Shown here piece by piece: positions 1 through 64,000 of a stretch of DNA of 64,000 nt. The stretch lies in the NCBI GenBank assembly GCA_013368315.1, contig JAACJM010000013.1:62001-126000 (forward strand), given 5' to 3'. Position numbers and translations under genes: made by a program. The notes below the pieces were generated by a model. That model was not told the origin of the DNA. It was given only the letters and a program-made list of their open reading frames with translations, and ran no database searches. The DNA is from Tetrapyrgos nigripes. Lineage: Eukaryota > Basidiomycota > Agaricomycetes > Agaricales > Campanellaceae. Numbering within the stretch: position 1 is the stretch's first letter; every line of letters begins with the position of its first letter.

Positions 1-494
1 TTGTAATCTTTAGCCTTTTCGTCCTTCCGCGAAAAGTCGGGACGTAATATCGTAGGTCCAAGGGAAGGGTCAACACCCTTCAGAGCAAGCTCTTCAAAGT
101 CTATACGATCCACAAGAGCTTCTCCTCCTCGAAACACTCTCAGCTGAATACCAAATACCGATGAGATTTACCGTAAAAGGCGAATCAAAAATGGAAATGT
201 AAATACCTTCCAACTACCCTCGGGCGCATTTCCAAAACCAGACCATGTCTGAGCTGCCTTGGTTTGTGCGAATGTTACCCAATATCTGGGATTCAAACGC
301 GACAAGTTGTCGTTTTGCTTCTCTTGTTCTGCTTTTCGATGGGGTAGATGGACTTGAAAGTGGTAATATGTGAGGACTTTGGGCGGGGTTTTTTGACTGG
401 CGAGAGTATTTGAGGTCGATTGACGTCCTCCTACGTGGGTAATTGGCAGAGAGATTATACGCTGCACTGAGCGCAAAGGGGTCGTAACGAACAT
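1..494 (-). CDS. Partial hypothetical protein, possible mitochondrial import signal
   Basis: A minus-strand gene runs off the left edge. Exon 1 is 494-207 and exon 2 is 143-1, separated by a 63 bp GT-AG intron. Joining them keeps the frame: residues SWK lead into LRVFRGGEALVD. The N-terminus is rich in Arg and Ser, with almost no acidic residues in the first 20 (MFVTTPLRSVQRIISLPI), as expected of a mitochondrial presequence. The rest is basic and aromatic (LTYYHFQVHLPHRK; NPRYWVTFAQT). A small mitochondrial or ribosomal protein is possible, but I do not recognise the family. It is divergent from eIF3i, whose start lies 136 bp away, so the two probably share a promoter. The C-terminus is outside the window. 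Confidence 0.6.
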
Positions 495-630
495 TCAGGA
501 AAGAGCGTTGTCGTCGAAAAGGAAGAGAAGGAAACCGTCGTGAACGTTGGACGCGTCGACTTCGGCACAAATTGCAGCACGTGGGTTTCGGTACCTAAAA
601 AACTTTCCTTTCCTCCACCTCCACTAAAAG

Positions 631-2027
631 ATGGTAGGATTTATGTCTCGAGACTATCCTTTTCAGCTCTGATACCGCCTTTTTTTTATAGAGACCTATC
701 TTATTACAAGGTTATCCTCAAATATACTCTGTCAATTTCAAGCAGGAAATGACCAAAATCCTCATGAACAGGTCACGAACGATCTTTGACTCAGATCAAG
801 TTCAACAGAGATGGAGACCTCTTATTCTCATGTTCAAAAGACCATGTCATCAATGTCTGGTACACCCATAATGGAGAACGACTAGGAACGTATGACGGTA
901 ACAATGGGACAGTTTGGACGGTAGATGTCGACTGTAAGTTCTGGATCCACTTTTTCCCTCGCAAACCGCCTCATTATGCTTGGGTTATCTAGCAGAGTCT
1001 CTGTTCATGGTCTCAGGAGCTGCTGACAACACTTTGCGGCTATGGAACGTCGCAACAGGAAAATGCTTATACACATGGGAATTCCCTACTGCTGTCAAGC
1101 GAGTAGCCTTCAGCGAGGACGACAATCAAGTAGTGTGTATTACGGAACAGCGTATGGGTCACCAATGTGCAATCCGTGTTTTCAATATCAATCGGAGTGG
1201 GGACGGTACCAAACGTATGTTTGTGCACTCTTTTCTTCGCATTTTTCACTGATATCTCGAAAAACAGAGTCAAAAGAACCCGCACATATGTTCAACCCTA
1301 TTGGATCAAAAGCAACTGTTTGTGCCTTCACAGCTCAACCGAATATTATCATTACCGGACACGAATCGGGCAAAGTTTCGCTTTTCAACGTTAAAACTGG
1401 AGAGGAAATCAACAACAACGAGCGAGCACACAGTGAAGTTGTTACTGACCTGCAGCTAAGCCCTGACAAGACCTACTGTATCACAAGTAGCAAGGACAAG
1501 TCTGCCCGAGTGAGTCGACTTGTCTCGGTCCCGAGGCCACTAATTCAAATTTTGGCAGATACACGATACGAAGACGCTCATGGTCATTAAAACCTTCACC
1601 ACCGAAACCCCTCTCAACAGTGCTGCCCTTGCTCCGAATAGGCCCTATGTGAGGTTTCTGTCGGTTTCTCTCCGAGACTGGTTCTGACGAAGGACGTTTA
1701 GGTCCTCCTTGGAGGTGGTCAAGAGGCGATGCAAGTCACGACGACTTCCCTCAGGCAGGGTAAATTCGAGACTCGTTTCTGGCATAAAGTTTTTGAGGAG
1801 GAGGTTGGACGAGTCAAGGGTCATTTCGGTCCTATCAACACGTTGGTCTTCTCTCTTGGTCCCTTCACCAAATTTGTCCGCTGACGCTGAAATTTAATAG
1901 AATTGCTGTGCATCCAAAAGGAACCTATTACGCATCTGGGGGAGAGGACGGTTTTGTCCGTGTACATCATTTCGACGAGTCGTACTTTAAGACAGAGTTG
2001 TATGGTGATCTTCAGATAGAGGACTGA
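631..2027 (+). CDS. TIF34: Eukaryotic translation initiation factor 3 subunit I
   Basis: This is the WD40 beta-propeller subunit of eIF3, which helps recruit mRNA and the 43S pre-initiation complex in the cytoplasm. Reconstructed exons are 631-633, 692-710, 772-933, 993-1214, 1268-1509, 1559-1648, 1702-1841 and 1901-2027. They total 1005 nt, giving 334 residues, close to human (325) and yeast (347). The start reads [17 protein letters not shown], which matches the family. The first exon is only the ATG and the second is 19 nt. WD-type blocks include [44 protein letters not shown] and the C-terminal [17 protein letters not shown]. Family assignment is secure; the micro-exons are inferred from frame and homology. 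Confidence 0.93.
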
Positions 2028-2496
2028 TGTGTGTATGTATATGTACTGTAATCTCATCCATCTTGCCTTCCCTATTCCCGGACCCCAGCCCAGGTAATAG
2101 ACTTCTCCCTAGGTCGACTCTGGCCTTCACTTACTACATAAGAACCTTGAGCCGCGGCAGACCGCTTGAACATTGTTCCCTCTAACTTGCCCAGAGGCGG
2201 CCGTGTTGCGGCAGATTGTTCCCGACTGCCGACACTCAAAGATCCAACAGACTGGTAACAGACCCAATAAAGTGGTATTCAGCTCGTCATTGCGCTGTCT
2301 CTCCAGAAAACGCTCCTTAACGCTCCTCTGCATCCTTCTCTTCATCCCCCCTCCCTCAATCTTCTTTTGAAACATGATTTAGGAACTCCAGGAACCCTAG
2401 GAACCCTCACTCGGCGCTCTTGGCACGCGCTTCGGTGAGATTATATAAAGCAGCTGGTCGTATCGGACATTCCTCCTCCTTCCTTTCACCCCTCCC
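2028..2496. promoter_or_regulatory. Intergenic region with TATA element for the CDF transporter
   Basis: This stretch carries the eIF3i 3' region and the promoter of the metal transporter. A TATA-like element, TTATATAAAG, lies at 2451-2460, about 40 bp before the transporter ATG. Short reading frames here have no recognisable features and are probably chance. Confidence 0.4.
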
Positions 2497-4496
2497 ATGT
2501 CAAAAAATATCTCACCCCAAGCTCCCTCTTCTTCCCCTGCGTCACCAGTGACACCCTCATATTCACCTACCGTGGATCTCGAAATGTCCATTCCTACCAT
2601 CACCAGCGACGTTGATGATCCGTACTCTTTACGATCCAAAATACAAGACGCGAATCAGATTGCTGAACTACGCAAAAGAGGCAGTAACAAGAACAAACGC
2701 CATGTAGGAAAGTTTTATGAACAGCAGAATGAAAAGATAGAGCTTTTGCTCAAGGTACGAGATTGTACCTCGGAAGTCTGTTTCTCCATGACAGGCACTG
2801 ATGTATATACCATAGTCAATTGAGTCTCATGCACAAGAAGGCCAAGACGAAACTCAGGAGAATTCCCTCAAGGTCTGTCAATACTTTAAACTATCTTTCC
2901 TTGACATGCTAAACTTCTTTTGTCTAGGTCAAAATTGCAATCAGAGCTTCCTTCATTGCGAATTGCATCCTAGCTGTTCTCCAGCTTTATGCTGCTATAT
3001 CCTCATTATCCCTTTCATTCTTCGCCAGTGAGCAACACGTCTTTCCTTGTCTATCTAACTCGATTGATTTCTTACCAAACACTCAGCTGCTGCCGACTCG
3101 GTCTTCGACCCGGGAGCCAACTGGCTTCTTAACTACCTTCACAAAAATTCAAGGAAGCTGGATCAACACAAGTACCCCGTTGTGAGTCTTTCTATCATCG
3201 CCCTCACCTTACACAAAGGTTGAGAATCCCTCTAGGGCGGTGCTAGGTTAACCACGATTGGGAATATCGTGTATGCCTTTGCGATGCTCACTGTTAGCAT
3301 TATTCTCGTCGTACGTCGCTGAGCTCCTGCTGTTCTCTCGTATCTCTTCTCAAAGACAACCGTTTAGGCATTCTCCATTCAAGGACTCGTGTCTCATGAG
3401 GGTGGAGATACATTGGAGTTCCATATTCCTTCTGTTGTCGCAGTCGGTGTCGCGCTCGGTATGTTTCTGAAAAACACACTTCTCCTCGTTTTTCTCTGAT
3501 TTATATTCGCCAGTGACCAAATTTCTACTATTCCTTTACTGCTTCTCAATCCGGAACGCGAGTTCTCAAGTCCAAGTTTTGTGGGAGGACCATCGGAACG
3601 ATTTGTTCATCAAGTAAGTAGTGATTCCTTCTCTCCCTGAAACACACCTCTCACCGTCTCGAACACTTACCTACTTCTCTCCTACTATAGCGGTTTCGGT
3701 ATCTTAACCAGCAGTGCAGGTGCAAAACTACGATGGTGGATTGACCCAATGGGAGCCATTCTCATTTCTCTGATGATCATCTACTCTTGGACGTTGACAT
3801 CTATTGGTTCGTACGCTCATTTCATTTCGAGTCTATCATCCTCGTCGATATTCAGTCATGCAGCCTCTTTACTGACACCTCCCTCCACCCCCAAAAACAG
3901 AACAATTCCAACTTCTCGCAGGCAAAGCTGCACCCGTCGAGTTCAATCAACTTGTGATATACAAGGCCCTCACCTTTAGTGAGGAAATCACTCAGATTGA
4001 TTCTTGTAAAGCGTATCATAGTGGAGAGAAGTATATTGTGGAAGTGGATGTGCGTACTTGTCCTTGTCTTTCTATTATTCGTGGCTGATGTTCTTCGGGT
4101 ACTGAAATTGTCTCTGTCTTGCCTCCTCTTTATCCAGATCGTGATGCCAGCTGATACGCCGTACGTATCCTACCTTCTGTTTCCACCAAAGTCGCTCTCT
4201 GACATGGCTACGCCCACCTTTTTTTGACCAAACGCATTCGTTCCATTCTTCTTAGGTTATGGAAGACGCATGATATCAGTCAAGATTTACAAGATCAGCT
4301 CGAGACTCTACCGATGGTAGAGAGAGCGTTTGTTCAGTGAGTACCGTGTTGCACCTTGCCTTGCCGCTATGAGAAAGGAACGCGGCTGACTTGTTCATTT
4401 AACAATCACCTTCCCTTACCCTTTTCCTCCTCTTCTTTTCTCTGCAGCGTCGACCACGAGGTTTCACATAAACCCGAGCACAGAAAAGTCATTTAA
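2497..4496 (+). CDS. CDF-family divalent cation (probably manganese) transporter
   Basis: A membrane metal/proton antiporter of the cation diffusion facilitator family. The gene has about ten exons with GT-AG introns. The order is a disordered Ser/Pro-rich N-terminus, transmembrane helix VKIAIRASFIANCIL, then AADSVFDPGANWLLNYL. That helix carries a D-S-V-F-D (DxxxD) motif of the Mn-CDF subgroup. It is followed by KYPVGGARLTTIGNIVYAF, a second metal-site segment EDHRNDLFINGFGIL, then WWIDPMGAILISL. The C-terminal cytoplasmic domain contains YIVEVDIVMPADTP, AHDI-like KTHDISQDLQ and VERAFVHVDHEVSHKPEHR. This resembles plant MTP8-11 and their fungal relatives. The substrate is inferred from the DxxxD motif; zinc or iron transport cannot be excluded. 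The start is the first ATG in frame with the conserved region, 40 bp after a TATA element. Confidence 0.88.
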
Positions 4497-5111
4497 GACA
4501 CGAATATATGTTGATAAAATGGGATGAACATTTACTAAAGGAGAGAGGTTCTCGGAGGATTAGAGATTGTTGGACATTGATGATACTACTGACTACTACT
4601 ACTTGCTCGGCATCTCATTCCATTGGCCACGACGACTGCTTATGAACTTTATTACCATTACTTATTTGTGTTACAAGAATCCTATAGAATTCCTAGTAAT
4701 TTTTGACGAGTTGTCCACGAATGCCAATGATAGCTGTATCATTGAACTCCCCCTATCTGAGATGTATTGTCAGTCGAAGTTCTCGATCGTCCAATTCATC
4801 ATGGGCAAGGACAACTTTGCTAAGCAAGCAAGCTATGCGGCACACTGAAGCTCTTTGTGATACTAGTTGGGTATGTACATCATGTCACTCTCAGTGTCGA
4901 CAAGAATACCTTGCAAAAGTTTCTGCAGCGATTGCACGTCACAAAGTATACTGGTATTATGTATGGTAGTACATCGACAGCAAATATAGCAAACAATAGC
5001 TAGTATGTTATGGATACAATCTGTTAGAGTATATAGAAAAAAAATTAAGGACAGTGGTATTGCGTCAGATGCGAATAGCAATCTAAGTAATCAAGGCATG
5101 AGAGAATGTGT
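4497..5111. other. Intergenic, no feature recognised
   Basis: AT-richer DNA between the convergent CDF transporter and the secreted repeat protein. It should hold both 3' untranslated regions. Short open frames here show no motif, membrane pattern or conserved composition, and I see no RNA gene. Confidence 0.4.
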
Positions 5112-6164
5112 TTAGTTGGCAAAAGGGCTGAGAGCTGCAGTCAAGCCATTAAGCTCAGAAGCGGCGGGAGCAGGAATAGCACCAGTGACGATGTTGGAGA
5201 GGTCACCAGTGTTGGGGAGGTTGAGAGTCGAAAGGGTATTGTCAACGGCAGACGTATCAACTGGGGCAGCACCGACAGCTGGTACATTCACTGCACGAAC
5301 TGAGAGATTAGGAAGAGTGACAGGGAGGGCACCGACACTAGGGATGCTGGGAACCTTAACAGGAAGGTTACAGCCAGGTGCGCATGGGAGGTGGTCACAG
5401 CAGACGTATGTTGGAGCCGAGGGGGGAAGTGGACGAACGGGGAGGGGGAGAACGGGCTGGGGGGGGGGGGGGGGCCAGTGTGCCATGGAAGGAGCGTTGT
5501 TGACCATGGAAGTGTCAACGGGGAGGGAACCGACGCTGGGCATGCTGGGAACTTGGACAGGCAAATTTCCGGCTAAGTTCTGTGCCATGGAAGGAGCGTT
5601 GTTGACCATGGAAGTGTCAACGGGGAGGGAACCGACACTGGGCATGCTGGGAACTTGGACAGGCAAATTGCCGGCCAAGTTCTGTGCCATGGAAGGAGCG
5701 TTGTTGACCATGGAAGTGTCAACGGGGAGGGAACCGACACTGGGCATGCTGGGAACTTGGACAGGCAAATTTCCGGCCAAGTTCTGTACCATGGAAGGAG
5801 CGTTGTCGACCGCAGACGTATCGACGGGGAGAGCACCCGCAGAAGGTACGTTCATGGCACGAACGGGAAGGCTAGGGAAAGCGACAGGGAGAGCACCGGC
5901 GCTGGGTAAACTGGGGATGTTGGCAGGCAGGTTGCCGGCCATGTTTTGCACCATGGAAGGAGCGTTGTTGACCATGGAGGTATCGATTGGGAGAGCACCG
6001 ACGCTGGGCATGCTGGGCACGCTGGGGACATTAACAGGCAGACTACCAAGCGAATTGGGTACCATCTTCGAGACACTGTCAACATCGACCTGAGGAGTGG
6101 GAAGGGCCAGGGTGCAGGCAGCGAGAACGAAGGAGATGAGAGCGGATTTGTTGAAGGAAGGCAT
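5112..6164 (-). CDS. Secreted protein with 34-residue tandem repeats
   Basis: A single-exon frame of 350 residues with an N-terminal signal peptide (MPSFNKSAL...CTLALP). The mature part is Pro/Val/Asn-rich. The 34-residue repeat begins MAQNLAGNLPVQVPSMPSVG and ends SLPVDTSMVNNAPS. Three DNA units are exactly 102 bp, starting near 5482, 5584 and 5686, with more diverged units on either side. A proline run followed by a short cysteine-rich segment (CCDHLPCAPGC) interrupts the array next to a 16-G tract. The enzyme type, if any, is unknown; a structural or wall-associated role is inference. It is a paralogue of the gene at 35580-36158, with the same signal peptide. A TATA-like ATATAAAT lies about 90 bp upstream on the coding strand. 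Confidence 0.72.
   Translation of the reverse strand: MPSFNKSALISFVLAACTLALPTPQVDVDSVSKMVPNSLGSLPVNVPSVPSMPSVGALPIDTSMVNNAPSMVQNMAGNLPANIPSLPSAGALPVAFPSLPVRAMNVPSAGALPVDTSAVDNAPSMVQNLAGNLPVQVPSMPSVGSLPVDTSMVNNAPSMAQNLAGNLPVQVPSMPSVGSLPVDTSMVNNAPSMAQNLAGNLPVQVPSMPSVGSLPVDTSMVNNAPSMAHWPPPPPQPVLPLPVRPLPPSAPTYVCCDHLPCAPGCNLPVKVPSIPSVGALPVTLPNLSVRAVNVPAVGAAPVDTSAVDNTLSTLNLPNTGDLSNIVTGAIPAPAASELNGLTAALSPFAN
5459..5474. repeat. 16-base G homopolymer within coding sequence
   Basis: Sixteen consecutive G on the plus strand, read as poly-C in the minus-strand secreted repeat gene. The frame stays open on both sides. A one-base slip would shift everything after it, so the length here also tests assembly quality. 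Confidence 0.9.
5482..5890 (-). repeat. 102-bp coding tandem repeat
   Basis: Near-identical units start at 5482, 5584, 5686 and 5788. The first three intervals are exactly 102 bp, or 34 codons, and the next unit toward the start codon lies 162 bp on, at 5950. Unit length is a multiple of three, so copy-number change would keep the secreted protein in frame. Confidence 0.88.
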
Positions 6165-6586
6165 TATGCTCGAGTAAAGAGAGTAATTAGAGGTGGGAGT
6201 AGATTAGATGCTCGAAGATTGGATGGAGAAACAAAGGAAGTGGCTTCAGTATTTATATGCATCGAGGATTCGCTGTAATACTCTTTCGGAACATCCTCAG
6301 ACGAATGGCAAGTTGATGAAACAGTTGCAGAGGCTCCACTTATTTCAGAGGTTGCATGGTATAGCTGCCATGAAATGTTCGGTAACCATGACGCTAGTGA
6401 GCACTGAGACGCAGGAGACTGAGACTCTTGAAGTTGTTCCAAAATTCTTCTGGTTTGAGAGGAGAGTGGCTGATTCCAGTATACATCGTGTAGGGACGAG
6501 AATGACAGTCCGTTTAGCCTGTTTCAGCTGTGTGCTGGGGAGCTGGTGGTAGTGATGACAAATTTACCAACCACTTGTGTCTGGCC
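6165..6586. promoter_or_regulatory. Divergent promoter region, secreted repeat gene and RNA triphosphatase
   Basis: The 422 bp between two divergent start codons. The side facing the secreted gene has a TATA-like element near 6251-6258. The side facing the triphosphatase may hold an additional 5' exon, because a pyrimidine-rich stretch ending in CAG occurs near 6522 and the frame stays open upstream of the chosen ATG to 6530. Confidence 0.35.
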
Positions 6587-7690
6587 ATGTCTTTACCTCC
6601 TCTATCTCTCTCCATCCTCGGCGTCGAACCTCTAGACGAATTCATCAAAGAAGTAGCAGACTTCATACACCACACAATCATGAAAAGACCACCCGAATAC
6701 CCAACAGGAAAAGTAGAAGTGGAAGCAAAAATCGGCGTGCTGAGAGAAAGAGGCGGGAATAATAGGTTGTTTTTACCCGTTCTTGTAGAGACTAGTATGT
6801 GTGTGGTGATTTCTTTGGGTGATTTCTTTGGAAGGAGCTCATTGATTTCTAGTACTTCGACCAGACGTGGAATGTCGGTTTGAATCAAATATGCAGCCTG
6901 TGGGTGTTTATCATGTTTCTCCGTCTACTTCCTTGCCTAAACTAGCTTCAAACAGCAACAACACAAACACTTCAATGGTCTCCTTAACAAACTCAAAATC
7001 ACGTCCTCCCAGCCCGGCTACGCGTCAAGTACACCACTAGAATACAGTCACCTCTACCTAGTAGATTCGTTCTACCCCTCAGAATCATCAGAGAGCAGAG
7101 ACCGTATCCGCGTCACTCGCGATGAAAAGACGGGCAATGTGATTGAAACGATGAAAAAGATACGGTTGGGTGATTTGAATGTTTATAGTCCACAACGAGG
7201 GGCGGATTGGAGGATTAGTGTTAATTTGGAAGTGCCAGGTGAGTTTTAGTTGTGGGGTTCATGTGGTTGTCTGTTTTGTTGTTTCATCTGACTGGAAATT
7301 CCTTCGTTGTACAGTTCAACATCCACTGGGATCAGCGATGCATACGCGAAGAAAAGACAGACTGAGCTACACGCATGAAGAATTCATTATCGACTTGACA
7401 CAGGTCACTTCGACTGCCGGTGGAAATGTGCGTATTATGTTGGCTTTAACCCCTCCCTGAGTCAACTATACAGAAAACTAACCCTCTTTCTTTCGTTTCT
7501 TCTCCTCCAGCACGAAGTTCTCCACGAACTCGAAGTCGAAATTGCTCGTCCCGAGCTGCTGCTAGCAACTGCAGCAAAACGAGGAGATCCCAACGCCTCG
7601 GAACATGAACGGAGTGCGTTTGACGAGTTAATACGAGCGTTTGTGAATAATGCGCGTATACTTGTGAGGAATAGCGAGCCTTCTGGGTAG
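6587..7690 (+). CDS. mRNA-capping polynucleotide 5'-triphosphatase (Cet1/Ctl1 type)
   Basis: Removes the gamma phosphate from nascent RNA polymerase II transcripts, the first step of cap synthesis in the nucleus. It belongs to the fungal metal-dependent triphosphate-tunnel family, unrelated to the metazoan enzyme. Exons 6587-6794, 6853-6899, 6956-7238, 7315-7427 and 7511-7690 sum to 831 nt, or 276 residues, in frame. The two glutamate-rich metal-binding strands are visible: KVEVEAKIGVL near residue 45 and HELEVEIARPELL near residue 220. The conserved segments NNRLFLPVLVETILRPDVE and HTRRKDRLSYTHEEF lie between them. The start is the first Met before the conserved block SILGVEPLDEFIKEVADF; a longer N-terminus from an upstream exon is possible. 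Confidence 0.88.
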
Positions 7691-8284
7691 TGTTGAGGTT
7701 TGGGGGTTGACAGTGCTGTAACGTTTGCGGATTTTTTTGTTCTAGTAGATTACGTATACTGTAGTTTGACCAATTAGAGCTTCACTTTATTGGGCTTAGC
7801 AAGTGGTCCTACACCAACCGCTACTAGTAGTACTAGTATTAGAAGATGTACGACAGCGGAACGAGCCTCGCCCAGCTAGATCAAAGACCACCTACCTGTC
7901 TTCCTATATAGAGAAAGACAGGCCAGGTCGACTCGGACTGAGCGGGCCAAATTGCTTCGAAAACTTTTTTTTGCGAGGATACTGAAAGGTGACAGTGTAG
8001 ATATATGAATCTCATGTGAGATTCAAGGCACTGTCACCTTGGTACATGTTGTACGGTGTATCGTGAAAGGTATCACTCGCATCTTCATTAGTGACTAGTC
8101 ACTCTGGACGTCAACCCGCCATGATCATTTTGCTTTTGCTGTTGACGAAGGGATGGTTAGAATATGATTGTGTCAAGCTTGACTCAATACACGAGATTGT
8201 CGAGTTTTGAGCAAGGAACTACCTTCTCTAGATTCTGGTCTAAATCAACCCCAGATTCCTGACAATAAAGATACAGCTCCTGTA
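7691..8284. other. Convergent intergenic region containing a strong palindrome
   Basis: Lies between the 3' ends of the triphosphatase (+) and the GCFC-like gene (-). Apart from the hairpin at 7986-8040 I see no gene. Short open frames here look like chance. Confidence 0.5.
7986..8040. repeat. 55-bp nested inverted repeat (hairpin)
   Basis: Outer arms AAGGTGACAGTG (7986-7997) and CACTGTCACCTT (8029-8040) are perfectly complementary over 12 bp. Inside, TGAATCTCA at 8006-8014 and TGAGATTCA at 8017-8025 form a second perfect 9 bp stem around a 2 nt loop. It could be a tiny MITE or fold in either convergent 3' UTR. Confidence 0.8.
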
Positions 8285-11189
8285 CTACCGCGTCATCAAC
8301 CGAGATTTGATACTCGGAGGCAGCAATTCCTTTGGTAACATCGCTGAAACCTGCCATACCATACATTAGTCAATCCCAGCCACGACACAAACAAAACAGC
8401 ACTCACATTCTCAACAACATCCTTCCCTCCAACCTCCCATCCCTCATCCGCAACCGGTACAATACACCTCTCAATGATCCTCGTCACCATTTGACCTACA
8501 CCAAATCTCTCTCCAGTAAACTTTCTCCATCTTAATAAATTAGAAAGCAATTTCACTTGTCGAATGAGAAAACGTTGTCTAGCAGGGACGGATTCGGGGT
8601 TGAAGGAAGGAGGACGGGAGAGGGAGAGGAGGGTCTGGACGGGCGTCTCAGTGGAGGATATGACTTTTTCGAAACAGGTGATGATGGATTTGTGGAGGAG
8701 CTGGTGACGTAGATGTCAGAGGCGCGAAAGAAATAACGGCTAAGAAAGACTATGTAACTCACCTGCATCTTGACATTCCCCTCTTGTATACTAGCCTCAA
8801 CCTCTTCCATCAGATCTATCGCGCGTCGGATGTGTTTATCAGAATACACATCCAATGCACCTCCTTCAATGACTTTTGCCAAACGAGGAAGTATAGCCGT
8901 TGTAATCATCGATGAGACGAGGTCACCATCTGGCCCGAGATCTCTTTCTGGATCTTCAGGGTCACCGGGACGAGAGTAATCGTATAGTCCTTGGTACCAT
9001 TTGAAGCTGTCTAGGCTTTTGGGGTCCTGTCAAGCGAAAAAGGGTTCTAAGAAACAAGACGAGGCGAGACAAGAAAAGGAAGACTTTTGCAACACACCTC
9101 GATACAATCCCACCCAAGACATTCCAATCTCGCCCAAAACTCCCAAACACTAACAACACCCAATCCACCCCAAGCACCAACATAACTATCCTCATACTTT
9201 TCTCTCCATACACTCCACTGTCCCTTTCCTGGATCCAAAAACTCTTTCGCTTTCACATCAGATAACACGTCTTCTCTCCTCGTAGCCACCGATGCCAGAG
9301 CATTACGATAAGAATTATCATCCGCAGGCGGGAGTTCTGAATCTGTCGAGTATCCTTCCTCTGCTTCTTGCTGTTTTGTTTGGTGCTGTAACCGAATTTG
9401 TCTCCTCGCATGACGCGCCGCTCGACGTCCTTGTCTCATAGTCGCCAGATCGGGTCTCGGTATCGTCCTCCCAAACTCATCCGTTTCCTCCATCTGGCTC
9501 GCTTGCTTATTCGTACCCTCCTCCTCCTCCTCTGGCAACCTCCCCAAAAAGCACTCCAAATCATCCTCATTATCCATCTTTCTCCTCTTCCTAATCATCT
9601 CAAACCTCTCTTGCAAAAGAGAAATATGCTCTTCCTCGAGTTTTTCCAACAATGGATACTTTTGATCAAGAAACTCTGCAACGCTTTCGACCCATTCGTG
9701 GAATGAACCGAACCAGGCGCGTTTTTCTTCGGCTTTGGATACGAGGAGACGCATTTCTTTTTCTCGTTCGTCGACTTGGTCGCGTTCGAGAGCGAGGGCG
9801 TTGAGGGCGGCGGTGTTGGATGTGTGGGAGGTGGTGAGCTGGGTGAGTTGGTGGGTTAGACGGGCGAGGGCTGGGCCCATGGTGGGGATGGTAGTTGCGG
9901 GTGGGACTAGAAAATAAATGAAAATAGAGAAAAAAAGGGAGGGGAAGGGAAAAAAGGTATTCAGCTACAGAATAGAGGCAAAGGGTATACTCTTACTGGG
10001 TGTAGGTTTGTAGACTTGTTTAACCTTCGCTGGAGATGACATTTCGGGGGTTTTATGACCTCCTCGACGAAGTTGTTCTTGTTCCCATTCTGCGGTTTCT
10101 TCGTCTTCTTCTTCACTGCGACATACAAGAACAATGAATGAGACATCCGGAAGACATAAGGTGTTAAGGCCACTCACGCATCGGCAATCATCTCCTTCAT
10201 TGCTTCTCTACGTTTGCTAGCTTCAACTTTGCGTGATTTTTTCCCGAGAGCGATACGTTCTTGTGCACTGGTATATTCGGCGAATTCTGAAACAAAATCT
10301 CAATACTGGTTAGAAGAAAGGACGTTTCGCGCACTCACCATCATCTCCTTCCCCAAGCTCATCCTCTTCCCTCACAAGCCTGCTCTCTGGATGAGGACCC
10401 TGATCTTCCAAACGCCTAGTGACCGAAAGAGAGATGTATTCTTCCGACGTTGCACCTGTTTTGCGTGATTGTTCACGTCTTTCTTTTGCCATTTTGATAG
10501 AGAACTCTGAAGGGATGACTGTTTCGGAGGTTTCTGGAAGAAGACATTAAGATGAAGTGAAGACTACAAAGAAAACGACTCAGCAACGTACCGAATACAT
10601 CAACACTTTGCATAGATACATCTCCCATATCCATGGCACTAACGTCCATGGAGCTGTCGGCGTCATAAGGATCTGTAGAGACGGGTATGGGAGCTCGAGA
10701 AGAGGGCGTGCTAGCTTTGAGTTCATTTATATGAGCTTGGGTGTAGGTAGGGCCTTTATTCGATGAGATAGTTGCTTGTTCGAGGTTTTCAGGAAGATTC
10801 CTGTAAAGATAGTCAGAGAATGCTTGTTAGATCTCTGAAAGAGTCACATACGCAGGATGCTGACCCAAAGTCAATTTCCGACTGAGTTTGGACTTTTTGA
10901 CTTGGAACACTTCTCCATTACTTCCCTAAGATACATACTTGAGCAATGGAAAGTAATATTTTAAACTGGCACCCACCTCTTCTTCATCTCCTCCAAAACT
11001 GAGTCTTGATTTGGACTTTGACTTTTTCGTCTTTTCTTTAAACTTTTTGACTGCACTTATAGGAGACTCTGCGCCAGTCTCTGTAGCCGACGTGCCTGCA
11101 ACTGAAGTAGCGTCTTCAGAGTCTGCATCTTCGTTGTCTGAGGAAGGTCTTGCTCGAGTAGGTTTTGAACGGACGCGTTTGTTGAACAT
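8285..11189 (-). CDS. GCFC/PAXBP1-like protein (GC-rich-sequence factor family)
   Basis: A nuclear protein of the GCFC family (human PAXBP1/GCFC2, plant ILP1), linked to splicing and lariat-spliceosome disassembly. About nine exons. The N-terminus starts MFNKRVRSKPTRARPSSDNE and is acidic and Ser-rich, followed by KLSRKLTLGQ, then SIKMAKERREQSRKTG and EAMKEMIAD. The central part is a coiled coil (LALERDQVDEREKEMRLL). The C-terminal GCFC region includes WREKYEDSYVGAWG, VWEFWARLECLGWDCIE, MITTAILPRLAKVIEGGALD and MVTRIIERCIVPVADEGWE. The last exon follows a GT-AG intron (about 8353-8410) and ends ...KSRLMTR at a TAG at 8285-8287. A second frame open to 8184 is not needed. It is divergent from the Rad60-like gene, with 227 bp between starts. 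Exact inner boundaries are approximate. Confidence 0.82.
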
Positions 11190-11416
11190 TGGGAGGTTAC
11201 GTCATCACGGTAGATCCATATTCGGAAATACAAAAAAAAAAAAAGAACAACAAAATTTTCTAGATGCTCATTATTGTGAACAGTTTCTTGACGGTCAACC
11301 TTTTTGATAAATTCCTGTGGCGAGGAGGAGTACTTGGGGACTCGAAATGACTGTGGCTCCGGAAATAGCCGGCCTGAACGACCTGGCCAAAAAAGCAATA
11401 AATTCCCACGTTTTCA

Positions 11417-13351
11417 ATGTCTTCAGCAGCTTCTCAGGTTCGTCTCTCGAGTCTTGACATGAGCAGTACAGGACTAATGCGAATTTCTTCATTTCTCTTC
11501 CTCTCTCTCTTACACTTTACACCACTTTACATTTATATAGCCTAGGCCCCGTCCACGTCCCAAGCCTAAACCTAAAGCCGCCTCAGGTTCAGGCAATGTC
11601 AATGTCAGTAGTGATGGTAATGGCCCAAGTCCAACTCCGGTCTCAGCTTCGACGTATGAGATTCAAGATAGCGATGAGATGTTTATGAGAAATAAGACGA
11701 GAAATAGGGATGCCTGGGCTCAGCTGGAGAAATTGGATAGAGGTACGTCGCGTCGTAGTAACAGCGTTGTGTTGTGGACTAACGCGTCTCGTCATTATGC
11801 AGAGAAAGAAGCTAAAGGCAAACGAGTCGTCTCAGAGAGCGAAGACGACAGCGACCAGGAAAAGACACCGCAGCGAAAGTCCAAAGGAAAGAAAGCTGAG
11901 AAGAGTGCTTTACCCATTTGGGAGAGAGACAAGAAATTTAAACGGTGTGTGTCATTCTACGCGTTGGTGGACGCGTCTGCTAACACACGGTGTACACAGC
12001 TTTTTATCGCAGGACAAGTCAGATAGCGACGATTCGGACGATTCTATAACAATTTTGGATGACAATAAAACCCCTAATGCGAAGAACCTGAAGCGTAAAC
12101 GCGGTAGCAGAAGGAAGCAGAGTCGTTCGAGGTCTATAACTCCACCACCCCAGGTGTCAGAGCAGCAGCTGAAGATAGCTCGTGAACAGATACGGTGCGT
12201 TTTTGATTGCTCGGATTTTAATGCAGTAACTAATTTGGGTTGGAAATGATAGGAAAGTTCTTGGAGTTACTCGCGCCACCACATCGCCAGAAACAGAGGA
12301 CAACGAGTTCAAGTTGGACGATTCACCGGAAAAGCTGGACCCAGAGCTTGCCGCGTATGCTCAGAGACATGCTGCCAAGGCGCAAGCACACGCGCATAGA
12401 GGCTCCTCTACAGGACCCGAAGACAAGGTTACAATTCGAGTCAAGTGGCAGCCTCATCCGAACAATTCTAGTAAAAGTGCAACTGTCTCAGAGTTTAGGC
12501 TGGATAGGGTGTGTTTCCCTCATTTTTTGCCTTTCTTCTTCATCTCATGGTATTTCGATTTTAGAGCGACGACTTTTCGAGTCTATTTGAAGCTGTAGCT
12601 GAAGAAGCTGAAGTCTTACCGGATAACGTCGTAATGACCTATCGAGGAACTCGTGTCTTCCCTTCAGTGACACCTGAAGGTCGGAAGATATGGGGCCAGG
12701 CTGACTTTGGTGGGTCTTTGTATTTCCCTCGTTTTAACATTTATCCATACCATGTACATAGATGCATGTGACAAGTCAACATACGAGTATCTTCGTCAGC
12801 AAGAAGCCGCCGCCCGATACACCCAACCTCCTCCTAACCCAAAGCCAAAGCTGCAGCCAAAGTCGTCATCATGGACAAAGGACGGCGACAGTTCCGATGT
12901 TATTGTGCTTGGCTCAGATGACGAAGACGACGACGACGACGATGATATACAGATTGCATCACCCCCGGAACAAGCACCTGCCATGACTCCAGCAGCACCA
13001 GAGGAAGACACAGGAGACAAGTTCAAACTGGTGTTACGATCAGGGAAAACATCAAAGGACATCACTCTCACAGTTCGGCCAACAACGAAATGCGGTGCAA
13101 TCGTCAAGGCTTTCTTGAAGAAAGCAACCTTGGCTGATGCAAGCGAGTATGCTGACTTTATAGAAGGTGGTGAGACTAGTTCGGCCAAGCCAGCTGCTAA
13201 GAAGCCGCGGAAGAGTTTGAAGAAAAGTACGACCACGGCCGAACAGAAGACGCCGTCGCTGTGTGTGGATGGAGAGAGGGTCGGTAATGATACTGAGATT
13301 GGTGACCAGGATTTGGAGGATGGAGATATGATTGAGGTTGTGGGGTTGTAG
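11417..13351 (+). CDS. Rad60/Esc2/NIP45-like protein with two SUMO-like domains
   Basis: A nuclear genome-maintenance factor of the RENi family (Rad60, Esc2, NIP45), which uses SUMO-like domains in recombination repair and the SUMO pathway. The first exon is 11417-11437 and the second begins at 11541; five further introns are visible. The long disordered N-terminus holds Ser-acidic clusters of the SUMO-interacting type (DSDDSDDSITILDD; SSDVIVLGSDDEDDDD). SUMO-like domain 1 runs from KVTIRVKWQPHP to VFPSVTPEGRKIWGQADF. SUMO-like domain 2 runs from FKLVLRSGKTSKDITLTV to the C-terminus, LEDGDMIEVVGL, ending at TAG 13349-13351. The paired C-terminal domains and acidic linkers fit the family well. 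Confidence 0.85.
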
Positions 13352-13521
13352 GATTACCGGCTGTAGTTACTATGTAGATTGCAATTTGAGTACATATATA
13401 TTTGAGACTGACGGGCCGAGCAAAGTGATCCGCAGTTTCTTCCTTTCCCTCACTGTCAGCGCCCAAAAGTCTATTTAGGCAGAGCAGGCTTTCTCTCGCC
13501 TCAGCACATGTCCTCAGCGCC

Positions 13522-15365
13522 ATGAGCCACCAACGCTATTCTTCAGCCGACTTTGACGACTCTGGCAGGTCTTCTCCCAACCTCGCCGGTCTTGACTCAT
13601 CTTCTGCCCTCATCCTCGTCCACGACTCTAGTGATGAGGAGGCCCCTTTTGACTTTTCAGACGACGAGGACAACGTCAACAACAACCATGGAGCAGAAGA
13701 AGATGATGTCGACTCCCATTTTACACTCGGACGACCTTACATCCAGCCTCTCTCCTCAACATCAGTCTTTTTATATCTTCTCTCTCCCTATTTGAAACTC
13801 GGAGCAATGCTTCTACCCAATGTCAACCTACCTCTGAAATTCGGTCTTCCAGCCCTATTGGTCTCTGCAGTACTTTCGGCATTTGCAAGGCAGATATGGT
13901 ATATGCTTTCAAGGTATATGCGGAAGCCAGAGTTGGATGATATTATTGCCGATGGGTTTGCGAGGGGTAGAGGGAAGGAAGGGAGACGGAGAGTTTTGAG
14001 GACTTTGGTGAGAGCTGGGACGGGGGTGTTGAGGGTTTCGTTGGCTGTAATTTATCTGAGAGGTGTGTTCATACCGTCGTTGTATCACTGGTCTTCTAAA
14101 ACGAGCTCTGTGTGTTTTAGAATCCTCTCATTTACTACCTCAGCTGGTTCCCGATGACTTGACTCCAGTCCCTGCTTGGATTATGACCCTTTTACTGGGT
14201 GTCCTTCTCTTCCCGTTCAACCTAGCACAGTCGTTATCCTCGAAAAGAATTGTCTGGGCAACATGGATCTCAATAGCGACCTTTCTCTTATGGCTCTCAT
14301 GTGTCATATTTGCCTATTCTAAGGGCACCTTGGGGGTCAGCGCCAGTTATCTCAGAATGGGCAAGCTTTGGCAGAGCATCAGTGAGTAAAAAGCTTGCTT
14401 GACCTGCGTTCCTTGTGCCTTACGCGTGTTTTCCAGCCACTATCGCCTTCACATTCACATCCTCGACTACTCTCAGCTTGTATGCCTCACTAAAAGCTAA
14501 CAAAATCCCTCATTCATCCGTGACTTCAAAAAGTCCAATATCACGTTCCTTCAAGACCATTTCTCTCATCTCTGTAGCCGTAGCTGTCTGTTTAACTCTT
14601 CCCTTGGTATTCTTCGCTGCTGCACCGAATAATCCAAGTATCGTGAGTTCACAGCAAAAAGCTTTTTTTGTCGGTATGAGCTGAACTGAGTTCTTTTCCT
14701 AGCAGGACTCCCCTGGCGCCCGTGTAGCCCCATTCATTGTATCCCTGAAAGCTGCTACTCTATTCTTTGGAGTTCCCTCTGTACTCGTCACCACTCCATC
14801 CCTTCCGATTCCTGAACGAATCCGACGGAGTTTGTCATTCCAATTGTCAAAAATCCTCATCTTTATATTGGTCGTGGTACTCGCACTGGTACCAGACAGA
14901 GTCGCAGGGGTGTTGAGTGATGTCTTGATAGCATGTGGCCTTTCAGCGACTTATTTCTTACCAGGTGAGTTGGATTGGTGACATTTGTCGTACGGTCTTT
15001 CTAATAATCGTTTAATGTGATGTTGTATAGCCCTCGTCCACATAACAACCCACTTCTTCAAACGTCCACTCTCCATCGTCATCCCTAGCCTTTCCACTCC
15101 CAACACTCCTCTCCCTTCTTCCACTTTCGCCTCTGCCTCTACCTCATCAAATGGAAATGGGAACGGTATTGGAAGTGGAAGCAGCTTCCCACCCGAACCT
15201 CTAAACTCTGCACACGACCCATTGTTACAAAGAAAAGAAGCGGCGTTGCAGAAGAAACAGTTTAGGAAGAGACTTGTTTGGGATTTTGGGGTTTGGGTGC
15301 TTTTGTTGCCCGTTGGGGGAGGAGGGTTTGTTTGGGCTGTTGGGACGTTGGCTGGGAGGTGGTGA
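13522..15365 (+). CDS. AAAP-family (SLC38-like) amino-acid transporter
   Basis: A multi-pass membrane protein with a cytosolic acidic N-terminus of about 75 residues (DFDDSGRSSPNLAG; DFSDDEDNVN). The hydrophobic region starts at LYLLSPYLKLGAMLLP, and there are about ten predicted helices. The diagnostic segment is LRMGKLWQSIS followed after an intron by TIAFTFTSSTTLSLYASLK, typical of fungal AAAP transporters, which move amino acids across vacuolar or plasma membranes. Four introns of about 55-75 bp are visible, near 14060, 14385, 14640 and 14966. The C-terminus ends in a helix (VWVLLLPVGGGGFVWAVG) and GRW before TGA at 15363-15365. Substrate and membrane cannot be read from sequence. Confidence 0.8.
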
Positions 15366-16926
15366 ATGTGCTGAATGTGGGCTGGCTGGCGCGGGAGTGA
15401 TGACGGTGAGGTGGGTTGAGGGTTGTGGGGTTGTGGAGTCTTGAGCGTTGTGCTCGTCTTCCCTTCTTCCTTTCCTAAGCCTCGGGTTGGATGCTAGCAT
15501 AGTATGGGACCGACTATGGGTGTCGTGTCACTTCACTGACCCTATGCAAAAGTTACTGGGTTTGTATACTGTATATTTTTATTTCTCCTTTGATCAGACT
15601 TTTGGCTCGTTATTCCGATCTCCTTTGTCTTTATCGTTCTACTTGTTGATTTGGTAGTACCTTGTTTCCTGTTTTGTTTGGCGTCTATTTGACTTTTTTT
15701 CTCTCGTTTTGAATGCACTATGTAGCTACAGACCACAGTCTGGCTTTTACATAATTGTCATCACAAAAAAAGCGAGTATCTTCTGAGCAAAGACAAGCCG
15801 CATAAGCTGTCGTAGGTGATAACTATTATTCCAGACCTTAAACTGCTATCCAAAATCCTGTATTTAAGTACGAGGTCAAAAATAAAGTTCGGCATCAAAA
15901 TTATATTTGAAAGAACAATCTCGATATTGTATGCTTGAATTGCAGTATCCATGGATCTACCTACACTTATCGAAACAAAAAAGGATATGGAACCCATAGG
16001 AGGAAATAAGCTAAAGACAAAAGATGTTACATGTGAGATTCATAAGTGTGACTTGTCTTAGACTGACATCGGAAATCTTCCACTTGGGAAGAACGTCGGA
16101 AAAGAAGTTGGGATTTGAGTGGTTTGAGATAATCTTTGACACTACATGGCATGTCTTTCTGACATGTCTTAAAGAAGCTATCTATCTACTTACAGCTGGA
16201 CGACAAAAGATCATTTCCAGAAGTACAAGCCAAGACTGAAAGATATCACTTACGAGAAAGACAAGGCTCACACACCTTAGATACAGTGAACTTCTACTAA
16301 CCGTTGAAGTGCTCACTATTATGGCAAGAGTCGGATGTCACAGAAAAATACTGGGATATGTAGGACGACTTATAGTTCCTAAACTTAGGTACACAGTAAT
16401 TCTAGTAGCAGTGGTAAGCCCTGAACACCTCTCATTCTTGACAAGAGGCAAGTGTAATTTTGCCCTTAACCGCCTGGTTCATCTAAGCTGAACTGTGAGA
16501 AAAGGTATCCTTTCAGTAGCTGCAAGCTTCGTATTTCAAATGGTAAACTGCAAGGCGGACAAGTCATCTCCATGTCATAAGCAAGAAGATGCTGTTTGAG
16601 CCTGTCTGAGTCAACAGTCTGCTGGAGAATCTCGGCCATAAATTTATTATCGTACATAGCAGTGAAAAAAGTCTCAATCACATTGGAGGTGATGACTACA
16701 TTTACAAAACAGGTAATGATAATGATGATGGAATACTAGGTAGGATAGCAATAATAGGATAGTGGCGATGATAACATAGACGGATATGTAATCAAGGAGA
16801 CAAAAAGGTATAGGCAATCACAGCAGATTTGGGTATTAGGCAATGAGATGATACGAAGGGTATAGAAGTGGAAGCAAAAGGGATGGATAGAGATGGAGAC
16901 AGGCGAAAACGAAGACCAAGAAGCAA
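15366..16926. other. Intergenic, about 1.5 kb, mostly unexplained
   Basis: No convincing gene. A minus-strand frame at 16466-16681 (71 residues, with PPCSLPFEIRSLQLLKG) is the least random-looking stretch and could be an exon remnant. It has no family I recognise and no visible partner exons. Confidence 0.35.
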
Positions 16927-18884
16927 CTACACAGCCACTGTCCCTGTTGCCGCAGCGGTAGGATTGACGACACTGGATGAAGCACTAGGAGCGACAGGAG
17001 GAGACAGTTCACTGGTAGTACCAGGGACAACGGCAACAGTGGATGTTAGAGTGGAGACAGTGGATGTTGAGTTAGTGATAGCAGTGGATGTTGTGATAGC
17101 AGTGGACGTCGAGGTAGCAATAGCAGTAGGTAAGCTTTTAGCAGCCTCTTCAGCGTCCTCAGCAGCAGCCATTTCCTTGGCAAGGCGCTGAAAATGTTCG
17201 TTTTCATCTTCAGACTCGGCGTCAGAGTCTGTTGCATCATCGTCATCATCATCGGGAATCTTGCCAAAGACCTGTCTGCACAAAGTCACCAACTTGCAAT
17301 GAAGAGGGGGAACAAATGATTTACTTATCCCACCATGTTAGCGTGTCTACAGCCCACTTTTTGCTACCAGTCTGAAATCTTGAGACGACATCCTTGTGGA
17401 AGGTGTCATAGCGAAATTTTCGATCCATGATTTCCCAGCTTTCTACATCAGAGAGTGCAAACCTTACCTATAAAGAAAGAGACATTAGCAGAAAGCCATG
17501 ATAGAAGAACAGTACTCACTTGGCAGCAAACCATGGCAATGAAACCAGGCTCGATCCGTTTGATGCCATTGCTGCGGGCATTAGAGTTGCGAGGTGCCTT
17601 CGAGTAGTCACTGATACCGTTAATGGCACGGGACTCGCCAAATAAAAAAGCACGGGCAGTCTGTATATGACTCAGAGTATTAGTATGAGCTGAGCATAGA
17701 ACAATTGGAGGAAGCTCACCCTGACCAAAATAGGAGAGCGAAAGAGACCTTGATACTTGTTTTTTGGTTGATACAGTTCTGGGTCGTAGCAAAACCATGG
17801 AAGGCTGGAGTTGTCGACTTTTGAGGCACCATCCTTCATCTTAGTCCTCACCCTGTGGATAACGTTAGTACAGAGAACAAAAACAAGACAGAGTTGGGAT
17901 CTACTTCTCTGGGTTTCTGATGAAGGCCTCTCTTAATTTCAGAGGGCAAAGGAGCATGCTGGTATGAGGGTGAGTGAATCCACGAGCAGACTTTGAGACT
18001 TCATCCGGGGACAGGGGAGGGTTGAGAAGATCAGAGAGAGGTTTTGAAAGCATATAAGATAGTATTTTCGACTTCAAAAGGTTGGTATCAGAGCATCGAG
18101 CTTGGCTTGCTTGTTGTTCCAACTACAAGCTTACGTCAGAAACGAGAAAACGAAAGGCAAAGGCAGAAGGTAACAATGAGGGCGAAAACGAAAAGCAAAG
18201 GCAGAAGGTAACAATGAGGGCGAAAACGAAAAGCAAAGGCAGAAGGTAACAATGATGGCGAAAATGAAAAGCAAAGGTAACAATGATGGCGATGACGACG
18301 TACCCATGTAATGAAGTGTTCAAGGTCAGCAGTCGATTCTCTACCCATTAGCTCCAAGAGGTGTTTTTGAAGACCAGGTACGCGGTTCAAAAACTTGTGA
18401 TATACCTGCTTGTGCCACTCTTTATCGGCGTCTGATCTTTAACTTGTGTTAGTATACAATGGAAGGCCTGGACATGACAGGACTTACAAGTCTTCCAAGA
18501 TTGGGTCGTCAGGGTTTCCATCTAGGGCCCAGCTGACATGGCAGACGTTACCAATGCCAGTGTAAGGAGACCTCATTCTGTAAAACCATTGAGCGGCATA
18601 GCGAAAGGGTTTCAGGGATTCCTGCCTTAAAGAAAGTAAGGCGTTACTAGATAATAAGTTAGAAGAAGAGTTGTGACTCACATTTGGTTGCGTTTGCGTT
18701 TTTTGGCGTTGCCGATGCGCTCTAATGCTTCTTGAGGTACTGATTGAACGTTGTTCTCCTGTTCCTGAGAGTCAGCATGTGAACGCTTGTGAGTTTGAAG
18801 CTCATTGAGAGCAGGTGTGGTTTGGGAATTGCTGGGGCGGAGAGGAATAGACGCAGGAGGAACAGACACGGGAGGAAGGCTCAT
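16927..18884 (-). CDS. DUF6698 family protein
   Basis: This family is strongly expanded in Agaricomycetes, often near transposons, and its function is unknown. About seven exons. The N-terminus starts MSLPPVSVPPASIPL, with a basic patch, AKKRKRN, that could be a nuclear signal. Conserved blocks in order are AAQWFYRMRSPYTGIGNVC, VYHKFLNRVPGLQKHLLEL, STADLEHFITW, CSDTNLLKSKILSYM, STRGFTHPHTS-like KSARGFTHPHTSMLLCPL, then NKYQGLFRSPILVR, ARAFLFGESRAI and RIEPGFIAMVCCQVRFALS. The final exon is acidic, then Ser/Thr/Ala-rich low complexity, ending TGTVAV. The fourth intron (18123-18303) holds a minisatellite. The frame looks intact, so it may be functional. Confidence 0.8.
18132..18292. repeat. 38-bp minisatellite inside a DUF6698 intron
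   Basis: The phrase GGTAACAATGA recurs at 18169, 18207, 18245 and 18276. The first two spacings are 38 bp; the last is 31 bp because GGCAGAA is missing. The array fills most of the 181 bp intron 18123-18303, whose splice sites (TGG|GTACGT and GTAG|TTGG) keep the protein frame. Confidence 0.88.
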
Positions 18885-19262
18885 GGTGGTTCAGTGTAAA
18901 GGACCAATAAGTCATGAGACCTTTAAATTTACGGGCAAATCGGGCAATCGGGCAAAAATCGGGCAAATTGAGTTAAACGAATCAGGCGAAGATCAACATT
19001 GAGCGCCGAAGATCAGCAGTTCTTTGGTATATACAGTAGCGGTCAATATTAGGTATATAAGAGAGCATAGAGAGTAAAGAGTGGAAGATCAGTGGTCAAT
19101 AGGTATATGAGAGTATCAGTCATTAGCTACGGAGGTATATAAATGCAAGTCATCAGCTATGGATGTATATAAATGCAAGTCGTCAGCGATCAATAGGTAT
19201 AAGAGTGCAACGTAGTGCTAAGTCATTGGTAGTCCATGGAAAGAAGAGTCTACTACGCTCTA
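18885..19262. other. Intergenic with short AGGTATAT-type repeats
   Basis: Between the DUF6698 start and the 3' end of the next gene. The DNA carries imperfect repeats of TATATAAATGCAAGTC and GGTATATRAGAG between about 19030 and 19205, without coding potential. Confidence 0.45.
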
Positions 19263-20570
19263 CTAGAGTGATACCTTGGCCTTCTTGACCTGCCTAGCAT
19301 CTCCTTCGTCATCATCATGGTATCGTTTGCGTGAGAACTTGTTTGAAGTTCCAGCAGAGCACGCTGAAGGAAATTGAGCGTTGGACTGAAAAAGATCGGT
19401 GAGCCAAGGGAAAGAAATGTCAAAAAATCTATGTAAGAGGCTTACTTTCTTCTTTTGGCCAGAAGTTCTCTTGGGTGCTGCAGGCTTCGGCAATAGATCA
19501 AAAGTCAAGGAGCTATGAGGGCGCCCCAATTCCATCGTGTGCTGGTAACCTGGGATGTTAATCTGATGATGGTTGGCAGGGACAGGCTCTGGGTCGGAGT
19601 CACCACCATCCAGAGTAGGGGCAACAAAGGCATATGTGCGGGATAGGCCTGGTGTAGTGTAGAGCCCGTCAGGCAAGTGATGGAATATGCAAGGATGGCC
19701 ACCGTCCACTTCGATGGTAGTTGGTGGGGCTGTAGCATTGAAAAAGGAAGGGTTCGTTGGGGGTAAGGAGGGGGGTGCAGTAGACGATATGCTGAGAATT
19801 CCATCATTCCAAGAAGAAACAATGAAGGGAGGTGCAGAGGCACTGGCAGAGGCACTGGCAGTCGGTGCAGAACCAGCAGCAACGGTGACGCTAGCAGGAG
19901 CGGTGGCAGGAGGAGTGGTGACGGTGGCAGGAGGAGCAGTGATGCTGGCAGGAGTGGTGACGGTGGCAGGAGGAGCAGTGACGGCAGCAGGAGGAGCTCG
20001 AAGAGGAAGGACCGTAATGATCTGTGGTTGGGCCGGTGTATGGATGTGATTCGGTGGGGTCCAGACAATCACTGGCATCGGTATAGCTGGACTGGGAAGA
20101 AATTGTGGAGGAAGGGAGGCAGTCATGTTGGGGAGGCTGTTCAACCTCTCCATCATGACTCTAGTTGCCTCTTGGAGAACTCGAGTCGATTCTCGACTAT
20201 ACAAGTATATGTCCTCGCACAGCTGGTCATACTGTACTTGAGTCCGGGCGGGATTAGTGAGAATCCTGTCACTAACGTAGCCTGTACGCTCTTCGAGGTT
20301 GGGGAACCGAAGTGGGCCAGTCTGTGGTGGGTAAGAGGGTGGATAGGGGATAGGACGGCCTGAAGACGTGTAGACCCGTGAACTGTACCACACCGCTCTG
20401 TCCTCCGCCTTGTAGAGACGTTCATCTTCCAGTGCGATCTCATAGTTGTAATCTGGATCCTCGATATTGTCGCTATAATGTCGGTGAGAGAGGTAAGAGT
20501 CGACGAAGTTTTGAAATGACCACTGCACGGAGGCGTCCTGTCGAAAGGAGGGAGGGAAGTCTGACGCCAT
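19263..20570 (-). CDS. Hypothetical Pro/Thr/Ala-rich protein
   Basis: Not recognised. Two exons (19446-20570 and 19263-19385) are joined across a 60 bp GT-AG intron; together they are 1248 nt, giving 415 residues. The N-terminal 150 residues are ordinary and aromatic-rich (WSFQNFVDSYLSHRHY; RAVWYSSRVYTSSGR). The centre is low complexity with repeated TAPPATVT and ASASASA stretches. The C-terminus is basic, with a possible nuclear signal (KRYHDDDEG...VKKAKVSL). It sits head-to-tail behind the DUF6698 gene on the same strand, a pairing that may be accessory cargo, though nothing shows a shared function. Reading through the intron also stays open, so a 435-residue form is possible. Confidence 0.6.
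   Translation of the reverse strand: MASDFPPSFRQDASVQWSFQNFVDSYLSHRHYSDNIEDPDYNYEIALEDERLYKAEDRAVWYSSRVYTSSGRPIPYPPSYPPQTGPLRFPNLEERTGYVSDRILTNPARTQVQYDQLCEDIYLYSRESTRVLQEATRVMMERLNSLPNMTASLPPQFLPSPAIPMPVIVWTPPNHIHTPAQPQIITVLPLRAPPAAVTAPPATVTTPASITAPPATVTTPPATAPASVTVAAGSAPTASASASASAPPFIVSSWNDGILSISSTAPPSLPPTNPSFFNATAPPTTIEVDGGHPCIFHHLPDGLYTTPGLSRTYAFVAPTLDGGDSDPEPVPANHHQINIPGYQHTMELGRPHSSLTFDLLPKPAAPKRTSGQKKKVSLLHRFFDISFPWLTDLFQSNAQFPSACSAGTSNKFSRKRYHDDDEGDARQVKKAKVSL
19850..20000. repeat. Short GGAGGAGCAGTGACGGTGGCAG-type coding repeats
   Basis: Degenerate 15-30 bp units encode the Ala/Pro/Thr stretch of the hypothetical gene. They read as PPATVTTPA-type repeats on the minus strand. Confidence 0.6.
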
Positions 20571-21614
20571 AGATAGAAATGAGTGAATGTGACTAGTGAG
20601 GAGTAGAACGAGTGGTGGCTTGGAATCAAAGTTGAGAGTGAAGTTGGGGTGTATATCACCGAGCTGGCTTTTATACAGGAAATCCTCGATCTGTTGTTTT
20701 GCACTATTTTAGAAGAAATGGAGGCTCTACAGACCTTCTGAGGCTTACGAGCAGCCACTCGAGGGTTGAATGACCAGGTTAGTGGACATTGCAACGACTG
20801 AACATTGATCGGCTCAAGCGGCTATCGGGCATTGACTTTGGAAGCTTCTTGTGAGAAAAGAAAAGGTCGAAAAACAAGTATGTATCGGCCATACTTGTAG
20901 GACCAAGTTTTATGGACGAAGGAGACACGAAAAGAGGACAACAAGGAGAGGTGGCTTCAGGATAAGGATGGCTTTTAGAGTCTTCACCGCCGTTCCAGAT
21001 CTGCAGTCTGTCTTTAGGTACGCGGTTTGAAATACCAAAAAAGCATGACATGACGCACTGAGTTACATGACGTTTAATGAAGGCGGGATTGCCATGGACA
21101 TTGGATCAACCTAAAAAGACCCTGACGACGACGCCCACAAAAACCAAAATTGTACGAGAATTTTGGAGCCATAATTAAAGCTGCTGCGGTGGTTGAGCAG
21201 TCGCTATCACGGTTTAAGTTTGTGTGTACGTACCAGATGCATGTGGTGCGCTCCTATATCAAAAAAGGTAGTACGGGGTCCTCGGAAAGACAGCGCCATT
21301 GACAGGGAATTACTAGAACACTATCCTGCAAAAATCCCTCGTCACCAATCCCAGTATAACCCCAGCACGTATAGCCATCAATGCGTTCTATGTTACTCTT
21401 GCATTTTTGGGAGAATCAATTACTGCCATCCAGAACTGTTCATCGGAACGATTTAACGTCTGAGAAATATACAAGAAAAAAAAGAAAGACAGCAAGACAT
21501 AGGTGGCATAAGCTATGACTTCGGTATCAATAAGAGAAGAAAAAGGTGAAGGTGCACAAAGGAATGGGTCTCTCCACGGGACAAATCCGACTAGGAGACT
21601 ACAAAAAGTGACGG
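20571..21614. other. Intergenic, no gene recognised
   Basis: About 1 kb holding the promoter of the upstream minus-strand gene and the 3' region of the next. I found no conserved coding pattern, hairpin array or RNA gene. Short frames on both strands look random. Confidence 0.4.
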
Positions 21615-23568
21615 CTAAGATAACCGGTCAACTTTTCGGGATAGAAGCTGATTATTAGAGAAGGCATCAAGTTTGGTAGTTTGTGAGGTAGCTATATGCA
21701 TTCGATTTGCTAGTAATGTAAGTGGAGTATTCTCGGCGAGTGCAGCGGGCACAAAAGCAGGTAAGGAAGGAGCAAGATGAGATGAGGAGATGGAGACAGA
21801 GTCATTGGGCCGAAGATTGGTCACAGCGGAAGAACCATCTTGCGTGAGTGCAGGATGCAGCAAGGAGATGGTAGTCGTCGTCGAAGCATGGGATGGAGGG
21901 TTGTTCGAAATAATAGGTCTTGGAAGTACAAATTTCTTGTTAACGGGTTTGACTGGCAATTCGGCAGCTGTGGTTGCACCAGTTTTCGACAGCTCCTTCT
22001 CCTTCAGCTCCTTCTCAGCTTTACTTCTCTGCACCTTCTCTGCCTGCTTCTTGAGCCCATCGATGATGCTTCCTTTCACAGGTGCCGGTTTCGTGGGTGG
22101 TTGCAAGTGGGTGGTGGTGTTGGTGTTGGGTTTCGTAGTATGCGCATGCGATGAAGAGGAAGAGGAAGCAGAAGTAGAAGCATTCTCAGCTTTACTAGCA
22201 GTAGCATTGGCATGAGAAGCAGCGTTTATCTTGGCGATACTGAAGGGGTTTGGTTTGTACTGGACAGATTCTTCGCGTGTAGAGAGGTCAAGGTCGTTCC
22301 AGAGCTTGGTGTCTGCAGAGGAGGGCTCAGTAGAGGAAGCAAGAGCAGATGAGGCTTCGTCATCAGAGGGTTCTGAGTCCGAGTCTGCATATGCATATCT
22401 GGACGATCTCAGGTTGAAAGACCAGACGTCACTAAAGTGGAGGAAGAGGAGTGGAAGGTGCTCCCATTGGACAGCTACCGAGATGTCCAGGCCCAGGACC
22501 AGAGGATCTCCATGAGCTGGCGTCTGAGTGGATGTCTGGGAAGATCTCCGAAAGAGGTGTTCTTCTCCTGCCCTCACAAGAGACACGTCTGGAATCCTTT
22601 TCACCCTTCTTCCTCTTATTCGTCCCCCGGTCTTCCTGTTCCTGACTGAGCCTCTTAGTCTCCCTCTATCTTCTCCTCTGCTCACGAACAGTCTCCAAGC
22701 CTTCTTGATCCCATCTGATACTTGCCCCAGAACTACCGGACGACGTTCTCGAGTTGAAAGACGTGGTTGACAACGGTCTCAAGGATGACGCGGTCGACAA
22801 GCATGAACCAGAACGTGCACGAGCGGCCATCATAACAGCTGACTCGACAGAAAGACGGTTGTTGTCAATGTTGCTGTCAATGTTGCCTTCGATGGAGCTG
22901 GGAGCACCGATAGAGGATGTCGTTGAGCCACTACGAACAGCTGGGAGTCTCATTGTCAACGGGAGACCGAGACCAAGAATACTACGTTTCTTCCTCATCA
23001 TAGTCCGTGCAGCCTCGGGACCAGCTGTTAGAGCACCAGCCTCAAAGCTGCTCGACGAAGTGCGAACAGTCTGGGCACGGCCCTTCTTCTCCTTTTCCTT
23101 CTTATCCTCCTTGTCCTTCCTTGTCTTCTTCTTCTCTCTGGTGGATTCATCCTCGTCCTTGAATTTCTTCTCGCCTTTGGCTTTAGTCTTCTTGTCGTTC
23201 TCCTTGCCTTTCCTCTCGTCTTTCTTCTCCATAGGAGCGTCATCACCAGGAGCGCCGTTCTTCAGCTGTGCCCAGCTGCTGATATGCGCTAGAGAACGCA
23301 TGGAACGCATGGAACCCAAGGCAATGGAACCTTGGTTGTTGCTGGGTTCGGTGCCAGCAGAAGATGGCGGTGCAAGCAAGCCACCCATGGTTGGCATAGC
23401 AGAACGAGAGGTGCTAATTGGTGCTGGACGACAGTCATCAGAGACTACTCGGTCAATGTTGACGTTGAGTAGCTGAGGATTTGAGATATTCCTGGCATCA
23501 TAGGCAGGAGCAGCAAACGTAGGTGAGTTCAGGACAATACCAGAATCCAACTTTGTGTACACTGGCAT
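21615..23568 (-). pseudogene. Low-complexity charged protein gene, reading frame interrupted
   Basis: The 5' part (23568 to about 22670) starts MPVYTKLDSGIVLNSP, has a long Lys/Glu/Asp stretch and ends at RWDQEGLETVREQRRR followed by TAG. The same frame continues past that TAG as RETKRLSQEQEDRG and GRRRTPLSEIFPDIHSD, which reads like coding sequence. A single-base nonsense change (GAG to TAG) is therefore likely. It stops again after TPLPPL, and a different frame then carries an acidic, Ser-rich 3' part (RYAYADSDSEPSDDE to LLSRKVDRLS). A short intron near 22430-22480 could join the last two parts, but the splice phases I tried do not keep frame. Function unknown; probably intracellular. Confidence 0.5.
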
Positions 23569-23665
23569 CGACGTTTTGCAGGCGGAAAACGCAGAGAAAT
23601 GACTTGCTAAGCGCCTTCTAAAATGCGTGATACCATTTTTCGAAATAATCGACTGGCGTCACATC

Positions 23666-23870
23666 GGATTTGTGTTGGATGGCGACGGAATCACCACTGT
23701 CAGTGTGAAGGACCATTTCGCGATCAGCGTCATGAAAACAGTCGGTGGGGACAGTGGCGTTGGAGTGGATTTGTGTTGGATGATGCCGACGGAATCACCA
23801 CTGTCAGTGCGGAAGACCATTTCGCGGTCAGTGTCACGGAAACAGTCGGTGGGGACAATGGCGTCGGAGT
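23666..23870. repeat. 101-bp tandem duplication
   Basis: GGATTTGTGTTGGATG begins at 23666 and again at 23767. The two copies share long blocks, including GACGGAATCACCACTGTCAG and ACAGTCGGTGGGGACA. The second copy has a 3 nt insertion (GAT). A third copy begins but fades at GTCGATTTGGCTTGG. Confidence 0.85.
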
Positions 23871-24117
23871 CGATTTGGCTTGGGATTCGGACAAGGCAAG
23901 GAGGAGGGCGAAAGCAGACATATCTTCAGGAGACTGACACCAGATATCGTAAAGTCTGAAAAGGTCAGGCAACGCAACCTTGTTGGTTAAATCATTAAGT
24001 AAAAATTGAAACAACCAGACTCACAAATCGACAATCCACCACCTAAACCGGCGTAAAACGGGCCCAACAGAACTTGCTTCCTCTCGGGGACTGCTCTTCA
24101 CCCTTCTGCCGACTTCT

Positions 24118-24495
24118 CTAGTTCGCCACAAGCTTGGCCATAGATTCCTTCTCTTTTGGAGTCAGATGAAGCAGAAGGAACACTTCTAGTGCGATGCATG
24201 CGGCGATGAGGAAGAGTGCCCTGTGATTGGAATGAAGGTGAGGATGCGGGGCGATCCGCTTCACGGCAAGGAGAATGAGTTCGTGAATGAGGTCAAGAAG
24301 GCGGGTCGGCGTAAGGTGCATGGGTATGGAAATCACAATGAGCATAGCCTTATCAAATGAGGTGGTATGCGAGACCGTGTCCTTGCACAATGCGCTGAAG
24401 CGAATAATGACGTAGAATAATAAAGAGAGTGTAATGGGAGCGGACGACGTGTAAAGACCGTCGAGCAACGAAAAATGGACTCTGGAACTACGCAA
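24118..24495 (-). CDS. Possible small hydrophobic protein
   Basis: A 125-residue frame with two or three hydrophobic stretches (ITLSLLFYVIIRF; LFLIAACIALEVFLLLHL) and a C-terminus TPKEKESMAKLVAN. No intron, family or conserved residue is recognised. It could be the last exon of a decayed membrane protein or chance. Confidence 0.25.
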   Translation of the reverse strand: MRSSRVHFSLLDGLYTSSAPITLSLLFYVIIRFSALCKDTVSHTTSFDKAMLIVISIPMHLTPTRLLDLIHELILLAVKRIAPHPHLHSNHRALFLIAACIALEVFLLLHLTPKEKESMAKLVAN

Positions 24496-24665
24496 GAAGG
24501 GGAGCTGGGGAAAGCCGCAGTTTCTTGTGCCGGCTGACTAAGAGGCAGCCGCAAATTGTCTCGATGTTCGCAGATTACCTTCACTGTTAGCTTCTTGACA
24601 CGAATCATATGGGCCTCCAATTATTAGCTGTGAAGTCTCAAAATATGGCCAATGGCAGAGCAGGA

Positions 24666-25136
24666 TCATCGCTTGATGAGATCCTTGTGACCATTCTTAG
24701 CGCTGCTAGCGCAGCATCCCCGACTCGAAGTAATGAAAGGAAAAGCATTTTTTATTGATTTGAGTACACCGGGAAAGTGTTGTAGTACATATGGTACACC
24801 CGCCCACCTCCCTGAATACGAGTACAGTTGTAAAAAGAAATGAAACGGTTCTTGTTTTCAACTACTACACTATACTTAAACCGTACTCGATCTTCCAACT
24901 ATCGCCTTTTTTTTAAAGAAACAGCAGCGCCAAGAGCCTGGGACTGCCACGCCGCTCGCAGCGGCTCTTCCGAGGCTGACTACAGCTAACATTGTCATAA
25001 GCCATCGTGACCAGGTTTCTTTCCTAAAAGGAACTGGATGAGGTGCGGATCAATCATTCGACGACCTAGTCCCTCCTCTTCCCTTCGGTCCGAGTCGGGG
25101 ATTTAATCATCACTTGAGGAGATCCTTGTGACCATT
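24666..25136. repeat. Segment flanked by 30-bp direct repeats and short inverted repeats
   Basis: TCATCGCTTGATGAGATCC...GACCATT at 24666-24695 recurs with three mismatches at 25107-25136. Just inside lie inverted 11-mers TCCCCGACTCG (24717-24727) and CGAGTCGGGGA (25091-25101). The arrangement resembles an inserted or excised mobile sequence of about 385 bp upstream of the transposase gene. Confidence 0.6.
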
Positions 25137-25487
25137 CAAGTTGTCATATAACTAGAACCTCGATGGGTACATAGCGCTGATTCTTTCCTGCCCTTGTCTC
25201 AATTCCCCAGTTTTTAGAATTTCATCCCTATCCATCCTGAACTACATCCTTCTTATCAGCTCTTGTATACTTTCTTAACAGTGGCGTTGTGGCTTTGCCA
25301 GTGGTGGTTCCTTGGTCATACATTGATTTCCTGTAAGCTTAGGGGTAACCACAGCTACGCCCACATCAAGCCTTCCTCCAGGTCCTTTGTTTGGCTTTTG
25401 ATTAAAATTGGTTTCTGACTGGAGTAGTATTAGTGCTGACATCCTCCACATTTCTTGAAACATTCCTAACAAAGCTTATCTTCAATA

Positions 25488-28400
25488 ATGGCTGTAAGCT
25501 TTTCAAGATATTTCCTGATATTTCTTCTCACTCTTTTCTTTTTCCTTTATTAGGGGGGAACCTGTTCACATTGTGGAAGGCAGAATCTCAAGAACCTGAA
25601 GAAACACCATAGTTCCTGCTCAGCATATGAAACTCATAGAAGCAAAACTATCAAGGGATCACTTCAATTTAATCAGCAAATGCAGGTAGTCACTATTCAG
25701 TTTTTTTTTTTTTGAGAAATAATGCTCATTGGGATCAGGCATCTGCATCTGGAACAACAGATTCTCCAATGGATGTTGACATTGAGGTAAATGTACTTCA
25801 GATTATACAGTTTAAATCTGATCTAATTTTAACAATTAGCAACAACATGATGTACCAGGAGCAGTAACAACAGAAGATTTTATGTTAGATTCCCAGGTAT
25901 TGCTAATTTATATATGAGTCATCAAAAGGAATTCTGACACTTTGTGTGATTTAGAATGATCAAACTGCTATGCAAATTGATGAGCAGCCTCATACCCCTC
26001 CAGGCCCTCAGATACCTATTCAGGTACAATATTTTTAATTGGTTGATATCACCTACTTATGCTTTTTATAGCCTGATTATTTTCAGACTCCGGACCCCAA
26101 TGAAAATTTGCCACCCAGAACAAGAGCTCCTCCAAAGGTGCTTGAAGATTTCGGCATGGTACAGTCTATACCCCTCATCAAAAAAGTCCGAACAAAGCCC
26201 ACTGCAGCCAGAACACCAAGTCCTAATCTCTTTGGATCCTCTCCCCTCTCCTCTCCTCCAGATTCTCCTCCTGCAGAACCAAAGCCCCTTCCTGCCCTCT
26301 TTCAGACTGATCCAGATCAGTTTGGACTGTTCCGAGTCTATGATAAATCACCTAGTCATGATCCATTGGAAAACATCAATCTACAGGATCTTACAGACTT
26401 TCATATTCCAGGTGGCTCCAGTGATACAGATAACAGAAATCCTTTTTCTGGATTTGGCCCTAATGTCAATATCTCTTCTATTTCCAATCCAGACATCCTT
26501 TCCAAAGGGCCTTTCCGAAATACTAGTGTTTTTCGTCTCATGAAATGGCATCATGATGCTATGAAAAGAAAAGCACTGGGAAACTTGGACTCTTTGGTCA
26601 CAAATGTCATTCTAGCCAAGGATTTTCAGCAGAAGGATTTCCATGGGTTTAATGGACAAAGGGAAGCTCATCGTATGGATCAGTATATGAAGGCTCAGGA
26701 ACAGGCAGCAAAGGAGACTTTGTTACCGTGGAATGCTGCAGATGGTTGGACCAAAAGCTCTGTTTCACTTAAGCTTCCCAGAGCTAGATGGTCTTGGGAG
26801 AGAGAGGAAGATATTCCTACAATGAAAGTGGACAATGTTTGGCATAGAGATGTACAGGAGGTCATCAAGGCAGCATGGCAGAGTGACCAGGCTTGGAACT
26901 ATCACCATAAACCATTCAAGCTGATGTGGAAGCCCTCTGAAGATCAGCCTGCTGTTCGTATTTTTGGAGAAACCTTTTGGAGTGATCGGATGATTGAAAT
27001 GGATAGGAAGCTGCCAGAGATCCCTGGATGTGGACTGGAGAGAATAGTAGTCCCTGTGCAACTCTGGTCAGACTCAACTCATTTGACAACTTTTGGAACT
27101 CAGAAGATGTGGCCAATTTATATGTTTATTGGTAATCTCTCAAAGTATACTCGTGGACGCCCAAGCACTTTTTCAGCTCATCATATTGCATATGTGCCTG
27201 AGGTATGCAATTTCTTTCAATATATGCAATTCCTAATAATTATCTCTTGTGTCAGCTTCCAGACAAGATTGAGGATTTCTACCATAGTCTATTCAATGGC
27301 CAACATCCTTCCAACAACGAAAAAACTCATTTACGAAGGGAGCTTCTTCATGCTGTTCTTGCTTTGATTTTCAATCCGACATTTCGCCAAGCATATTTAG
27401 AAGGAATTGTGGTTTTATGTGTGGATCAGATAATGAGAAGGCTTTTTCCCAGGCTGTTTTCCTATTCTGTTGATTATGTTGAAAAGTAAGCAGAGATTTA
27501 TCTTCTTCTTGGTTGATCAACTATCTAATTATCCTTCATCTAAATATAGAGTGATGTTGGCAGCAATGATGTTTCTATCGGAATATCCTTGCACTGCTTG
27601 TATGATTCTGAAGAGGCAGATAAAGTATGTTGGAACAAAGGTTGACCTAGAGAGGATAGTGAAGAAGCCAAGAGTAGATGATGATGTTAGGCAGGGGAGA
27701 GTTATAACTGCCAGAAAGTTGATTTTCCATGATGGATGTGCTGTCAGAAGTGATAGAGTCTTGGCTCTTTTGAAAAATGGCTCATATATTCCCACACTGG
27801 TAAGGAACTTTGTAATTGTTCCAGTATTTATAACTTACTGTTTGCAGAGTCAACTATCTGTTTTTTTACAGGATGTTGGTGAAAATATGTTTGACCTTTT
27901 CCCAACTGACATTCTGCATGACTTTGAGCTGGGGAAATGGAGAGATGTTTTTACACACCTCTGCCGGATCTTGCAATCTATTGGACATGAAAAACTGAGT
28001 GAACTGAACCAGAGGTGAATATATGTGAATTTATACTTGATTATAAAGTTTTCTAATACCCTATTAGATACCGCAATATGCCTAGCTTTGGCCAGGGCAC
28101 TATTCGCTACTTCAAAAGTAATGTCTCTGATATGAGACACTTTGCTGCCAGAAACTTTGAAGATTTACTACAGGTTAGCCATTTTGAGTCTTTTAGGCTA
28201 AGCTCTAACTTCATTGTTTTGTCTTAGCTTGCTCTTCCAGCTTTTGAGAATCTCATAAGTGATAAACAGCAAGAGACAATTGTTCAGAATCTGCTGTTTG
28301 ACCTTATGACTTTCCATGCTCATGCAAAGCTCCGAATTCAGACAGAAGATACCTTGAAATCATTCAGACTGGCTACTCAGTCTCTGGGTCAATCTCTGCG

Positions 28401-30006
28401 ACAGTTCGCTAACAGAACTTGTGCATTTTATGCCGACACCAAGGAGCTCCCTCGCGAAAAAGCTGCAAGACTTCACAAAGCTGCTAATCAGACTAAGAAA
28501 GCTACAAACACAGCTGTGGCAAACACAGCTGTGGCAAGCACAAGTTCTGAAACAGCTACAATTAGAAGAAAGAAGTTCAATATGGAAACGTATAAGACTC
28601 ATGCCTTGAGTCATTATCCAGACCATGCGGAGCAGTTTGGCACATATGACTCTATTTCTACAAGAGATGTGAGTTGCTGATTGTGTGATACTACTACAAC
28701 ACTAATCAAAGTATGTTTTAGGGAGAAAGAGAACACTGTTACATCAAGTATATGTATGATCTTGTCAGCAAGAAAGACCATACAGCTGGAATTGCAGTGC
28801 AGGAACGCCGTCATGATCTGTTGCGCAAGGTGGATGAGGATACTCTGAAACCAAAGCAGTCTTCCTATTCTAAAGCCCAGAAAATGCTTTTTACTCTGCC
28901 AACACAAGAAGAGGATTCACAAATTCCTGATATTTCAAAACCATACCACATTGCTGCATCTCAGGTCAACTATCAAACTATCTATTCCTTGATAGAGGCA
29001 GGCAAAAAGGATCCTGCACTAAAGGTGAGTTCTAAATATACAAAAGACTATCAAGTTTGTCTCAAATATATCACAGAATTTCCAAGAAAAGCTAGAGTTA
29101 CACTTGTTGCAGCAGCTTCTTCCTGAGGAAAAAGAGCTGGATCGAAATACTATTGGCATTGTATCTGGCCGACTCTTCATTCACAATACTGTTTCCTTTC
29201 ATTTCACCACCTATGACTGCAGACGTGATCGGGATGTTGTGAATCCAAAGAGACACAATGATATCATGATGGTTTCTAATGACCCTGCTGCATCTCATCC
29301 ATACATCTATGCCAGGGTCATTGGTATATATCATGTTAATGTTAGACACTTTGGAGAAAGGTCTCGAAGCACAACAAAGGAGCATATGGATGTTTTGCAT
29401 GTCAGATGGTTTCAACATGTCACTTCATATCCTTGTGGCTTCAAGGCCAAGCGTCTTCCTAGGCTGCAGTTTATTCCTGAAGATGACCCAGATGCCTTCG
29501 GGTTTGTTGATCCTAAAGCAGTTCTCCGAGGGTGTTATACAATTCCAGCATTTGCACATGGCACTACCAAGGAATATCTTGATTTTCCTAATTCCATTGG
29601 AAGACCTCCAAGATTCACTTCTGAAGGTCTAATCATAGATCAATATGATTACAAATATTATTACGTTGGAATGTGAGTCTCAGGTGGATTGAGAACCTTT
29701 GTGCTTTGCTAATTAAATTTTAACTTTAGAGCGGTTGATAGAGACATGTGGATGAGATATCGTGGAGGAGGTGTTGGACACATTACGACCAGGGAATACA
29801 CCAAAGAGATGGAAGTTGAAGCACTGGGAATTGAGGTAGCTGAGGTAGTTGAAGAAGTGGAGATGGAGACTGATCATGATCATCCTATCTATCAAAGTGG
29901 GAATGATGATGGGAAAGACGATATTGGCGATGAAAGTACTGGAGAAGATGATAGGTATGATGAAGAGTATAATGAGCCCTCTGATTGGGAAACAGACGAG
30001 AATTAG
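25488..30006 (+). mobile_element. Plavaka-type (CACTA-like) transposase gene
   Basis: Transposase of the Plavaka family, DNA transposons common in Agaricomycetes. The first exons are 25488-25493 (ATGGCT), 25554-25685, 25739-25786, 25840-25896, 25955-26023 and 26087-27202, then 27256-27485 and 27550-27799; all junctions keep frame. The N-terminus has a C-x2-C...H...C finger (GGTCSHCGRQNLKNLKKHHS). The diagnostic core is RIFGETFWSDRMIEMDRK, VVPVQLWSDSTHLTTFGTQ, WPIYMFIGNLSKYTR and FPTDILHDFELGKWRDVF. Further C-terminal blocks include PYIYARVIGIYHVNVRH and VDRDMWMRYRGGGVGH, with an acidic tail. I see no in-frame stop or frameshift, so the gene may be recently active. No CACTA terminal repeats were found by eye. 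Confidence 0.88.
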
Positions 30007-30802
30007 TAACTAAAACTACCCTTTGCAGAGAACTGAAGATAGCATTTACTTACTACTGCAGTTTCAGTCATATGTTCTATACATTTAATGTTTATATCCA
30101 CAAACCTTCGACATGAGTTGAATACCTGTAAGAGGCGGGTCATGGGTTTTAGGTGGGTTTGGATATGCTGACCCATACCCGTACCCGCCAACCCGTGCTA
30201 TTCCCTACTACTTGGCCCTTGGCCCTGCCCCACTGGATCTGCCTAGTAAATTGCATGGGTATCCCACAGGTACTTTTAGTGTGACCTGTGCACAAAAATA
30301 TCTGTGGGTCGTTAACCATTACACCATTTCAATATTATAATGACTGAAAGTGAACTGCACCGGTATTCCGTGGGTACTTTTGAGGCTACCCGTACCCATG
30401 AGCCCTATGTACCCGCAGGTCTTGAGTTGATGAGGGAAAAATCAACAATTTGCATTTGAAAAAAGGTGAGAATTAATCGTTAGCCTGAGGCTATTTAATA
30501 CATTGAACTAATACGTACAAAGCCTCATTGAAGTGTTTATGGCCCATCTGAGCCACCGTCAACCGGCACGGGTCTGGAAATCCGTACCCGTTAGACCCTT
30601 ACCCGTGACCTGTGATAACCTGCCAGACCCGTGCTTTTCACTAATGACTGATTGCATACCATATCGAAGTCTCCAGAGCCACAGGTCTAGATATTACTAC
30701 CCATACCCATACACAGCCTGTGCTTTTCACTGAAGGTGCACCTTCAGATGTCTATTCACTATTCAAATTCAAGGCCAGATCATCCACAATACATTATGAA
30801 GA
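30007..30802. repeat. Intergenic array of ACCCGTACCC-like motifs between convergent element genes
   Basis: Clusters of CCCGTACCC, CCCATACCC and their complements occur near 30171-30195, 30386-30418, 30566-30634 and 30694-30720. A motif CCCGTGCTWTTCMC recurs at about 30191 and 30628, with a weaker copy at 30718. The layout resembles subterminal repeats of a hAT-like or CACTA-like element. No protein is encoded. Confidence 0.6.
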
Positions 30803-32569
30803 TTAAAATTTAAGCCTAGATTGTACCCCTTTGACATGAGAATAGATCATTCCTCTCCTCTTGAAAGCCTCCACTGCTTTTACACACTGCTGAGTGATTT
30901 GAATTGAGGTGCCAAATCGCGTGACATTTTCTGGACTTTGTGACTGCATTGTAGAATGCTCATCTTCCTGTCCTCGCCAAATGATTTCGACGAGACCTTG
31001 TGCCCTGCTCATTGATATATTTCATAAACTGAATACTTCATAAGAAATTACTGCTTACCTTTCAAAATCCACTGCACACTTGTACTTGCTAAGAAGAAAG
31101 GCTCCACCTTTCACAGAGCCATGATCATGCTGATCAGGATTGAACTGCCATCTTTGCCTGGGTGTTGGTCTGAAAGCTATCCACCACATTCCATATGCAA
31201 TATGGGATGCATCACGGTCTCGATGAATGAAGTTGGCAAAGTCATCATCAGTCACTGTGATTGAATTGGCAAGAGCACCAGGCATGATTGGAGTCTCTTC
31301 AGTGATCTCTGTTTGTGAGATATCAGGAATGTTGGTTCTACAGAACACTTAAATCAGAGGAAAATGCACTACATAGAAAGCAAAGATACCTGGCAGCAAG
31401 ATCCATCATGGCTTTGTGCTCCATAGGAAACATGTTCTTCAAACCATCTGAATAAACTTTTGAAACAATATCGAGCTGAGAAGTACAATTTTGATAACTA
31501 ACACAATGATTAAACTGAGTGAAAAAAAGAACCGGCATATTGACTCACTCAGTTTGCTGCTGGAGACTCTGTCGTTTCCATGAATAGACACCAATGTCTG
31601 TAGCTGTCTGACCACGTGGGGCATGCCACCCTGCAGCGACCATATGGCCATGCTTCTTGAAACTATCAGGAGAAGCATTGGCTTCATGTGTTTTTTGTGA
31701 CTGAAGAGCATTTGAATGGGAGGCACAATGACAAGAACCAAATATTACTTACAGAGTTAATTTCGATGGAATTTGCAAGCTTTGAGTAAATCATGAGAAT
31801 GTCAATTGAAGTTGTGACTTCATTATAGCGTTCCGGCTCCAGAGTGGCCAATTCGGACCATGGACTACAATATGACAATTAAATTCAGAGTAATTCCACT
31901 ATTGGAAAAAATCAGACATACGTTATTTTGATCTGAAAGACGATCTCTTCTGTTTCAAGGTTGTACCCGATATGTAAGCCCTTCTCAAAGAAAAATTCTG
32001 TTTTGTCCCTTGGAAAATTGGGATCTTTAGCATCAAGAGGCTGTTGTTTCTGACGCTCGAGGTTCTTCAGTTCTTCTATATACTCTCGATCGTTCCCGTC
32101 AACAAAATGAATGTGGACATCTTGCACCCCACTCAATGCCTGAGCAATCTGTAAGGGTCAATATTGATAGTTAGTGTCCTTCAAGTTGGAAAGATAATAC
32201 AAGAAACACGCACAGCTTGGATGCTTGACTTGATCTTTTCCTTCTCTCTCTCCTCCTCTTGAGCCAACTTCTCTTTTTGGACACGCTCGCGCTCTTCATC
32301 AGCTTCAACTTTGCGTTGCCTCCGCACATTTCTTTTTTGAGTTTTATTCAAAACCGGCCTCTACATGTGGGCATTAGTAAACTCCAATAAGCTGAGAAAG
32401 TACCACTCACAGTTTGACCACTTTCCAATTGATCAGTATCTTTGGACTTGGAATTGCTGCAATCAGCAAAAAGTTTCAAAAGCTCAAGCAATAAAATAAC
32501 TACTCTGGATTTCTTTCGTACCCTTGTTTTTGACATTTGTTGGGCAGGTCTCTGAGGGAGGGAATCCAT
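30803..32569 (-). CDS. TET/JBP-like 2-oxoglutarate/Fe(II) dioxygenase
   Basis: Family members oxidise methylated bases in DNA (5-methylcytosine; some fungal members also N6-methyladenine). About eight exons; E1 32411-32569, E2 32214-32360, E3 31922-32148 and E4 31753-31864 join in frame. The N-terminus has a basic, glutamate-rich coiled coil (RRQRKVEADEERERVQKEK). The catalytic domain shows the Fe(II) H-x-D motif in ANFIHRDRDASHIAYGMWW, then GGAFLLSKYKCAVDFER, and the distal His/Arg region around DEHSTMQSQ and VTRFGTSIQITQQC. It ends RLKF at 30803. Convergent with the Plavaka transposase, 796 bp away; links between TET/JBP genes and DNA transposons are known in basidiomycetes. The frame looks intact. 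The family is assigned from motifs recalled, not from a search. Confidence 0.75.
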
Positions 32570-32710
32570 GATTGATATAGATGAAGTCGTCGATGGTCGA
32601 AGATAAGAGCCTTGCGCCTACTGACGTCACTCGCATTTTTGACTAATCATGGACCCGAAAATTCCGCCCTTTTTGTCTCTTACGCCCACGAACGACTCTA
32701 ACTCTCGTCT

Positions 32711-34686
32711 ATGGCGTCTCCGGGGCGTACCATTACTGCTGCTAGTCCACTTAGGCCTGGTGTCTCTTCTATGAACCCTCATGTACCCATGCTTACTCTG
32801 GAAGAAGCTACTTCGGATGGACACGAACGGGATACTGACAGTGCTGTTTCGACGCCGGCAAGAAGACGTCCTCGTCCGGTGTCTGAGCAGATGTTGGGCC
32901 ATAGCAGACCTCAACCTGTTTAGGACGAGGATGGTGAAGGTATGTGTTTCGTTACTTATAAAGTTTGTCACTATACTAAAACAAATCGCAGGTGTCATTT
33001 CTATTCTATCCGCTGCGACTAACGATCTCGCCCAACTCATCAACCACTTGGATTTGGAGGTGACACCTGGCACCACTCCCGGTACACTAAATATCTCTCC
33101 GTGGAGGCAGTAGATGTTCGCTGGTGCCGTTCCCCGTGTTCCCGATAATGATGAAAGCCCGACCAAGAAGACTTTGTGCAAGGACATCAGTTCCATCACT
33201 TCACTGCGACCTTACACCCAGTCTCAAAGTCCTACCAAACAGCCTTCATCCAAAGATCTTCTTGGTCAGCAGATTGCACCTTGGCCCACACTCAACTCGA
33301 TGTTCCCGAGAGACTCACCAAAGCCTTCACCACCAGTTGCATCATCGTCGGCACCAAGGACGCGTCCCAACCACAAGAGGACGTTATCACCTCCAGCTCC
33401 CATGCTTGAGAACTCTCCTCCCATGATTCGTCCATTGCGTCCTGCCAAGTCAAGGTCAGGTATTGTCGCGATGAAATCTTTGGGTCCACCACCATCTGAG
33501 GGCCTTCCGTCTATTGAACCCAAGCTCGATGCCGGTACTATCCGTGCTCCCTCGACGTTGACGTTTGGTTCTTGTACGTCCTCTCGAGGAGGTGATTCAT
33601 CTATCAGTTCCATCGATGACATCAAGAACCGACCACCAGTCCCAGTTTTGCCTTCTGCATTTGGACATGCTAGGAACAGATCTTCGCTGCTTTCATCTCA
33701 ATACAACAGCAACGACGACGACAACACTACTAGCCGTCCTCTCGTACCTGGAGCCAGGAGGATGCTCGGGATGAAGGGAACAATGGGAGGTTCTGACGTC
33801 TCAGCCTATGCTGTTGACGAATTGGACGCATCAGATCCTGAGTCAGACATTCCTGATGAGCTGCAGAACATTTGGGCAAAGCGTCACAAAGACGACACCC
33901 TCTTATCGTCCTTCCAGTCCTCGTTCTGCGTCTCCCGAAGATGTTCCTCAGGACGTCTCTGAGATGGACTCTCTCAGTGATCCTCAGCCCTTGGACATAC
34001 CCATGTTCCATCTCACTGACGTCAACGAGAATCAAATTGACATGGACGATATTGATATGGACGATTTTCACTCTGACGAAGACGGCGACACCAAGAAATC
34101 CTTCGACTTCACCGGCGAACTGAAGTTGAACGAGTCCGGCGCCTCAGACCGACAAAGCTTCATGGAACAGTTGGAGAATGCATTCCGTACCCCTGCGAAA
34201 CTCGACCTTTGTTATGACTTTGGAGATTCTGATAGTGGTATGCTGAGTGTTGAAGTGCCCCCACTTCCACCTTTGCCTTTGCTACCTGCTCAAGCGGAAA
34301 CGTCGTCCAGCACTATCCAGACAGATGTCTCTACAACCTCACATGAGGCAGTCGCTCAGCTCAATTCGCTTCTGGTCAACGCTTACACGCAAGTAAGTAA
34401 CACGATTTTTAACGCCGAGTTACTACCTACCTTTCCTAACCAGCTTCTTAGGGCGCCATCGTCACCGTCGCCGTCTGCTTCTCAACCGCGCCATCGTCAC
34501 CGTCGCCATCTGCTTCTCAACCGCGCCATCGTCACCGTCGCTGCCCGCTTCCGAGTCAATGATGCACAGCGTCAAGTCTTCATCACGTCTAAGACTTGCT
34601 CAATTACCTTTAGCTCTTTCTCTGTTATGACATCAATAGTTAATGGGATGGAGAGTTCTCTAATTTCTGTCTGGAAAGAAGTATAG
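32711..34686 (+). pseudogene. Decayed Ser/Pro-rich protein gene
   Basis: Starts MASPGRTITAASPLRP, then RRRPRPVSEQMLGHSR. After an intron (about 32940-32991) it reads GVISILSAATNDLAQLINHL and TPGTTPGTLNISPWRQ, where an in-frame TAG (33111-33113) interrupts. The same frame continues as FAGAVPRVPDNDESPTKK, QQIAPWPTLNSM and LGMKGTMGGSDVSAYAVDE to SDIPDELQ. Near 33885-33900 the reading shifts to another frame, SPRSASPEDVPQDVSEMD and MDDIDMDDFHSDEDGD. A further intron follows near 34392-34443, then a 35 bp repeat. The continuity on both sides of each break indicates one ancestral gene with a nonsense change and a frameshift. The family is not recognised by name. Confidence 0.6.
34453..34555. repeat. 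35-bp tandem repeat, three copies
   Basis: GCGCCATCGTCACCGTCGCC starts at 34453, with close copies at 34488 and 34523. The 35 bp period is not a multiple of three, so each copy is read in a different frame. Confidence 0.85.
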
Positions 34687-34689
34687 AAC

Positions 34690-35579
34690 TTCTGTGAGTT
34701 ATCAGTGAGCAGACAATGAAGACAATTGTATGGTGTGATACTCTGCCAGCATGTTTGTGTGGGCTTGTACAGTTCATTATAGATCTACAAGTGATAGGCA
34801 GTCTGGACTTTCTGAGGAATATGAGTGATAATATCCTCCTGGCTTCTATATCCCCTCATAAGCTTCTCAGATGTACTCTGAGGCCTGAAAGGAAAACATT
34901 TCAATGCCATAGTAAATGATGGGATATTCTCACGGAACTTGCAGGCACGACTGAGCTTTCGGCCCTTGTACATGCTTGTGAGATGCGTGGCAGAAAGATG
35001 GATCTTCCCATTTACCCGGAATGATTCCACCTCTCTTGTATAGTTTTGTCGTTTCATCGTAAACCTTTTGCAAACCTTACACATCCCTAGAAGCCGCCGA
35101 AAATTATTTTGGCTGCTGCTATGTAGCAAAACCATTTCGCACAACTCACCAGCTATTGAAAGGCAACGAAAATAATTCCAGTGAAAGTACAATAAACAAT
35201 AAGTTGTCATTATGATTCTGAGACTTTACACAGGGTTATACACAGTTGCAATTTTTTTGCATTTTTTGTGATGGTAGTCGAGACTCGGAGTCGTGCTGTT
35301 GTTACGTGAGCGCTATTTCTATAGCTAGTCTCAGAGATTTGCCATGGCCACAGAATGACTATAATAGCCTCGCAATGTTGCAGTATAAGTTCCAGGGTGT
35401 TGTTATAAGCATTCTAAGATTCTAAGATACAAAGCATGCGTGTACTACTAGAGCACTCAGAACAACACAGTCCATAACAAGTACAAAAGCGTCACAGACG
35501 CAGATAGGGAAGGTAATGAATGAATGAATGTACATCTGAACATCAGATGAAGAATAACGAGCATTTGGCAGTGTATGAT
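34690..35579. other. Intergenic, possible coding remnant on minus strand
   Basis: A minus-strand open stretch at 34785-35210 (141 residues; e.g. KLMRGYRSQEDIITHIPQ) has non-random-looking composition but no family I recognise and no neighbouring exons. The rest is 3' flank of the secreted protein gene at 35580. Confidence 0.3.
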
Positions 35580-36158
35580 TTACAGAGCACCTGTCAAGCC
35601 CTGAAGAGGGAGAGCACCAGTCACGGAGGAGAGGGTCTTGTCGAGATTGAGGTCACCGACCAATTCTCCGACAACGGGCAAGTTACCAACGATAGACAAA
35701 TCGCCGATGATGGGTAGGCCTCGGATAGGGAGTTTTGGGAGGCTGACGGGGAGGGTGCCAGTGCTGGAGGAGAGGATGTTGTCGACGGGAAGAGCACCGG
35801 TGACGGAGGAGAGAGTGCTGCCGACATCACCGACGACTGGCAGGTCACCGAGGATGGGCAGATCACCGACTAAGGGGAGCCCCAGGCCTCGGACTGGGAG
35901 TTTAGGGAGAGCACCAGTGACGGAAGAGCTGGTCTTCATGACGCTGGAGAGATCGGTACCAACAGGTAGGGACTTGGTAAGGTCACCCACGACTGGGAGC
36001 CCGTCAACAATACCGGTAACGCTACCGACGGCGGGGAGTGTTCCAACTAACGACTCAACCTGGCCGACGTTGCTGCCGAGGTCAAAAGGGACGGGTAATG
36101 CGAGTGTACAAACGACGAGGGCGAAGGAGAAGAGAGCGGATTTGTTGAAAGAAGGCAT
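35580..36158 (-). CDS. Secreted repeat-type protein, paralogue of the 5112-6164 gene
   Basis: Single exon, 192 residues. The signal peptide MPSFNKSALFSFALVV plus CTLALPVP is nearly identical to that of the gene at 5112-6164, which sets the start at 36158 even though the frame is open further upstream. The mature part is built from short repeats of the type LPVVGDL, SSVTGALP and KLPVRGLG/KLPIRGLP, with no Cys except in the signal. The shared leader plus diverged repeat body marks a small family of secreted, Pro/Val/Gly-rich proteins. Wall or surface association is inference. A TATAAAT element lies about 100 bp upstream on the coding strand, as in the paralogue. Confidence 0.75.
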   Translation of the reverse strand: MPSFNKSALFSFALVVCTLALPVPFDLGSNVGQVESLVGTLPAVGSVTGIVDGLPVVGDLTKSLPVGTDLSSVMKTSSSVTGALPKLPVRGLGLPLVGDLPILGDLPVVGDVGSTLSSVTGALPVDNILSSSTGTLPVSLPKLPIRGLPIIGDLSIVGNLPVVGELVGDLNLDKTLSSVTGALPLQGLTGAL

Positions 36159-37733
36159 GACGGTGATGGTAAGGAATGAGAGGGGAAAAGATTGACAGTA
36201 CTTGACTGAGATGACGAGGACACTAGGCCTGAAGACCGAGGAAGAGAGTAGCAAGGCATTTATACTAGTTGCGAGTTTTGCTGCAAGGAAACGGAAAAGT
36301 CGGATTTCCATTACTTCTAACGAGTAACAATGATCGATCACCATGAGTTCTGGAGAGCTTCGACGCGAATGTTTTTTTTCATACCGCAATTCATCGCAAT
36401 CGAAACCGTTTGCGATTGCGATTTGATAAAACGCTGGTGTCGAAGTTCTGGATAATTGCGAAGCTGGCAGAAAGGAGCCACAAATTTCTTGATATATCCA
36501 GGGTGATGGGGTACAATCGAGAGCACAATGCGAGTGGCGATCAGCTGGTGGAACTATTCCGAGGTGGATCCCAGTGAAATTTTCGACATTGACGGATTGA
36601 TAGGCCGTCATCGAAAAGGCTTGAGGCAGAGAAGAGATAAGACAGTCATTACGACTGACTCGGAGGCGGGCCATCACGGAACTGGGACAAACATGGTAAA
36701 CCATGCCATTGATGGTATATGCTTGCCATCGTACTCCATAACATGGCACCCCGATGGTAACTGCATACCATCCACTGCCATCTTCAAACCATGATGGTCT
36801 TTACATGGCCATCATATGCCATGCATGGCAATGTTCGTCCCAATTCCGTGATCTGAGGTACCTAGGAATGCGTTGGTTCCTTGTAGAAAAGTAACGTTTA
36901 ATATTCGGAATAGTTAGTACGAGACAGTGTAAGTAAGGTCTTAGCGCTAAGCATTGAAGTTGAAGTATGAACGTACAGTGCCACGGTATACTTACGTGTG
37001 AGCATGCAATATGAGGCTAAGCTGGTGAACTTATTTGACGCCAACCAGTCAACTTCAAGAGGGTTGTAAGCTAGTCAGCTCGCTTCGCTAAGGATGAGGA
37101 ACTAATTTGGGTCAAAAATAACCTTCTTTGAAATCTGAGACGATCTGCCAAGGCACCAGGTTCGAGAAATGCCTCAAAGGGTTGGTTGAGTGTTTTATAC
37201 GGCGCCTGAACAAGACTTTTTGTCGAAAATCATTCCCCCGGGTAAGTAACAGTGCCAAGACAGCGCCGCTAGTAAGGTTCCATATGTCACTGGTCAGATG
37301 TCTGACACTTCTTCTAGGTGATAGATTGCACCCATTGGGTCAAAGTCTGTCAAAGTGGTATTGTTCCAGAGCTGCAATGTGTTGCGAAAGGGAAATGACC
37401 AACCTGGCCCTGACACAGCCGCCGCTGACCACCTTTGCAGCACAACACTCAACACCATCTCAGCGAGCGCTTAGCTTCAATCTATTCCTCTGCCAGTCAA
37501 CTACACCGGGAAAGAGCAAATGAAATGTCTTGGTAGACTACCAGCTTCCAATCTTTCGTTCTATTGGGCGTCAAGCAATTCATCAAACCTTCCCAAGGCT
37601 ATACATATAACCTGTCCATTGAATCGCAACCGGCGATGTGGGATCAACCTTAGACGTTAACGTTAGAGGACTTATAAGCATCCAAGCAATGTCTCCGGGT
37701 CATTCCTTCCCTTACGACCCATAGACCACGACA
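36159..37733. other. Intergenic, contains a MITE
   Basis: Between the divergent secreted protein and aspartic protease genes. The recognisable content is a 180 bp MITE (36673-36852) and a TATA-like CTTATAAG at 37671-37678, about 55 bp before the protease ATG. A 131-residue plus frame at 37128-37523 has no visible motif. Confidence 0.5.
36673..36852. mobile_element. MITE with 22-bp terminal inverted repeats
   Basis: The left end ATCACGGAACTGGGACAAAC (36673 on) is matched by the complement of the right end, which reads as ATCACGGAATTGGGACGAAC from 36852 inward. There are two transition-type mismatches in the first 20. The interior is packed with ATGGT/ACCAT and ATGGCAT/ATGCCAT palindromes. No coding potential. 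A two-base AT target duplication is possible if the repeat is taken to start at CACGG. Confidence 0.82.
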
Positions 37734-39453
37734 ATGAAGGGCTTGACGCCTTCTCTCCTTCTTTCAATTTCCGTTCTCTTTTCCGTCGCCAACGCGGTGA
37801 CGCTGGATCTTATTGGTAAACGAAAACAAGGCTCAAGTCTTTTGTTCCGGAGGAAATTGAAGAGAGATGCTGCCGGCGTATTTGGAAATGGTAGTGTCGC
37901 GCTGCAAAATCTCGGAGACACGTCTTATCAGGTAAGAAAGACTCCTGTCCCTTCAGTACACGTCTGCTCATGGAAGAAAACAGAGTAATGTCACACTGGG
38001 AGGAAAAAATTTCCAGGTCATTATTGATACAGGAAGGTGGGTCACTGCGGGTCCTCAGCGCTGGTTCACAGCTCATATTCCTCATGTAGTGTCGATCTTT
38101 GGGTGGATGGAGACGTACCAGGGACCAAGGATCTTGGAGTCCCTATGAGCATCAGTTTTGCGAAAGGAACTGTCCAAGGCAACATCAACACCGCTCAATT
38201 GCAGTTTGACGGTTTCACCATTGAAAATCAGGCGTATCGTCAGTAAACTTTTTTTTTCTTCAGCATTTAACTGACTCATGCTTTACCCCACTTGTAGTCA
38301 GAGCTGAGTCCACCCAAGATCTCGGGGACGTAAATGGTATCATCGGTCTCGGTCCGAGCAGTGCCTCTGACGTCGTTCGTCTCCTTCAAGACAGCGCTGG
38401 AGACCCTCCTCTCGACCGGATCTTCCAATCAAACCCATCCACTCCCAACATCCTCACCTTCCTCCTTTCCCGGAACGCTTCTGCCGAGACGGTGTCTGAC
38501 ACAATTCCCCTCTCTGATGGGTACTATCCCGCTCAACTAACCATCGGCACGACCATCCCAGGTCTAGAAGCTATTACCAGCGCCCCCAAGCTCCCCGGTC
38601 TCATAGACCAATTCGGTAAAAACCAACATTGGTTGACCCTCCTTGACGCAGATGGTATCGTCGCCAACGGGAAGAAGATCTCGACGAGCACGTCCATACG
38701 AAACCCAACCGATGGAACTCCAGATCAACTACACGTTTTATTCGACTCTGGGTTTTCTATTCCTCAGCTACCTAAAACTGTCGTGGATGCAATTTATGGA
38801 GACATTCCTGGGGCGAAGTTTATTAGCGATGGGGCAACCGTCAGTCCTGATTTAGCTGGCTTGGAGAATTTCTACCAGATTCCTTGCAAGTACGAAGTAA
38901 ACCTTTCGTTTTTCTTTGCCGGGCAAGAGTTTCCTATCTCGCCATTGGATTTGAGTGTGTTTGTGGGGACGGCAGACAGTGGAGAAGATTTCTGTATTTC
39001 GTTTGTGAGTCGATTTTTCAAACGCTCTTTCGAGTACCCTTCTCTGACGATGCCTAATGCCAGTACCAACAAATTGATGATGATGTCGCTGGGAACCCAG
39101 ACTTTGGAGCCTTTGATATGATTCTTGGGATGGGATTCTGTACGTTTTATTCACGTTTGTCATATCCAGAACAAGGTTAACCAGGCTTCATGACGCCCAC
39201 AGTGCGCAACACCTATATCCTCATCAACTTTGGGGATTTTGTAGACGGATCGACATCCAACGTCGCAGATCCCTACATCCAACTGTTGTCCATCTCTGAC
39301 AAGGCGAAGATTCATCAGGATTTCGTCAACGCGAGACTTGATCCTGATAAGAAGAATGGGGCTCTCTCGTTTGGGGCTAGCACCGTCAGCAGCGTTAGCC
39401 TTACGATGGGGATAACTTTGTTCTCTGCGTTGATGGTATTCTTTTCTTGGTAA
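37734..39453 (+). CDS. Secreted aspartic protease (peptidase A1), likely GPI-anchored
   Basis: A pepsin-fold endopeptidase acting at the cell surface. Exon 1 is 37734-37931, exon 2 37984-38036 and exon 3 38090-38238, then a long exon from about 38300; phases agree. The signal peptide is MKGLTPSLLLSISVLFSVAN. The first catalytic motif D-T-G-S is formed across an intron (VIIDTGS then VDLWVDG). The flap-side motif NGIIGLG follows, and the second catalytic aspartate is in VLFDSGFSIPQLP (D-S-G instead of the commoner D-T-G). FDMILGMGFLRNTYILINFG is the usual C-terminal strand pair. The C-terminus has a small-residue site followed by a hydrophobic tail (SVSLTMGITLFSALMVFFSW), as in yapsin-like GPI proteases. 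The frame appears intact. Confidence 0.85.
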
Positions 39454-39648
39454 CCTGGGAGCTTTGAAATCTCTGAGGGTGCCATTTCAAGCAAGGTGTA
39501 TTTTATTTATGTATCAGTATCTATGAGGATAATAAGGGAAAGTACAGTACAGCTCATGATAATAAGTGGTTTGGCTGCAGAGACAGATTGGGATATCGGC
39601 ATGCGCTCGACGTTTTAGGGGTCACATGTAAGGGAGGCTCTTTCCTCG

Positions 39649-41280
39649 ATGCCACTACTCGGAAAACGCACAAGGAACCAGCGTCCTCCAGTGCTTCCTC
39701 TAGGTCCTCCAACTTCCTCACCTGTTCGTTCGTCCTCTATTCCTCCTTCCAGTCCACCCAAAACCCCAATACGCAAACGTGCACATTCTGCTGCTCATGG
39801 CAAGGGCAATGAAAACGAACACGGGGACGGAAATGTAAGTGGGAACGGCCTTGACCTTCCCGCCGCCCTTCTCCAAAATCACGACGCCTCGCCTGAGATC
39901 GACGCCATCGTCATAACCTCCCTCTCCATCCTCCCTTTTTGCTGTCACGAAGATCTCTGTTCAATGTCTAAATCCCAACTTGTAAGCGTTGCGGAGAGGT
40001 TGAATGAGAGGTTGCCTAGGGCGATGAGGATTGAGGTTGGTGAAGGATACTCAAGGTCCAATGCAGAAGCAAACGTTGGACCAAGCACAAGCCCAAATGC
40101 AAGTACAGAAAGAAACGATGAACGCGAACGCGGAAGCAAGAGATGGATTCGCAAGGAAATTGAGAGGATTGTGGATATCAAGACTACCGACAGTGTTTCT
40201 GGTGCTACTGGTTCCCAAGCTCAGGCTCTCGGTCCTCCATTCGCACTCGCGCTTCCTTTAGGAAGAATTCCTCCCTCAGTCTCAGAACCGCCATTACCGC
40301 TATCTCTACCATTACTCGCATCGACTTTACCTCCAGCAGCTCCGAAAGCAAATCGAATGAGACGTGAGTCCGAAGTGAATGCGAATGCACATGTGCAGAC
40401 ACTGTTGCAGACAGAGCCTCGTACTCCCGGTACTCCTCGTAGACATCTGCATACCCCCGGCTGTGAAGCTAAAACTCCTCGCACGCCTCGTACTCCGATT
40501 GGTGCTAGTGTTGGTACTAGTGCTGCTACCCCCGTTCGTTGTGATTTCATCTCATCCTTCGGTACTTGTACCTTCACGCCTTCTCAACTTGGTACACCGA
40601 AACTCGAGCGATTAGACGAAGTCGACGAGGGCCGTGGAGGAAGCAGTGATAGCGACGAGACTCGTTATAGTCAAAGCGGTGATGATGACGATGAAGATGA
40701 GGAAGACAGACCGACGAAGAAGAGGAGAATTTCCAGTGTTAGGGCCGAAGCACCATGGCCAACAGATCAACGTCCAAAGCCACAGTTGCAACGGCAACGA
40801 CAGCGACATCCCCTTGCTGAGTCCATGACACGCTCAAACTCAAGCACCCTAGGCCTAATCACATCAACTTCCATTGCCACCTCCATCTTTTCTCAGGATC
40901 CCGACGTCCATTCTTGCAAACCTGATTCTATCTTTGATCCTAACTCGGACTCTGAGGATGATGAAGATGAAGTAGAACGGCTCGTCAGGTCATCGCCGAC
41001 TCCAACCTCAGTGCCAGCCCAAGCTTCAAAATCACTATCAACTTCAACTTCAATTTCAAATGCAACACCTCCGTCTCGGATCCCAGTTTTTAAGAAGCCC
41101 AAGCTCAGCCATGTTCATATCGGTCAGAGCACGCGTACTCGTTTCACCCGGTCCAAGACTGTTTCAGTCTTTGGTTCTAATACGATGTCGAACGCGATGC
41201 CTGGGCCGTCAAGAAGAACAGCAAGGACAAGCTCTTTCACTGGCCCTTCTATTGCCAGGGATTACGACGAAGATATGTAG
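39649..41280 (+). CDS. Hypothetical Ser/Thr/Pro-rich, probably nuclear protein
   Basis: Not recognised. A single exon of 543 residues, unusual in this intron-rich neighbourhood. It begins MPLLGKRTRNQRPPVL. An N-terminal conserved-looking block (KSQLVSVAERLNERLPRAM) may form a helix. The middle has repeated TP motifs (RTPGTPRRHLHTPG; KTPRTPRTP), possible proline-directed kinase sites. The second half has acidic runs (SGDDDDEDEEDRPTKKRRI) with an adjacent basic cluster that could be a nuclear localisation signal. It ends ARDYDEDM. The length and uniform codon pattern support a real gene; function cannot be inferred. Confidence 0.65.
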   Translation: MPLLGKRTRNQRPPVLPLGPPTSSPVRSSSIPPSSPPKTPIRKRAHSAAHGKGNENEHGDGNVSGNGLDLPAALLQNHDASPEIDAIVITSLSILPFCCHEDLCSMSKSQLVSVAERLNERLPRAMRIEVGEGYSRSNAEANVGPSTSPNASTERNDERERGSKRWIRKEIERIVDIKTTDSVSGATGSQAQALGPPFALALPLGRIPPSVSEPPLPLSLPLLASTLPPAAPKANRMRRESEVNANAHVQTLLQTEPRTPGTPRRHLHTPGCEAKTPRTPRTPIGASVGTSAATPVRCDFISSFGTCTFTPSQLGTPKLERLDEVDEGRGGSSDSDETRYSQSGDDDDEDEEDRPTKKRRISSVRAEAPWPTDQRPKPQLQRQRQRHPLAESMTRSNSSTLGLITSTSIATSIFSQDPDVHSCKPDSIFDPNSDSEDDEDEVERLVRSSPTPTSVPAQASKSLSTSTSISNATPPSRIPVFKKPKLSHVHIGQSTRTRFTRSKTVSVFGSNTMSNAMPGPSRRTARTSSFTGPSIARDYDEDM

Positions 41281-41640
41281 TTCCTGGTTTTTCTCTTACT
41301 CTGAATCATCTCGCGACACCTACTTTACCATTACCATCCCAATGCGATACCAGCCTCGACTTTGACCAGCCGTAGAGGTTTGCTCTTTCCCTCCTTTTTT
41401 CTGGATCCTCTATAGTAGTAGATTTATTTTTCCATCTTATGGCTCAGTATTCTGAATCTATATTACACTTTATGTATGGTTATAATCTCAAGTGGTACTA
41501 CTGTTTGCGTTCTGTACTTCCTTGTATTCTGAATATTCATGGAAACCAACTTTAAGTAGGTGGGAAGATTAGCTCGAGGTGAAATCAGAAAATGACGCCA
41601 TAAACAATGTCGGTAAACACACACTCGGTCGCCAACCACC
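41281..41640. other. Intergenic, nothing recognised
   Basis: Holds the 3' UTR of the hypothetical nuclear protein and the promoter of the 5-alpha-reductase family gene. There is no clear TATA element and no repeat. Confidence 0.4.
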
Positions 41641-42694
41641 ATGTCCTTCCTCTCCCGAACTCAAGCGCAATTCCTCTATGACTGTAAGACAAAGCAAACC
41701 ATATCTTGACTCTTTAATCTCTGATAGTATAAACAGCGTCCAGAAAATGGTTTACTCTCGTCAGTGCATTGATTTGCCCAGCCACTTTCGTCATCAATGC
41801 GCCATTTGGTCGCTTTGCTCAGAAAGGCGAAAGTTTTCTGTCTTTTGATGGTAATAATCTGCGCTAGTCTTGTCTATCACTTGCTCATCATACCTAGGCC
41901 GAAAGTCATGGGTAGTTATGGAAATAGTGTCACCGATCACGTTTCTCTATTCCTTCATCTCCTCACCATTATCCCCCGGAGCATCCATCTCTCTCTCGCA
42001 AAAGATCCTTGCCTGCGCCTACCTCATACACTACGCCAACAGATCCCTCATATCACCACTTCGTACACCTTCCCGTTCCAAATCTCACATCATCGTTCCA
42101 TTCCTTGGCATCCTTTTCAACACTTTCAACGGTTCTCTCATGGGAAGTTACCTCTCCTCTCCTGCCGCCCGTGAATACACCAACTCCATTGGTCCTCTGT
42201 TTTACGTCGGTATTTTTCTTTGGGCATTCGGTCTTGTCGGAAACATCGTCCACGACGAGATTCTTCTGAATCTTCGACGGAAGGCTAAAACGAAAGGCAA
42301 AGACACTGCCAACGATGGGAGTGGGAATCAAACGTCCAAAACTTCCGGGGAACACTATTCCATACCCTATGGTCTACTTTACGAGTACATATCCTACCCC
42401 AACTACTTTTGCGAATGGATAGAATGGGCAGGGTTTGCCATTGCGGCTTCTCCGATCCCACGTCTATCATTTCAGTCAATATTGACTGTTCTCACCTCGA
42501 AGGACGCGTTTTTTGCGTTTTTATACGCGCGGCCTGGAGCATTCGCTCCTACGTTGACTCCGCCGTGGATTTTCCTTCTTAACGAGATGGTGTTGATGGT
42601 CCCGCGAGCGTATAAGGGCCACCAGTGGTATCATGAGCGATTTGGGGAATCGTATCCTAAAGAAAGGAAGATTGTGATTCCTTTTGTGTTGTAA
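41641..42694 (+). CDS. 3-oxo-5-alpha-steroid 4-dehydrogenase family protein
   Basis: NADPH-dependent reductase of the steroid 5-alpha-reductase/DET2 superfamily, a multi-pass ER membrane enzyme. Exons 41641-41683, 41737-41850 and 41898-42694 sum to 954 nt, giving 317 residues, the normal family size. The N-terminus is MSFLSRTQAQFLYD, followed by helix FTLVSALICPATFVINAPFG. Family signature positions are GRKSWVVMEIVSPITFLY, YANRSLISPLRTPSRSK, and the C-terminal domain YGLLYEYISYPNYFCEWIEW, where the cofactor-binding PNYF(C/L)E motif is intact. It ends with the usual HQWYHERFGESYPKERK and a hydrophobic tail. The substrate in fungi is uncertain (steroid, sterol-like or polyprenol/fatty acyl). 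Confidence 0.88.
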
Positions 42695-42964
42695 TGCGTT
42701 GGACAATGAACTTTTCTTTCTTGTTGCTGAAGAAAATGTATGGATTGACAATGGGTACTGGATGTAGAGTAAATTATGTGTATGTAGGTGTAAGTATAGA
42801 GATTGAAAACACTAGTAGCGCTAACAGTTTCGAGGCAGGAAAGAATCAGAATCAGAACGCCAGCTAAACACCTTAGGATAACCTCGCGAACGCAGCTGAC
42901 AGGTATGAGACACACAAAGGAAAAAGGCATTGAAAATGTATATTCTTCAGAAAGCGACAATACT

Positions 42965-44086
42965 TTATCTAAACCGTCTGAACAAGAGTCTCTCATAGTT
43001 CTCATCATCGTCAAGGATGACAGACAAGTTAATCGAATCCTCAGTAGTTATCCAGCATTTTACCTCCTCAAATGTCCCAACAATCAAATGTGGATTACAC
43101 TCTTCAAACTCTGACCGCGAGTGAGTGGTGCAAACAGCGATGACCGTTGTACCAGCAGCAAGAGCTGCACGTACACCCTCGGGAGAGTTTGTTACCACCA
43201 CACAGTCTGGTGCAGCGCATTCTAGTCGTTCAACGGCAAGCTGGTAAGGATTACAAGTATGTTTGCCATGCCTGGGACGTGTATCGTCGTGGGTTATAAT
43301 GGTTGTAGGAGGACTGAAGTCTAGACGAGCTAAACATTCGCTAGCTGTAAATAAAGGTACAATCAGCGAAAGTCAATAACATAGGAACAGAAATACTCGC
43401 CATAAGATTGGGTTGAAGTTGTCACGACAGCAAAGTCCTCATGGCGAAGTTCCCGTGCTATACTCGGGATACCGGGCAGCGCACGTATGGAGCAGTCACA
43501 CTCGAGAATATCACCCATTTCGTCGTCGTCCTGAACATAACTTTGTCTTTGAGAAAGCTCTTTGAGTTTGAACAAACCTTTCTGAAGGTTGTTTGCGAAT
43601 GAAGGACGACGTAAAGATGACGAGGAAACCGATGATATCGAGGATCGGCGGGAATTGGGTGACGAGTTATCCGGTATTGATGAGGGTGTGGCAGTATCAT
43701 CTGAGCTAAGAGGAGTGGATGGTCTCCAGGAAGAATGATAATCGGCGTCGAGTTCATGGACTTGAGGTGTGTCAGCGAAATCAAGGATAGACTCTTCAAA
43801 CTTGGCGACCTCGAATTCTAATCTACGACGGGTGATGAAAGGTCTGAGTTGAGCCATAGCGTCAGTGACAGATTTGCCATGGCTGGCAGAGATGACTTTG
43901 GCGGGATCCTTGCCGAGATTGTGTGCGAGCTTGGTCCAGGCAGCGTCGACGGCTTCATTGTCATCAAAAAGAACGTCCTGATAGAATGTTGGAGGGGGAG
44001 TCCAGAAGGAAGAAGGAGATAAGACAAACCGAATCAAATATAAGGGCGCTGATGTTGAAAACATAACGAGGACGGTAAGGAGCCAT
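42965..44086 (-). CDS. HAD-superfamily phosphatase (GPP1/DOG-like)
   Basis: Exons 44030-44086, 43401-43977 and 42965-43344 sum to 1014 nt, giving 337 residues, in frame. The start MAPYRPRYVFNISALIFD leads into the nucleophile motif, formed across intron 1 as ALIFDSDVLFDD. The D-x-D pair is kept but is one residue tighter than the usual DxDGT. The cap domain has VISASHGKSVTDAMAQL. An insertion of about 90 Ser-rich residues separates it from ALPGIPSIARELRHEDFAVV and the motif II region VVTTSTQS. Lys and acidic motifs III/IV are in RPRHGKHTCNPYQLAVERL and CVVVTNSPEGVRAALAAG. Intron 2 (43345-43400) starts with GC. Dephosphorylation of a small sugar- or glycerol-phosphate is inferred; the odd motif I and inserted loop leave activity open. 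An in-frame extension to 44481 is possible. Confidence 0.72.
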
Positions 44087-44894
44087 AAGTGATAGGATGC
44101 AAATTTGAGAAGATGAAAAGGTGGGTGAAAAACCAAATTGTGAATCATCTTAGTAGTGAAGATAGGCGGGCTTTTTATCTTGCAAAAATTTTGCGACAGG
44201 GGCAGTTCAGGAGGACTCGAGGTTTGAAAGGAGGGTTGCACATCGATTTTCTGAAGTTCAAGACAACCTGTTTCAATGGTATGTCTTGAAGAGAGAGACC
44301 CCTGGACTGAGAGGACAAGTGACTGCATGAGGCGAGTAGGAATTGAGTAGGAAGCGTCGGACGTCGGCGAAGCATTGTAGACGAACCGGTCAACTTGTTT
44401 CGCCACTTCGGTCGCGAATTTAGAGAATCCGGAGTCGAAGGGGCATGGAGTCTTCTGGGTCTTCTTGCGCCCTCGAGTCATGGTGAAGGAAGGAAAGAGT
44501 CGTGGCGGATAGCGGATGTTGGTAGTTCCGAAGATCCTTCATAAATCCGAAGACCCGGATCTGCAAACCGGGTTCTTCCACAACCACCAACACTGCAAGT
44601 CGTCGCTGTCGACCTCGAGCGCCTCATGTAGAGGGCCCTCAGGTCCAGCAATCTAAACGGCTGGAAGTGTTGTGGGGGGAGGAATCTGATATTATGGTCC
44701 CTAGTTGGATTGAAGATGATTGAGGCAGAGTTTCCCCGAAGCTCATTCAAGTCGGTGTGTTCTCCCAACACAATCTCGCCTCTTTGAAGCATTGACAATA
44801 TATTTACTCCCAAGATAACGCATGCGTCGTCTAGATCTACTCAACGTACATCAACTACTTTCAAACCAACGACGTTCCTTGGTGGTTTCGCGCT
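44087..44894. other. Region between HAD gene and GH71 fragment
   Basis: On the minus strand a frame stays open to an ATG at 44481 (MTRGRKKTQKTPCPFDSGF). It could be a 5' extension of the HAD gene or a separate small gene. I could not join it by splice sites with confidence. Nothing else is recognised. Confidence 0.35.
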
Positions 44895-45776
44895 ACTACG
44901 CCTCTGCGTTTAAAAACGGTGGACAGTACCCCGACATTTCGAATGAAGATGACAAGATGATTATGTGGTCGAGGGCTCATTCTGCTCAGGCTCAAGTAGG
45001 TGGTCCTGTGGGAGAAGTGACGGGGAAAGAGTTGGTGAGTGTTTTTTCCGACACTTCTCGAGTTTTTTTTTTTTTTTTTGGTTTTGTTTTCATGTCACTT
45101 TCTGTTTCTGTCGTTCTTCTTCTTGTTTGGTTGTTCTACTACGACCCGACTCAAGAAAGAATTGGTTACTGACTGACGCCCCCCCTTCCCCCACCTATTA
45201 CGACAGGTCGAAGACACCGTCTGGGCTATCACACTTTTGGCTGACCCTACAAATGTGACGTTTGAGATGTATGCTTATACACCTTCTTCCAACGCCAACG
45301 ACAACTCGTGTACCATCATCTCCTCCCAAACATTCTCAGTCCCAGCTGGACTGACTAAACTTGCTATGCCGATTGGGTTTCCCGACGCCGGTGGGGATTG
45401 GGGGGGGGGGGGAGGGGGGTACAGAGTTTGAGTGTTCGAGCGAGGGTTGTTCGGTCTGCACCTGCGTCCGCTTCGGGTTCGGGCTCGGAGTGCCAAGATA
45501 CAACAGATACAGACACGCTGGTAATGCAACTAGACGCTAGCAACCTCAACCCCGACGCCTCCTCAAACGCCTCCTTGAATTCCGATTCCAACTCTAACTC
45601 AGATTTCAACACGAATGCAGGAAACGGAGACGGAAACGCACAAGGACAGGGGCAGGGAGACGCACAAGGACAAGGACAGAGCCTAGCCCCCTTTGTATTT
45701 GTCAAGAACCCAGAAAAGTATAATTATAACGCTTGGGTTGGGTGTGTTAGTTCTTCGGGGTGGGATGTTGATTGAT
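44895..45776 (+). pseudogene. GH71 alpha-1,3-glucanase, C-terminal fragment (copy 1)
   Basis: Only the C-terminal third of a glycoside hydrolase family 71 enzyme (mutanase, cleaving alpha-1,3-glucan) is present. It begins abruptly at YYASAFKNGGQYPDIS and continues MIMWSRAHSAQAQVGG and VGEVTGKEL. After an intron (about 45034-45207, with a long T run) comes VEDTVWAITLLADPTNVTF, then TFSVPAGLTKLAMPIGF. A poly-G expansion at 45400-45412 throws the frame; the downstream sequence is still recognisable in another frame (VMQLDASNLNP to NPEKYNYNAWVGCVSS). The catalytic half is missing, so this is not an enzyme. It parallels 57295-58098. Confidence 0.75.
45400..45412. repeat. 13-base G homopolymer that breaks a frame
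   Basis: In the GH71 copy at 57800 the same position reads GGGGATGGGGGGATACAG and stays in frame through IQSLSVRARVV. Here the G run has grown and the frame ends after WGGGGGGYRV. Confidence 0.85.
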
Positions 45777-46189
45777 TTTATAGTCTTGATTTTATGGGGG
45801 GAAGGGGACGAAGAGTGTTCTACTGGTAGAGCTTTCTTTATGAGTTTAACGATGGTCACGACGATGATATGATGTGATATATGCATGAGGATGGGATGTA
45901 CATAGCAGCAGTGCTGCCTGGTCTGGTTATCCTCATCGTCTCATCGTCCGTCTCAGCATTCGTCTTCCATGGTCCCTTCCTTCGACCGGCTTGTCTTTGT
46001 CTTTCCTTTCCTTTCCTATTTCCTTTCTTCCTTGCTCTCTTGGTGTCCTTTTCCTCAATGTCGGCGTCAATGTCATGCCATATTTGTATTTTTAGGATTC
46101 TTCACAATGGGTTGTAGCAACTAGCATTGGATTGTATATACACAGTAAACAGTATAGAATGTGTAGCTGCCGTATACTACTAGTGCAGT
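45777..46189. other. Intergenic between GH71 fragment and DUF6535 copy A
   Basis: A convergent spacer with a CT-rich tract near 45990-46040. Its sequence is repeated with changes at about 58300-58690, and part of it again at 55200-55265, marking it as part of the duplicated unit. Confidence 0.6.
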
Positions 46190-49100
46190 TTAATAGTAAG
46201 AGCTTGGATGTCCCCACACCCATATACTTACATCTTCGTGCAGTGAAACAGTACATTTTTCCGCCGTTTCGTCACCCTCTCCTTGGACATCCTCTGAGTA
46301 CAAGTACAAGTCCAAGTCTGAGTCCGATGCTGGAAGTTGTCCGCGGACTTCTAGACATCTCGCAAATAAGCTGCCTTGAGCTTCAATCTCCTCCCCTCTG
46401 TCAAAGCAACTCTTGTACTTTTGGATTGCCTCCATGATGGTCTTCGCGCATTCTCGATCTGTGATCCAGTCCCACACATGGCTGTATTCGACAAAGAAGC
46501 CGTAAACAGAAGGATGAACTCGGTCCAGGTAGTTGTCAGGCCCAGCATCTTCAGAAACCATGTCTGTGATGAAACTGGAATATATTTCGGCAAACCGAAT
46601 CTGAAGTTTTTTGTTAACTTCAAGATCTGTCGTCACCAGCGGAAATCCAATCTGATACCTGTGAAATATATTACAGAGATCCAGCTGTGCGAAAGGTTTG
46701 TTCTGGATTAGCTGGTCAAGCCATTCAGTGTAAAGTGCGACCCTCAGAGATGGTCGAAGTGTCTCTCGGGATAATGGAGAAATAAGGTCGTCTGAAAGAT
46801 ATCGCTGGAGAAGCGTAACTTCCATAGATTGCAACTCTTCGTTCTCCTCCTCAATCTGAATACGCCAACTAATCCGATAAATGTTAATCAGACTGAGGGT
46901 TATCCAGAGGAACAAGATATCAGTGTTCTGTGTGGAGGAGGTTTTGTCCGAGTCGTCGAGAATCTTCCAGAGTTCCGAAAGGGCTGATAACCCGTTGTTT
47001 AGGGTGCCAAGTAGTGAAAAGAGGAAGGCTGCTTCGCAAGTCAACGATTCAGGCACTGTTTCATGACGTATGTTCTGTATAACGCATTCTCCCACTAGAG
47101 GCCTATAATTGCCTGAATATATGAAACGATTGAACCAGCCTGAGTCATGAGGTGTCTTCGCAACAGCCTCCTTTGCCCTTCGACTGAAGTATCGCAGAAA
47201 GAGGTTTCTGCCCCAAGTAGCAAGATCAGGATTCGACTGAGCATCTTTGATAGAAAAGAAGAGCTGCATGTATTTTTCCATCCATAAATCAACCTTGTTG
47301 TCGATGGTAGTTGACTGGTCCAACAACCAGTCCGACAAGGTCCTCAATGGATACACGTAGAGATCTTCAGGGTTCATTGGTAGATCAACTGAATAGAGAG
47401 ATCGACGAGGATAGATAATGTACCATGTGCGTTCAAAGTCAGGAGGAAGCTCAGAAATGCCGATCTCCGGAAACATAGTCACAGCGTGGTGGAGATATTC
47501 AAAGAGAATAGTTGAGCGTGTAACAGCCCATGTGTCATCCTGCTTGAGTTTATCAAGGGCAGTTTCAAGTTCTTCTGGCACTACTGCAGGGCATAGCTCT
47601 GTCGAGTGTTCTACAGACATTCCCATACAGACATTCCCCATTTCATCAGGACTTCCCCAGCCAGTTTAAGGGTCCTGGGAAGTTTATGAAAGTTGTCGCT
47701 GTAGTAATTTGGTCTGCTAGTGGACAAGACATAATGCATCCTACTTTCATCAAGACTTTCCCATATCTTGTTCAGGTGTGAGATCTGTTCCCGCAATGCA
47801 CTCGCTGGAATGTTCTGGCCATTTGCCTTTTTCATGTCATCCAGAATCCTTGAAATCAAGGCTACCACATCCCAAATACAGGACATCCATCTGAACCGCA
47901 GTAGGGCAAGGGTGGATGACAAGGACTTGCGATGCTCAAATAACCCTGCAATGTGCAGGAGCAAGTCCTCTGTGAAAGTGAGGTGTGTCTGAACATGTTG
48001 TTCATTGAGCATCTGGCTCTTGTCGGTGGCCTGGCGAGGAGTAGTAACCAACATGTACATTAGAGTGTACACTAGAGAGTAAACTGGCGGCATGCTGCCT
48101 TGACCATGGATCAGGGAGTCCTTCGGGGCAGGAACAACCTGAGATCTCTTCAGGTACTGGGTAATACGAGATATGATGTTAACCTCTGGATCATCTGACA
48201 TTATAAGAGGCATTATCAGGTCCACGTTTGCTCTCCGAATGTAGTCATGAAAGAAAGGATTCGATTTGTTGTCATAGTATAAAACGTCCTGAATGGCCTC
48301 TATCATGGGCAGAAGCTCGCCATCGTCCGTCAACGACTGCATAGTGAAGACGAGGGCCCGCTTGTCACGTTCAGACGTTCCCTGCAACGACTTTTCCAGC
48401 AGCCCTTCTGTCAAGGTCTCATCTTGGCGATAGAGGCCATGCTTGCGAGCTAGAAAGCCACCAAAAGCATTCCCAAACTGCCAGAGAGCACCCGAAAGTG
48501 GCGTGCAGTAAGGAGCGTCGAGCCAGACCAACGGAATCACTGTAAGTGTTGTGTAGATGATGAGGAAAACGACCAGGATGCCTATCATTATGTATGTGAT
48601 AATGCGATTAACGGGAAAGAGGAAGGCGACCAGACCCCCGAAGAATAGGAAGAGGGAGATGTGGAGAAGGATGGGGATGACATCGACGAATGAGTGCATG
48701 CCGAAATCACGCAGGCCAAAGTACATGTACGCGAAGACTCTGGCTTGACGAATAGGCGCTGGTCTCAACGTCGTCTTATGGATGAAATCTCGGGTCCACT
48801 GCTGCACGAATGTAGCTAGCAGTGAACAGGTGAGGGCTAGTGCCAACGAGAGGAACCATAGGACATTGCATACAATGGCCGACATGGGGGTTTCAAAACT
48901 AGGTGGTCCAGACGATAGAACGGTCGAGTTGGATAATTGTTGGGATATTTTGGATAGGAGAAAGACGGTATCCTGAGCAGGATCGGGCTGAAGAGTCTTG
49001 TAGCTCTCGATAAGAAATGCTGTGAGGCTGGCAGAGTACAGGGCAGACTTATGACCAGCACAGTCAGCGTCCGCCCACACTGCTGGTAAGGATCAACTCA

Positions 49101-49514
49101 CAAAGAGCAACATTCCTGCCATGTCCTCCTTCCATCCTTCAACCAAAGCTTTATCATAACGTTGCGCTTCTCTGATATAGATGCTCCACATTTTTTCACA
49201 TGCTTGATCATCTGCAGTGGGCTGGAACCGTTCTGGGCAGTCAAAATACATGAATATGTCTGAACAGTGTTGATATACGGAAGACGACGTACTTTGGGAC
49301 GGCTTCTTGTCGTTGTCCAGATCAGGGTGGAAAAAAAAGGGACGTGTAGTCCAAAGTATGGAGAGAATGAGACCATTTCCATGTTGTTCATAGCATCCCC
49401 AGGTGCCTTCGAGGATCGCAGTGATTTAAAAGCTTTAATAGAGTGAGAATCCAGAGAGACAAAACACTGCAGCACATACGCACCGTTCGTCAGCCAGTTG
49501 AAGTGCATCGCCAA
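46190..49514 (-). pseudogene. DUF6535 membrane protein (copy A), frame disrupted
   Basis: An Agaricomycete family of unknown function with an N-terminal domain of about four membrane helices. Visible parts: QACEKMWSIYIREAQRYDK and GWKEDMAGMLLF, a 51-54 bp intron near 49050-49103, then LTAFLIESYKTLQPDP. Helices follow (NVLWFLSLALALTCSLLATF; MHSFVDVIPILLHISLFLFF; FPVNRIITYIMIGILVVFL). A long soluble C-terminal part runs to 46190. Two lesions: a T8 run near 49330 shifts the 5' part relative to copy B, and a 14 nt tandem duplication near 47620-47645 splits the protein between EVLMKWGMSV and VEHSTELCPA. Each remaining half is a long open frame (489 and 483 residues), so decay is recent. Treating it as two genes would be wrong. 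Confidence 0.75.
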
Positions 49515-49732
49515 AGGTCAAGTCCGAGTCTCGTCTGCAGGATGATTGGGAGGAGAAAGAGCGAACACAGGTACGTTGGCACGTTGACTTTGCAGTGTGC
49601 CCACGCAGATAAAAATACTCCCAACTTATAGGCCGAATGGTGGAAGCCCAATGCGGGAGAAGCAGTATAGCCCTTGTATTTGACCCCTGGCTCATTCGTA
49701 TTCTTCAATCATCCAAGAGCTGGCTTACATTT

Positions 49733-49870
49733 CCCTTCAAGAGTAAGAGGAAACGAGACATTGTTGAAACGGACGAAGACCAAGGAAATACAGGAAAAAT
49801 ACATGGCCTCCGTCTCTCCGTGGTTTTTTTTCCAATTCCCCCATCAACCTAACCCTTCCTCTAACATCCA
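49733..49870 (+). pseudogene. GH71 internal fragment (copy 1 of the middle segment)
   Basis: A short stretch related to the GH71 segment that contains MASVSPWFF. It includes FPFKSKRKRDIVETDED and the same GGAAACGAGAC core seen at 56725 and 62421. It is isolated between the DUF6535 copy A promoter and the next hypothetical gene. Confidence 0.6.
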
Positions 49871-49908
49871 ACTCTGACACTCCTATCCCACTTTCTAAAT
49901 TCCTGGAA

Positions 49909-50430
49909 TTGGAGTTCAATCATCCTCTGTATTCACAACAGGAGATCGATAGGGAGATACACACGTTGGAGGTTATGATTGCTGAGATTCGGTATACTGG
50001 GGATGACGCGTCTGAGGGGGCATCCAGGTCTGGGTCTGGGTTAGACTCAGCAAGTGGGTATTCATCGACGCTCTCTGCATCTTCATCTTCTCTGGCTGCG
50101 TCTCCTACCCCTACTGCCGATTCCGGATCTTCTTCCCCAGCCGATGTTACTACATACACGGTTGATGCTTCTCTCTCGTCCTCGTCCTCAGACTACTTCG
50201 TCGGTACCCAAGTCAAAGGCCGATCATCCGACCCCAATATCAACTCCAACTCCAACTCCAAACGATTCACAGACCCAAAACAACTAGTCGGCACTCAACC
50301 CCATACTCCAGGTTTCGGTCTCGATTTCATCACTTCCAAGCAGCCTATGATGTCATCGCTTCCATGCCTCTGCTCAATGCAAGGTCGGATTATTATTACT
50401 CGTCCTGGGAACGGTGGTGTATGGGTGTAA
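49909..50430 (+). CDS. Hypothetical Ser-rich protein, possibly truncated
   Basis: A 173-residue frame starting MEFNHPLYSQQEIDREIHTL, with a short helical N-terminus and a long Ser/Asp-rich tail (SSTLSASSSSLAASPTPTA). No family is recognised. Downstream DNA to about 51020 still has coding character in shifting frames (e.g. AVHRVTFGDENARAISLPT; DASSISDDEDLDSDIDSF), so the original gene probably extended there and has decayed. Confidence 0.35.
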   Translation: MEFNHPLYSQQEIDREIHTLEVMIAEIRYTGDDASEGASRSGSGLDSASGYSSTLSASSSSLAASPTPTADSGSSSPADVTTYTVDASLSSSSSDYFVGTQVKGRSSDPNINSNSNSKRFTDPKQLVGTQPHTPGFGLDFITSKQPMMSSLPCLCSMQGRIIITRPGNGGVWV

Positions 50431-51591
50431 GAGGAGGACGACGAGGAAGAGCAAGGTTCCAAGTTTTGCACAGGCGTAGACTGAAAAGTCCGGCGCTTCC
50501 GAGAAGGACAAGGAATACGGCACGTTGAGAACGCTCGCTGGAAGGAGTCTAACGGATAAGGCGAATTTGAGCTTGTATTGTAAGGGACAGGGAAAGTACT
50601 AGGTTCCGGAGGAGTAGCAGAGGAATCTGAAAAAGGTCAACCCCTCGTACACGTACCTGAACTTCCCAGTCCAGTTGCAGATCCAACAGCTTACGGGGCA
50701 ATCGCATCTGGCACTGGCACTGCAATTGGACATGGACAAGGACAAGGACGCGTTCACGGGCTCTCACTCATCAACGCGCAAGCTCCCCGGGCCGTTCATC
50801 GAGTAACTTTCGGTGACGAAAACGCTAGAGCGATTTCTTTGCCCACTATCACCGTGACGAGGACCCCGAGCGACGTTAGGAGGAATAGACTTCAGAATGG
50901 CAATGTACCATGACAGTGTAGATGCCAGCTCTATTTCGGACGACGAAGACTTGGATTCCGATATTGATTCTTTCACGATTGTTTGGATGGTGAGCAAATT
51001 CACGCCATGTTTATTCATGATCAATCATGCCAATTTTCAGAATGCTGATGCCTTTTGCCTTTTCCCGTAGAAATTGTGAGAGAGGGAGCGATTTCCGTTA
51101 ACTTTGAATGAAGATCTGCCCAAAATCATAAACGATTCGACACGACCACTTGCATCGGTGCATTGCTGGGCAACGACATCTTTGTACGTTCTTACGTTCT
51201 TTCCATGTTTATCTACATTCTTTTTTGGACCCTATCTCACATGCATAAAAATTTGGGATCTTTGAGGGCTTTGGGGTTTCGTGTACAGTGGAGACTGTAT
51301 TCATTCCTTTGGGTCAATGGTTGTATCCTAGTCTGTATTGTATTTGTGATTTATCTTCAAGGAATTTGCTAGATGTACTCTTGGCTTGCTTGTACATCCA
51401 GTATCCACGTCAATATATGGTTTTTTGTGGTACATGTCTTGCCAAAGAAAATCCAGTCCAAAAACAGATCAATTAGGATGGAAGGGCGAAAGTAAATACA
51501 CACGTTAAATGTCAACGAAAGAGGATAATGGATAGTAACGACAGAAAAAGTATGCGAGTGTCCAATTCCAACCAACGAGTTCATTCCCACA
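50431..51591. other. Decayed coding remnants and intergenic DNA
   Basis: 50431-51024 contains frame-shifted fragments in coding-like Ser/Gly/Asp composition on the plus strand. 51025-51591 shows nothing recognisable and includes the 3' flank of the V-ATPase fragment. Confidence 0.4.
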
Positions 51592-52200
51592 TCAGAATAT
51601 GGGTATGAAATCCTGTATCCTATCCCTCGCATCCTGCGCAATACACTCTGCAATCCACGTCAAATTCCTAATCTCTTGTTCCTTCAACTTCATATACGCA
51701 TAAAACACTCCATATTGGAACTGTTGCAAAAACGCCTGTTTGTTGAGATGGACTTCCATATGGAAGAACCTATCCTCCAACTGCGAGACGGCACTCGATT
51801 CATCTCCACCTCCTCCCGTTCCATTAGCCGCTCCAGACGAAGGGGAATCCGAAAAGAAACTCCTATACTTGGACACATTCTCACAAACGGCTCGAACTTG
51901 GTCCAACTCATCCGCTTTGGCGAGTTGGTTATTCCCCTCGGGGAACAATGTCCCAATTGCAGGGAATAGTTTCGCACCTTGTTCTTTAGAGAGCTCGGTG
52001 TTGAAAGAGTTGATGGTGATGTTGACTGTACGGTCTGCTTCGAAAGAGAGGATGCGTTGCATGACGTCTGCGGTCGAACCGCCGAGGGAGGAGCAGTAGG
52101 AGTAGAAGGTAGGCTTTGTAGACTGTGTTTCGGATGATTTCGATGTTGAGGTCATCAAGGTCAGAGGCGCAGAGGTAGTCTCGGAAGTAGGGGGCTGGGT
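51592..52200 (-). pseudogene. VMA6: V-type H+-ATPase subunit d (Vma6), truncated and frameshifted
   Basis: Subunit d couples the V1 rotor to the proteolipid ring on vacuolar membranes; the normal protein is about 350 residues. Here only the C-terminal half remains. It starts at [20 protein letters not shown], runs to IRNTVYKAY, then shifts frame and continues [58 protein letters not shown] and [19 protein letters not shown] to FIPIF. The shift point matches loss of about 8 nt within the conserved KAYLEDFY. Sequence upstream of 52200 ([15 protein letters not shown]) is not from this family. An intact essential copy must exist elsewhere in the genome. Confidence 0.82.
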
Positions 52201-52830
52201 GTAGAAATTGTCCCCGCCCCCTCGTCACCATTTCACCCGTCTTTAGGTCATCCACCGCATTGTAACACTCATGAAAAAGAGTAACGAGACGGTTTCGCCG
52301 ATCCTTCTCGGCTATGGATGCATGGCGACGTTCTGCTGCTTCCTCGCGACACCGTTGTTCTGGATCTCGATAAAGCGCCAAGTACCACTTGAGAATGACA
52401 ATCACCTGACTCCCATACCGAGTTCCCCATTGTCATGAGATGATGTGGCGAAAGACATCCAAACCAAAACGTTCAACTATGACCGGCCTTGCAACGATCT
52501 TCGCCAATGTTAGAGTATCTGGCGGCTGGTAACATTCCTCTGATCCAGATAATCCTGCGCTATGACACGGGTGCGCCATTGTTTCAAAGCGGCTTCGAGC
52601 TCAGTCTGTAGCTGTTCCGTCGGTTTTGATGATCTACCGGCACGGGTTGAATATGGTAAATGAAGGACAATGCGCTCGATGGGAAAGGAATCGAGATCAG
52701 TTGTCGCAGCATGGGATATTCAGCTCTAGAGGTTTAGAGAAGAGCGGTACTGCAGACAACACAGATTAAACAGAGTATGATACCAGTAAATCAGAAAACA
52801 CGAACTTTTGGCATTGTTCCTAAAACATTT
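52201..52830. other. Junction and intergenic DNA between two pseudogenes
   Basis: The minus frame upstream of the V-ATPase fragment (to about 52405; [20 protein letters not shown]) belongs to another, unrecognised gene. The remaining DNA shows no clear feature. Confidence 0.35.
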
Positions 52831-52833
52831 ATC

Positions 52834-54330
52834 CTATGGTAAACGCCGGCACCTGTTCGTAGCAATGGTGAAGGTGAGGTATCCCAGGTCTCGTGCCTCT
52901 CGTGCAGATTTTGTTTTGCGACGCTTGCGCTCCACTACTCGGTCAGGATCGGGTTCTGCGTCCGAGCCACTATTGTAATCAGGCTCGTCTTCATCAATCA
53001 CTGCTTCTCTATTCACCGGGTCCATGGCTTGGTCTATAATCTCCTCATCAGTTTCATTTCTATCCTCACCGTCCTCATCACCAGACGTCTCATCTCTGTC
53101 GAAATCGGAAACGTGTCAAGACATAGAAGCCCTGGTGACGAAAAGAATTGCTTGGCCAGTGTCATTGGGGCGGCGAGTGCATCGGCCAACCTTCTGCACA
53201 AATGACAGGAAAGAACGAGGTTCCAACCAAAGGACAATGCGCAGCACATTCTTGAAGTCCATACCCTGACGATTAGTTAGTATTCGAGACCACAAAGAAG
53301 ATACAATACGCGAACCATACCGAGAGCATCTGTAGCAATGACAGCCTTAAGATATCCGCTTCGTAACTTTAGGCTTCTTCTCTCCGATGTTTCGATGATA
53401 GAATGCAATGGTGTCAGGAGACATAGCGGGAGGACAGTGGGCACGAAGAAAATCCTGAATGGCCTCGGTCTCCTTTCGAGTATTCACATAGATGATGGTC
53501 TGCTTGAAGTCGTCTGGATTGGTGTCTTTCGAAAAAATGAATAGAAGATCTGCGTATGTTTGAATGGGGTGTTGAATGACACGAACGGAGAGTCTGACGT
53601 TGAGTTTTGCATTAGAAACACTGGCAGCAACAAGATCATATTTCTCGCCCAAGTCGAGCTTTTCCACTATCAGTTCACGAACATCTTGCGGTATAGTGGC
53701 CGACGCGATGAGAACGGGGACGTGACTCGGACAGCGAGCAAGAAGCCTGCCTACAGCGTCATAACGAGGACGAAAGTCCCCACCCCATTCGGCAATGCAA
53801 TGGGCTTTGTCAACGACGACTGAGACACATGCTGACTTGAATTCGTCGGTCCTCGTGGAAGGAAGACTTTAAGGCGGACTCCAGGGAAGTAAGAATGACC
53901 TGGTGCTTGTGGCGACGTGTAGAGGGCTGACTGGGGTCCATGGTGATCTCCTGGCATCGTATGAGCACAAATACGCAAGAATATAATAAGGAACACGCAC
54001 CTCAAATAACTCTTCAGCCTTACTAGACGAGTTTAAGGCTACAGCTTGTATGCCCTTGCCCAACAAATCCTTCACCTGGCTGGGCATCCATCAAAGCATT
54101 GAGTGGACCAATAAGCAGGGCAACTCTCTGAGACCGAGGGTTGAGTTCCGCGTGATAGAAGAGTGGTACAGGTCTTCCCGCCGCCCGTAGGCACGTCATA
54201 CATCGTACTTATGCCTTGTATGATGTTACGGACAGTTTTTTCTTGTTGTTCGCGGAGGAGGGGATACCCCAGGTCTTGCATAAGGTATTTCTAGCGCGTT
54301 GAAGTGCGATAGTTGGTCTGTCCATGGTAG
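52834..54330 (-). pseudogene. RecQ-like DNA helicase, decayed
   Basis: Superfamily 2 helicase remains in order on the minus strand: start MDRPTIALQRARNTL, then LREQQEKTVRNIIQGIS and the Walker A segment DVPTGGGKT. Just after, the reading shifts frame to FYHAELNPRSQRVALLIGPL. The DEAD-box-type motif reads VDKAHCIAEWGGDFRPRYD, with further changes around it. Motif III is PVLIASATIP. Domain 2 has TIIYVNTRKETEAIQDFL and, after another break, LEPRSFLSFVQKVGRCTRRP. The C-terminus is acidic and basic (DYNSGSDAEPDPDRVVERKR). Several frame changes and a TGA after VTRASMS (near 53118) make a functional protein unlikely. Such degenerate RecQ copies are common in mushroom genomes. Confidence 0.72.
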
Positions 54331-55635
54331 AGAAGGTGAACAGAGAGCCGGAAGTGGTCGAGGTCATTGCACGGGAACGCAAATATCGTGAAACGGAATG
54401 TATTGTAGTTCTACATGGTCGTAGGTACCGTAACGCGAAATTTTGGACTAAGTGGAGGAATTTGGTCAAGTCAAAACAAGCACGTGAACCTCACAAAAGT
54501 GCTAGATTTTGTTCAAACCTTGCAGAAGTGACTGGCTCGAGTCTAAATCCAAAGCTGCATCCTTCATACTCTCCATGACGGCTACTAAAGAGCTCGAGCT
54601 TATAGTCGTTGTTGTCCTTCACTTCTAGGTTGCGAGACATTCCCATCTCTCTCTTCGTTCCGTTCTTGCTTTAGGAGCTGTCAGTATTGCTAGTACTAAT
54701 TTACACTGTTCATTCCTTTTAACGAAATCATAATCATCACCAGTTCTCTGGCAATATCGCCGCCAACGTCCACGCCGTTCTGTATCCATCATTCAAAGCT
54801 CGGGAACATGTTCGGGCAGCAGCAGTCTTTGTATGGCTGCTCACGCAATCCATAGCTGGTGAGCTATCCGGTGTGTTTTCGGGAACTGAATTCGTTGCTG
54901 ATGATGGGATTGCTCGACAGACATTAGTACAGCTGCTGCTCTGGTTATTCAGTTGTACAACCTTACCATTTTGTCGCGAGAGGCTGAGAGTCAGGACATC
55001 TTCATACCGTCTATTACAATGCAGTAATCGCTCACTTTGTGCTTTCTTTCGCAGTATCATTCGTAGGCTTGTACGCCAGTCCATACAGACGGGCGTGGCT
55101 ACTACCATCATAGTCATTAATATTCTCATAGTCTATCTCGTATATGAACCCTGCAACAGTGAGTTCCCCGTCCTTTCTCCTGTCTCGCTCTAATGCACTA
55201 TTAATATGTGTACAGTAAACAGAGTGTACTAACGCTAGCCACCGTAGTGTATGTAGCGTAGTTTAAAGCCTGAGTGTTCAACGTTCAATGTTCAATATCT
55301 TCACACCGATATACTTGCATGTAATGATTCCTTGAAGTCCTTGAGGTTGTACTAGTAGCAAAGAAAACGAACGAAAACAAGCAAGAATCATGTCATGTAC
55401 ATTCTTCTCAGCCTATTATCCTCTTCCCCGAGTCTTCTCTCAACACGATGCACAATAGCCTTTTAATATCCTTCTGCCTTTCCTGCAAGGACCGGAAGAG
55501 TCGATGGTGATGCTGTACGACAGTCTGCTTCGAAAGAGAGGATGCGTTGCATGACGCGAGCGACAGCTTTGGACTCTTTTGTGGTCATTGTTCTTTTAGA
55601 TAAAATCCAAAGCTGCAATGTGAGCGACTTTAACG
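54331..55635. other. Remnant-rich intergenic region
   Basis: A plus-strand hydrophobic stretch near 55070-55160 (QTGVATTIIVINILIVYLVY) looks like one helix of a multi-pass protein; DUF6533/6534-type proteins are a guess. 55200-55265 repeats the spacer sequence found beside both DUF6535 copies. 55514-55553 repeats part of the V-ATPase subunit d fragment. No intact gene. Confidence 0.4.
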
Positions 55636-58098
55636 ATGTTTCGTTTTCTCTTTTTCTTGTTCACGCTCTCTTACGCCCTTCCCGTTCCTTCAACAACAGA
55701 GTTGATCTCTAAATATGTCGTCGTTCATCATATGGTTGGTAACACATTTCCTTACACTATTCAAGGTCAGTGTCTTTTCCTTTTCTCCTTACGTCCACCT
55801 AACCCCCCTTGCAGACTGGTCAGACGACATCTCCCTATAGCTAGCCTCTAAACACAACATCGACGGCTTCGCTCTCAACATCGGCATAGACCCATGGCAA
55901 CCCGACGCGTAGCAGACGCGTACCAAGCTGCTCTTCAATCCGGGTTGGATTTTATCCTTGGATATGTCCTCCCTTCCTTGTGCTTCTTCTACCGATGCAC
56001 AAGCTTTACGCTCCCTCGTTCTCAAATTCGCTGGTCATCTCAATCAACTGAGGTATTCAAAAGTCTCTCCGGATCCACTTCCACTCGTATCGACCTTTTC
56101 GGGGGAGGCGTGTACGTTTGGACAAGATTCCCCTTTGAATGGGTGGAATAGTCAGTTTACTCAATGAAGGGAAAGATTACTTTTGTCCCTTCATTTTTGA
56201 TGGATCCGAATTCGTTTAACGAGTTTATGGATGGGGATTTTAATGTGTGTGCATACATACATCTCTCTTCTCGTTATGCTAATCTTTATGGACAGTGGAA
56301 CGGAGCTTGGCCAGTCGAATTAACAACTGCTTCCCAAGGGTCTTCGGATACCTCTCTTTCGTCGGCTCTTACGGATTTTACTTGGGTTATCTGGGTCTAC
56401 CTCTGCCCCGGACGCGACGAATATTATTCCCCATTTATCTACCTTCCTCGGAGGGTTCCTCGGAGGGTCTTCAGACGATACCAACTCTCCCAATTCCAAC
56501 GTCCCTTCCAAACAAACCACCGATGCGAACCAACAAACACAAGCGAAAACAATAGCTTCAACCATATCCTCAGCTCTCAGCAAATTCATCAGATCCACGG
56601 ATGGGGATTTGCTTCATGTCAAGGGGTTGGATTCGTCGGGTTCCCCATCTCTAAGAGGTGGCTCGCGTTCTCGTCCTCTGAGAGTGATAGTGAGCACGAG
56701 AGCTGGTTTTCGTTTCCGTTCCAGAGGAAACGAGACGTTGTTGAAAGAGACGAAGGAAATGGAAACAACAAAATATACATGGCCTTCGTCTCTCCGTGGT
56801 TTTTTACCCACTTTGGTGCTAATACATTTAATAAGAATGCGTAGTACTAGCGTTCGCCCTCAATCGTTGCCCTTCCTTACTCTTGAATCATTACCCTAAT
56901 ACTAACCACACCAGTTCCTCTACACAGCAGACCAACACCTCTACGCCAAACGTTGGGAGGCTCTCGTCAATTCTAGTTTCCCGAACAATGCAACGACGAC
57001 TCTCCCCATCCAACCCACTCAACATCGACATAATCCAAATAATCTCCTGGAACGACTATGGCGAATCACATTATATAGGTCCTATCAAGGGGGCTCAGCC
57101 TACGGGGAGTGAGGCTTGGACGGGGGGCATGGGGCATGCTGGTGAGTCGGGGTGTTTTCTTCTTTCTCGCTTACCCACCCTACCCTTCTTATCTTTAACT
57201 CTTTGACTCTTATTCTTACTCTGACTCTTACGCATACTAAATGCTAAATGCTAACAATCTTTCTTTCTTCCCCTTCTATATCTAGCCTGGCTCCCACTTA
57301 CATCCTACTACGCTTCTGCATTTAAAAACGGTGGGCAATACCCCGACATTTCGAAAGAAGACGAAAAGTTGGTTATGTGGTCGAGGATTCATTCGGCTCA
57401 GGCTCAAGTAGGTGATCCGGTGGGGGAAGTGACGGGGAAAGAGTTGGTGAGTGTTCGAGTCCCTTTTTGTTTTTGTTTTTTTTGTTTTGGTCTAGTGTCC
57501 TTTCTGTTTTGTCGTTCTTGTTCTACGACCCGGCGAGAGAGAACTGGTTATTGACGACCCCTTATAACGACAGGTCGAAGACACCGTCTGGGCCATCACA
57601 CTTTTGGCTGAGCCTGCGAATGTGACGTTTGAGGTGTATGCTTATACACCTTCCTCGTCTTCCTCATCATCATCCAACACCACCACTACCACTGACGCTG
57701 ACGTCGATAACAACATCATCTCCTCCCAAACATTCTCCGTCCCAGCTGGACTGAGTAAACTTGCTATGCCGATTGGGTTTCCTGACGCCGGTGGGGATGG
57801 GGGGATACAGAGTTTGAGTGTTCGAGCGAGAGTTGTTCGGTCTGGGTCTGCTTCGGTTCGGGTTCGAGTTCGGAGTCCCAAGATACAACAGACACGCTAG
57901 TAATGCAACTAGACGCTGGCAATCCCAACCTCTCAAACGCAGGCGACTCAGATTCCAACACGAATGCAGGAAACGGAGACGACAGGACAAGGAGAGAACG
58001 CACAGACCCTAGCCCCCTTTGTATTCGTCAAGAACCCAGAGAAGTATAATTATAACGCTTGGGTTGAGTGTGTTAGTTCTTCAGGGGTGGCGTGTTAA
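55636..58098 (+). pseudogene. GH71 alpha-1,3-glucanase, near full length but broken (copy 2)
   Basis: The most complete GH71 copy. It has a signal peptide (MFRFLFFLFTLSYALPVP), then YVVVHHMVGNTFPYTIQ. After an intron, DWSDDISL is followed by an in-frame TAG, then ASKHNIDGFALNIGIDPWQP. A second TAG or frameshift precedes RVADAYQAALQSGLDF. Then come LDMSSLPCASSTDAQALRSL, VSTFSGEACTFGQDSPLNGW, GKITFVPSFLMDP, WPVELTTASQGSSD, MAFVSPWFFTHFGANTFNKN, DIIQIISWNDYGESHYIGPI, SYYASAFKNGGQYPDIS and VEDTVWAITLLAEPANVTF. The order matches the whole enzyme, which degrades alpha-1,3-glucan in fungal walls. At least four frame breaks and two in-frame stops are visible, so it is dead. Confidence 0.8.
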
Positions 58099-58272
58099 GG
58101 GAGGCGTGTTAAGGGGAGGCGTGTTAAGGGGAGGCGTGTTAAGGGAGGCATGTTAAGGGGAGGCGTGTTAAGGGGAGGCATGTTAAGGGGAGGCGTGTTA
58201 AGGGGAGGCGTGTTAAGGGAGACGTGTTAGGGGAGACGTGTTAAGGGAGGCATGTTAAGGGAGGCGTGTTAG
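58086..58272. repeat. Minisatellite, about 13 copies of GGAGGCGTGTTAAGG
   Basis: Thirteen consecutive 13-15 bp units, with R/A variants (GGCGTG, GGCATG, GACGTG) and 3-4 G between units. It lies just after the GH71 copy 2 tail (GCGTGTTAG). The equivalent sites at 45750-45775 and 63740-63775 hold only a single unit. Confidence 0.92.
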
Positions 58273-58724
58273 TTTCGGGGTGCGGTTGTTAATTTCAGGG
58301 ATGGGGTGTGGGGGAAGAGTGCTCTACTGGTAGAGCTTTCTTTATGAGTTTAATGATGGTCACGGCGATATGATGCAATATGGATGGGGAAGGAAGGCAT
58401 GGCATGGGATGTACATAGCAGCAGTACTGCCTGGGTCTGGTCTGGTCTGGTTATCGTCTCATCGTCCGTCTTTCCATTCCTTTCCTTCTTCCTTGTCATT
58501 CTTTTTTCTCTTGCTCTCTTGGTCCCTTTGTTCGGTGTCGACGTCGATGTCATGTACTTGTTATTTGTATTTTCAGGATTCTTTACCATTGATGGTTTGT
58601 AGCAACTAGCATTGGATTGTATGTACACAGTAACCAGTATAGAATGTGTAGCTGCCGTAGTGTAGTTTAATTGTAAGAGCTCGGATGTCCCCTCACCCAT
58701 ATACCAACATCTTCGTGCAGTGAG
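58273..58724. other. Spacer of the second GH71-DUF6535 unit
   Basis: Related to 45780-46190, including GAGTGYTCTACTGGTAGAGC near 58315, the CT-rich tract near 58470-58510 and the AACATTGGATTGTATRTACACAGT-like segment near 58610. It probably contains both convergent 3' ends. Confidence 0.6.
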
Positions 58725-61700
58725 ATGCATTTTTCCCCGTTTCGTCACCCTCTCCTTGGGCATCCTCTGCCGTTTTGCCACCCTCTCCTTGGACATCCTC
58801 CGAGTCCGAGTCCGATGCTGCAAGTGGTCCGTGTACTTTTAGACATCTCGCAAATAAGGTGCTTTGACCTTCAATCTCCTCCCCCTGTCAAAGCGACTCC
58901 TGTACTTTTGGATTGCCTCCAGGATGGTCTTCGCGCATTTGAGATCTGTGATCCAGTCCCACACAAATTCATGCCCAATTTTTTATAGAGAAGTCATAAA
59001 CAGAAGGATGAACCCGGACCAGGTAGTCGCCAGGCCCATCTTCAGAGACCATGTCTGTGATGAAATTGGAATATATTTCGGCAAACCGAATTTGAAGTTT
59101 TTCGTTGACTTCAAGATCCGTTGTCCCCCACGGAAATCTAAGCTCACACCTGTGAAATAGATTACAGAGATCCAGCTGTGCGAAAGGTTTCTTCTGGGTT
59201 AGCTGGTCAAGCCATTCAGTGTAAAGTGCGACCCCAGAGACCGTCGAAGTGTCTCTCGGGATAATGGAGAAATAAAGTCGTCCGAAAGATATCGCTTGAG
59301 AAGCGTAACTTCCATAGATTGCAACTCCTCCTCCTCCTCCTCCCCGGTCTGACTACGCCAACTAGCCGACAAATGTTAATCAGACTGAGGGTTATCCAGA
59401 GGAACAATATATCAGTGTTCTGTGTGGAGGAGATTTTGTCCGAGTCGTCGAGAATCTTCCAGAGTTCCGAAAGGGCCGTGATCTGTAGGTTTGGGCGCCA
59501 AGTAGTGAAAAGAGGAAGGCTGCTTCGCAAGTCAACGATTCAGGCACTGTTTCATGATGTATGTTCTGTATAATGCATTCTCTCACTAGACGCATATAAT
59601 CATATCGATATATGAAACAATTGATCCAGCCTGAGTCGTGAAGTGTCTCCTTTACCCTTCGACTGAAGTATTTCAGAAAGACGTCTCTGCACCAAGTAGC
59701 AAGAGCAAAATTTGACTGAGCGTCTTTGATAGAAAAGAAGAGCTGCATGTATTTTTCCATCCATAACTCAGCCAAGTTGTCATTGATGGTAGTTGACTGG
59801 TCCACAACCATGATGACAAGGTCTGCAATGGATGTGTGTAGAAATCCATTGGCAGGTCACCTGAATAAAGAGATAGACGAGCAGGATAGATAATGTCCCA
59901 TGTGCGTTCAAAGTCAGGAGGAAGCTCATGAATGCGGATCTCCGGAAACACAGTCAAAACCTGGTGGAGATATTCAAAGAGAATAGTTGAGTGTGTAACA
60001 GCCCATGTATCATCCAGCTTGAGTTTATCAAGGGCGGCTTCAAGTTCCTCTGGCACTGCTGCAGGACATGGCTCTGTCGAGTGTTCTACAGACATTCCCC
60101 ATTTCTTCAGGGCTTCCCCAGCCTCTTTTAGGGTCCTGGGAAGTCGATGAAAGTGTAAGGTGCATAATCTGGACCGTGACCACTGAAGATGTCAATGCTG
60201 CCTTATGCATCCTACTTTCATCGAGACTTTCCCATATCTTGTTCAGGTGTGAGATCTGTTCCCCCAATACACTCGCTGAAATGTTCTGGCCTTTTGCCCT
60301 TTTCATCTCATCCAGATTCCTTGAAATCAAGGCTACCACATCCCGAATACAGGACATCCATCTGAAACGCAGTAGGGCAAGGGTGGATGACAAGGACTTG
60401 TGATGATTTTGTGATATCCTTGCAATGTGCAGGAGCAAGTCCTCTGTGAAAGTGAGGTGTGTCTGAACATGTTGTTCATTGAGCATCTGGCTCTTGTCGG
60501 TGGCCTGGTGAGGAGTAACCAACATGTGCATTAGAGTGTACAATAGAGAGTAAACTGGTGGCATGCTGCCTCGAGCATGGAGCATGGAGTCCTTTGAGGA
60601 GTCCTTTGAGGGGTCCTTCGGGCAGGAACAACCTGAGATATCTTCAGGTACTGGGCAATACGAGATATGATAACCTCTGGATCATCCGTCATTATAAGAG
60701 GGATTATCAGGTCCTTCGAGGGTCCTTCGAGGAGTCCTTCAGGGAGTCCTGTGGAACAACCCGAGATCTCTTCAGGTACTGGGTAATACGAGATATGATG
60801 TTAACCTCTGGATCATCTGACATTATAAGAGGCATTATCAGGTCCACATTTGCTCTCCGAATCCAGTCTGGATAGCCAGAAGAGTCAGGATAGTCAGGAA
60901 TTTGACTGCCATTGTATAAAACATCCTGAATGGCCTCTATCATGGGCAGAAGCTCGTTATCGTCTGTCAATGACTGCATAGCGAAGACGAGGGCCCGTTT
61001 GTCACGTTCAGACGTTCCCTGCAACGACTTTTCCAGCAGCCCTTCTGTCAAAGTCTCATCTTGGCGATAGAGGCCATGCTTGCGAGCTAAAAAGCTGCCA
61101 AAAGCATTCCCAAACCGCCAGAGAGCACCCGAAAGTGGTGTGCGGTAAGGAGCGTCGAGCCAGACCAACGGAATCACTGTAAGTGTTGTGTAGATGACGA
61201 GGAAAACGACCAGGACACCTATCATTATGTATGTGATAATGCGATTAACGGGAAAGAGGAAGGCGACCAGACCGCCAAAGAATAGGAAGAGGGAGATGTG
61301 GAGAAGGATGGGGATGACGTCGACGAATGAGTGCATGCCGAAATCACGCAGGCCAAAGTACATGTACGCGAAGACTCTGGCTTGACGAATAGGCGCTGGT
61401 CTCAACGTCGTTTTATGGATGAAATCTCGGGTCCACTGCTGCACGAATGTAGCTAGCAGTGAACAGGTGAGGGCTAGCGCCAACGAGAGGAACCATAGGA
61501 TATTGCATATAACGGCTGACACGGGAGTTTCAAAACTGGGTGGTTCAGACGTGGAACGGTCGAGTTGGATAATTGTTGGGATATTTTGGATAGGAGAAAG
61601 ACGGTATCCTGAGCAGGATCGGACTGAAGAGTCTTGTAGCTCTCAATAAGAAAGGCTGTGAGGCTGGCAGAGTACAGGGCAGACTTATGGCCACCACAGT

Positions 61701-62210
61701 CAGCATCCGCCCACACTGCTGGTAAGGATCGACGTACAAAGAGCAACATTCCTGCCATGTCCTCCTTCCATCCTTCAAGCAAAGCTACATCATAACGTTG
61801 CGCTTCTTTGATATAGATGTCCCACATTTTCCACATGCTTGATCATCTGCAGTGGGCTGGAATGGTTCTGGGCAGTCAAAATACATGAATATGTCTGAAC
61901 AGTGTTGATATGTGGAAGACGACGTACTTTGGGACGGCTTCTTGTCGTTGTCCGGACCAGGGGGAGGAAGAGAACTAGTTGACGTGTCGTCCAAAGTATG
62001 GAGAGAATGGGACGATTCCACAGAAAGGGCAGGACGGGAATCGGCAGAAAGACCATTTTCCATGGTGTCCAAAGCATGGGATGATCCCGCATCCCCAAAT
62101 GCCTTCGAGGATTGCGGTGATTTAAAAACTTTACTAGAATGAGAATCCAGAGATACAAAACTCTGCAGCACATACGCACCGTTCTTCAGCCACTTGAAGT
62201 ACATCGCCAA
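58725..62210 (-). pseudogene. DUF6535 membrane protein (copy B), multiply frameshifted
   Basis: Paralogue of copy A. The N-terminal exon is better preserved here (MENGLSADSRPALSVESS; LHTLDDTSTSSLPPPGPD), but a one-base loss near 61830 turns QACEKMW into QACGKCG and shifts frame. The membrane domain (60707-61522) is intact and almost identical to copy A. Near 60585-60860 it carries short GAGTCCTTYGAGG repeats plus a duplicated segment of about 85 bp, again breaking the frame. Further breaks occur near 60120, 59800, 59480 and 59340. The segment WGMSVEHSTEPCPA is in frame and lacks the 14 nt duplication of copy A. No long continuous coding path remains. Confidence 0.75.
60585..60845. repeat. Local duplication inside DUF6535 copy B
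   Basis: The segment with ATCTTCAGGTACTGGGCAAT at about 60640-60712 is repeated at about 60767-60843. Both are bounded by short repeats GGAGTCCTTTGAGG and GGTCCTTCGAGG. Copy A has this segment only once (48138-48222). Confidence 0.85.
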
Positions 62211-62388
62211 AGGTCAAGTCTCCCAACTTAGCCTCCAGAACGTGAGGGGGTATTTGACAGGTCGAATGGTGGAAGCCCAATGCGGGAGAAGCAGCTGTAT
62301 AGCCCTTGTATTTGACCTCTGGCTCATTCGTATTCTTCAACCATCCAAGAGGTGCTTACATCCTCCTTGTCTTCTGAGAGTGAGAGCA

Positions 62389-62530
62389 AGAGCTGGTTTT
62401 CGTTTCCCTTCAAGAGTAAGAGGAAACGAGACGTTGAAAGAGACGAAGGAAATGGCCTCCGTCTCTCCGTGGTTTTTCACCCACTTTGGTGCTGATACGT
62501 TTCATAAGATCCCCTGTTTGATACGATTAA
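62389..62530 (+). pseudogene. GH71 internal fragment (copy 2 of the middle segment)
   Basis: Contains ARAGFRFPSRVRGNETLKE and then MASVSPWFFTHFGADTFHK, the GH71 core motif also seen at 56775. It lies directly upstream of the DUF6535 copy B gene start and continues, after a break, into the third C-terminal fragment. Confidence 0.72.
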
Positions 62531-62564
62531 CGCGTAGGTAAGTTGATTCGGAGCACGAAATTGA

Positions 62565-63780
62565 TTTGGATTACAAGGTTGAGAGGAGGCGCGACGGCGA
62601 GGTGGGACGTAGAGGTCAACTTTGAAGATCCCTAATGTGAGTCCACTATCGTTGCCTGAATACTAACCCACCTTACCTTCTTCCAGTTCCTCTACGCTAA
62701 ATGGGAGGGTCTTATCAACTCTTCCGTGTCTTCGGGTAATTCCACTCCCCCATTCAACGTCGCCATCATCCAAGTAATCTCCTGGAACGACTACGGCGAA
62801 TCACACTATGTAGGTCCTGTCGAGGGGGGCTTTGCCGGCGGGGAGTGAGGCTTGGACTCGATTAGAGACGACATGTTGGTGAGTGTCTTAGTGTTGGGTG
62901 TCGTCTCTCGTCTCTCGTTCTCCGTTCCCGGCTCTGACTACGTGCCCCTGTTTCTTGTCTCTTTTCATCTAACCTAACAGCGTATTACGCCTCTGCATTC
63001 AAAAACGATGGACAATACCCCCAAATTACAAATCAGGACGAAATGTTGGTTATGTGGTCGAGGACTCATTCTACTCAGGCTCGAGTAGGTGGTGATCCGG
63101 TGGGTGAGGTGCAGGGGAAGAGTTGGTGAGTGTTTCAGTGTGTTCTCTACTCTTTCGAGTTTTTTTCTTTTTTCTGTTGTTGTTTCATTGACTACGAAAG
63201 CTAATATATATACTAATGCGTTGCTGATGCGTGCGTGGACTACATAGGTCGAACACACCATCTAGGCTATCAAAGCCTACGAATGTGACGTCTGAGGTGT
63301 ATGTCCATTTCATCCAACGCCACCGCTGACGCTGACGACGTCGATAACACCACTAATCTTGCTATGCTGTTTGAGTTTCCCGACGGGGATGGGGATGAAG
63401 GGATACAGAGTTTGAGTGTTAGAGCGAGGGTCGTACGGTCTGCTTCTGCTTCGTCTTCGTCCTCTACGCCCATGCCCCAACAGAACCAGAACCAAGACAT
63501 AGACACAGATACAGACATGGACACGGACGCAGACACACTGGTAATGCAATTAGACGCTGGCGCAGGCAATCCAACCCCTCCTCCACTCCGATTCCCACCC
63601 CAACTCCAACCCGAACATGAACGCAGGAAACGGACAGGGAGACGGACAGGGACAAGGCGCAAGTCCAAGTCTATCCCCCTTGGTATTTGTCAAGAGTCCA
63701 GAGAAGTATAATCCTGACGCTCGGGCTGGGTGTGTTAGTTCTTCGGGGCGGGGTGTTAGGTGTCGAGGGGATGAAGAGTG
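62565..63780 (+). pseudogene. GH71 alpha-1,3-glucanase, C-terminal fragment (copy 3)
   Basis: Recognisable pieces: GGATARWDVEVNFEDP, FLYAKWEGLINSSV, NVAIIQVISWNDYGESHYVG, then a stop after EGGFAGGE. After an intron come YYASAFKNDGQYPQI, MLVMWSRTHSTQARVGGDP and GEVQGKSW. The following exon has stops (VEHTI then TAG). The tail reads GIQSLSVRARVVRSASAS and VMQLDAG, ending with PEKYNPDARAGCVSSSG. It is more diverged than copies 1 and 2. It matches the region 56885-58098 of copy 2, so it is the end of another GH71 unit. Confidence 0.75.
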
Positions 63781-63854
63781 CGAGTGCTCTACTGGTGGAG
63801 TTTTAAGAGTTACGAGTTTAATGATGGTCACGATGATGGTATGGATGGGGAAGG

Positions 63855-63890
63855 GCATGTGGATGTGGATGTGGATGTGGTGTGGATGAT
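63855..63890. repeat. (GGATGT)n microsatellite
   Basis: About five units of the hexamer, slightly imperfect, ending GGTGTGGATGATGG. It lies in the spacer after the third GH71 tail. Confidence 0.75.
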
Positions 63891-64000
63891 GGCCCGGATG
63901 TAGATGTAGCAGCGGTGCTGCCTCGTCTGGTCTGGTTATCGTCTCACATCTCATTGTCCGTCTTCCATGGTCCCGTCCCCTCGACCGTTTTTGTCTTTCC

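What the first reader, a model, noticed from the sequence alone, without database searches (positions are those of the whole stretch)
25488..32569. Plavaka transposase facing a TET/JBP dioxygenase, both apparently intact
A transposase with the Plavaka core (FGETFWSDRM, VPVQLWSDSTHLTTFG, DILHDFELGKW) converges on a 2-oxoglutarate/Fe(II) dioxygenase with an H-R-D iron motif and the distal FGTSIQIT region. Both frames splice cleanly with no stop, while many genes in the right half of the window are broken. Association of TET/JBP genes with DNA transposons in basidiomycetes is known. That this pair is one mobile unit, with the dioxygenase protecting or de-repressing the element by removing methyl marks, is inference.
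Basis: partly seen in the sequence, partly recalled or inferred. Interest (0 to 1): 0.85.

Follow-up and report, generated by a model that had tools for sequence, protein, structure and literature searches.

The report
Mushroom jumping gene carrying TET-like enzyme
This is a 19.5-kilobase mobile DNA element from a mushroom genome that carries its own TET-like enzyme, probably to loosen the chemical silencing the host puts on it; it is a new variant of a recently described kind of fungal transposon.

Summary
The gene pair (25488-32569) lies inside one complete transposon, 15759-35273 (19,515 bp), with 15-bp terminal inverted repeats CATCACAAAAAA[A/T]GC (14 of 15 match) and a 2-bp target duplication, not 3. 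Two other whole copies (C71, C352), and a copy apparently split by contig ends, hold the same interval in unrelated flanks, each with a 2-bp duplication. Related empty sites read straight across one junction. The PF20515 "Tet-like" domain was found in the genome only in this element (3 of 3 hits). The dioxygenase keeps the HxD...H iron ligands and the TRFGTS arginine; a homologue's model matches CMD1, TET2, NgTET1 and CcTet best. The element also carries a DUF6698 gene and captured gene pieces. Its copies diverge mainly by CpG-to-TpG change, the mark of CpG methylation: the enzyme's presumed target is there, but no protection of the DNA is seen. TET-carrying Plavaka transposons are already in print (Kojima 2025), with an HxE-type enzyme; this one is HxD. 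The host is very probably Tetrapyrgos nigripes. De-repression by demethylation remains inference.

The parts
15757..15758 (.). 2-bp target duplication, left copy (GT)
   Evidence: Flanking dinucleotides GT/GT in the window, GC/GC in C71, TT/TT in C352
15759..15773 (+). left terminal inverted repeat CATCACAAAAAAAGC
   Evidence: Edge of collinearity with C71 and C352; 14 of 15 bases match the right end
15759..35273 (+). the complete Plavaka-type transposon, 19,515 bp
   Evidence: Same interval at C71 (30,422 bp with inserts) and C352 (22,111 bp with inserts), different flanks; fourth copy split over C515 and C32
17321..18884 (-). DUF6698 gene, 7 exons as modelled, 370 codons; may continue further in another exon
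   Evidence: PF20414 171.3 bits; function unknown
19263..20570 (-). 435-codon open frame, no Pfam match at E <= 0.1
21652..22497 (-). pieces similar to C73 (about 90%)
22498..23550 (-). captured piece of a longer coding region also found on C273, C234, C222 (about 92%)
22498..32756 (.). stretch that appears inverted relative to the captured gene; holds both core genes
   Evidence: C273 has the two captured pieces adjoining, in one orientation; C73 pieces meet at the other breakpoint; inference
25488..30006 (+). Plavaka transposase gene, 14 exons, 1257 aa
30803..32569 (-). Tet-like 2OG-Fe(II) dioxygenase gene, 9 exons, 443 aa; H321, D323, distal His and TRFGTS Arg conserved
32622..32760 (.). 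two short pieces similar to C73, just upstream of the dioxygenase start
32757..34351 (+). captured piece adjoining the 22498-23550 piece in C273, C234, C222 (about 92%)
35259..35273 (-). right terminal inverted repeat (CATCACAAAAAATGC read inward)
35274..35275 (.). 2-bp target duplication, right copy (GT)

Best explanation
The pair is the core of a recently mobile, self-contained Plavaka DNA transposon (15759-35273). The transposase moves it as a unit between CATCAC...GTGATG ends and duplicates 2 bp at the target. The element has taken up a Tet-like dioxygenase gene, a DUF6698 gene and pieces of other genes, one of them split by an inversion. The host methylates CpGs along the element. The dioxygenase most likely oxidises that 5-methylcytosine, easing silencing long enough for the element to be transcribed and to move. 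Shown: the unit, its ends, its target duplications, its copies, the conserved catalytic residues, the TET-type fold of a homologue's model, and CpG-biased decay. Inferred: methylation itself, enzyme activity, its substrate, targeting to the element, and any benefit to it.
Against: No activity, expression or methylation data. CpG decay goes on, so no protection is visible. TET-less Plavaka families are abundant in the same genome, one with four copies 99.95-100% identical. In C71 the dioxygenase has 7 non-synonymous of 9 changed codons relative to C13. One young repeat pair outside the element shows no CpG bias (1 of 8 changes).
Confidence: 0.62

Rival explanations
1. The dioxygenase is passenger DNA, captured like the other gene pieces and carried along without helping the element.
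For: The element does hold other captured pieces. TET-less sisters exist in the genome. In C71, 7 of 9 changed codons are non-synonymous, and in C352 the gene is interrupted by an insert.
Against: Unlike the captured pieces it is a full-length, open, 9-exon gene with conserved catalytic residues, and its CpG depletion (0.44) is nearer to that of the transposase (0.26) than of the captured pieces (0.67-0.87). TET genes recur in several transposon lineages (PMC12730594).
Confidence: 0.2
2. The enzyme acts on the element's DNA but makes another product or uses another substrate (CMD1-like 5mC adduct, 6mA or thymine oxidation) rather than demethylating 5mC.
Confidence: 0.15
3. The C-to-T bias comes from a RIP-like hypermutation process, not from steady deamination of 5mC, so it says little about a methyl mark in growing cells.
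For: RIP-like C-to-T bias at CpG is reported for some basidiomycete TEs (PMC4352252, abstract and passages).
Against: In C71 the changes are spread over all nine regions at 6-20% of CpGs, with no TCG or CpA preference: non-CpG C-to-T is highest at CC, then CA, then CT. [quoted passage not shown]
Confidence: 0.1
4. The two genes are chance neighbours and not one mobile unit.
For: In a sister family the right end lies about 0.5 kb after the transposase match, without a dioxygenase.
Against: The same interval with both genes recurs in three whole copies with ends and target duplications.
Confidence: 0.01

Closest known systems
TET+ PlavakaB transposons of Agaricus bisporus and Gymnopus confluens (Kojima 2025, PMC12730594)
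   Same: Plavaka transposase, CATCA..TGATG ends, 2-bp (or 3-bp) target duplication, a TET/JBP-type dioxygenase inside the element.
   Different: Their dioxygenase is PE-type with HxE; this one has HxD and falls in PF20515. Whether theirs carry captured gene pieces or reach 19.5 kb is not known to me (supplement not seen).
Kyakuja and Zisupton transposons with AG-type TET (CcTET group; PMC12730594)
   Same: Agaricomycete DNA transposons with a TET/JBP gene; CcTet is among the fold matches.
   Different: KDZ transposases, not Plavaka; CcTet ranks below CMD1, TET2 and NgTET1 in the fold comparison. The window's dioxygenase has no Tet_JBP (PF12851) match at E <= 1.
Chlamydomonas CMD1
   Different: A host enzyme with a different product; no sequence-level relation found by a profile search of PDB sequences.
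VANC anti-silencing proteins of Arabidopsis VANDAL transposons (PMC5735166, PMC10398659; search listing only)
   Same: Works-like comparison only: a transposon protein that counters epigenetic silencing.
   Different: Described there as sequence-specific anti-silencing proteins; here a predicted catalytic dioxygenase. Not filed as a relative.

Membership tests
Plavaka (PlavakaB of Kojima 2025) | Plavaka transposase domain | tested here: met
   PF18759 97.8 bits against cut-off 26.3; homologues 30-41% identical over whole length in a 15-sequence alignment of 14 chosen from 76 hits
Plavaka (PlavakaB of Kojima 2025) | termini 5'-CATCA..TGATG-3' | tested here: met
Plavaka (PlavakaB of Kojima 2025) | 2 or 3 bp target duplication | tested here: met
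   2 bp in three whole copies; five of five fetched related empty sites
[quoted passage not shown]
   C567 and C570 nearly invariant, D433, D649, H652, E655 invariant or nearly so; I did not assign the catalytic triad or the H(3-4)H motif
Plavaka (PlavakaB of Kojima 2025) | place in the PlavakaB clade of the transposase tree | not tested
   reference sequences are in a supplement that could not be read
TET/JBP dioxygenases | HxD/E...H iron-binding triad | tested here: met
   HxD in 8 of 8, distal His in 7 of 7 with the region
TET/JBP dioxygenases | TET-type double-stranded beta-helix fold | tested here: met
   on a model of a Dendrothele homologue (35% identical), not of the window's own protein: CMD1, TET2, NgTET1 and CcTet rank first
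TET/JBP dioxygenases | match to Pfam Tet_JBP (PF12851) | tested here: not met
   no PF12851 match at E <= 1; the match is to PF20515, described as Tet-like. Not required by Kojima's types
TET/JBP dioxygenases | oxidation of 5-methylpyrimidines in DNA | not testable with these tools
   needs a biochemical assay
PE-type TET/JBP (Kojima 2025) | HxE in place of HxD | tested here: not met
   H321-R-D323
AG-type TET/JBP (CcTET group) | close sequence relation to CcTet with its Gly331 and Asp337 positions | tested here: inconclusive
   no sequence-level match to any solved TET by profile; the two positions were not mapped
PU-type TET/JBP | grouping with Pucciniomycete transposon TETs | not tested
   no Pucciniomycete sequence was returned

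The most novel reading that the evidence does not exclude
The dioxygenase is a further type of transposon-borne TET/JBP enzyme (PF20515, HxD), distinct from the PE type so far reported in Plavaka, taken up independently by a Plavaka that also captures other genes, and possibly making a CMD1-like product. It would then be an anti-silencing device that leaves CpG decay unchecked and works only at the level of transcription.
Probability: 0.3. Interest if true: 0.7.

Novelty: new variant of a known kind. Interest (0 to 1): 0.52.

Why it matters
It gives a precisely bounded, young element in which the escape-from-methylation idea can be tested: an enzyme domain found only in one element of the genome, copies with the gene open or interrupted, a TET-less sister family in the same genome, and a CpG-decay record that points to methylation. 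The decay suggests that the enzyme, if active, does not keep the element's cytosines intact, which narrows what such enzymes can be doing. It also shows a Plavaka picking up and rearranging pieces of other genes.

Tried and rejected
Empty allele at the window site: the joined flanks matched only the window's own flanks. The C352 junction likewise matched only its own flanks. PDB relatives of the dioxygenase by sequence profile: none credible; the best was a short unrelated chain at E 0.039. A weak HIT-domain match (18.1 bits, under the cut-off of 21.5) in the charged N-terminal part was set aside.

CpG comparison with TET-less Plavaka copies as a test of protection: not decisive. Pairs L043/L044, L042/L043, L047/L048 and L057/L060 are 5-10% diverged and have CpG-transition to transversion ratios of 0.24-0.36, against 9-14 between copies of this element, but they are older and most are already CpG-poor; pairs L056/L057, L056/L060, L062/L063 and L002/L007 came out near 50% different, that is not properly aligned, and were dropped. 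L002-L005 show no substitution to count. One young repeat pair on C352 (99.5%) had 1 CpG change of 8, so the bias is not shared by every young repeat.

A 35-kb candidate on C67 between a left-type and a right-type end was rejected because its flanking dinucleotides differ. Co-location of dioxygenase and Plavaka in other fungi: for species in both lists the listed contig lengths differ, which shows nothing either way. The DNA search did not list C352, although C352 holds the stretch, so its listing is incomplete.

Papers: PMC12730594, abstract, text parts 1-5 of 7, figure legends and passages. PMC8889193, passages. PMC4352252, abstract, outline and passages. All others, search listing only. Searches on Plavaka, Kyakuja, dioxygenase-transposon terms and anti-silencing gave PMC12730594 as the only direct match for a TET-carrying Plavaka. 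Iyer 2014 is not held, and the Kojima supplements were not read.

Full report
What is there. The transposase (25488-30006, 14 exons, 1257 aa) and the convergent dioxygenase (32569 down to 30803, 9 exons, 443 aa) both splice without a stop in models I made by hand. They hit Plavaka PF18759 at 97.8 bits and the Tet-like 2OG-Fe(II) oxygenase family PF20515 at 127.7 bits.

The mobile unit. A search of the window's own genome (98.5 Mb, 587 contigs) with the dioxygenase gave matches on three contigs: C13 (the window), C71 and C352. Comparison of the window with fetched stretches of C71 and C352 showed collinearity from 15758/15759 to 35273/35274 in both, 96.7-99.8% identical by piece, and no match beyond. 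At both edges sits the inverted repeat CATCACAAAAAA[A/T]GC, 14 of 15 bases matching. The flanking dinucleotides are GT/GT (C13), TT/TT (C352) and GC/GC (C71). A fourth copy appears to be split between the ends of contigs C515 (left part) and C32 (right part), with TT on both sides; that these are one insertion is inference. The C71 copy lies inside a repeat family: by my count 26 of the 42 matches listed cross the joined site. I fetched five of them, and all five run straight through with one copy of the dinucleotide, GC in four and GT in one.

Exclusive association. PF20515 has three hits in the genome, all in this element (the search works exon by exon and scores only the best candidates). 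Tet_JBP (PF12851), another TET family, has one hit over cut-off (C284) and one under it (C404), so the genome may hold other TET-type genes. The next transposase relatives, on C266, C118 and C143, are 44-68% identical by piece and have no PF20515 hit. In the held pieces of all three, the right end ...ATTTTTGTGATG follows the end of the transposase match by about 0.5 kb; on C266 the contig ends there, and the left ends were not sought.

Other cargo. A DUF6698 gene is open over 370 codons (PF20414, 171.3 bits). A 435-codon frame has no Pfam match. Window 22498-23550 and 32757-34351 are about 92% identical to two adjoining parts of a longer coding region on C273, with equal matches on C234 and C222 and partial ones on C4. 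Their orientation implies that 22498-32756, which holds both core genes, was inverted after capture. Pieces matching C73 meet at the other breakpoint as that inversion predicts, though other C73 pieces stand in a different order. C71 and C352 are collinear with the window and so share it. That the C273 region is an ordinary host gene is inference from its long coding look.

Methylation traces. With large inserts left out, changes among the three copies were given direction by two against one. CpG-to-TpG changes were 81 of 111 in C71, 26 of 36 in C352 and 8 of 16 in C13, over 623 CpGs; in C71 the CpG rate was 38 times the other C-to-T rate. The two-against-one rule misreads a CpG lost in two copies as a gain in the third. 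In C71 the losses are spread over all nine regions, 6-20% of CpGs each, without a TCG or CpA preference. CpG observed/expected is 0.26 in the transposase gene, 0.44 in the dioxygenase gene, 0.52-0.91 in the other parts of the element, and 0.81-0.83 outside it in the window. This is what CpG methylation of the element would leave behind. Two PF00145 hits make a host methyltransferase plausible. The data do not show that the enzyme spares the element's cytosines.

State of the copies. C352's transposase has a 1-base insertion in an exon and an 18-base deletion over an intron-exon edge, and its dioxygenase is interrupted by a 1.6-kb insert; C71's transposase has a nonsense change, while its dioxygenase frame is open with 9 codons changed relative to C13, 7 of them non-synonymous.

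Host. A Tetrapyrgos nigripes protein (P0061) lies on a contig of 55,663 bases, the length of C385, and matches C385 exon by exon. Tetrapyrgos belongs to the Agaricales. The identification is strong inference.

Compared with the literature. Kojima 2025 (PMC12730594) reports TET-carrying PlavakaB elements in Agaricus bisporus and Gymnopus confluens, CATCA..TGATG ends, 2-3 bp duplications and a PE-type enzyme with HxE, and proposes escape from methylation. The present element fits in ends, duplication and transposase domain and differs in the enzyme's iron motif. I therefore file it as a new variant of a known kind.

Noticed in passing
C71 about 94517-105351 (insert at the place of window 33705): About 10.8 kb inserted in the C71 copy: CpG-rich tandem arrays with inverted outer parts.
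   Followed up: no
C352:13952-15583 and C352:2352-3983: A 1.6-kb insert in the C352 dioxygenase has a 99.9% identical copy nearby and inverted ends of about 212 bp, like a short foldback or MITE-type element.
   Followed up: partly
C404:26041-26394 and C404:29698-30504: A weak Tet_JBP hit (24.3 bits, under the cut-off of 34.9) lies about 3.3 kb from a KDZ transposase on the other strand, as in TET-carrying Kyakuja elements.
   Followed up: no
window 30120-30720: The stretch between the two genes is full of GGGTACGGGTA-like repeats on both strands (seen); possible protein-binding or subterminal repeats.
   Followed up: no
window 34453-34551: A roughly 35-bp tandem repeat whose copy number differs between element copies.
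   Followed up: no
window 45993-49381 and 58468-62020: A direct repeat of about 3.4 kb, 84-93% identical, in the right half of the window.
   Followed up: no
C6, C26, C106, C258 (L002-L005): Another Plavaka family with four places 99.95-100% identical over 4 kb, with no PF20515 hit on those contigs.
   Followed up: no
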